A stretch of 35,872 nucleotides of DNA from Chloroflexota bacterium (lineage in GTDB: Bacteria > Chloroflexota > Chloroflexia > Chloroflexales > Roseiflexaceae): NCBI GenBank assembly GCA_030550675.1, contig JAUQOW010000016.1:1-35872 (forward strand). Reading direction: 5' to 3'. Both the position numbers and the translations under genes were made by a program. Below the pieces are notes generated by a model. It ran no database searches. It saw nothing but the letters and a program-made list of their open reading frames with translations, and had not been told where the DNA came from. Below are positions 1 to 35,872 of this stretch, in pieces. The number at the start of each line of letters is the position of its first letter. The stretch's first letter is position 1.

Positions 1-189
1 GGTCACACCGCTGATCCCGAAGGGCTGCTGTCGCTCACCGCAGCCGTGTATGGGCAGTCGCCAAACGGCTGGCTGATCCGTATTCCGGCAAGCGACTTCA
101 CCCCCGGCGCGCCCCTGTCACCACAGGCGGAAGCAGGCGTTGCGAACGCGGTCGCGATCGCTCAGCGCCTCATCGCCGCCTGGAACTGA
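1..189 (+). CDS. Hydrogenase maturation protease, C-terminal fragment
   Basis: An open frame runs from the window edge to TGA at 187-189 and gives the last 62 residues of a protein. The tail reads as a short helix and strand pattern with LSPQAEAGVANAV near the end. This resembles the C-terminus of HyaD/HycI-type nickel-hydrogenase maturation proteases, which clip the C-terminal peptide of the large subunit after nickel insertion. The catalytic nickel-binding Glu and Asp residues would lie upstream of the window and cannot be checked. The gene ends 3 bp from the convergent gene on the other strand. If correct, hydrogenase structural genes should lie just left of the window. Family assignment rests on the tail alone. 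Confidence 0.55.
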   Translation, partial: GHTADPEGLLSLTAAVYGQSPNGWLIRIPASDFTPGAPLSPQAEAGVANAVAIAQRLIAAWN

Positions 190-192
190 GGG

Positions 193-1332
193 TTATCTGA
201 CAGGTCCGACGATTTGCAACGGATTCGGCATAAACAGTAGCACAAACGTGATCAGCCCCAGAATAGCGAGCGCGGTATGCGCCGGTCCGATCCGCGACAC
301 ATCGTTCAGCGGCGGCGGATGGCGCGGACCGATCAGCAGTCCCAACACCCCCCACAGCAACCAGTTCGGCGCCACGAGCGTTCCGAGCAAAATGCACCCG
401 CCAATGAACGCATACGCCAGATAATGGGCGTACTCGCCAAGCAGCGCATACGCCACATGCCCGCCGTCAAGCTGACCGATGGGCAAGAGATTGATCATCG
501 TCACCAGCAGACCGATCCACGCTCCCCAGGCGACCGCGTTCAACTGCACATCCACCCCGTTGCCTGGCAGGAATTGACCAAACACCAGATATTTCGCCGC
601 GGCGTACAGGATCGAGTTCCCCTCCTGAATGTAGCCCCCAGCCGGGGGCGGACCGACCGGCGACGTCGCCAGCCCGTAGAACAGGAGCGGGATAGCAACC
701 GCCAGCCCGGCAAGCGGACCAGCGATGCCGATCTCCAGGATCGTCTTGCGGTCGAGCATCGGTTCGCGCTGGACGATCACCGCGCCAAGCGTACCGGTAA
801 AGGTCACAACTCCGAGACCGGGGATCGGGATCGGCGGCACAGGAATGAAATAAGGCAGGCTGACCGGCGCGCGTCGCCAGCGCCCGACGATATAGTGCCC
901 CATTTCGTGCACGAACAGAATGCCCATGATGGTCGCCGAAAAGGGAATGCCCGCCACGATCCCCGCCGGATTGCTGAACACATCGATCCCGTCGTAGAGC
1001 GCGCCGACCGCCAGCGTTGAGAAAATGGTGATGATGAAGAGCACAATGGGAATCACAATATTGGGTTTCGGCGCCGAAATAACGAACGGCAGCGCCATAA
1101 TCTCCACATCATCGCCAGATCTGCGCAGGAATGGGGTGAATCCCAGCGCCTCCATCCCCGCCCGGATCTGCGGGTAGATCCTGTCCGCCGGGGCATGAAG
1201 CCTGCCGACCATCGTCAGCACGCCGCGACTATCCCAGGCATACCGCTCGATGGTCATCAACCCATCGAGCGCCAGCCGCACCCGCCCCATCAATTCGAGG
1301 CGGTCAAGCGTATCGAAAACCTGCGTATCCAC
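193..1332 (-). CDS. Site-2 protease family (M50) membrane metalloprotease
   Basis: A 379-residue integral membrane zinc protease. HEMGH (residues 142-146) supplies two zinc-binding His and the catalytic Glu inside a hydrophobic segment. NLLPIGQLDGGH (281-292) supplies the third ligand, Asp289, in the usual N/DG context of M50 enzymes. A soluble N-terminal domain of about 90 residues precedes the first membrane segment, as in the EGY1-like bacterial and plastid M50 group. Such enzymes cut membrane-embedded substrates, often anti-sigma factors, but nothing here names the substrate. The start is GTG at 1332, with AAGGA about 8 nt upstream. A TGGTATCAT extended -10 lies 40 bp before the start, so the gene is probably monocistronic. 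Confidence 0.9.
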   Translation of the reverse strand: MDTQVFDTLDRLELMGRVRLALDGLMTIERYAWDSRGVLTMVGRLHAPADRIYPQIRAGMEALGFTPFLRRSGDDVEIMALPFVISAPKPNIVIPIVLFIITIFSTLAVGALYDGIDVFSNPAGIVAGIPFSATIMGILFVHEMGHYIVGRWRRAPVSLPYFIPVPPIPIPGLGVVTFTGTLGAVIVQREPMLDRKTILEIGIAGPLAGLAVAIPLLFYGLATSPVGPPPAGGYIQEGNSILYAAAKYLVFGQFLPGNGVDVQLNAVAWGAWIGLLVTMINLLPIGQLDGGHVAYALLGEYAHYLAYAFIGGCILLGTLVAPNWLLWGVLGLLIGPRHPPPLNDVSRIGPAHTALAILGLITFVLLFMPNPLQIVGPVR

Positions 1333-1371
1333 CTATCCATCCTTGTCTGTATCAGGAACCTGCGGCATGTC

Positions 1372-1380
1372 ATGATACCA
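1372..1380 (-). promoter_or_regulatory. Extended -10 promoter for the M50 protease gene
   Basis: Read on the minus strand, the sequence is TGG followed by TATCAT, an extended -10 element. It lies about 40 bp upstream of the GTG start at 1332. No TTGACA-like box is visible 16-18 bp upstream, which suits an extended -10 promoter. Confidence 0.4.
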
Positions 1381-1463
1381 GCCTTTGGGGATCCTGGACG
1401 CGCACGCGCGCCTTATCGCCGAAATACTGAGGGTGCACCCACAATGAGGCATGAAGGGAACTT

Positions 1464-1498
1464 GGATTCACGCGGATACAACGGATTGACGCGGATTT
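1464..1498. repeat. Short direct repeat in intergenic gap (ACGCGGAT pair)
   Basis: The 285-bp gap 1333-1617 holds two copies of ACGCGGAT separated by an 11-bp linker that ends in GGATTG. The simple GGATT/CGCGGAT composition looks like dispersed intergenic filler. No coding evidence is seen in the gap beyond this and the promoter at 1372-1380. Confidence 0.4.
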
Positions 1499-1617
1499 GT
1501 CGGTAATAGACAGCAATTGATTGGCGCACCTCGCCCCTCAATGGCAGCCGAGAAGCAAGAGCTGACCGCTGCAATGGCGCAGTTGCACGGAGAAAGCAGG
1601 TTATCACGGGATCAGGT

Positions 1618-2598
1618 TCATAGCGTCACTTCAACCCCCAGACCGAGCCGTTCCGCCTCACGCAGCGCCAACTGCGCAACGGCGATATCCTGCACGGCAT
1701 TGCCGACCGACTTGAAGAACGTGATCTGCTCGTCGCTCGTGCGCCCCGGCGACCGACCGGCAAGCACCGCGCCTAACTCGACCGTTTGCGTTTCATCGAG
1801 CAAACCCAGGCTGCGGGCATGCTGCAGATCGCCCGCCTCAGCCCATGCCGCCGTTTGCTGATCCACCACCACGTATGCCCGCCCGACGGTTTCCGGCGGC
1901 GCCTCGACCATCCGCGGCGTGAAGGAGCCGATGCCGTTGATGTGCGTTCCAGGACGCACGTCGGCATCGTCGAAGACCGGCGTCGGCGAGGAGGTCGCGC
2001 AGCAGATGATGTCCGCCTGCGGAACGGCAGCCGAAGCGGACGAAACAATCTCGATATCGGATGCAATTGAGCGTTCGCGCAACCATGCCGCCAGGCGTTC
2101 GGCGCGTTCACGGTTGCGATTGACGATGATCACCCGCTCAATTGGGCGCACGGCGCACACCGCTTCGACCTGATGGGGCGCCTGTGCGCCTGCGCCGATG
2201 ATCGCCAGCACCCGCGCGTCCTGCCGGGCAAGCGCGCGGGTTGCCGCACCCGACGCCGCACCGGTGCGCAATGCGGTCAGGTACGATCCCTCGAGCACCG
2301 CAACCGGTCGCCCGGTCGCAGCGTCGAGCATGGTCACGAGCGCGTGAATGCGCGGCAGACCGTGGCGCGCGGCATTATGCGGAAAGACCGACACAACCTT
2401 CAAGCCCAGACCGCCGCTCTCTTCCAGCAATGCTGGCATCACGAACGTGTGAGAGTCGTGCGCGCGTTGCTGGAGGTGCGCACGCAGCGGCACAACGGCG
2501 CGCCCCGTCGAGAGCTGGATGAAAGCGGAAGCGACCGCCTCAATTGCGGCGGGCATCGTCACGGCACGCCGCACATCGTCAGCGCTCAGGATTCGCAT
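1618..2598 (-). CDS. Ornithine cyclodeaminase / mu-crystallin family protein
   Basis: A 326-residue NAD(P)-dependent enzyme of the ornithine cyclodeaminase/mu-crystallin superfamily, which also includes archaeal alanine dehydrogenase and ketimine reductases. IIGAGAQAPHQVEAV near residue 130 is the Rossmann dinucleotide loop with the family's GxGxQ signature. The start is ATG at 2598: MRILSADDVRRAV matches the usual family N-terminus, and GGGAAGGG-type purines precede it. An in-frame start at 2691 would add an unconserved stretch. The gene overlaps the upstream SDR by 20 bp and is the last of a three-gene minus-strand unit. The substrate cannot be told from sequence; an imino- or amino-acid substrate is likely. 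Confidence 0.88.
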   Translation of the reverse strand: MRILSADDVRRAVTMPAAIEAVASAFIQLSTGRAVVPLRAHLQQRAHDSHTFVMPALLEESGGLGLKVVSVFPHNAARHGLPRIHALVTMLDAATGRPVAVLEGSYLTALRTGAASGAATRALARQDARVLAIIGAGAQAPHQVEAVCAVRPIERVIIVNRNRERAERLAAWLRERSIASDIEIVSSASAAVPQADIICCATSSPTPVFDDADVRPGTHINGIGSFTPRMVEAPPETVGRAYVVVDQQTAAWAEAGDLQHARSLGLLDETQTVELGAVLAGRSPGRTSDEQITFFKSVGNAVQDIAVAQLALREAERLGLGVEVTL

Positions 2599-3397
2599 AT
2601 GACACACCCTTCCCTTCAGAGCCTCGCCAGACAAAGAGACGCGCCAGCAGCCAGTCCGCCAGTTGTGGCAGCAACAACGCCATCCCCACAAACAGTCGGT
2701 CGCTCCATGTCACATAGGCGACGCGCGGCTCGCGGCGGATGGCGCGCACAATGGTTTCCGCCACCCGTTCAGGCGCAATCCCTGGCGGATTGAAGCGTCG
2801 CAGGTCGCCGTGGACGCCGAGGCGGCGCGTATTGAACGCAGTGCGCGTCGTTCCTGGGCGCACCAGCGTCACAGTGATGCCGCTGCCGCGCAATTCAACC
2901 CGCAACGCCTCGCTCAACCGGTCGAGCGCCGCCTTGGTTGCCGCGTAACCGCCAGCGTAGGGCAGCGCCCGCAGCCCGACGACCGAAGAGACAAAGATGA
3001 TCTGCCCGCGCCGGGCGCGACGCATATACGGCAGCGCTGCCTGCGTCAGATACAGCGGACCAAACAGGTTGACATCGAGGGCAGCCCGCAGATCGGCAGG
3101 CTGTAACTGCGCCACCGGCGACGCCAGACCGACGCCCGCGTTGTTGATCACGACATCAATACGCTGGTAAGCGTTGATGACCTCGGCAACGAGACGCTGC
3201 ACCTCGACCGGATCGGCAATATCCGCCGGAACGGCGCGCGCGCGCCCATTCAACTGGCGGGCAAGGTCGTTGAGGCGATCAGCATCGCGCGCCGTCAGCA
3301 CGACGTGCGCTCCGACAGCGGCGAGCGCGCGCGACGTGGCGGCGCCGATCCCGCTCGACGCGCCGGTGATGATAACGACTTTTCCAGCCGGATCCAT
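2579..3397 (-). CDS. Short-chain dehydrogenase/reductase (SDR)
   Basis: A 272-residue classical SDR. The TGASSGIG cofactor loop is at residues 11-18, NNAG at 85-88, Asn110 in DVNLFG, the catalytic Ser at 137/138, and YxxxK at Tyr151 and Lys155, so the full tetrad is present. The tail from about residue 240 is hydrophobic (MALLLPQLADWLLA) and could anchor the protein to the membrane, as in DltE- or lipid-metabolism-type SDRs. It lies 8 bp downstream of a small membrane protein gene and overlaps the ornithine cyclodeaminase-like gene, which suggests cotranscription. The substrate is unknown. Confidence 0.9.
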   Translation of the reverse strand: MDPAGKVVIITGASSGIGAATSRALAAVGAHVVLTARDADRLNDLARQLNGRARAVPADIADPVEVQRLVAEVINAYQRIDVVINNAGVGLASPVAQLQPADLRAALDVNLFGPLYLTQAALPYMRRARRGQIIFVSSVVGLRALPYAGGYAATKAALDRLSEALRVELRGSGITVTLVRPGTTRTAFNTRRLGVHGDLRRFNPPGIAPERVAETIVRAIRREPRVAYVTWSDRLFVGMALLLPQLADWLLARLFVWRGSEGKGVSYANPER

Positions 3398-3405
3398 GGC
3401 GCGAT

Positions 3406-3849
3406 CTACTCAACAGGCGCGGATACCGCCTCATCGGCGCCGTTCAGGGTAGCGGCGAGTCGGTCTTCCACCACAACGGCGGCGATAGGCAGGATCGGCA
3501 CAAGCGCAAGGTTGTAGCGCTCGGCAATCGCGCCCTTCAGCCGCAATCCGCGCTGCCCCAGCCAGATCAGGCCCGGCAGCGACGCCGGTATCACACCGAG
3601 TGTCAGGGCGCGGGGCAACCAGCGGGTGCGCGGCAGCCGCCCGATCAGCGCCTGCCCGATAGTCACCACTGCGAGCGTGTTGAAGAGCAGCCGGGTGTGC
3701 TCGCCAACGCTTTCGTCGCGCAGGCTGAGATAGGGAATTTTGGGCCACCACTGACGTGAGTTGCCATGGAGAATGATCATCACCACGACATTGGCGGCGA
3801 CGAACGCCAGTCGACTCAGGAATGCGCCTATCATACGCCACATCCGCAT
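3406..3849 (-). CDS. Small membrane protein of unknown function
   Basis: A 147-residue protein I do not recognise. It has hydrophobic stretches near residues 8-26 (LSRLAFVAANVVVMIIL), 58-70, 82-98 and 112-126, so three or four membrane segments are likely. A short basic loop (RLPRTRW) separates the second and third. It is the first gene of a minus-strand unit with the SDR and the ornithine cyclodeaminase-like gene, 8 bp ahead of the SDR. Its promoter is TTGACA-N17-TACTGT at 3875-3903, which leaves a very short leader. No clear Shine-Dalgarno precedes ATG 3849, so one of the internal Met codons (residues 3 or 6) may be the true start. Confidence 0.6.
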   Translation of the reverse strand: MRMWRMIGAFLSRLAFVAANVVVMIILHGNSRQWWPKIPYLSLRDESVGEHTRLLFNTLAVVTIGQALIGRLPRTRWLPRALTLGVIPASLPGLIWLGQRGLRLKGAIAERYNLALVPILPIAAVVVEDRLAATLNGADEAVSAPVE

Positions 3850-3874
3850 GTTCTCAAGGGAGCGCTGTTTCTAT

Positions 3875-3903
3875 ACAGTAGAACGAAATGCGTTGGATGT
3901 CAA
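3875..3903 (-). promoter_or_regulatory. Sigma-70-type promoter for the 3849-1618 unit
   Basis: On the minus strand TTGACA (3903-3898) is followed after exactly 17 bp by TACTGT (3880-3875). Transcription would start near 3868, about 20 nt before the first gene. Its -35 box faces the -35 box of the plus-strand promoter 8 bp away. Confidence 0.6.
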
Positions 3904-3918
3904 CCGATTGCTTGACAT
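3897..3918. promoter_or_regulatory. Inverted repeat joining two divergent -35 boxes
   Basis: ATGTCAA at 3897-3903 and TTGACAT at 3912-3918 are perfect 7-bp inverted arms around an 8-bp centre. Each arm contains the -35 hexamer of one divergent promoter. Two polymerases could hardly bind at once, and a dimeric regulator could bind the same site. Confidence 0.55.
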
Positions 3919-3940
3919 GACCGCGACTCTCTCGTACCAT
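3912..3940 (+). promoter_or_regulatory. Sigma-70-type promoter for the GH36 pair
   Basis: TTGACA (3912-3917), a 17-bp spacer and TACCAT (3935-3940) form a good promoter. Transcription would begin near 3947. This makes an upstream in-frame ATG at 3939, which overlaps the -10 box, unusable as a translation start and supports GTG 4074. Confidence 0.65.
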
Positions 3941-4004
3941 GCGCACGCCTGATCTCTCGAAACGTTTGATGCGAAAACGCAAAAGCGCAGAGTCTTGCCA
4001 TCAA

Positions 4005-4041
4005 TACGACACACCTTTGCGTCTTTGCGCCTCTGCGTCAG
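4005..4041. repeat. Low-complexity GCGTCTTTGCGCC-type repeat in 5' leader
   Basis: Within the leader of the GH36 genes the phrase TTTGCG/CTCTGCG repeats (TTTGCGTCTTTGCGCCTCTGC). This type of filler is scattered in intergenic DNA of many bacterial genomes. A related purine-rich phrase (CACAGAGACACAGAGG) occurs near 8311. It can mimic coding sequence but lies upstream of the ribosome-binding site. Confidence 0.35.
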
Positions 4042-4073
4042 CCTTCCAGAGAAACCCTCCAGAGGAGCGCCTT

Positions 4074-6161
4074 GTGACCACCCCCGCCACGCTCGATCTC
4101 TCCAGTGCCGAACTTGTCTGCCTGCTGCGCATGATTCCAAACATTGAGCTGGTCAAACTGGCGCTGGCGGATGAACCGTGGGCGCTGGATTCATCGGCGC
4201 TGTTTACGCTGGTCGTAGACGGACATGTGTACGATGCGCAGACGCCGGGAATGGAGGTGCGACGCATATTAGAGAGCGAAAATACGCCTGGCATGCGGCG
4301 CGTCTGTTTAGAACTGGCATATGCCGCTTCCGGCATCGTTGTTGAGCATCACGTTGTGACCTACGCCGACGCTGCGGCGCTGGAGACCTGGATTGTCGTA
4401 CGGAACGAGGGTGACGCGCCGCGTCGCGTGACCCGCGTGGACTCACTGGCGCTCGATCTGCCTCCCGACATCTACGATCTCTACGCCTTCACCGGCGCAT
4501 GGGGCGGAGAGTTCGAGCCGCAGCGCACACACCTCAGCAGCCCAATTATTCTTGAAAGTCGGTCAGGTCGTTCATCGCACGGGCATCACCCCTGGTTCAC
4601 GCTCATCCGCAATGGACGCTCCTTGCTGTCCGGCATGGTTGCATGGTCGGGCAACTGGGTGGTGCGGCTGACGCCGCGACTGGATGGCGCGGTCGTTCTG
4701 TCGGGCGGGCTGCACGACTGGGAGTTTTTTATTGACCTGGCGCCGGGAGCGGCGATCGAAGCCCCGCCGGTGGTGTTGGCGTTCGCAAAGGGCGACGATC
4801 TCGACGAAACCGCAGTTCAGTTTGCGCGTCTGGGACGGAAGTTCTGGTATCCGCACAACGCGCTGGCAGATGCGCTGCCAGTTGAATGGAACCACTGGTG
4901 GGCATACGAAGACCGCGCGCTCAGTGAGGCGACGTTCCGCGCCAACGTCGATGCAGCCGCTCGCCTGGGCATTGAGGTATGCACCCTCGACGCCGGATGG
5001 TTCGGCGCCGCAGACGTCGGGACGCAGTGGTACGAACAGCGCGGCGACTGGGACAGGGTCAATACCGCGCGCTTTCCATCCGGCATTCGCGCGCTCGCCG
5101 ATGATGTTCACGCGCACGGTATGCGCTTCGGCATCTGGTGCGAAATCGAGGGTCTTGGCATTCACGCGCGGCTGGCGGATCAGCACCCTGAGTTTGTCGC
5201 GCTGCGCGACGGCGAACGCCTCGGCTATGTGTGTCTCGGCAATCCGGCGGCGCAGCAATGGGCTTTCGAGACGCTCGACCGACTTGTACGCGAATATGGG
5301 TGCGACTGGATCAAACTGGATTTCAATCTCAACCCCGGCGCTGGCTGCAACCGCACTGATCATGGGCACGGCGCAGGAGACGGGTTGTATGCGCACTATC
5401 GCGGATACTACGCGCTGCTTGACCGGCTGCGCGCCAGGCATCCCGATGTGGTACTGGAAAATTGTTCATCGGGCGGGCTGCGCATCGATCTGGGCATCGC
5501 CCGCCGCACCCACATGGCGTTCTTGAGCGACCCGGACTGGCCCGAACACAGTTTGCAGGTGTTCTGGGGCGCCACCTGCATGCTCGCACCAGACGCCTGC
5601 CTGCACTGGGGCTACTGCGAATGGGCGTTCGCCGAACATCCGAGTCAGCGGTTCAACCCGCGCGATCCGGCGCTTCAGCCGCACCAGATCGATTTCTATA
5701 CCCGCGTTTCGATGCTGCGGCGCTTCGGCTTCTCGCAACGCCTGCCCGACCTGCCGGAATGGATCGCTCAGCGGTACACTGAACACATTCAGTTCTACAA
5801 AACTGTTATGCGGCGCTTCGTGCGCGAAGCGGATATGTATCGCCTGACCGGGCAACCGCTCGGCGAGGGGCGCGGCGATCGCTGGGCTGGATTTCAGTAC
5901 CGCATGCCTGATGGACGCGAGCATCTGATTGCGGTCTTCCGTCTGCCCGGCGGCGAACCGTCGCGGACGCTGCGCCTGAAACATCTGCAACCGGATCAGA
6001 TATACGCCCTTTCGTGGATCGACAGCGGACAGCAGGCGCAGTTCAGCGGCGCTGACCTGATGAACGTCGGGCTGCGCTTTGATGACCTGCCGGAAGAAGG
6101 ATCGGCGATCGTGCTGATGCAGATGACCGAAGAAGCCAATGCGCCGCTTGCTGAAGGATGA
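4074..6161 (+). CDS. Alpha-galactosidase, GH36 family
   Basis: A 695-residue GH36-type glycosidase: an N-terminal beta-sandwich of about 280 residues, a (beta/alpha)8 catalytic domain and a C-terminal beta domain. NHWWAYEDRALSE opens the barrel. WIKLDFN carries the likely nucleophile Asp416, ENCSSGG follows, and LSDPDW carries the likely acid/base Asp486. It should hydrolyse terminal alpha-galactosides such as raffinose or melibiose, releasing galactose. No signal peptide is seen, so it is probably cytoplasmic. The start is GTG at 4074, with AGAGGAG 6 nt upstream and downstream of the mapped promoter. It is followed almost directly by a second GH36-like gene, so the two form an operon. Confidence 0.88.
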   Translation: MTTPATLDLSSAELVCLLRMIPNIELVKLALADEPWALDSSALFTLVVDGHVYDAQTPGMEVRRILESENTPGMRRVCLELAYAASGIVVEHHVVTYADAAALETWIVVRNEGDAPRRVTRVDSLALDLPPDIYDLYAFTGAWGGEFEPQRTHLSSPIILESRSGRSSHGHHPWFTLIRNGRSLLSGMVAWSGNWVVRLTPRLDGAVVLSGGLHDWEFFIDLAPGAAIEAPPVVLAFAKGDDLDETAVQFARLGRKFWYPHNALADALPVEWNHWWAYEDRALSEATFRANVDAAARLGIEVCTLDAGWFGAADVGTQWYEQRGDWDRVNTARFPSGIRALADDVHAHGMRFGIWCEIEGLGIHARLADQHPEFVALRDGERLGYVCLGNPAAQQWAFETLDRLVREYGCDWIKLDFNLNPGAGCNRTDHGHGAGDGLYAHYRGYYALLDRLRARHPDVVLENCSSGGLRIDLGIARRTHMAFLSDPDWPEHSLQVFWGATCMLAPDACLHWGYCEWAFAEHPSQRFNPRDPALQPHQIDFYTRVSMLRRFGFSQRLPDLPEWIAQRYTEHIQFYKTVMRRFVREADMYRLTGQPLGEGRGDRWAGFQYRMPDGREHLIAVFRLPGGEPSRTLRLKHLQPDQIYALSWIDSGQQAQFSGADLMNVGLRFDDLPEEGSAIVLMQMTEEANAPLAEG

Positions 6162-6166
6162 ATCAT

Positions 6167-8188
6167 ATGACCCGCTCTGAATCAGATGCCACGCATGAGA
6201 CATGGTCGCTCTCGACCGACCTTGTAACCATCACTGCATCCCTGGCGGACGGACGCCTGACATGGACCATTGGCGGCGCAACCGCAGGACTCGACCTCTC
6301 ATCAGTGACAGGAAGCGCCCTGCGCGTCAATGGCGAAACACCGCAATGGACGCAGGTCATCGGAGTGAATGAGCAGAACATGGAAGGCGGCGGTCGTCTG
6401 CTGACACTGACTCTCGAGACACAGGACGGCAGGTTGCGACTGACGCGCTGGTTCCTGTTGTTCACTGATCATCCGTTTATACGCACCTGGGCGACGCTGG
6501 AGAATCGCGGCAGCACGCCAGCATTGATCGATCAGTGCGACATTCTGACGCTGATGCCGCACGCACCGCCGCCGCTCTGCCTGTTCCACGTTGAGCAGTT
6601 TAGCTGGAACTATCGGCGCGACTTCTTCAGCCAGCACGAGGTCTGGCTGCGCGTGGGATGCACCCCTCACGAAATCCGCATGGGATCATACCCCGCTCAC
6701 TACTGGGGTCCCACCAGTTGCGCCTGGTTCGCGCTACGCGATGGTCCACCCGGTGGGACCGAGGACCCGCCGCAGCGCGGACGCGGCATCGTGTGCGGCA
6801 TCGAGTTCAACGGCAAGAGCCGGTTGCACGCCTGGGCGACGACCGATCAGGTGAGTCTTGTGAGCCGGATCGATGACCTGGCGCACCGCCTGGCGCCAGG
6901 TGCGATCTTCGAGATCCCGGCGTATTTCGTCGGGCGCTTCGAGGGGGATTGGGACGAGGCAGGGTATGTAACGCAGCGCTTCGCCGAAGCGCATGTCCAT
7001 CCTCCGCTGCCCGACGACCGTTACCCGTGGGTGCAGTACAACTCCTGGCGCTACGAGCAGAACATCAACGAAGAGCAGCAACTGGCAGCCATTGACCGCT
7101 GCGCCGAACTTGGCGTCGAACTCGCGGTGATGGACCTGGGATGGGCGCGCGTGATCGGCGACTGGCGCCCCGACCCGGTCAAGTTTCCGCGCGGACTGAA
7201 GCCGCTCGTCGAACGGGCGCATTCCTACGGCATGCGCTTCGGCGTGCATGTGGCGCTGGCGCAGTGCAATCCAGAGGCGCCGGTCGCAAGAGAGCACCCC
7301 GACTGGCTCATTCACACCGGCAACGATTATTACGGCGCCGGTCCGCTCTGCCTGGGGCATGAACCATGCCGCGCCTGGCTGATCGAGCAGTTGATCCGGC
7401 TGGTGGACGAGGAGGGGATCGATTACATCATCCAGGACGGCGAGGACATGGTCAAACGGTGCGAGCGCAGCGATCACACACACGCGCCAGGCGACAGCAA
7501 CTATGCCAACTCACAGTATGGACTGGACATTGTCATCGAATCGTTGCGGCGCGCCCGTCCCCATCTGACGCTTGAAAATTGCGAGGACGGCGGCTGCATG
7601 ATGACGTACAAAATGGCGCGGCTGTACCATACCAGCATCACGGTGGACAACACCTCATCGTATGCCACGCGGCAGGGGGTCTACGGCGCATCGTATCCCT
7701 TCTCGCCGCGCTACAGCGTGCGCTACATGCAGGACGACCCCTCGCGCTACACCCTGCGCAGCTCGATCTTTGGCGGACCGCTCATCCTGATGCAGCGCAT
7801 CACCGAATGGAACGAAGCGCAGATGGCGGAAACCAGGCGCGCGATTGAGCAGTACAAGGCGTTGCGTCATCTCATCCGTTCGGCGAAGATCATCCACCTG
7901 AAAGCGCCGCTGCACAACATCGACGGTCTGGGCTGGGGATGGGACGCCATCCAGGCGGTGGCGCCCGACAAATGCCGTAGTGTGGTGATGGTCCACCGCG
8001 CGCAAGGAGATGTTGCCGAACGCACCTTCAAGCCGCGCGGTCTGCTGCCAGATGCGACATATCTGGTGCGCTTCACCGATACCGGGAGCACCCTGCGATG
8101 CACCGGCATCGAACTGGAGCGCGACGGAGTCACCGTGGCGCTGGAGGAGTTCGGATCGGAGATTGTCATGATTGAGGTTGAAGGTTGA
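6167..8188 (+). CDS. Second alpha-galactosidase-like glycosidase (GH36 clan D)
   Basis: A 673-residue glycosidase related to but clearly diverged from its neighbour. YNSWRYEQNINEE opens the barrel, YIIQDGED places the likely nucleophile at Asp424, ENCEDGG replaces ENCSSGG, and TVDNTSS places the likely acid/base at Asp494. The two Asp are 70 residues apart, exactly as in the upstream enzyme, so it is probably active with a different specificity. Start ATG 6167 is chosen because GAAGG (6153-6157) sits 9 nt upstream; ATG 6158, which overlaps the previous stop, has no room for a ribosome site. No signal peptide is seen. It may act on a different alpha-linked sugar or a substituted galactoside. 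Confidence 0.8.
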   Translation: MTRSESDATHETWSLSTDLVTITASLADGRLTWTIGGATAGLDLSSVTGSALRVNGETPQWTQVIGVNEQNMEGGGRLLTLTLETQDGRLRLTRWFLLFTDHPFIRTWATLENRGSTPALIDQCDILTLMPHAPPPLCLFHVEQFSWNYRRDFFSQHEVWLRVGCTPHEIRMGSYPAHYWGPTSCAWFALRDGPPGGTEDPPQRGRGIVCGIEFNGKSRLHAWATTDQVSLVSRIDDLAHRLAPGAIFEIPAYFVGRFEGDWDEAGYVTQRFAEAHVHPPLPDDRYPWVQYNSWRYEQNINEEQQLAAIDRCAELGVELAVMDLGWARVIGDWRPDPVKFPRGLKPLVERAHSYGMRFGVHVALAQCNPEAPVAREHPDWLIHTGNDYYGAGPLCLGHEPCRAWLIEQLIRLVDEEGIDYIIQDGEDMVKRCERSDHTHAPGDSNYANSQYGLDIVIESLRRARPHLTLENCEDGGCMMTYKMARLYHTSITVDNTSSYATRQGVYGASYPFSPRYSVRYMQDDPSRYTLRSSIFGGPLILMQRITEWNEAQMAETRRAIEQYKALRHLIRSAKIIHLKAPLHNIDGLGWGWDAIQAVAPDKCRSVVMVHRAQGDVAERTFKPRGLLPDATYLVRFTDTGSTLRCTGIELERDGVTVALEEFGSEIVMIEVEG

Positions 8189-8372
8189 AGGTAGGGTCGC
8201 TCCCCGTGGGCGCACAAAGTCGAAGGTTGAACGTTCTATGCCAAAGCGTGCATTGACGCACTTCTTCGCGCATTTGTGCGCCATCGCCTTGGTGTACCCG
8301 CTAATCGCACCACAGAGACACAGAGGACATAGAGACCGGCTGCGCGCTGCGCGTTGTACGCTGAGCGCTGAC

Positions 8373-8517
8373 TCATTCACTTATTGCCGCCCCATTCGTT
8401 GACCGCATTCGTTCCCATTCGCTTATTCGCCGCCCCATTCGTTGACCGCATTCGTTCCCATTCGCTTATTCGCCGCCCCATTCGTTGACCGCATTCGTTC
8501 CCATTCACTTATTCGCT
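8373..8517. repeat. 43-bp tandem repeat, about 3.3 copies
   Basis: The phrase CCCCATTCGTTGACCGC starts at 8390, 8433 and 8476, a constant 43-bp period. Partial units flank the array at both ends (ATTCACTTATT near 8375 and 8507). Copies are nearly identical. Each unit itself contains several ATTCG sub-repeats. There are no unique spacers, so it is not a CRISPR array. Confidence 0.9.
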
Positions 8518-8543
8518 GTCTCACACGAGGCCACGGCGGGATG

Positions 8544-8552
8544 TGGTATAGT
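8544..8552 (+). promoter_or_regulatory. Extended -10 promoter for the spermidine synthase-like gene
   Basis: TGG then TATAGT forms an extended -10 element downstream of the tandem repeat, without a clear -35 box. A transcript from here would carry a leader of about 320 nt before the TTG start at 8878. Confidence 0.4.
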
Positions 8553-8877
8553 TAGGCGCAGTTCTCGCCTGAAAAGGCTTGTCGGCTTCATTTCAGAGTC
8601 TCACTATAGCTGCCACGATGACAATGACGTTTGAAGAATAGATGTATCGGAAAGTTTTCGCGATTGCAGGCGCCAGTCATAGGTCACGCAGGAAAGAGCG
8701 TTGCGTGCGGGGCTTACGAACTGCGCCTGACATGCGCTTCCGCCTACTTCGCGGCGCGGGTGGAGCACAGGCTGTTAGCTTGCTTGCATCAGTCAGAGCG
8801 CGTGCGAATGCGCACACTCTGTGCTGATTCACCCAGCATATACAAGCCAGCGACTGTTTTCGGAGAGGAGGCACTAC

Positions 8878-11271
8878 TTGGAGTCGGATCGCGCACTTCC
8901 ACGCTCTGAACCGCGCGTCATTCTGCGCACCGAACGGCTTGTCTCGTTTGTCGCACTCGTCATCTTCTTCGCGTCCGGCTTTTCGGCGCTGCTCTACCAG
9001 GTCATCTGGCAGCGCATCCTCGGCTTCTTCTCTGGCGCCGACGTCTACTCAGTCACCATTATCGTCGCAGCGTACATGGCTGGCATGGGAGTCGGCAGCC
9101 TCACCGGCGGATATCTGGCGGATCGCCTGTCGCGCTGGGGCAATCTGGCATTGTTTGCTGGCGTCGAGTTGAGCATCGCCCTGTTTGCGCTGGGCAGCAA
9201 AGGGTTCTACTACGACTGGCTCTACCAGCAAAATGCGCATCTCGCCTCGTCGCCGTTTCTTATGGCAATCGTGCTGTTTGCCAGCCTGCTGATCCCAACC
9301 TTCTGCATGGGCGTTTCACTGCCAGCTCTTGCACGGGCGCTCACCCGATCAATCGAGATGGCGGCCGGCGCCATCGGTTCGCTCTACGGCATCAACACCC
9401 TCGGCGCAGCGATTGGCGCTGGCGTGACGACATGGGTGCTGCTGCGGCAATACAGTTTCGAGACCATTCTGCACACAGGCGCAGCGATCAACGCACTGGT
9501 CGCATTCACTGCGTTCCCGATGGCATGGTTCCTGGTCCGATCAGGACAGACGCAACCACCCATATCCCCGGCGCCCCCGCCATCTCCTGAGACGATGCAC
9601 GCAGATCAGGCATCCATCAGGCAATTGCCTGTACCCGTCTGGATTGCACTGTACGGTCTCTCCGGGTTCATTGCGCTGTCGCTGGAGATCCTGTGGTTTC
9701 GCATGCTGGGAGTCATGCTCAAGTCAACGGCGTTTACGTTTGGCACGCTGTTGACCATTTTTCTTGGAGGGCTGGCGCTCGGCGCCTTCCTCGGCATTCG
9801 ACGCGCGCCGCATGACCGGCGTCCGATGAACTCCTTCCTGTTGCTGCAAACCGGCGTCATCGTGTGCGCCCTGGTCACGATCATCGTGTTTGTGGGGCAG
9901 GTGAACCGTGCATCGCTGCTGGCGCCGTTCTGGCTCTACTTTGGCAGTTACGAGCCGCTGAATGTGGGAATTGCCATAGACGCATTGCCTGATTTGCTTC
10001 TTAATGCAGGCGCACTGACTCCTGAAGCGTCGCAGTCTGCCCGTTTCTTCCTCCTGTTCTACGTGCTGCTGCCGATTATTCTCATCGGTCTGCCGACGGT
10101 ATTTATGGGAATGAGCTTCCCGTTGCTCCAGAAAATCGTTCAGCGCGACCCGGAGACGCTTGGCAGGCGCGTCGGCTGGTTGCAGACGTCGAATATCATC
10201 GGCAGTATGCTCGGCACGCTGCTGACTGGTCTGGTTGCGCTGTCGTGGCTGGGAACGCCTGGCAGCCTGCGAGTCATTGCGGTATTGTCGGCACTCTTTC
10301 TGGCGCTGTTTGCATGGGGATGCCTGGCGCGCGCGCGCGTGCGCCGCGCCGTGTACGCTGGCAGCGTGGCGCTTGCGTCCGGCCTGGCGTTTGCTGTGCC
10401 GGATGATCAAACCTTCTGGGCGACCCTGCACGGCGTCCCGCCGGAGAATGCGATTGTTGCAGAAGACAACACCGGGCTTGCGTTGATCAAGAGCAGCGCC
10501 AGCGACTTTTCCCGGCGCTCGTTCGTCATGACCAACGGCATCGGACAGAGCGCCATTCCCTATGGCTGGACGCATAGCGTCCTCGGCTTCCTGCCCGTGC
10601 TGATCCATCCCAACCCGCAAACGGTTGCGATCATTGGTCTTGGATCGGGCGATACGCTGTTCCATGCTGGCGGACGACCTGAAACAAAGGAGCTGGTCTG
10701 CATCGAAATCGTCGGTTCGCAGATGGACATGCTGCACGAAATGGCGCGACGGCGCGAGTACCCGGCGCTGCGATCCATTCTGAACGATCCGCGAATCACC
10801 TACGAGATCACCGATGGACGTTCGTATATCATGCAGCGCGGACGCACCTATGATGTGATTGAAGCCGACGCGTTGCGCCCAACCAGCGCCTATGCCGGCA
10901 ATCTCTATTCAGAAGAGTACTTCCGCCTGGCGCTCGATCATCTGAACCCCGGCGGTCTGGCAGTGACGTGGGTTCCCACCGAGCGCGTCCGCACGACGTT
11001 TGTTCAGGTCTTTCCGCATTATGTCGATTTTGGTGATATTCTGATCGGCAGCAATCAACCTATCGAGTTAGATCTTCAGAGCATCTACCGAAGACTCGAA
11101 GATCCGTTCACCCGCGAGTACTATCAACAGTCCAGGGTGGACATTATGCAATGGCTCGATGAGTACTTCGTCAAACGGCAACCACAGGTCTCCGATCCCT
11201 CAGCGCCCCGACCGGCAGCGAGCGACATTAACCGCGATCTGTTCCCAAGGGATGAGTTTATGGTGAGATAA
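8878..11271 (+). CDS. Membrane-fused spermidine synthase-like protein
   Basis: A 797-residue fusion of a multi-pass membrane region (about residues 15-500, opening with ASGFSALLYQVIWQRILG) and a C-terminal aminopropyltransferase-like domain. The latter has a SAM-type loop, GLGSG (587-591), followed by an acidic strand (VCIEI). DVIEADAL (Asp664) sits where true spermidine synthases have DSSD, so one active-site Asp is kept but the loop differs. Such proteins are usually annotated as fused MFS/spermidine synthase; their real substrate is unproven. The start is TTG at 8878, with GAGGAGG 6 nt upstream; an earlier ATG at 8821 lacks a ribosome site. The gene converges with the thiolase gene, leaving 6 bp between stops. 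Confidence 0.85.
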   Translation: MESDRALPRSEPRVILRTERLVSFVALVIFFASGFSALLYQVIWQRILGFFSGADVYSVTIIVAAYMAGMGVGSLTGGYLADRLSRWGNLALFAGVELSIALFALGSKGFYYDWLYQQNAHLASSPFLMAIVLFASLLIPTFCMGVSLPALARALTRSIEMAAGAIGSLYGINTLGAAIGAGVTTWVLLRQYSFETILHTGAAINALVAFTAFPMAWFLVRSGQTQPPISPAPPPSPETMHADQASIRQLPVPVWIALYGLSGFIALSLEILWFRMLGVMLKSTAFTFGTLLTIFLGGLALGAFLGIRRAPHDRRPMNSFLLLQTGVIVCALVTIIVFVGQVNRASLLAPFWLYFGSYEPLNVGIAIDALPDLLLNAGALTPEASQSARFFLLFYVLLPIILIGLPTVFMGMSFPLLQKIVQRDPETLGRRVGWLQTSNIIGSMLGTLLTGLVALSWLGTPGSLRVIAVLSALFLALFAWGCLARARVRRAVYAGSVALASGLAFAVPDDQTFWATLHGVPPENAIVAEDNTGLALIKSSASDFSRRSFVMTNGIGQSAIPYGWTHSVLGFLPVLIHPNPQTVAIIGLGSGDTLFHAGGRPETKELVCIEIVGSQMDMLHEMARRREYPALRSILNDPRITYEITDGRSYIMQRGRTYDVIEADALRPTSAYAGNLYSEEYFRLALDHLNPGGLAVTWVPTERVRTTFVQVFPHYVDFGDILIGSNQPIELDLQSIYRRLEDPFTREYYQQSRVDIMQWLDEYFVKRQPQVSDPSAPRPAASDINRDLFPRDEFMVR

Positions 11272-11277
11272 CGCACA

Positions 11278-12483
11278 TCATACCGCCTCGATCACTGTGG
11301 CGATCCCCTGACCGACGCCGATGCACATGGTCGCCAGCCCATAGCGTCCGGCCCGCCGCCGGAGTTCGTGGACGAGCGTGGTCAGGATGCGCGCGCCGCT
11401 GGCGCCAAGGGGGTGCCCCAGGGCAATCGCGCCGCCATTGACATTGACGCGCTCCGGATCAAGATGCAAATCGCGGATGCAGGCAATCGCCTGGGAAGCG
11501 AACGCTTCGTTCAGTTCAATAAGATCGAGATCATCGACGCGCAATCCGGCGCGCTCCAGCGCCCGGCGGGTCGCAGGTATGGGACCAAGCCCCATTGTCT
11601 GCGGTTCGACGCCCGCCGTCGCCATGCTGACGATGCGCGCAATTGGCGTCAGCTCATACCGTTTGATGGCTGAAGGCGTCGCCAGGAGCAGCGCAGCAGC
11701 GCCATCATTGATCCCGCTGGAGTTGCCAGCAGTCACTGTACCATTCGCCTTGAACGCTGGGCGAAGTTGCGCTAGCGCCTCCAGAGTCGTCTCCGGACGT
11801 GGATGCTCATCAAGAGCAACGAGCGTCGGCGGTTGATTGCGACGTGCTGATGGAACCGGCACTGGCACAATCTCGGCGTTGAATCGTCCCTCCGCAATCG
11901 CCGCCGCCGCGCGCTGCTGACTCTGCACAGCGAAACGATCCTGTTCCTCACGACTGATGCTGTAGCGCTCCGCTACGACTTCCGCCGTTTCACCCAACGA
12001 CAGGGTATGCCCCAACGCTTCCAGGCGCGGGTTGGTGAACCGCCAGCCAATCGTCGTGTCGTAGACTTGCGGCGGGGTGCGGTCAAACGCGACACTGCTC
12101 TTGGCGAAGACAAAAGGAGCGCGACTCATGCTCTCGACGCCGCCAGCGATGAACAGGTCGCCGTCGCCCGCCTGCGCCGCGCGCGCCGCCTGGTTGACGG
12201 CTTCAAGCCCGCTGCCGCAGAGACGATTGACGGTAACGCCGGGCACGCTGACCGGCAACCCCGCCAGCAACACCGCCATGCGCGCCACATTCCGGTTGTC
12301 CTCCCCCGCCTGATTGGCGCACCCCAGGTACACATCCGCCACATCCGCCGGGTCAATGCCGCTGCGTTGCACCAGTTCACGAAGAACATGCGCCGCGAGA
12401 TCGTCGGGACGCACCTCGCGCAGCGCGCCAGCATACCGACCGACAGGCGTACGCAGCGCCGCTACGATGTAGACATCATTCAT
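11278..12483 (-). CDS. pcaF: Thiolase, probable 3-oxoadipyl-CoA thiolase
   Basis: A 401-residue thiolase. VNRLCGSG holds the nucleophilic Cys89, [11 protein letters not shown] holds His357, and MCIGVGQG holds the second Cys387, so the catalytic set is complete. The N-terminus, with [21 protein letters not shown], resembles PcaF-type thiolases, which split 3-oxoadipyl-CoA with CoA into succinyl-CoA and acetyl-CoA. That fits its place as the last gene of the hydroxyquinol block, 3 bp after the flavin hydroxylase. A general acetyl-CoA acetyltransferase role cannot be excluded from sequence alone; context favours PcaF. Confidence 0.85.
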
Positions 12484-12486
12484 CGT

Positions 12487-14253
12487 TCAGGACCTTTCGC
12501 CAGCGGCGTATCCCAGCACCTGACGCATCACCTGGTAGAGCGCGCCTGTGCAATCCGGCGCAACACGGTGGCTGCGCCAGGCGACATGGGCATCGGGGCG
12601 CACCAGGATGCACCCATCTTCCGCCACCTCGCGCAGCCGCGCCCAATCGTCGTAGGTATCCAGCACTTCGCGTCCAGGTCCGATGGTGTAACAGGCAATC
12701 TCGACACCGGTGCGCGCCGACACCTCTGCCGCCGCCGTTTTCCAGGCTTCGCCGCCGATGCCGGTCAACAGCGTGAAACGCCCTTTGCCAGCCAGATCGA
12801 GCGTGCTGACCTTGCGCCCCCGATGCTCCAGCCAGCAGTGCGGCAGTCGAGCGCCGGGCCAGGTCGTCGGGTGGTAGTAGAGTTCCGGGTCGCGCTCATA
12901 TGGAGGTTCGGGGGCGCCGTCGCTCACCACTGCGGCGGAGCGATAGCGCTGATTCATCTCGACGCCGTGCGCATTGAACTCGTAGTTCTTCAGTTCGATT
13001 GCCTTGCGCAGTTTTTCGCGCGCTTCAGCCCCACGCGGACTGTTCTCCTTGCGAATCTCCATGTTGGCGAGCATCTGCTGCGGGTCATTCGTCTCCAGCA
13101 AGCCAAGCGCCTCGAAAATCGGTCCGAATTCGCGGATGCTCTTGTTCGCCCGTTCGACGATCTGTTTGCCGATAGGCGCACGCTCGTCGCTGTAGGTGTC
13201 AAGCAGGCGCGGCGACGCCTTCCCCTGCAATACCAGCGCCAGTTTCCACGCCAGGTTGTAGGCGTCCTGGATCGATGTATTCGAGCCCAGACCGTTAGAC
13301 GGCGGATGTCGGTGACAGGCGTCGCCCATGCAAAACACCCGACCGCGCGAGTAGCGCGTTGCGTACATATGGTTGACGCTCCAGAGCGAGGTTGACTCGA
13401 TAGTAATAGGGATCGTGTCATCGCCGATCAGGTTATGTGCGATCTTAATCGCTGTCGCCTCATCCACAACCGGCGGCGGTTGGGAAATATCATAACCCCA
13501 GACAATCAGCCAGCGGTTCCAGGGGCGCACCATGCGCACCAGACCCATGCCAATGCCGCCGATGTTCGATCCGGGCTGAAGCACCCAGTAGAGCACACTG
13601 GGACGATGCGCCACATAGCGCGACAGATCCGCCTGAAACACGATGTTCATGCTTCCGGCGATATCCATCCGTCCTTCCATTGGCAGCCCGATATCCTCGG
13701 CAACCTTGCTGCGTCCGCCGTCCGCCCCAATCACATACTTCGCGCGGATCTGATAGGTCGCACCATTCAACCGGTCGCGCGCCGTGACCGTCACCCCATC
13801 GGCGTCTTGTTCGAGCGCCAGATACTCGGTATCGAAACGGATGCGCGAACCGCGCGCAGCGGCATGACCGAGAATGATCGGTTCCAGCAGGTCCTGCGGA
13901 ATATCGCAGATCTGTGACGGGCTTGCCAGATCGAAATCGGCTTTGCGACGCGGATGCGTTCCCCAGGTATGCAAACGCGCCAGTTCTTCACCCGCCAGGC
14001 TGGTGCAAAAGACAGTATCGCCCATCAGATGCTGCGGCGTCGCTTTCGCCATCACCTCGCTTTCCAGTCCTACATCGCGCAGAATTTCGACCGTGCGCTG
14101 GTTTGTGATATGCGCTCGCGGCGTGTTGGCTGTCCAGCGATATTTGGTCAGAACCATGTTCTTGATGCCGTAGGTGCTCAGGAACAGCGCCGCTGAACCG
14201 CCAGCCGGACCGCTGCCAATGATGAGAACGTCGGTTTCGTGGGTTGCAGTCAT
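12487..14253 (-). CDS. FAD-dependent aromatic hydroxylase (TfdB/PheA-like)
   Basis: A 588-residue single-component flavoprotein monooxygenase. GSGPAG (13-18) binds FAD, GADGG (176-180) is the DG motif shared by FAD and NAD(P)H sites, and GDACHRHPP (310-318) is the second FAD motif. A thioredoxin-like C-terminal domain (about 430-588) completes the phenol hydroxylase/TfdB architecture. Such enzymes use NAD(P)H and O2 to hydroxylate phenols next to an existing OH. With hydroxyquinol dioxygenase and maleylacetate reductase in the same block, a resorcinol-type hydroxylase making hydroxyquinol is the most economical role, but other phenols are possible. It lies 3 bp upstream of the thiolase and 47 bp after the LivM gene. 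Confidence 0.85.
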   Translation of the reverse strand: MTATHETDVLIIGSGPAGGSAALFLSTYGIKNMVLTKYRWTANTPRAHITNQRTVEILRDVGLESEVMAKATPQHLMGDTVFCTSLAGEELARLHTWGTHPRRKADFDLASPSQICDIPQDLLEPIILGHAAARGSRIRFDTEYLALEQDADGVTVTARDRLNGATYQIRAKYVIGADGGRSKVAEDIGLPMEGRMDIAGSMNIVFQADLSRYVAHRPSVLYWVLQPGSNIGGIGMGLVRMVRPWNRWLIVWGYDISQPPPVVDEATAIKIAHNLIGDDTIPITIESTSLWSVNHMYATRYSRGRVFCMGDACHRHPPSNGLGSNTSIQDAYNLAWKLALVLQGKASPRLLDTYSDERAPIGKQIVERANKSIREFGPIFEALGLLETNDPQQMLANMEIRKENSPRGAEAREKLRKAIELKNYEFNAHGVEMNQRYRSAAVVSDGAPEPPYERDPELYYHPTTWPGARLPHCWLEHRGRKVSTLDLAGKGRFTLLTGIGGEAWKTAAAEVSARTGVEIACYTIGPGREVLDTYDDWARLREVAEDGCILVRPDAHVAWRSHRVAPDCTGALYQVMRQVLGYAAGERS

Positions 14254-14300
14254 GGTTGTATGCGCCTCCGAAAACGAATGACAACAATGCTGAACGTTGA

Positions 14301-15341
14301 CTATTGCCAGGCATTACGCTCATGTGCATCACCCGAACTGGCGCCGACGCGCCGATGCACCGGAAAGATCTCGAATTGCCAGCGGCGTCGAATGATCCCC
14401 CAGATGCCTTCGGGGGCGAATATCATCATGACGACCGCAATAGCGCCAAGAAGGATCAACGACCATTCGCCGAAATCCGAGAGAAATTGCCGTAAGACGA
14501 AGAACAGAATCGCGCCGATGATTGGTCCCTCGATCGAGCCAATGCCGCCAATAATCACAATGAAGATCATGAACGCCGTCCACTGCACGCTGAAGGCGGC
14601 ATCGGGCGTGATGCGCAGCAGGTTGAGATAGATCAGCGCGCCGACGACGCCGGTTCCGAACGCGCAGAGCAGATAGACGAACAGTTTGATGCGCTGCGTC
14701 TCGATGCCGAGATTGGCTGCCGCCGTCTCGGAGTCGCGGATGGCGGTCAGCGCCAGACCGGTGCGCGAGCGCATGAGCAGATGCACCAGCGCGATGACTC
14801 CCAGCCCGATGACCACCGCCAGCGCATAGGTCAGCAATTCGCGGGTCTCGCGCGTCATAGCGCTGGTGGCTGTCAGCGTGCGCCCAAGCCCGCCGCGCAA
14901 CCAGTCGGTGCTGTTCATCACCAGCAAACGCAGGATTTCCGCCACCACCCACGTGCCTACCGAAAAATACCCGCCGCGCAGCCGGAAGAGCAGACCGGCG
15001 GCAGGGAGCGCAAGCAGCGCGGCGGCGACGCCAGCCAGCACCAGACCAAGCGGAATGGGCAGACCGAGATCATCGGCGGCGACGATCAGCGCATACCCGC
15101 CGATCCCGATCCACGCTTGTTGACCAATCGACACCAGCCCGGTGTAGCCAGCCAGCAGATTCCAGAGTTGCGCCAGCGCCAGCAGGGTCAAAAACTCCAC
15201 CAACATGCGCATAACTCCAGGTCCGCCCCAGAACGGCAGGCTGACCAGCGCTCCGATAACCAGCGCCCCAAGCGCCGTAAACTGGATCACCGACAGTTGT
15301 TTCCAACCCGCAGGAGACTCTGCGACACGCGCTTTGATCAT
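14301..15341 (-). CDS. Branched-chain-type ABC transporter permease (LivM-like)
   Basis: A 346-residue inner-membrane permease of the LivM family. It has about ten hydrophobic segments and the typical cytoplasmic loop around SETAAANLGIETQRIKLFVY, where LivM proteins contact the ATPases. GGIGSIEGPIIG near the end is a further family hallmark. It pairs with the LivH-like gene 11 bp upstream. ABC importers of this class carry branched amino acids, urea, or aromatic and dicarboxylic acids. Position between hydroxyquinol dioxygenase and the hydroxylase suggests the growth substrate is imported by it. Confidence 0.9.
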   Translation of the reverse strand: MIKARVAESPAGWKQLSVIQFTALGALVIGALVSLPFWGGPGVMRMLVEFLTLLALAQLWNLLAGYTGLVSIGQQAWIGIGGYALIVAADDLGLPIPLGLVLAGVAAALLALPAAGLLFRLRGGYFSVGTWVVAEILRLLVMNSTDWLRGGLGRTLTATSAMTRETRELLTYALAVVIGLGVIALVHLLMRSRTGLALTAIRDSETAAANLGIETQRIKLFVYLLCAFGTGVVGALIYLNLLRITPDAAFSVQWTAFMIFIVIIGGIGSIEGPIIGAILFFVLRQFLSDFGEWSLILLGAIAVVMMIFAPEGIWGIIRRRWQFEIFPVHRRVGASSGDAHERNAWQ

Positions 15342-15352
15342 CGTTTCCCTCG

Positions 15353-16222
15353 CTACAGATCACGGGTTCGCGCAAAGAGGCCGGTGGGACGGATCGCCAG
15401 CACCAGGAGCGCCAGAATATGCCCCGCCAGCTGGAACCAGCCAGGGTTGATCGCCGCGCCGATGCTCTGCGCAACGCCAAGCAATAACCCGCCGGCAAAG
15501 GTTCCCCACAGGCTGCCCAGTCCGCCGATAATGACCGCCTCAAAGGCATAGATCAGGCGCGCCGGTCCGTCGGACGGTCCAAAAGTCGTGCGCATGCCGA
15601 GCAGAATGCCCGCTACGGCAATCAGTGCGAGTGAGGCGCCCATTGCCAGCCCGTAGATCTGTCTGCTATCGATGCCCATCAACTCCGCCGTGGTTGGATC
15701 GTCCGACGTGGCGCGGAATGCGCGCCCAAGATCAGTGCGCCCCATGAATTGCTGGAGACCGATAATCGCCAGGATCGCAATTGCCATGTTCAGGAGCGGC
15801 AGAACGCCGACGGTCGCCAAACCGCCAATCGGCACACTGGCGGTTTCCAGCGATCCTGCCGGGAGACGCTGCGTATCGGCGGTAAACGTCAGGAGCAACC
15901 CGTTCTGGATCATGATCGATATCCCAAAGGTGATCAGCAACGGCGGCATCGGTCCCGAACCCAGAACGCGGTTCAGAACGCCGCGCTGCAACAGCACTCC
16001 CAGTCCGAACATGACCGGAATGACGATCGCCAGGGTCAGGAGCGGCGGTAACCCCGTCACCTCAATCAACACCAGCGACAGGTAGGCGGCGCAGACGATC
16101 AGATCGCCATGCGCGAGATTGACCAGACGCATCACGCCGAAGATCAGCGACAGCCCGATGCCATAGAGCGCATAGAATCCGCCCAGCAAGAGACCCTGCA
16201 CGATTGTGCCCGCCCAATCCAT
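15353..16222 (-). CDS. Branched-chain-type ABC transporter permease (LivH-like)
   Basis: A 289-residue permease of the LivH family. The opening GLLLGGFYALYGIGLSLIFG and the segment MRLVNLAHGDL are the standard signatures, and AFRATSDDPTTAELMGID is the ATPase-coupling loop. Seven to eight membrane segments are expected. It forms a heterodimer with the LivM-like protein. It is spaced 3 bp from the LivF-like gene upstream and 11 bp from LivM downstream, so the set is tightly cotranscribed. Confidence 0.92.
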   Translation of the reverse strand: MDWAGTIVQGLLLGGFYALYGIGLSLIFGVMRLVNLAHGDLIVCAAYLSLVLIEVTGLPPLLTLAIVIPVMFGLGVLLQRGVLNRVLGSGPMPPLLITFGISIMIQNGLLLTFTADTQRLPAGSLETASVPIGGLATVGVLPLLNMAIAILAIIGLQQFMGRTDLGRAFRATSDDPTTAELMGIDSRQIYGLAMGASLALIAVAGILLGMRTTFGPSDGPARLIYAFEAVIIGGLGSLWGTFAGGLLLGVAQSIGAAINPGWFQLAGHILALLVLAIRPTGLFARTRDL

Positions 16223-16225
16223 ACG

Positions 16226-16918
16226 CTACACTCCAAAATACGCCAGGGAAATCTGCTCACGACTCACATCCGCCGGTCGCCCGCTCAGGCTGACCTCACC
16301 TTCCAGCAGGCAGTAGACACGGTCGGCCACCTGGAGACTACGGGTCACATCCTGTTCGACAATCACCACCGTTGTGCCAGCGCGCGTAATCTCCTGCACC
16401 GTCTCATAGAGTTCACGAACGATGACCGGCGCCAGTCCGAGCGAGATTTCGTCCATCAGGATCAGATCCGGGTTGCTCATCAACGCCCGTCCGATCGCCA
16501 GCATCTGTTGCTGACCGCCCGACAGATCAATGCCAGGGAAATCGGCGCGTTCGCGCAACACCGGGAACAAGTCGAACACCCGTTCCAGACTCCACGGTCC
16601 CTTCCGCCTGCTCTGCCGCCCGATCAGCAGATTTTCGCGCACGCTCAGGCTTGGGAAAATCTTGCGCCCTTCCGGGACCATCGCAACGCCGAGGCGCGTC
16701 ACAGCATACGCCGGACGACCATCGATCCGCATGCCGCGATATCGCACCTGCCCGGAGCGCGGGCGCAATACGCCGGCAATCGTGCGCAGGAGCGTCGTTT
16801 TGCCAGCGCCATTCGCGCCGATGATAGCGACCGTCTCGCCCTCGGCGACCTCGATGCTGACGCCGAAGAGCGCCTGAAACTCGCCGTAGAAGACCTCGAT
16901 TGAGTCGACAACCAGCAT
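16226..16918 (-). CDS. ABC transporter ATPase (LivF-like)
   Basis: A 230-residue ATPase with Walker A GANGAGKTT, signature LSGGQQQML and Walker B LILMDE, followed by SLGLAPVIV, typical of LivF. It powers import together with LivG. The start is ATG 16918: MLVVDSIEVFYGEFQAL matches the family N-terminus and AAGAG lies 6 nt upstream. Alternative in-frame starts (ATG 16924, GTG 16939) overlap or crowd the LivG stop. The gap to LivG is 10 bp. Confidence 0.9.
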   Translation of the reverse strand: MLVVDSIEVFYGEFQALFGVSIEVAEGETVAIIGANGAGKTTLLRTIAGVLRPRSGQVRYRGMRIDGRPAYAVTRLGVAMVPEGRKIFPSLSVRENLLIGRQSRRKGPWSLERVFDLFPVLRERADFPGIDLSGGQQQMLAIGRALMSNPDLILMDEISLGLAPVIVRELYETVQEITRAGTTVVIVEQDVTRSLQVADRVYCLLEGEVSLSGRPADVSREQISLAYFGV

Positions 16919-16928
16919 ACCCATCTCT

Positions 16929-17651
16929 TCAGTCCACACCCAGGTAAATCATCTTCAACTCATCGCTCGCCAGGACTGTCGCCGGATCGCCTTCGAGCAG
17001 CTTCGTGCCAAAATCCATCAGCAACAATCGATCCACAATCGCGGTTAGTGCATGCAGAATATGTTCGATCCAGAGAATGGTGACGCCTCGTTCCCGGATC
17101 CGCCGCACCACGTCGAGCAACTCATGCACTTCGTGCTCGGTCAGCCCGCCAGCAGTCTCATCGAGCAACAGAATCTGCGGGTTGGTGGCGAGCGCGCGCG
17201 CCAGTTCGAGCCGTTTTCGCTCCAGCAGGCGCAACTGCCCGGCTGGCATATCGGCGCGCGCCAGCAAGCCGGTTTCATGCAGGATGTCGCGGCAGAATGC
17301 GCGCGAGGCGCGTTCGCTTTGACCACGCCCATAGGTCGCGCCGACCAGCACATTCTCAAAGACCGTCATCCCGGAAAAGGGACGCGGTATCTGATAGGTG
17401 CGCGCAATGCCCAGGCGACAGCGTTGTTGCGGACGCAGACTGGTCACGTCCGCGCCCTGAAAGAACACCCGTCCCGCACTGACCGGGTGCTCACCGGTGA
17501 TCAGGCTGAAGGTTGTCGTCTTGCCAGCGCCGTTCGGTCCCAGAATGCCCAGAGCTTCACCACGCTGCACCTGGAACGACAGGTCGTTGATCACCTGCAA
17601 CTTGCCGAACGACTTCGAGACGCTTTGAACCTCGAGCAGGGGCGCTGCCAT
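16929..17651 (-). CDS. ABC transporter ATPase (LivG-like)
   Basis: A 240-residue ATPase with Walker A GPNGAGKTT and Walker B ILLLDE followed by TAGGLT. The signature region reads LLERKRLELARAL rather than LSGGQ, a variant seen in one LivG subgroup. ARTYQIPRPFSGMTVFENV after the Walker A is a LivG hallmark. It works with the LivF-like ATPase. The gene starts 9 bp after the stop of the substrate-binding protein gene. Confidence 0.9.
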   Translation of the reverse strand: MAAPLLEVQSVSKSFGKLQVINDLSFQVQRGEALGILGPNGAGKTTTFSLITGEHPVSAGRVFFQGADVTSLRPQQRCRLGIARTYQIPRPFSGMTVFENVLVGATYGRGQSERASRAFCRDILHETGLLARADMPAGQLRLLERKRLELARALATNPQILLLDETAGGLTEHEVHELLDVVRRIRERGVTILWIEHILHALTAIVDRLLLMDFGTKLLEGDPATVLASDELKMIYLGVD

Positions 17652-17660
17652 GCCTCATCC

Positions 17661-18941
17661 TCACACATTCCAGGGCAGGGGCCGGAGCGTTGCGGTCGTC
17701 GGGATATTCGGCGCGGTCTGATTAGTCGTGACCTGAATTTCCCACGAGTTCCCCTTGCGGCTCCACTGACCGCCAACCAGCGGCGTTTTAGTGACATTCG
17801 GCGTCGGTCCCACGCTCCAATCGACCGGACCAACAATGGTGTTAAGGCGGGTCGCCTTGATCGCGTCGCGGATTGACGCCTTGTTCTCGATGTTCTCGGC
17901 GCGCGCCAGTACATCGGTCGCAACCTCGAACAGCGAGTGAATGAAACCGAGCGGCTGCATCCAGGGCTGGCCCGTTTCCTTCGTATAGGCGGCGGCAAGG
18001 TCGGCTGCCGTGGCGGATGTGAGCGATGAACTGAACGGATGGCTGGGGGTCCACCAGATTTCAGTCGTCAGACCATCACCCAGGTTGCCGCCAATCGCTT
18101 CAACAGATGAGGGAAACAGCGCTGCTTTGGCGACGGTCACCATTTTGGGGCGGAATCCCTGCTGGCTCGCCTGCGACATGAAAGTAACCAGATCGGGCGG
18201 GATCATGACGCCGGTGACGATTTCAACGCCAGCGGATTTGAACGCATTGATCTGGGCGGAAAAATCGTCGGTCAGGTTCTGATAGCGCCCCGGATCGGTG
18301 AGCGTAAAGCCGCCTGCCGCCAGCGCCGGCGGAAACCCGCGCTCGGCGTCGCTCCATGCCAGCCCGTCGCCGTCATTGGGCCACATCGCGCCCACAACCT
18401 TGTTCGTGTCCAGCGAGTTCCACATGGCGGTAAAGACCGCAATCACATCTTCCAGACCCCAGAAGTAGTGGTAGGTCCAGTTGTAGCCGCTGGCTGGCAC
18501 ATTCGGATTGCGGAAATACCAGGGCTGCCATGGCGCCTTGGTCGAAATGCACGGCACGCCATTGGCTTCGCACTGGTCGCTCACCGGATTGGTCGTTTCC
18601 GGCGTCGAAGCGACCACCATCAGGTCGATGTTGTCTTTGAGGATCAGGTCAGCCGCCAGGCTTGCAGCACGGTTCGGGTCAGACTGACTATCTTTGACCA
18701 GGATTTCGACCGGTCGTCCCAGTTTCTGGCTCATCAACTCCGGCATGCCTTTGAGGATGAAGGCGTCGGCGGCGCCGAATCCAGCCAGCGGACCGGTCTG
18801 TGGGCTGACATAGCCGATCTTGATCGGACGCCTGGCATTGCTGCTCTGCGGTCCGCACGCCGTCACCGCCCCTCCAATGGCTGTGGCCGCCAGCGCCCCC
18901 GCCGACATGCGCAGGAATGATCGACGCGATAGTTTGTTCAT
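17661..18941 (-). CDS. ABC transporter substrate-binding lipoprotein, Tat-type
   Basis: A 426-residue periplasmic-binding protein of the LivK/amide-binding family. The N-terminus has a twin-arginine motif (SRRSFLR, residues 5-11), a hydrophobic stretch and a lipobox ending at Cys29 (AVTAC), so it is probably exported folded and lipid-anchored. The mature part begins with IKIGYVSPQTGPLAGFG, the standard start of this fold. It delivers ligand to the LivH/M permease. The ligand is unknown; context suggests an aromatic compound. The start ATG 18941 has GGGGGAG 9 nt upstream. The gap to the dioxygenase gene upstream is 28 bp. Confidence 0.9.
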   Translation of the reverse strand: MNKLSRRSFLRMSAGALAATAIGGAVTACGPQSSNARRPIKIGYVSPQTGPLAGFGAADAFILKGMPELMSQKLGRPVEILVKDSQSDPNRAASLAADLILKDNIDLMVVASTPETTNPVSDQCEANGVPCISTKAPWQPWYFRNPNVPASGYNWTYHYFWGLEDVIAVFTAMWNSLDTNKVVGAMWPNDGDGLAWSDAERGFPPALAAGGFTLTDPGRYQNLTDDFSAQINAFKSAGVEIVTGVMIPPDLVTFMSQASQQGFRPKMVTVAKAALFPSSVEAIGGNLGDGLTTEIWWTPSHPFSSSLTSATAADLAAAYTKETGQPWMQPLGFIHSLFEVATDVLARAENIENKASIRDAIKATRLNTIVGPVDWSVGPTPNVTKTPLVGGQWSRKGNSWEIQVTTNQTAPNIPTTATLRPLPWNV

Positions 18942-18969
18942 TGGTGTTCACTCCCCCTGATATCTGCAC

Positions 18970-19830
18970 TTATACGGGCATCAGCACAAAGTCGTAATGA
19001 ACCGTCCAGAAAGGCGCGCTGACGCCATGCTGCGCCGCTTCTTCCACAGATTCGTTCAAGACAAAGGGCACGACCAGCGACTCCTTTGTGCCAAAGACGA
19101 CGTCCGACTCAAGATAGGGATCGCCTTCGACGAAGAGATGGGTCACCAGGGTGCGATGACCAGGCGCAGAAACGATGAAGTGAATATGCGCCGGACGGTA
19201 CGAATGCCGCCCCAGAGCGCGCAGCATCTGCCCGACAGGACCATCGTCGGGAATGGAATAACTCACCGGCTTGATAGCGACGATCTTGTAGCGCCCTTCG
19301 TCGTCGGTGCGGAACCGGCCGCGCAGGTTCATCTCAGGCTGATTGGGATCCTGCTGCTCATAAAGACCCTGCTCATTCGCCTCCCACACATCAAGCACGG
19401 CGCCAGCGATGGGCGTTCCATCGGTGCTGAGCACGCGACCCGTCAACACGGCTGGCTCGCCCCGCCCATCCTGGCTGATTGATGCGCCATACGGCAGTTC
19501 GGCGGCGCCTTCGCGGTAGAACGGACCAAGCACTGTCGAAGCAGTCGCCACGCCGTTCGTGCGATGGTTGATGGCATCCACCAGCATGCTGACCCCCAGC
19601 GTATCCGAGAGGAGAATAAACTCCTGCCGCCGGTCGTCGCACATCTGCCCGGTACGGGTCAAAAACTGAACGCCCTGAAACCACTCTTCCTCAGTCAGTT
19701 CCACGTCACGCACGAAGGCGTGCAGATGGGTGATTAAACTCGTCATGATGCGCTTCAGGCGCGGATTCTGAACGCCTTCCAGGCTCTTGAGCGCGTTAGC
19801 GGTGATCTGCGCTTCACTCTCATCGTGCAT
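18970..19830 (-). CDS. Intradiol dioxygenase, probable hydroxyquinol 1,2-dioxygenase
   Basis: A 286-residue non-haem Fe(III) intradiol dioxygenase. The four iron ligands are visible: Tyr157 (GLYEQQ), Tyr191 (VSYSIPDDGP), His215 and His217 (RPAHIHF). Their spacings (34, 24 and 2) are close to those of catechol 1,2-dioxygenase. The N-terminal helical dimer domain is present. SIPDDGPVG after the second Tyr is typical of the hydroxyquinol subgroup, which opens 1,2,4-trihydroxybenzene to maleylacetate. The maleylacetate reductase in the same block supports this over catechol. Start ATG 19830 has AAAGGA 9 nt upstream. Confidence 0.88.
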   Translation of the reverse strand: MHDESEAQITANALKSLEGVQNPRLKRIMTSLITHLHAFVRDVELTEEEWFQGVQFLTRTGQMCDDRRQEFILLSDTLGVSMLVDAINHRTNGVATASTVLGPFYREGAAELPYGASISQDGRGEPAVLTGRVLSTDGTPIAGAVLDVWEANEQGLYEQQDPNQPEMNLRGRFRTDDEGRYKIVAIKPVSYSIPDDGPVGQMLRALGRHSYRPAHIHFIVSAPGHRTLVTHLFVEGDPYLESDVVFGTKESLVVPFVLNESVEEAAQHGVSAPFWTVHYDFVLMPV

Positions 19831-19859
19831 GCGTGTAATCCTTTCTTTCTTCCGAGCGC

Positions 19860-20618
19860 TTAGCGATATATCCCTTGGGGGTCAAGTTCCTCGCGCACAA
19901 CCCGCAACTCGTCCGACGTCGGCGGCGGCATTTCAGCTACGTCACCGGCAAGTCGCAGGTTCCAACCGACGGCTGCCCGCACCTGCTCAATGGTGATGCC
20001 CGGATGCACTGCGATCAGTTGCATCTCGCGCTCCGGGTTCGCAAAATCGAACAGCGCCATATCGGTAACCACCAGCGCCGGTCCGGCGCCAGGCAATCCG
20101 AGGCGCTCGCGGCTATCGCCGCCTTCAAGATGCCCCGGACTGGTGACGAAATCCAGACGTTCGACAAAGGCGCGGCGCGTCAGGCGCATGATCACGAAGG
20201 TTCGCCGGGCATTGGCGGCAATCTCGCAGGCGCCGCCGCTCCCTGGCAGGCGCACCCTGGGATGCGCATAGTCGCCAATGACGGTCGTGTTCAGATTGCC
20301 AAACCGGTCGATCTGCGCACCGCCAAGCAACGCCACATCGACTAACCCGCCCTGCAAGTACAGACCAAACAGATCAGCCTGCGACACCACTGATGTGGCG
20401 CCGGTTACGAGCGTTGGATCGCCGATTGAAAGCGGAAGACGCGCCGGACGCGCACCATATACGCCTGCCTCGTAGATCAGTTCGAGGTCCGGTGCCATGG
20501 TGCGGCGCGCCAGATTGCAGGCGATATTCGGCAACCCGACGCCAACGAAGACCGTGCGCGCCCCAGCCAGTGCACGAGCGGCGGCTACAATCATCATCTC
20601 GGAGGCGGTATAGTTCAT
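19860..20618 (-). CDS. CoA-transferase beta subunit (glutaconate/3-oxoadipate type)
   Basis: A 252-residue subunit of a class I CoA-transferase. LIYEAGVYG carries the likely catalytic Glu50, which forms the CoA thioester intermediate. GSGGACEIA is the second conserved loop. The YEAG context matches glutaconate CoA-transferase subunit B and CatJ-type 3-oxoadipate CoA-transferases rather than PcaJ, which has a SENG motif. In this block it should activate 3-oxoadipate to 3-oxoadipyl-CoA, probably from succinyl-CoA. Its ATG overlaps the stop of the alpha subunit (ATGA), which indicates coupled translation. Confidence 0.85.
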   Translation of the reverse strand: MNYTASEMMIVAAARALAGARTVFVGVGLPNIACNLARRTMAPDLELIYEAGVYGARPARLPLSIGDPTLVTGATSVVSQADLFGLYLQGGLVDVALLGGAQIDRFGNLNTTVIGDYAHPRVRLPGSGGACEIAANARRTFVIMRLTRRAFVERLDFVTSPGHLEGGDSRERLGLPGAGPALVVTDMALFDFANPEREMQLIAVHPGITIEQVRAAVGWNLRLAGDVAEMPPPTSDELRVVREELDPQGIYR

Positions 20619-21532
20619 TGGTACGCTCCGTAGTCCACCAGCGCCGCTGGCGCGGGCGCGGGTTTGAGGCGCGCCAGGCGCTCAACGCCCAGTTTCTCCA
20701 GATACGCCGCACGATCAGGCACGCCGTAGACCCATTCCTCAAGCCAGGCGACCACCTGTTCGTGGTTGCGCGAGATGCGATCCCATTCGAGATAGAACTG
20801 ATTGTCGCGGTCGTAGTACCCCTGCGCATAGGAGGGGTGCGCCCCGAATGGCTCATGCACCACGGCATCGACGATCAGTCCGGGGATGATCGTCCGATTC
20901 GGATCAGAGCGAATGACCGCCTCATCGACAATCTCTTCCACCACCACGATCCGGCGCCGTGCGGCAAAGGCGACCTCTTTCTGCGATCCGATCAACCCCC
21001 AGAGGTGCGTGTTGCCGGAGACATCGGCGCGTTGCGCGTGGATGATGGCGACGTCTGGGTTGAGCGGCGGAACCACGGCAATCGGCGCGCCGCTGTACGG
21101 GTCTTCGACGGTGCGAATGAGCGGATTGACGCGCGGCATATCGCTGCCCGCGTATGACCGCAGCGGAAAGAACGGCAAGCGGGATGCGCCAGCAATGTAG
21201 CGACCGACCATGCCATAGTGCGAATACTCTTCGAGTTCGAGCGGCTGCGGAATGCCCTGCTCGACGGCTCGACGGATCGCATTGAGCGAACCGACGCCAG
21301 GATTGCCCAGGTAGCTGAAAATCATCTTCCGTGCAACTCCGGCTGCCACCATCTGGTCATAGATCAGGTCCGGCGTCATGCGGATGAGCGTCAGGTCGCG
21401 TCGCCGCTGACGAATAATCTCGTGACCGGCGGCAAAGCAAATGCAGGCGGTAAAGCCTTCAATCGCCACCGACATGCCATCCTGCACATAGCGTGCAATG
21501 GCATCGCGCATCGAAAGGCGCTTATCGGTCAT
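20615..21532 (-). CDS. CoA-transferase alpha subunit (glutaconate/3-oxoadipate type)
   Basis: A 305-residue partner of the beta subunit. VAIEGFTACICFAAGHEIIR resembles the GctA/CatI glycine-rich CoA-binding region, and RRRDLTLIRMTPDLI follows as in that family. YLGNPGVGSLNAIRRA is another shared segment. At 305 residues it is longer than PcaI subunits (about 230). The gene is flanked by two 4-bp ATGA overlaps, with maleylacetate reductase upstream and the beta subunit downstream, so all three proteins are likely made in step. Confidence 0.85.
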   Translation of the reverse strand: MTDKRLSMRDAIARYVQDGMSVAIEGFTACICFAAGHEIIRQRRRDLTLIRMTPDLIYDQMVAAGVARKMIFSYLGNPGVGSLNAIRRAVEQGIPQPLELEEYSHYGMVGRYIAGASRLPFFPLRSYAGSDMPRVNPLIRTVEDPYSGAPIAVVPPLNPDVAIIHAQRADVSGNTHLWGLIGSQKEVAFAARRRIVVVEEIVDEAVIRSDPNRTIIPGLIVDAVVHEPFGAHPSYAQGYYDRDNQFYLEWDRISRNHEQVVAWLEEWVYGVPDRAAYLEKLGVERLARLKPAPAPAALVDYGAYQ

Positions 21533-22599
21533 ACCCTGGTTCCTTTCGGGCGCCGCCCGTAATAGGCGTCATCGAGCAACTGGCGGATGCCGTCGCGCGC
21601 CAGCGGCGCGGGGTTGGGATATGGGCTGCGCAGCGCCAGATCAGCAGCGCGGTCGAGGTCCTCAAAGCGCATGCCAATATCGCGCAGCGCTGTCGGCGCC
21701 CCAAGGCTGGCAGCCAGATCGAACAGAGCGCCTGGCGCATCGGCGGCGCCCATTGCCCGCGCCACCCGCGCCAGCGCGTCAGGCGCCGCTGGCGCGTTGT
21801 AGGCTGCGGCATGCGGCAGTATGATCGTATGGACCTCCGCGTGGGGCAGATTGAAACTGCCGCCGAGCAGGTGGCAGAGTTTGTGGTGCAAACCCGGCGT
21901 TGCCGCGCTAAGCGCAGCGCCAGCGAGCCACGCGCCGTACAGCGCCAGGGAGCGCCCTTCCAGATTCTCCGGCTCGCGCACCACAATCGGCAGACTGCGG
22001 CTCAGCGCGCGAATGCCTTCCTCTGCCATCAACTGAACAATCGGACTGGCATCGACGGCGTACAATGCCTCAACACAATGCGCCAGCGCATTCATGCCGC
22101 TTGGAGCGGCGATAGCCGCCGGCAGGCTGAGCGTCAGCTCCGGGTCGTAAATCACCACCCGCGGGCGCACCCGCTCATTGCGTCCCGTGCGCTTCTCCCC
22201 TTCCGCCGTCACCCCCCAGATTGCAGTCATCTCCGAACCAGAGTAGGTTGTCGGAATCGCAATGATCGGCAACCCGCTTTCGAGCGCGATGGCTTTTGCC
22301 AGACCAATTGTCGAACCGCCGCCAATGGCGACATAGCCATCGCATCCCAGGCGCGCCGCCTCTGCACGCGCTGCTTCAGCCGCAGCCAACGGCACGTGCA
22401 TCGCTGCGTGGGCATACACGCCTGCTGCACGCCCGCCAAGCAGCTCGACAACCCGTTCAGCAAGGAAGATCTTGCGCGGCGTTGAAATCGCCAGCGCTCG
22501 TCGCAGACCCAGGCACGCCGCCTCGTCCGCCAGATGCGCAATACTGCCTGCGCCAAACACCACACGCACCGGCGTCTGTTCGTGAATAAAACGCATCAT
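21529..22599 (-). CDS. Maleylacetate reductase (iron-type alcohol dehydrogenase family)
   Basis: A 356-residue protein of the group III alcohol dehydrogenase family. GGGSTIGLAKAIAL is the NAD(P)-binding loop, IPTTYSGSEMT follows, and SGMNALAHCVEALYA lies in the metal/active-site helix. The opening VVFGAGSIAHLADE and the total length fit maleylacetate reductases, which reduce maleylacetate to 3-oxoadipate. This is the expected step after hydroxyquinol cleavage. It overlaps by 4 bp with the esterase upstream and the CoA-transferase downstream. Confidence 0.9.
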   Translation of the reverse strand: MMRFIHEQTPVRVVFGAGSIAHLADEAACLGLRRALAISTPRKIFLAERVVELLGGRAAGVYAHAAMHVPLAAAEAARAEAARLGCDGYVAIGGGSTIGLAKAIALESGLPIIAIPTTYSGSEMTAIWGVTAEGEKRTGRNERVRPRVVIYDPELTLSLPAAIAAPSGMNALAHCVEALYAVDASPIVQLMAEEGIRALSRSLPIVVREPENLEGRSLALYGAWLAGAALSAATPGLHHKLCHLLGGSFNLPHAEVHTIILPHAAAYNAPAAPDALARVARAMGAADAPGALFDLAASLGAPTALRDIGMRFEDLDRAADLALRSPYPNPAPLARDGIRQLLDDAYYGRRPKGTRV

Positions 22600-23243
22600 G
22601 CTTTCGCCTCTCCCGTCACTGCGCGCAGGATCGCTCGTGCAGCGGCAAGTTCTTCGGCGCTGATCTCATGACTCGATCCTGGATAGAAATGCGTCTCGAC
22701 ACGCGCCCCCATGCGACGAAACACCTCAACGCTTTCGCGCGCCCGCCAGAACGGCACCCAGGCATCCTGTTCGGCGCTGCCGATCATGACCGGCGTACCA
22801 TCGAAATTGCCTGGATAGTTCCAGACCGTCCCTTCCGGTCCGATCAAACCGCCGGTGAAGATCACAATGCCGCCGTAGCGTGCTGCGTTCCGCACGGCAT
22901 ACTCGGCAGTCAGGCAGGCGCCCTGCGAAAATCCGATCAGCACCAGCCGATGCAGAGGAATGCCGTGCGCCAGCACTTCTTGCACTCGCACGTGATACGC
23001 CTCGAGCGCATAGTCCAGGTAGGGTTGATTGCGCTCGACCGGCTCGATAAACCGGTAGGGATACCACGACTGAAAGGCGGCGGCGGGCGCAAGATACGCC
23101 ACTCCCGACACATCAAACGTCCTGGCGAGCGCAATCATCTGATCCGGCGCGCCCCCTCGACCATGGATCAGGATCGCCGCAGCGCGGCAGCGATCCAGAG
23201 GCGCACCTGCGGTCAGAACCGGTTGGGCAAGATGAACATTCAT
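22596..23243 (-). CDS. Alpha/beta hydrolase, carboxylesterase/phospholipase family (MhqD-like)
   Basis: A 215-residue esterase with a complete triad: Ser106 in GFSQG, Asp160 in SAEQDAWVP and His192 in SSHE. ILIHGRGGAPDQM forms the oxyanion region. It resembles predicted phospholipase/carboxylesterase proteins including MhqD of Bacillus, which is encoded beside a VOC dioxygenase and induced by quinones. Here too it sits 23 bp after a VOC dioxygenase gene. A role in hydrolysing ring-cleavage or thiol-quinone products is likely but unproven. A dienelactone hydrolase role is less likely, because no chlorocatechol genes are present. Confidence 0.8.
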   Translation of the reverse strand: MNVHLAQPVLTAGAPLDRCRAAAILIHGRGGAPDQMIALARTFDVSGVAYLAPAAAFQSWYPYRFIEPVERNQPYLDYALEAYHVRVQEVLAHGIPLHRLVLIGFSQGACLTAEYAVRNAARYGGIVIFTGGLIGPEGTVWNYPGNFDGTPVMIGSAEQDAWVPFWRARESVEVFRRMGARVETHFYPGSSHEISAEELAAARAILRAVTGEAKA

Positions 23244-23266
23244 GAGTCCCGGTCCATCACTAACGC

Positions 23267-24220
23267 TTACGGCACAGAAATTGGCTCAAGCGCCGAAATG
23301 ATCTCCTCGCGGCGATGCTCGAACCAGGGCGGCAACAACAACTTCTTGCCGAGTTGATCGGCTGGCTCATCGGTCGCAAACCCGATGTCGGTCGTTGCGA
23401 TTTCAAACAGCACGCCGCCGGGCATGCGCACATAGATCGAGTGGAAGTAGTTGCGATCCTTCGACTCTGAAACGTCAGTGTACCCCAGACCTTCGAGAAA
23501 CGCCTTGACTTTCGCCTGTTCCTCGTCGTTGCGCACCGCGAATGCGACGTGATGCACCGTGCCGACGCCGAACGTCCAGCTGCCAGCCGGCACATCCGGC
23601 TCGTGCAGAAAATCAATCGTGCAGCCTGCGCCGCCCTTGCCGACTTCAAATCGCGTGTAGGCGCCTTCCTGTCCAGTTTTGCGGAAGCCGAGCGCCTCGA
23701 TCATGAAGCGTTCCGACTCAAACGTTTCACGGAGCGAAAGCGTAATCGTATGCAACCCGCGCACGCCAACCTCTGCTGGAACTTCGTCGGTGGACCACGG
23801 CGTCCGCTCGTCCTGGTCGTCGCCGATCATCTCGAATTCCAGTCCGGCGGGATGGTAGAAGCGCAGATACTTCTGCCCGAAACGTTCGGCGATTGGCTCA
23901 TGCGGCACGCCGTACTGTTTGAACCGCTCGATCCAGAACCCGAGCGATGAGGTCGGCACGCTGTAGCCGGTGACTTTCACCTGCCCGCTGCCCTTGCGAC
24001 CGTAGATGCCCGCCTGTTTGAAGGGAAACGTCGTCATAATGCTGCCCGGCTCGGCGTTGGCGTTGCCGTAGTACAGGTGGTAGATTGGGAGCGTGCCATC
24101 GAACAGCACGGTCTGCTTCACCATGCGCTGACCGATGATTTTGGCGAAGAAATCGATGTCCTCCTGCGCACCAGCGACGCACGACGTCAGATGGTGCAAC
24201 CCGCTAATCAGATGTGCCAT
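23267..24220 (-). CDS. VOC-family ring-cleaving dioxygenase (MhqE/MhqO/LinE-like)
   Basis: A 317-residue glyoxalase-fold (VOC) protein with two modules (about 1-145 and 150-310). LHHLT (His9/10), TVHHVAF (His223/224) and VLFEIATT (Glu273) supply a His-His-Glu metal site. Relatives include MhqO/MhqE, which are quinone-inducible, and LinE, which cleaves hydroquinones. The enzyme may open para-diols such as hydroquinone or hydroxyquinol. The start is ATG 24220, with AGGAGG 5 nt upstream; an earlier in-frame start at 24265 has no such site. It is the first gene of the 13-gene block and is followed by the MhqD-like hydrolase. Confidence 0.85.
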   Translation of the reverse strand: MAHLISGLHHLTSCVAGAQEDIDFFAKIIGQRMVKQTVLFDGTLPIYHLYYGNANAEPGSIMTTFPFKQAGIYGRKGSGQVKVTGYSVPTSSLGFWIERFKQYGVPHEPIAERFGQKYLRFYHPAGLEFEMIGDDQDERTPWSTDEVPAEVGVRGLHTITLSLRETFESERFMIEALGFRKTGQEGAYTRFEVGKGGAGCTIDFLHEPDVPAGSWTFGVGTVHHVAFAVRNDEEQAKVKAFLEGLGYTDVSESKDRNYFHSIYVRMPGGVLFEIATTDIGFATDEPADQLGKKLLLPPWFEHRREEIISALEPISVP

Positions 24221-24250
24221 GCGTTCCTCCTTTTGACGTTTGAATTCCGG

Positions 24251-24278
24251 GTCATACCTGAACAAACTCTCGCTTCAA
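24251..24278 (-). promoter_or_regulatory. Possible internal promoter before the dioxygenase-esterase pair
   Basis: On the minus strand TTGAAG (24278-24273), 16 bp and TATGAC (24256-24251) form a weak promoter-like pair in the 66-bp gap before the VOC dioxygenase gene. It could drive the catabolic block separately from the PAS-STAS gene. The match to consensus is modest. Confidence 0.3.
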
Positions 24279-24286
24279 CACTCCAG

Positions 24287-25219
24287 TCAGGATTGCCGTA
24301 GCACCACCTCCACACCCTCCTGAAGCGTGGCGTGGAGCGAGACGCCAGGCTGTGGCATGCCCAGCGACGCCAGCGCCTCCGCGTCGAGCGCCTGCACACC
24401 GGTGATCACAACCCGCACGCCGATCAACCGGAGCGCCTGACTCAATCTCAACAACAGACGCGCAACTCCGTTCTCAAGTTCGTTTTGGGCGCTGATATCA
24501 ACAATGGCTGCATGCGCGGGATGCCGCGCGATATTGGTCAGCACTGCGTCAACGATCTCATCCGCCCGCTGATCGTTGATACTGCCGGTAATCGGCGCCA
24601 TAATCACTCCTGGGGAGAGGCGGAGCACCGGTGCGCTCAGATCGCGCAGCATGCTCTGCTGGCTGGCAATCACCTGTTGCTGAAGAAGCAGTTGCTCCTG
24701 TTCCAGGCGACGCTGACGGGTCAGATCGCGAATGATCGCGGCGCGTAACTGCGGTTGTCCATTGCTGTCCCGGATGAGCGTCAACGAAATGTTCGCCTCG
24801 AATGTGCTCCCATTGCGCCGCAGATAGGTGCGGCTGCCCTGCCAGGTCCCTTCTTGCAGCAGGCGTTGCACGACTGCCGAAACGAAGCGATGCTCTTCCG
24901 GGGCAATCATGTCGTTCAGGTGCATCCCGATCACCTCAGCGCCGCGTTCAGTCATCATCTGAAATGCCCGATTCGCATAGGTGATCACACCGTCGATGGT
25001 CGTGATCACCACTCCGTCCGGCGTTCCTTCGATCAACGCCTCAAAGACCTGCCAGCGCTGCCAGCGCTGTTCGTCGAGACGATCACGCAGCAGCGCCGCT
25101 TCGTCCTGGCAGCGGCGTTCACGTTCGCGGAGCGCAGCGACTTCCTGAGCAAGTGCGTCGCGTTCAGCAGTCAGCGACTCGATCAACGCCAGGCTTGCGG
25201 TGCGACGGCGAGACACCAC
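24287..25219 (-). CDS. PAS-STAS signalling protein (RsbR-like)
   Basis: A 310-residue protein with a coiled coil (about 1-55), a PAS domain (about 58-180, IDGVITYANRAFQMMTE and YLRRNGSTFEANISL), a linker helix rich in Gln, and a STAS domain (about 200-308). The STAS part, with VIMAPITGSIN, VDISAQNELENG and GVRVVITGVQ, resembles RsbR co-antagonists of stressosomes, which sense signals and are phosphorylated by an RsbT-type kinase. A Ser stands in the DIT/DIS position. No kinase or phosphatase gene is adjacent. The start is GTG 25219, with GAGG 7 nt upstream. It lies between the BTAD regulator and the catabolic genes and may report redox or ligand state to them. Confidence 0.82.
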   Translation of the reverse strand: MVSRRRTASLALIESLTAERDALAQEVAALRERERRCQDEAALLRDRLDEQRWQRWQVFEALIEGTPDGVVITTIDGVITYANRAFQMMTERGAEVIGMHLNDMIAPEEHRFVSAVVQRLLQEGTWQGSRTYLRRNGSTFEANISLTLIRDSNGQPQLRAAIIRDLTRQRRLEQEQLLLQQQVIASQQSMLRDLSAPVLRLSPGVIMAPITGSINDQRADEIVDAVLTNIARHPAHAAIVDISAQNELENGVARLLLRLSQALRLIGVRVVITGVQALDAEALASLGMPQPGVSLHATLQEGVEVVLRQS

Positions 25220-25269
25220 GCCAGAACCTCATCTCCGTAGAAAAGCTTGATGCAGAACAGGCTGAAAGT

Positions 25270-25355
25270 ACTATAGAGGGCGAGCGTCACCGCACCGTCA
25301 TCATATGCGTCAACCGCGCATCATTCCACTGATATTCGGCGTCAACGGAGCGTCA
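25270..25355 (-). promoter_or_regulatory. SARP-like operator: five phased TGACG direct repeats plus -10
   Basis: On the minus strand TGACG occurs at 25355-25351, 25344-25340, 25312-25308, 25300-25296 and 25289-25285. The steps are 11, 32, 12 and 11 bp, near whole helical turns. A TATAGT -10 box (25275-25270) starts 9 bp after the last repeat and no TTGACA box is present at the right spacing. SARP-type activators bind direct repeats on one helix face, with the last repeat about 8 bp from the -10. The neighbouring gene encodes a BTAD/SARP-type regulator. Confidence 0.6.
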
Positions 25356-25533
25356 TCTGGAGTATGACAAGGATGTACCCGTCGGCGTGTTATGTTATGT
25401 TGAAACGTCCACTTCAGGCATCAAGACGCTGCGAGCTGAAGCCCTCGCTGAGATCGCGCGAGCCCTTGTCGGGCTTCCACGTCCTGAGTGAGGCTTATGG
25501 TTTTTGAGAACCTGATCCGGCATCACCCGATCC

Positions 25534-25585
25534 AGCCCGCGAAGGCGGGCTTCGCAACCGTAGCCCGCGGCTTCAGTCGCCGGGC
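25534..25585. repeat. Tandem palindromic hairpins (REP-like), possible terminator
   Basis: AGCCCGC-GAAG-GCGGGCT (25534-25551) is a perfect 7-bp stem. A second hairpin starts with another AGCCCGC and closes with CGGGC (25563-25585). They lie 38-89 bp past the stop of the regulator gene. No T-tract follows on the minus strand, so any termination would be imperfect or Rho-assisted. Confidence 0.5.
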
Positions 25586-25622
25586 GGGGATGCGGATAGC
25601 GGAAGAGGCATATGAGACACGC

Positions 25623-28600
25623 TCACAGCGCGAGCGCGCGCACCTCGGCGAGCGCGCCGAAGGCGGAAAGATCGCGGCGGGCGCCCTCCAGGAGGGCGCG
25701 ACCTGAGGGAGAATGCGGGGTTTGCTGCAGCATAACGCGCGCCAGCGCAGCGCGAGTTCGTGCGACTTCGAGCGGGATATCGAGCGCAGCCGCCTGATCG
25801 ATCAACTCAATCAGGCGCGCCTGCGCCGCGGTTCTGTCATGACGCGCCAGGTACAGCGCATAGAGACGTTCAGCGTGCAGCAGCAGCAGCCTGCGACGTT
25901 GCGAGCGCGCCAGCGCCAGCGCCGTATCAAGGCAGGCGCCCGCATCATCAGATCCCTGCGCGAGCATAATCTCGGCAAGCCAGAGCAGCATGCGAATGCG
26001 CAGGTGCCAGTAGGCGCGCCTGGCAATGGTTTGCAGCGCCGCTTCGAGTTGCGTGCGCGCCTGATCAAACTGCCTGCGTTGCGCCCGGATCAACGCCAGC
26101 GTCGCCTGATACCCGGCCTGACGTTCGAGATTGCCCAGGCTGTCGGCAATCGCCAGACCCTGACGACAGGCTGCTTCGGCATGATCCCAATCGCTGACAT
26201 ACAGACAGATTTCGCTCTCGGTGCTGAAAAGATGAAGCAAAACGGATAACAGACCGTAGTTTTCTGCAATTGTGCGTCCCCGATCCAGCGCCTCCTGTGC
26301 ATCATTGAGACGCCCGACCAGCAAGCTGTGGTAGGCGAAATTGTTCGCCGCGAGCGCCTGCAAAAACGGGGCGCGCCCGTCGTTGACCACGGCTTCAGCC
26401 TGGCGGTAGAGATCCAGCGCCTGATACACGTTCCCCTGCTGCGCGAGCACATTGCCCAACTCGAACAGCGCCAGACACAAGTTGGTCTGATCGCCGGACT
26501 GCTCGTGCGCTTCGATGGCAGCGCGAAGATAATGCTCCGCAGACTCCAGATCGCTCCCTTCCATCGCTCGCGCCGCGCCGATCAGGCGATACCCGCGCCC
26601 CTGCATAACCTGGCGTTGCGGCGCTGTGATCGAGGCGACACGCGCTAGCCCGCGATTCGCCGCCGCGATCACCGCCTCGTAATCGTTGAGGATCAACGCC
26701 GCTTCAGCCAGTTCGAAACAACCAACGACCTCCGCTTCCGCATTCCCTGCGCGTTGTGCAAATTCGATCTGCCGCTGGTGCCAGACATACGCCTGATCGA
26801 TATTGCCAAGCGCACGATACGCCTGCCCGAGCGCATGCGCCAGACGCCGCTGATCGTCTAGCGACGCGCCATCTCGTACCAGTGCGTCCAGACGTTGCAA
26901 AAAGGCGACCGTCCCGGCGCCGGCAAAGGCATACGGCAGATCATTGAGCAACGCCAGACCGTAGCGACGCGCTCGTTCCACGTCGCCGCCAGCGACGGCG
27001 TGGCGCGCAATCAACTCGATCACGTCAGGCGCCGTCGCTCCATACCGTTCCCACGCTATCGCCAATCGACGATGCAGGCAGCGCTGCGCAAAATTGTTCA
27101 GGTGATGCAATGCCGCTTCGCGCAATAGCTCATGCGCCAGCGTCACCATATCACCCTGTTCGAGCGTTAGACGATCGGCGATCAGTTCGTCAATCGCACG
27201 ATAAACCTGGTGCGTGTCCCATTCCAGAGCAAGCGCGATCACCTCCAGGGGCAAACGGACGCCAGCGACCGCCAGCACATTGACGACCTGACGCGCGTGC
27301 GGATTCAATCCATTCAGGCGCAACAAAACCAGATCGTGTGTGCGTTCGGGCAGCGTCGCCTCTGTGCGCCACCGAATCCAGCGGGCATTGTCGAAATGCA
27401 TGTCTCCTTTGTCAGGCACGAGCAATTGCTCCGTCTGAAGTTGAGCGATCAACGCCTCAATAATGAACGGATTGCCAGCGGAACGCGCCATCAGCCACGG
27501 CGCCAGCGATTTGATAGCCGTTTCAGGCGCCTTAAGGGTGGCAAGAATCTCACGCACCGCATCGAGCGACAACGCCGGGATACGGATATGGTCGAGATCG
27601 CCGCGACGCCTCCCCACCACTGCAATCTCCTTCAACAACGCATCGCCTGGATGCTGAATGGTTCCGATCAGCAGCAGCGGCAGGCGATGCAAATGAAACG
27701 CAAGATAGCCAAACAGTCGGATCGTGCGCTGATCGGCTGCGTGAAGGTCGTCAATCGCCAGCGCAATCGGTCCCTGCTGGCTGAGATTGGTCAGCATATG
27801 CAGCACATCTTCAGCAAAGCGATCCGACACTGTGGCGCCCGCCTGCTCGACGCCTGTGAACGGCGCCACCTGGTCTGGCAGCATATGCCCGAACGCTTCA
27901 CGAAACGCGCTGTACGCCAGAATGCTATCAAACGACGAGCAACGCCCCCGGAAGATCTGCCACGTCCGATTGCCGGGCATTGCTGTGATCCGGGCAAGCA
28001 GTTCATCAACAAGACGACTCTTCCCGATCCCGATCTCTCCTTCAATCAGCACGACTCGACCACTTCCCTGCGCAACCAGACTGCTGATCTCCAACAGGCG
28101 GTCGAGCAGCGCCAAACGTCCCACAAACGGCAACATCGTCGGACGCGCACGCACAAATGGTGTTTGCGGCTTCCTGTCGACGACTCGCATGTCGCGCCGC
28201 TTGAGGACGAAACGCAGAGCGGCGCGAGTTTCCTCGGCGGGAGCAATGCCAAGTTCCCGGTGCAGGGTGCGCTCGACGTGCTGGTAGTGACGCCGGGCAA
28301 GACCAGGCGCGCCGCTGCGCACATACGCCGCCATCAGTCGCTGATGCGCCAGTTCATCGAGCGGATCGAGGCGCGTCAACTCTTCCAGGCGTCGAATCGC
28401 CTGTTCCCAATCCCCGCGCTGCTCGGCAAAGGTTGCGAGACGCTCCAACGCCAGACGCCAGTGACGGGTCAGCCAGGCATCCTGCTGCTGGATGAACTCA
28501 TCGAACAGGACGGAGTCGGGAATGCTGAAATCTTGCAGAAACGAACCGCGAATCAGACCAACGGCAGTAAGGAGATCCGTCTCGCTGCCAGCAGCGATCA

Positions 28601-28934
28601 ACTGCTGAAAGCGGATGAGATCGCACTCGACATACCGGTGATCCAGCATCAGGCGGTCGCCATCGGTGCGCAGCACTGCATCGGCATCGAGGACGCGCAG
28701 CGCCTGCCTGAGTTTGTAGAGCGCCGAACGCAACGAATGGCGCGCGTCATTCAACGACACATCGCCCCACAACAGCGCCGCCAGATGATCACGGGCATAC
28801 GATTTCTGACTCGCAGCAAGATAGTAGAGCAGCGCCTGCGATTTCTGATGCGGCAGTTCAAGCGCCGTCCCTTCGCGCGTCACCAGCGGCGCACCCAGCA
28901 TGCAGATCGTCAACAACGGCGACTCTTCCGGCAT
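25623..28934 (-). CDS. BTAD/SARP-type regulator with AAA ATPase and TPR domains
   Basis: A 1103-residue regulator. The first 100 residues (LTICMLGAPLVTREG, then DARHSLRSALYKLRQAL) form a winged-helix OmpR-like DNA-binding domain. The BTAD helical domain follows (about 105-245, with RGSFLQDF and GIAPAEETRAAL). An AAA/STAND-like ATPase has Walker A GEIGIGKS (299-306) and Walker B IALAIDDLHAAD (390-401). The C-terminal half is TPR-like helical repeats. This is the AfsR/large-SARP architecture: an activator whose ATPase and TPR parts sense a signal. Start ATG 28934 is chosen for GGAG 8 nt upstream; an upstream start at 28991 adds unconserved residues. It is the likely controller of the genes downstream. 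Confidence 0.88.
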   Translation of the reverse strand: MPEESPLLTICMLGAPLVTREGTALELPHQKSQALLYYLAASQKSYARDHLAALLWGDVSLNDARHSLRSALYKLRQALRVLDADAVLRTDGDRLMLDHRYVECDLIRFQQLIAAGSETDLLTAVGLIRGSFLQDFSIPDSVLFDEFIQQQDAWLTRHWRLALERLATFAEQRGDWEQAIRRLEELTRLDPLDELAHQRLMAAYVRSGAPGLARRHYQHVERTLHRELGIAPAEETRAALRFVLKRRDMRVVDRKPQTPFVRARPTMLPFVGRLALLDRLLEISSLVAQGSGRVVLIEGEIGIGKSRLVDELLARITAMPGNRTWQIFRGRCSSFDSILAYSAFREAFGHMLPDQVAPFTGVEQAGATVSDRFAEDVLHMLTNLSQQGPIALAIDDLHAADQRTIRLFGYLAFHLHRLPLLLIGTIQHPGDALLKEIAVVGRRRGDLDHIRIPALSLDAVREILATLKAPETAIKSLAPWLMARSAGNPFIIEALIAQLQTEQLLVPDKGDMHFDNARWIRWRTEATLPERTHDLVLLRLNGLNPHARQVVNVLAVAGVRLPLEVIALALEWDTHQVYRAIDELIADRLTLEQGDMVTLAHELLREAALHHLNNFAQRCLHRRLAIAWERYGATAPDVIELIARHAVAGGDVERARRYGLALLNDLPYAFAGAGTVAFLQRLDALVRDGASLDDQRRLAHALGQAYRALGNIDQAYVWHQRQIEFAQRAGNAEAEVVGCFELAEAALILNDYEAVIAAANRGLARVASITAPQRQVMQGRGYRLIGAARAMEGSDLESAEHYLRAAIEAHEQSGDQTNLCLALFELGNVLAQQGNVYQALDLYRQAEAVVNDGRAPFLQALAANNFAYHSLLVGRLNDAQEALDRGRTIAENYGLLSVLLHLFSTESEICLYVSDWDHAEAACRQGLAIADSLGNLERQAGYQATLALIRAQRRQFDQARTQLEAALQTIARRAYWHLRIRMLLWLAEIMLAQGSDDAGACLDTALALARSQRRRLLLLHAERLYALYLARHDRTAAQARLIELIDQAAALDIPLEVARTRAALARVMLQQTPHSPSGRALLEGARRDLSAFGALAEVRALAL

Positions 28935-29073
28935 TTCGTAATCTCCGCAACACTGCGTGATGCAAAGAATGGGGATGGAACACAGCGCCAATGCAAATGC
29001 CCGGATTACCCGATGCCAAAAGCGGAGAACATGCGAAGCGGCTGATTCTCAGAATTGTCACAGCTTGCTTATT

Positions 29074-29082
29074 ATCATACCA
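29074..29082 (-). promoter_or_regulatory. Extended -10 promoter for the BTAD regulator gene
   Basis: On the minus strand TGG then TATGAT, followed by AATAAG, forms an extended -10. It lies about 140 bp upstream of the ATG at 28934. No -35 box is evident. Confidence 0.4.
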
Positions 29083-29183
29083 CCAAACGTCCGCCTGTGT
29101 GACTGCCCTGCTTCAAAGACACTGAAGATGCCTATAGCCAACCGCCCGACATTCTGGCGCAGCGCAACGACTGCCCTCACTGA

Positions 29184-29192
29184 TGGTATAAT
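29184..29192 (+). promoter_or_regulatory. Extended -10 promoter for the Gfo/Idh/MocA pair
   Basis: TGG then the perfect hexamer TATAAT. The -35 region lacks TTGACA. Transcription would start near 29199 and leave a leader of about 108 nt. Confidence 0.55.
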
Positions 29193-29306
29193 CACAGCGG
29201 GCGAAACGCACTCGTTCGGGTTCGCGCGGAGATACGCATCGCCCCTGGGGATCCTCTTCTCCTCCCCGCACGACTCTGCAACAGACAAGAAAGGACGCCT
29301 GCGACC

Positions 29307-30305
29307 ATGATTCGCGTCGCTATGTTGAGTTACTGGCACGTGCATGCCTGGGACTACACGCGCCAGGCGCAGAACCACCCGGATGTCGCAATCAGCGCCG
29401 TGTGGGACGAACTGCCCACGCGCGGCGCCGCCGCCGCAGCAAAACTCGGCGTGCCATTCTACGAGTCGCTCGACGACCTCCTGGCGTCGCCGGAGATCGA
29501 TGCCGTCATCGTTGATGCGCCAACCTCTATGCACCGCGATGTGATGGTGGCTGCGGCGCGCGCTGGCAAGCATATCTTCACCGAAAAGGTCCTCGCGCCG
29601 ACCCTCGCCGAAGCCAATCAGATCATTGCCGCCGCCGACCAGGCGCATGTGACGCTGACCGTTTCATTGCCGCGCCTTTCAGAAGGGTACACGGCGGCGA
29701 TTGCCAGCCTGATCGCGCAAGGCGCGCTCGGAGAGCCGACGCTGGTGCGCACGCGCCTGGCGCACAATGGCGCTCTGCGCACCGAACAGAACCCCGACGG
29801 CTGGCTGCCGCCACACTTCTATGACCCCGACCAGTGCCGCGGCGGCGCGATGATCGACCTGGGGTGCCACCCGATGTACCTGGCGCATCATTTCCTCGGC
29901 TTGCCGGAGACGGTCAATGCCCACTACGGGTATCTCACCGGGCGCGCCGTGGAAGATAACGCGGTCGTAACGCTCGGCTACGCCAGCGGCGCGCTTGCGG
30001 TCGTCGAGGCGGGGTTTGTCACGCCTGCATCGCCGTTCACCATCGAGGTGCACGGCACGCGCACCAGCCTGATCTACCAGGCGCCCCCGCCGGTGTTGCG
30101 CCTGCGCGGCGCTGACGGCTGGATCGAGCAGGAAATCCCGGCATCGTCACCACCGCCATTCGTCCAGTGGGTGGACCACATCCAGCGCGGCGCGCGCCAT
30201 ACCGCCAACATTCAGGCGGCGCTCGCGCTGACCATGCTTATGGAAGCGGCAAACCTGTCGGCAGCGACCGGACGGCAGGTGCGCCTCGACTCACTTCAAT
30301 CCTGA
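29307..30305 (+). CDS. Gfo/Idh/MocA family oxidoreductase, atypical motifs
   Basis: A 332-residue NAD(P)-dependent sugar or polyol dehydrogenase-like protein. The Rossmann start reads AMLSYWHVHAWDY, which lacks the usual GxGxxG and has WHVH instead. The normally conserved EKP is EKV (Glu93-Lys94-Val95). GGAMIDLGCHPMYLAHHFLG keeps the catalytic Asp/His region. It is a divergent member whose cofactor use is uncertain. The likely ribosome site AAAGGA lies about 11 nt before the ATG. It is followed 39 bp later by a second family member in the same orientation, so the two may be consecutive enzymes or a heteromeric pair. Confidence 0.82.
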   Translation: MIRVAMLSYWHVHAWDYTRQAQNHPDVAISAVWDELPTRGAAAAAKLGVPFYESLDDLLASPEIDAVIVDAPTSMHRDVMVAAARAGKHIFTEKVLAPTLAEANQIIAAADQAHVTLTVSLPRLSEGYTAAIASLIAQGALGEPTLVRTRLAHNGALRTEQNPDGWLPPHFYDPDQCRGGAMIDLGCHPMYLAHHFLGLPETVNAHYGYLTGRAVEDNAVVTLGYASGALAVVEAGFVTPASPFTIEVHGTRTSLIYQAPPPVLRLRGADGWIEQEIPASSPPPFVQWVDHIQRGARHTANIQAALALTMLMEAANLSAATGRQVRLDSLQS

Positions 30306-30344
30306 TATTCGCAAAACTCATTGTTCACGGAGTGTCCGTTCATC

Positions 30345-31424
30345 ATGACCGCGTCAACCATCATCAACGTCGGCATTGTCGGCGCCGGCAATATCGCGCG
30401 CGGGCGCCATCTTCCCTGCTTCAAGAAACATCCGAATGTCCGCCTCGCCGCTATCTCCGATGTCGTCGCCGATCTGGCGGAGTCAGCCGCGCGAGAGTAT
30501 GAAATCCCCGGCGTGTACACCGATTATCGTGAGATGTTCGAGAAAGAGAAGCTCGACGCGGCGGTGATCTGCACGCCGAATAAGTTCCACGCCCCGGCAT
30601 CCATCGCTGCGCTCGACGCCGGGTTGCACGTGCTCTGCGAAAAACCAATGGCGCTCGACCCGCTTGAAGCGCGCGCCATGGTCGCAGCCGCCGAACGGAA
30701 TGGAAAGATCCTCAGCATCGCGTTCCACTATCGCCATATGGCGCCGGTGCGCGCCGCTCGCCGCGTCGTCGATTCGGGCGAACTGGGTCATGTGTATATG
30801 GCGCGGGTCTACGCCCTCCGCCGTCGGGGCATCCCTTCGTGGGGCACATTCGTGCAGAAACACATTCAGGGCGGCGGCGCCATGATCGACTTCGGCGTTC
30901 ACCTGCTCGACACCGCGCTCTGGTTGATGGGCAACCCGCAGCCGGTCGAGGTCTGCGCCAGCATCTCGCAGCACCTTGGCAAAGCGCCGAATGTCAACCC
31001 GTGGGGGCAATGGAACTATCGCGAATTTACTGTCGAGGATCAGGCGGCAGCATTCATCCGCTTCGCCAATGGCGCCAGTATGCTCCTTGAATGCTCCTGG
31101 GCGCTGAATATTCCTGAGAATTACGAAAATGTCTCGCTTTCAGGAACCAGCGCCGGACTGGACGTTTTTCCGCTGAAGGTCAACAAGGCGCACCTCGATA
31201 TGCTGGTGAGCTGGAAACCTGACTGGATGCCGGGTGAGCGCGACAACCCCGGTGATGTGCAGACCGCCGATTTCGTCGGCGCGATCCTCGAAGGACGACA
31301 ACCGGTGTCGCAGGCATACCAGGCGTTGCAGGTCACCGAGATTGTGGATGCGATCTACCGCAGCGCTGCAGCAGGCGCCGCCGTGCGACTCGATGGCGCT
31401 GTGGCGCAGCCATCCCTCCGCTGA
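30345..31424 (+). CDS. Gfo/Idh/MocA family oxidoreductase
   Basis: A 359-residue canonical member. INVGIVGAGNIARG gives the dinucleotide loop (residues 12-18 region), CEKPMA gives Glu99-Lys100-Pro101, and GGGAMIDFGVHLLDTALWLMG gives the catalytic Asp/His. It should oxidise or reduce a sugar, inositol or related polyol with NAD(P). The start is ATG 30345, with GGAG about 12 nt upstream; an in-frame TTG at 30321 has no ribosome site. It is cotranscribed with the atypical family member. A 9-bp-stem hairpin follows the stop by about 22 bp. Confidence 0.88.
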   Translation: MTASTIINVGIVGAGNIARGRHLPCFKKHPNVRLAAISDVVADLAESAAREYEIPGVYTDYREMFEKEKLDAAVICTPNKFHAPASIAALDAGLHVLCEKPMALDPLEARAMVAAAERNGKILSIAFHYRHMAPVRAARRVVDSGELGHVYMARVYALRRRGIPSWGTFVQKHIQGGGAMIDFGVHLLDTALWLMGNPQPVEVCASISQHLGKAPNVNPWGQWNYREFTVEDQAAAFIRFANGASMLLECSWALNIPENYENVSLSGTSAGLDVFPLKVNKAHLDMLVSWKPDWMPGERDNPGDVQTADFVGAILEGRQPVSQAYQALQVTEIVDAIYRSAAAGAAVRLDGAVAQPSLR

Positions 31425-31446
31425 CTCCGTGCGTAGTGGAATATGA

Positions 31447-31469
31447 AACATACCCTCTCCGGGTATGTT
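31447..31469 (+). terminator. Hairpin after the Gfo/Idh/MocA pair
   Basis: AACATACCC and GGGTATGTT form a perfect 9-bp stem around the 5-nt loop TCTCC, beginning 22 bp after the stop at 31424. There is no T-tract after it, so it may be a Rho-type or 3'-end-protecting hairpin rather than a classic intrinsic terminator. Confidence 0.5.
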
Positions 31470-31584
31470 GCGGGTGCGAGCATGACATGAATTGTCAGGC
31501 GGCAAGCAAGCGCGTCCCTGCTGCGCTGCGCCATGGCTGGCGACTGAAGCCTCGCCGGACATGCGTTCCGCCAGGCGTCCATCT

Positions 31585-31609
31585 GCGCGGTTCGACACGC
31601 TCACCGCGC
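31585..31609. repeat. Palindrome with TTCGACACGCTCA core
   Basis: GCGCGGT and ACCGCGC form a 7-bp stem around TCGACACGCTC. The core matches the second copy at 31801-31821, while the stem bases differ but still pair. Confidence 0.6.
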
Positions 31610-31625
31610 GTGGACGTCGCCGTTC

Positions 31626-31645
31626 CCGTCCGCGTAGGCGGACGG
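31626..31645. repeat. Perfect 8-bp-stem hairpin
   Basis: CCGTCCGC and GCGGACGG pair around the loop GTAG. It is part of the palindrome-rich spacer. Confidence 0.55.
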
Positions 31646-31800
31646 TCGGCCTCAGGCCCACCAGGAGCGATTTCAATCGCTGGCAACTGGAGCATCGTTT
31701 CATGACAACTCATGCCTGCACCCGTATGCTGCCTCGTAGAGCGACTCATCGGACGCTCCACGAGCCACGGCGCTGATACTGACCGCCTCGTGATTGGCGC

Positions 31801-31821
31801 GGGCTTCGACAGGCTCAGCCC
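31801..31821. repeat. Palindrome with TTCGACAGGCTCA core
   Basis: GGGCT and AGCCC pair around TCGACAGGCTC. This is the second copy of the TTCGACANGCTCA element in this gap. Elements of this kind are dispersed in many bacterial genomes and give misleading LSLSKP-like translations. Confidence 0.6.
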
Positions 31822-31929
31822 ACGCCGCCTGCTTACGGAGTGCGGTCCCCATTCCAGGATGATGGGCATCGTTCTATCAGAGTATCTCTCTACCAGAAAC
31901 CGATAGCAAGCAAAGGAGAGCAGCAGTCC

Positions 31930-32550
31930 ATGACCGTCACGCGAGAACGCTTCGAGCAGGGCATGACCTACGACGAATACAAAGCGCAGATGACCCGCAA
32001 CCGCGATCGTCTCGAAGAGAATGAGCGTACCGTCGAGTTGTCGACCGATGATATTGAGTTCTTCGCCAGCCTGCCCGAACCCCTGAACGTGCTGGTGATC
32101 ACCGAAGACTGGTGCGGCGACGCGATTGCCAATGTGCCGATTCTGGGGCGTCTCGCCGCCGAGAGCGGCAAACTCAATCTGCGCATCTTTTTGCGCGACC
32201 AGAACCCCGACCTGATGGATCAGCACCTGAACCGTGGCGTTTATCGTTCGATCCCGGTCTTCGCCTTCTTCGATCAGCAGTTCCGCCCAATCGGGCGCTG
32301 GATCGAGCGTCCCGCCGTCATCACCGAGATGCAGGAGAAGATGCTGGCGAACCTCTACGCGACCGATCCCGCGTTCGCTGATGTGGCGCCAGGAACATCG
32401 ATCGCGGTGCTGCCCGATGCGCCGCGCGCGCGCTTGATGCAGGCGTTCGCCGCATTTCGCGCCGAAACCCGCCTGCTCGCCGACCGCGAGGTGGTGCGTG
32501 AACTGCGCGAATTGATCGGCCAGTGGCTGGCAACTCGTCAGGAGGCGTAG
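31930..32550 (+). CDS. Thioredoxin-like protein with a single active-site Cys
   Basis: A 206-residue thioredoxin-fold protein. EDWCGDAIANVP (59-70) corresponds to the active-site turn, but the usual CxxC is Cys62-Gly-Asp-Ala, with only the first Cys. RSIPVFAFFDQQFRPIGRW contains the cis-Pro region. It belongs to the thioredoxin family group with a WCGDA/WCPD-type motif. A monothiol or peroxide-scavenging role is possible; disulphide exchange would need a partner thiol. The start is ATG 31930 with AAAGGAGAG about 10 nt upstream. It is followed 2 bp later by a SelW-like CxxC protein gene, which could provide the partner. Confidence 0.8.
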   Translation: MTVTRERFEQGMTYDEYKAQMTRNRDRLEENERTVELSTDDIEFFASLPEPLNVLVITEDWCGDAIANVPILGRLAAESGKLNLRIFLRDQNPDLMDQHLNRGVYRSIPVFAFFDQQFRPIGRWIERPAVITEMQEKMLANLYATDPAFADVAPGTSIAVLPDAPRARLMQAFAAFRAETRLLADREVVRELRELIGQWLATRQEA

Positions 32551-32552
32551 GA

Positions 32553-32819
32553 ATGGACATCGACAGCGGGCGACATCCGCCTAAGATCAAAATCGTCTAC
32601 TGTGCATCATGCGGTTATGAGCCGCAGACGCTGGAACTCGTCTCGGCGCTGATGCACGCTTTCCGCTACGATATTGCCAGCATCGAGATCATTCCCTGGC
32701 AGGACGGCGCCTTCGACGTCGCCGTGGATGGCGAGCTGATCCACTCGATGTACCGCGACGGCGGCTTCCCGGCGCCGGAAACGATCATCAGAGCGGTACG
32801 GGAACGGCTGGCGCGTTGA
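32553..32819 (+). CDS. SelT/SelW/SelH (Rdx) family redox protein, Cys form
   Basis: An 88-residue thioredoxin-like small protein. IKIVYCASCGYEPQ gives CxxC at Cys17 and Cys20, where animal SelW has CxxSec. GAFDVAVDGELIHSM and GGFPAPETI are the other family hallmarks. No in-frame TGA is needed, so no selenocysteine is used. Start ATG 32553 has GGAGG 7 nt upstream and lies 2 bp after the thioredoxin-like stop. Its 3' end overlaps the convergent ferredoxin-oxidoreductase gamma gene by 32 bp. It probably acts with its operon partner in thiol redox control. Confidence 0.85.
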   Translation: MDIDSGRHPPKIKIVYCASCGYEPQTLELVSALMHAFRYDIASIEIIPWQDGAFDVAVDGELIHSMYRDGGFPAPETIIRAVRERLAR

Positions 32820-33339
32820 ACCCGCGCTGAAGCGCCGCCAGGTTCAACGTCAGCAGTTCATGGCGGCGCTTCGCCATGTGGCGTTCCAGCGCCCGACAGA
32901 CTTCTTCAAGCGACAGGATCGGTCGCAGGCGCAGGAACGCGCCCAGCATCACCATATTGAGCACGCGCTCGTCGCCGACTTCGCGCGCCAGATCGTTGCC
33001 CGGCACCGCGACCAGCGTGATGTCGGGGCGCGTCGGTTCGCGTCCGGCGAGCGAACTGTTGTAAATCAGCAGACCGCCACTCGCGACCAGCGGCTCGTAC
33101 TTATCGAGCGACGGACGATTGAGCGCGATGACCGTCTGCGGGTTGCGCACCAGCGGCGCACCGATTGGCGCATCGGACACGATCACGGTGCAGTGCGCCG
33201 TGCCCCCGCGCATCTCAGGACCATACGACGGCATCCAGGTGACCTGAAACCCGGCGTCCATCGCGGCATACGCCAGCGCCTGCCCGGCAAACAGCGCGCC
33301 CTGACCGCCTGATCCGCTAATGATGAGATCATGATACAT
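32788..33339 (-). CDS. 2-oxoacid:ferredoxin oxidoreductase gamma subunit
   Basis: A 183-residue gamma subunit. [21 protein letters not shown] is the family start, and [21 protein letters not shown] is the signature central segment. It helps bind CoA and completes the alpha-beta-gamma-delta enzyme that converts a 2-oxoacid, CoA and oxidised ferredoxin to acyl-CoA, CO2 and reduced ferredoxin, or the reverse. It overlaps the beta subunit gene by 11 bp. Its 3' end overlaps the convergent SelW-like gene by 32 bp. GGGGAG precedes the ATG by 7 nt. Confidence 0.9.
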
Positions 33340-34075
33340 TTTTGAACTCCCCCAGCGGAAACACCGGTATCATCCGCTCCTCAACCCACTGCAGCGCATC
33401 GACCGGCGTCATACCCCAGTTGGTCGGGCAGGTGGAAAGCAGTTCGACCAGGGCAAACCCGCGACCGGCGATCTGGCACTCGAATGCGGCGCGCAGCGCC
33501 TTCTTCGCCCGGCGGATTTCCGCCGGATTGTGCAGGCTGCGGCGCGCCACATACGCCGCACCGTCCATCTGCGCTATCAACTCGCAGACTCGCACCGGAT
33601 AGCCCATTTGCTGCGGATCGCGCCCCAATGGCGATGAGGTCGTCACCATGCCCGCTGGCGACGTCGGCGCCATTTGCCCGCCGGTCATGCCGTAGATGGC
33701 GTTGTTGATGAAAATGACCGTGATCTGCTCACCGCGCGCCGCAGCATGCAACACTTCGCCCAATCCGATGGATGCCAGATCGCCGTCGCCCTGGTAGGTG
33801 AAAATGATCCGGTCGGGCAGCACCCGCTTCAGCCCGGTTGCGACCGCCGGAGCGCGCCCGTGGGCAGCGCCGACGAAATCACAGGCGATGTAGTTGTAGG
33901 CGAACACCGAGCAGCCGACGGAGGCGACGCCAATCGTGCGTCCCAGAATGCCGAGTTCCTCCAGAACCTCCGCCGTCAACCGGTGAGCGATGCCGTGGGT
34001 GCAACCGGGGCAGTAGTGCGTATACGCTGTGGTCAACCCGACTGGACGTTCGTAGACAGGCTGCTCTGCCATCAT
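33329..34075 (-). CDS. 2-oxoacid:ferredoxin oxidoreductase beta subunit (TPP-binding)
   Basis: A 248-residue TPP subunit. YCPGCTHG carries the CxxC cluster ligands, [17 protein letters not shown] and [12 protein letters not shown] form the GDG...NN thiamine diphosphate and Mg site. The length and motifs fit KorB/VorA-type subunits acting on 2-oxoglutarate or branched 2-oxoacids; sequence alone does not settle which. Its ATG overlaps the alpha subunit stop (ATGA), with GGAGG 7 nt upstream. Reduced ferredoxin from this enzyme could feed the organism's ferredoxin pool, or the enzyme could run in the carboxylating direction. Confidence 0.92.
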
Positions 34076-35175
34076 CGCTGCGCCTCCTCTTCGAGCATGC
34101 GCGCACCATTCCTGGTGACGCGCGTATCGCGCATCGCCTGTTCGATTGCCTGCACCACCTCATCCGGCAACATTTCGACGCCTCCCAACCGACCGTAGAA
34201 GCGCACCGGCGCACGACCGGCGACGGCGAGGCGCACATCCTCAACCATCTGACCGGCGTTCATTTCGACGACCAGGAACGCGCGCGCGCGCGGCGTCAGT
34301 CGCTCCAGTGCACGCACCGGGAAGGGGGAAAGGGTGATCGGGCGGAACAATCCGACCGCCATGCCGCGCGCGCGCGCCGCTTCGACCGCATTCTGCGCCA
34401 CGCGCGCCGCGCTGCCGAAGGCGACGACGATCAGATCGGCGTCTTCCAGGTACAGACCGGCGAAACGCTGCTCGCGCTCGGCGATAACGGCGAGTTTCTT
34501 TTGCAGCTTCAGGTTGTGCTGTTCCAGCGCCTCCGGTTGGAGGTAGAGCGATGTGATGATCCGATGGGGTCGCCCTTCAGCGCCGCTCACAGCCCACTCC
34601 GGCATTGTTGAAGACATCTGGCGAAACGGCGGCAACTCGGCAGGCTCCATCATCTGACCCAGATTGCCGTCGATCAGCAGAATCACCAGCATGCGGTACC
34701 GCTCCGCCATATCGAACGCCAGCCCGGTCAGATCAATCGCTTCCTGAATCGTCGCCGGCGCCAGCGTCAGCGGACGGAAATCGCCATGCCCGGCTGAACG
34801 GGTCACTTGAAAATAATCCGACTGGCAGGCGGCGATATTGCCCAATCCGGGTCCGCCGCGCATCACATCCACCACAACAGCAGGCAGTTCGGCGCCTGCG
34901 ATGTAACTCAACCCTTCCTGCATCAGGCTGATGCCCGGACCGGACGACGAGGTCATCGCGCGCTTCCCGGCGCAGGCGGCGCCATACACCATGTTGATGG
35001 CGGACACCTCGCTCTCAGCCTGCACGAAGGCGCGTCCAAGCGCAGGCATGCGCCGCGCCAGATATTCGAGAAGCTCAGTCTGCGGTGTGATCGGATAGCC
35101 AAAATAGGCATCGAGGCCAGCACGGATCGCCGCCTCAGCAATTGCTTCATTGCCTTTCAGAAGTTCTCGCGCCAT
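34072..35175 (-). CDS. 2-oxoacid:ferredoxin oxidoreductase alpha subunit
   Basis: A 367-residue alpha subunit. [20 protein letters not shown] and [12 protein letters not shown] open the pyrimidine-binding domain, [17 protein letters not shown] follows, and [18 protein letters not shown] is the family hallmark. It lacks the fused gamma domain of KorA in some lineages, because gamma is a separate gene here. Start ATG 35175 has GAGGAG 6 nt upstream; an earlier in-frame start at 35229 would overlap the ferredoxin gene end. Gene order on the minus strand is delta (ferredoxin), alpha, beta, gamma. Confidence 0.92.
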
Positions 35176-35204
35176 TGCGATCTCCTCTTTACACTCCGGG
35201 TGAA

Positions 35205-35477
35205 TTACGACGCTGCTTCCAGAGCGCACACGCCGCCAGCCGTGACGCTGGCTTTGACGGAGAATGTGCGATAGACCGTGATCGCCGCTTCAGGGCATAC
35301 CAGAGCGCAAATAGTGCACCCGGTGCATTTGCCGTCGGGATCGCGCAGTTGCGCAGGATGATGACCGGCGGCATTGAGCGAAGCCGCGAGATGCACAACG
35401 CCTTTAGGACAAAACGCGACACATAAACCGCATCCTTTGCAACGTTCCGTATCCACAATGATGCGCCCTCGAACCAT
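35205..35477 (-). CDS. 2[4Fe-4S] ferredoxin / delta subunit
   Basis: A 90-residue ferredoxin-like subunit. [14 protein letters not shown] and [14 protein letters not shown] each give CxxCxxCxxxCP, so two [4Fe-4S] clusters are expected. The spacer between the clusters and the short tail match KorD/VorD-type delta subunits rather than free ferredoxin. It starts 12 bp after the radical SAM stop, with GGAGG 5 nt before ATG 35477, and precedes the alpha subunit by 29 bp. It would take electrons from the TPP site and pass them to soluble ferredoxin. Confidence 0.9.
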
Positions 35478-35489
35478 CTCGACCTCCGA

Positions 35490-35872
35490 TCAATAGATAA
35501 ACTCGTGAATATCATACGTGGCGATCTGTGGACCAGACGAACCAAAACGCAATCCCGCCACAATCGCCTGACGTTGTGCCCGGAGTTCGGTTTTGTCGAG
35601 CGGTCGAATGCCCGCTTCCGTTGCGCGCTGGCTGTACGGCGCCTGTGAACGTTCAACAAGCATGCTGAAATAGATGATATCCCCGCCGCCGAGCGGCAGC
35701 CGGTTGAGCAACGCAACTGTATCGGCGACATGCCCGGCGGCGAAGCGGTCGCCCCCCAGCCCGACGAGAATGATCAGGCTCACCGCGATACCCGCCTGCT
35801 TCAGCGTTGTCACTGTTTCTGCAGCGTCGGCGGCTCTCGATGGCTTCTGCACGAATTCGAGCAGCGGATCAT
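35490..35872 (-). CDS. Radical SAM protein, C-terminal fragment
   Basis: An open minus-strand frame runs off the right edge, giving about 127 C-terminal residues. DPLLEFVQKPSRAADAAETV resembles the post-cluster region of HemW/Elp3-like radical SAM proteins (LExGxDxxLxxxxKP). The CxxxCxxC cluster site would be outside the window. The tail GDIIYFSMLVERSQAPYSQ is not one I can assign to a characterised enzyme. It is the gene directly upstream of the ferredoxin-oxidoreductase operon and may be cotranscribed with it. Confidence 0.7.
   Translation of the reverse strand, partial: DPLLEFVQKPSRAADAAETVTTLKQAGIAVSLIILVGLGGDRFAAGHVADTVALLNRLPLGGGDIIYFSMLVERSQAPYSQRATEAGIRPLDKTELRAQRQAIVAGLRFGSSGPQIATYDIHEFIY

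Follow-up and report, generated by a model that had tools for sequence, protein, structure and literature searches.

In the pho boxes read by the PhoB/OmpR family, 11-bp direct repeats take the place of the -35 element, and outside the Actinobacteria the HilA boxes of Salmonella are direct repeats recognised by a regulator of OmpR-like/TPR type. For SARP activators, the published promoter geometry has repeats spaced by 11 or 22 bp, of which the final one is 8 bp from the -10 element (PMC10936776), and a recent review confines SARPs to the actinobacteria (PMC10972967). Chloroflexota nevertheless have many BTAD proteins, and a full-text search covering open-access papers returned no description of SARP operators or BTAD target sites in this phylum. 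The window analysed here, a stretch of 35,872 nucleotides from a Chloroflexota bacterium (contig JAUQOW010000016.1, genome G000), contains an array of TGACG repeats that precedes a block of catabolic genes and follows the gene for a large BTAD/AAA/TPR regulator. Judged by its sequence features and those of its relatives, the assignment of this array as a putative SARP-type operator is well supported.

Architecture of the repeat array and the gene block

On the minus strand, positions 25357 to 25270 have the sequence GATGACGCTCCGTTGACGCCGAATATCAGTGGAATGATGCGCGGTTGACGCATATGATGACGGTGCGGTGACGCTCGCCCTCTATAGT. The initial annotation had described five minus-strand copies of TGACG with steps of 11, 32, 12 and 11 bp, ending 9 nt before TATAGT, and the positions on re-reading agree (25285–25289, 25296–25300, 25308–25312, 25340–25344 and 25351–25355, with TATAGT at 25270–25275). 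It had missed a sixth, degenerate half-site, ATGATGC, on the same strand (25318–25324), which splits the 32-bp step into 21 and 11 bp and thereby places all units on about one face of the helix, in a step series of 11, 21, 11, 12 and 11. Written as heptamers of the form nTGACGn, the array begins with ATGACGC (25350–25356) and TTGACGC (25339–25345), continues through the degenerate unit to TTGACGC (25307–25313) and ATGACGG (25295–25301), and ends with GTGACGC (25284–25290), which stops exactly 8 bp before the -10 element. A search for a sigma-70 promoter found no -35 box at the array, in line with the earlier remark that a TTGACA box is absent. The array has the direct repeats at 11 or 22 bp that mark SARP promoters (one step being 21 and one 12), a 3' repeat that stops 8 bp short of the -10 element, GTGACGC to TATAGT, at a spacing that is also family-wide, and the poor or absent -35.

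Downstream, a likely ribosome-binding site read from the sequence, GGAGATGAGG (25227–25236, minus strand), precedes the GTG start of a gene for a PAS-STAS protein (24287–25219, minus strand; Pfam PAS and STAS). Together with 13 more co-directional genes (11278–24265, minus strand) separated by gaps of at most 47 bp, it forms one 14-gene run. The 13 encode a VOC ring-cleavage-type protein, an esterase, an Fe-ADH of the maleylacetate reductase type and an intradiol dioxygenase of the hydroxyquinol type, as well as CoA-transferase A/B of the 3-oxoadipate type, a thiolase, an FAD monooxygenase and a branched-chain-type ABC transporter. The block is predicted to encode a hydroxyquinol/3-oxoadipate-like route, with substrate names taken from the protein families. 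Elsewhere in the window, a single reading frame of 816 aa (8821–11271) encodes an MFS-type membrane domain fused to one that is spermine synthase-like, and the gap before it holds a 43-bp tandem repeat (8374–8516; 3.3 copies, 97% matches) with ATTCG-containing units.

Conservation and recurrence of the element

The PAS-STAS gene has an orthologue in one other genome only, that of Roseiflexus sp. SKYG45 (G002; 97% protein identity), and a search for orthologous gaps beyond SKYG45 found none. The initial annotation had proposed an alignment of related gaps, and in this sole orthologous gap the repeats are kept. All 12 substitutions relative to the window array fall in spacers, and each of the six heptamers and the -10 element is unchanged (0 of 48 positions; Fisher p 2.7e-5); the DNA immediately upstream of the array is badly eroded. 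A functionless chance cluster of a common pentamer might be suggested by the single TGACG sites in the window, which show no excess (116 found against 108 expected). None of 300 random windows had five same-strand TGACG within 86 bases, but because the pentamer had been picked post hoc a control with any 5-mer was run, and random windows turned out often to hold some 5-mer five times in 86 bases. For an arbitrary 5-mer, the repeat count alone is therefore no proof of a non-random arrangement. In contrast, a helix-phased chain of five, again for any 5-mer, is rare (1 of 200 random windows). This rarity, the conservation confined to repeats and -10 element in SKYG45, and the exact spacing shared across the family strongly disfavour a chance origin, to which we give hardly any credence.

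The recurrence of the element was assessed in 40 relatives with the pattern TGACG-N6/7-TGACG-N8/10-TAnnnT, which allows six spacings. Of the 29 matches in the family, 18 have precisely the (6,9) spacing seen in the window array (p 5e-8, assuming six equally likely spacings with one sixth expected, and counting the window and its orthologue among the 18), against 0 of 6 matches outside the family. A strict form with GTGACG twice gives 16 matches in 158 genomes of the class, compared with 1 for the reversed pattern, and falls to chance level outside the class, where a sample of 400 from the phylum yielded 2 matches. One pair of GTGACG at the window's spacing belongs to a different class of this phylum and lies just downstream of the gene for an OmpR-type response regulator (locus L246, G247:C184, about 624–1540). 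Scans of G000 for strict triples, for pairs with a -10 element and with one mismatch gave no credible sites beyond the window array, the one-mismatch scan yielding fewer matches than its control. With just this array, G000 would have no wider regulon, and the element there would serve a single target. A scan for TGACG arrays had been put forward together with the initial annotation; the spacing is non-random across the family, and the window's own genome adds nothing to the array already known.

In other family genomes the arrays precede genes of different kinds. Four of the six arrays in G006 lie before cellulase or CBM2 genes (GH5-CBM64, GH6-CBM2 and two CBM2), and those in G007 and G013 are found ahead of PhoX, NHL and methyltransferase genes. 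The G006 loci have the appearance of a cellulase regulon scattered over L136:2479-5658 (G006:C11), L134, L137 and L138, with two or three GTGACG at 11 bp before the -10 element of the GH5-CBM64, GH6-CBM2 and CBM2 genes. The array at G006:C11 is located between the gene for a small SARP of 309 residues and the divergent GH5 cellulase gene.

Candidate binders of the array

The gene just upstream of the array (25623–28991, minus strand, likely ATG start at 28934) encodes a large SARP-like BTAD/AAA/TPR protein (Pfam BTAD 1.8e-17). At the sequence level, its N-terminal 254 residues (window positions 28946 to 28185) resemble the SARP domain of AfsR (E 1e-6) and EmbR, and an AlphaFold2 model of this part, built from 35 locus-derived sequences (pLDDT 95), has a winged helix followed by TPR/BTAD helices. 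The first Foldseek matches of the model are EmbR (E 6e-11) and AfsR (E 2e-10). Taken together, the sequence and fold matches identify a SARP-domain protein with an AAA/TPR extension, with the N-terminal OmpR-like winged helix and subsequent BTAD of a SARP regulator, as had been proposed for this same-strand neighbour. No TGACG array is present in the promoter of the BTAD gene itself.

Regulator genes were inspected in array-containing loci extending to 8 kb. BTAD genes accompany the arrays in the window, at G016:C3296, at G006:C11 and at G013:C46, the last with a second TGACG pair in the divergent promoter. For five arrays other than that of the window, the distance to a BTAD gene is about 2 kb or less, and one to two are near OmpR genes. 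For 16 family arrays, with the window and its orthologue left out, linkage to BTAD genes within 3 kb was seen three times against 0.15 expected (P 5e-4), and linkage to OmpR-type DNA-binding domains once against 0.38 expected. Outside the family, two of four class arrays, found by pattern alone, lie in the divergent promoter of a BTAD gene (G060 and G087). When no motif was preselected, TGACG ranked first among all 5-mers for repetition at 11 bp in the intergenic DNA of 64 BTAD loci from eight family genomes, with 6 pairs against 0.09 expected; two of these six pairs, and one of the four loci concerned, are the window's. Near two BTAD loci the intergenic DNA contains GGACT/TGGAC repeats at 11 bp as well, and these may represent the box of a further SARP subgroup. 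Speaking against the SARP reading, the majority of family arrays lack a neighbouring BTAD gene, and the window's array is 3' of its BTAD gene, as opposed to the divergent 5' region elsewhere.

The geometry is also PhoB-like, and the array could accordingly be read as the operator of an OmpR/PhoB-family response regulator, with 11-bp direct repeats replacing the -35 element. One G013 array is near a PhoX gene, and OmpR-type genes lie near arrays at G006:C18 and in G247. Preferential linkage of the box to OmpR-family genes, which would support such an operator without strictly defining it, is not seen: the 196 OmpR-type genes in the eight genomes show no enrichment by the arrays (one linkage, about 0.4 expected), whereas the BTAD linkages number three, and the window gave no OmpR-type match in a phmmer search with one OmpR-type query. 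An OmpR/PhoB-type operator is quite unlikely on these grounds.

As for which BTAD protein would act at the array, G000 has 14 BTAD matches. In SKYG45 the BTAD gene (87% identical) and the array lie on separate contigs, divided by a real breakpoint, and the PAS-STAS gene faces a second PAS-STAS gene, the orthologue of which is on contig C48 in G000. Regulator and target are thus not adjacent in the one comparable relative, a trait that is supporting and not strictly defining, and two genomes cannot tell which order of BTAD gene and array is the older. A dispersed intergenic repeat of about 112 bp marks the breakpoint in the window (25492–25604, minus strand); copies of this repeat occur in Roseiflexus genomes at L022, L042, L080, L172 and L244. 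A tree built from 40 DNA-binding/BTAD regions clusters the array-linked proteins of G016, G060 and G087 (93/77) and puts that of G013 in a neighbouring group, while the window BTAD stands alone outside the main array-linked clade. A single clade of array-linked BTADs was considered and rejected, with four changes on the tree; 11 of 500 shuffles are as low, and the array-linked proteins are more clustered than most shuffles.

Owing to the broken adjacency and the placement of its DNA-binding domain, binding of this array by the neighbouring protein is plausible but unproven. Another BTAD protein of G000 might be the binder and the neighbour adjacent by an accident of rearrangement, a reading with which the lost adjacency, the position of the window BTAD in the tree and the mostly BTAD-free surroundings of arrays elsewhere agree. 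Against it, none of the remaining G000 BTADs on the tree falls within the array-linked clade, and orthologues of the neighbour BTAD and PAS-STAS genes co-occur in the same two of six genus genomes; we regard a different BTAD binder as unlikely. The initial proposal of a SARP switch accordingly holds for the type of operator, in view of conservation, family spacing and BTAD linkage, and is weakened for the neighbour as binder by the SKYG45 contigs and the tree.

It appears rather probable overall that the array is an activator-dependent operator of SARP type that drives the PAS-STAS gene and the catabolic block, with the adjacent BTAD protein as the most likely binder. From the observed repeats, their phasing, the -10 geometry, conservation, family recurrence, motif–BTAD linkage and the SARP fold of the neighbour, we infer how binding and activation could proceed. 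A BTAD-family protein would line up head to tail along one side of the helix on the phased heptamers (approximately nTGACGC, in helical steps of 11 bp), which would place its DNA-binding domains just upstream of the -10 element, where the -35 box is missing. By analogy with AfsR, tandem protomers could replace the -35 contact, and recruit and hold RNA polymerase on the -10 element (PMC10936776). Transcription would then pass through the PAS-STAS gene and, by read-through, into the rest of the 14-gene block. In G000 the adjacent BTAD/AAA/TPR protein would most likely be the binder, and its AAA/TPR part could sense the inducing signal.

Relation to described operator systems

The array and its recurrence by SARP-like genes suggest that the SARP switch design is used far from antibiotics. 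Whether the Chloroflexota, in the class Chloroflexia, have a SARP-type code of their own, in which BTAD proteins read nTGACGC at 11-bp steps before a -10 element and control catabolic and secreted-enzyme genes instead of antibiotic clusters, we consider evenly balanced; the aromatic catabolism of Roseiflexus and the G006 cellulase regulon with its small SARP would be examples. The conserved box by BTAD genes is a first candidate operator code for a large uncharacterised class of regulators, and makes BTAD regulons predictable in uncultured phototrophs and cellulose degraders.

To our knowledge, the box TGACGC is unlike published SARP heptamers. In other respects the array resembles the Streptomyces SARP promoters (AfsR/afsS, ActII-ORF4, DnrI and PimR), which have heptameric direct repeats at 11/22-bp steps, 8 bp to the -10 element and a weak or absent -35, and are served by activators with an N-terminal OmpR-like winged helix and BTAD (PMC10936776, PMC10972967). 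Unlike those promoters, it is found in Chloroflexota and has six repeats instead of two or three, and its targets are aromatic catabolism here, and cellulases in G006, as opposed to antibiotic clusters. For the regulator, the best fold match of the N-terminal 254 residues is EmbR of Mycobacterium. EmbR ends in an FHA domain, in contrast to the AAA/TPR extension of the window regulator. The pho boxes of PhoB/OmpR regulators are similar in the replacement of the -35 element by 11-bp direct repeats, and differ in that OmpR-type genes are not enriched by the arrays. The HilA boxes differ from the window array in the box itself, in having two repeats and in serving invasion genes, but with this precedent SARP-like operators outside the Actinobacteria are not wholly unprecedented.
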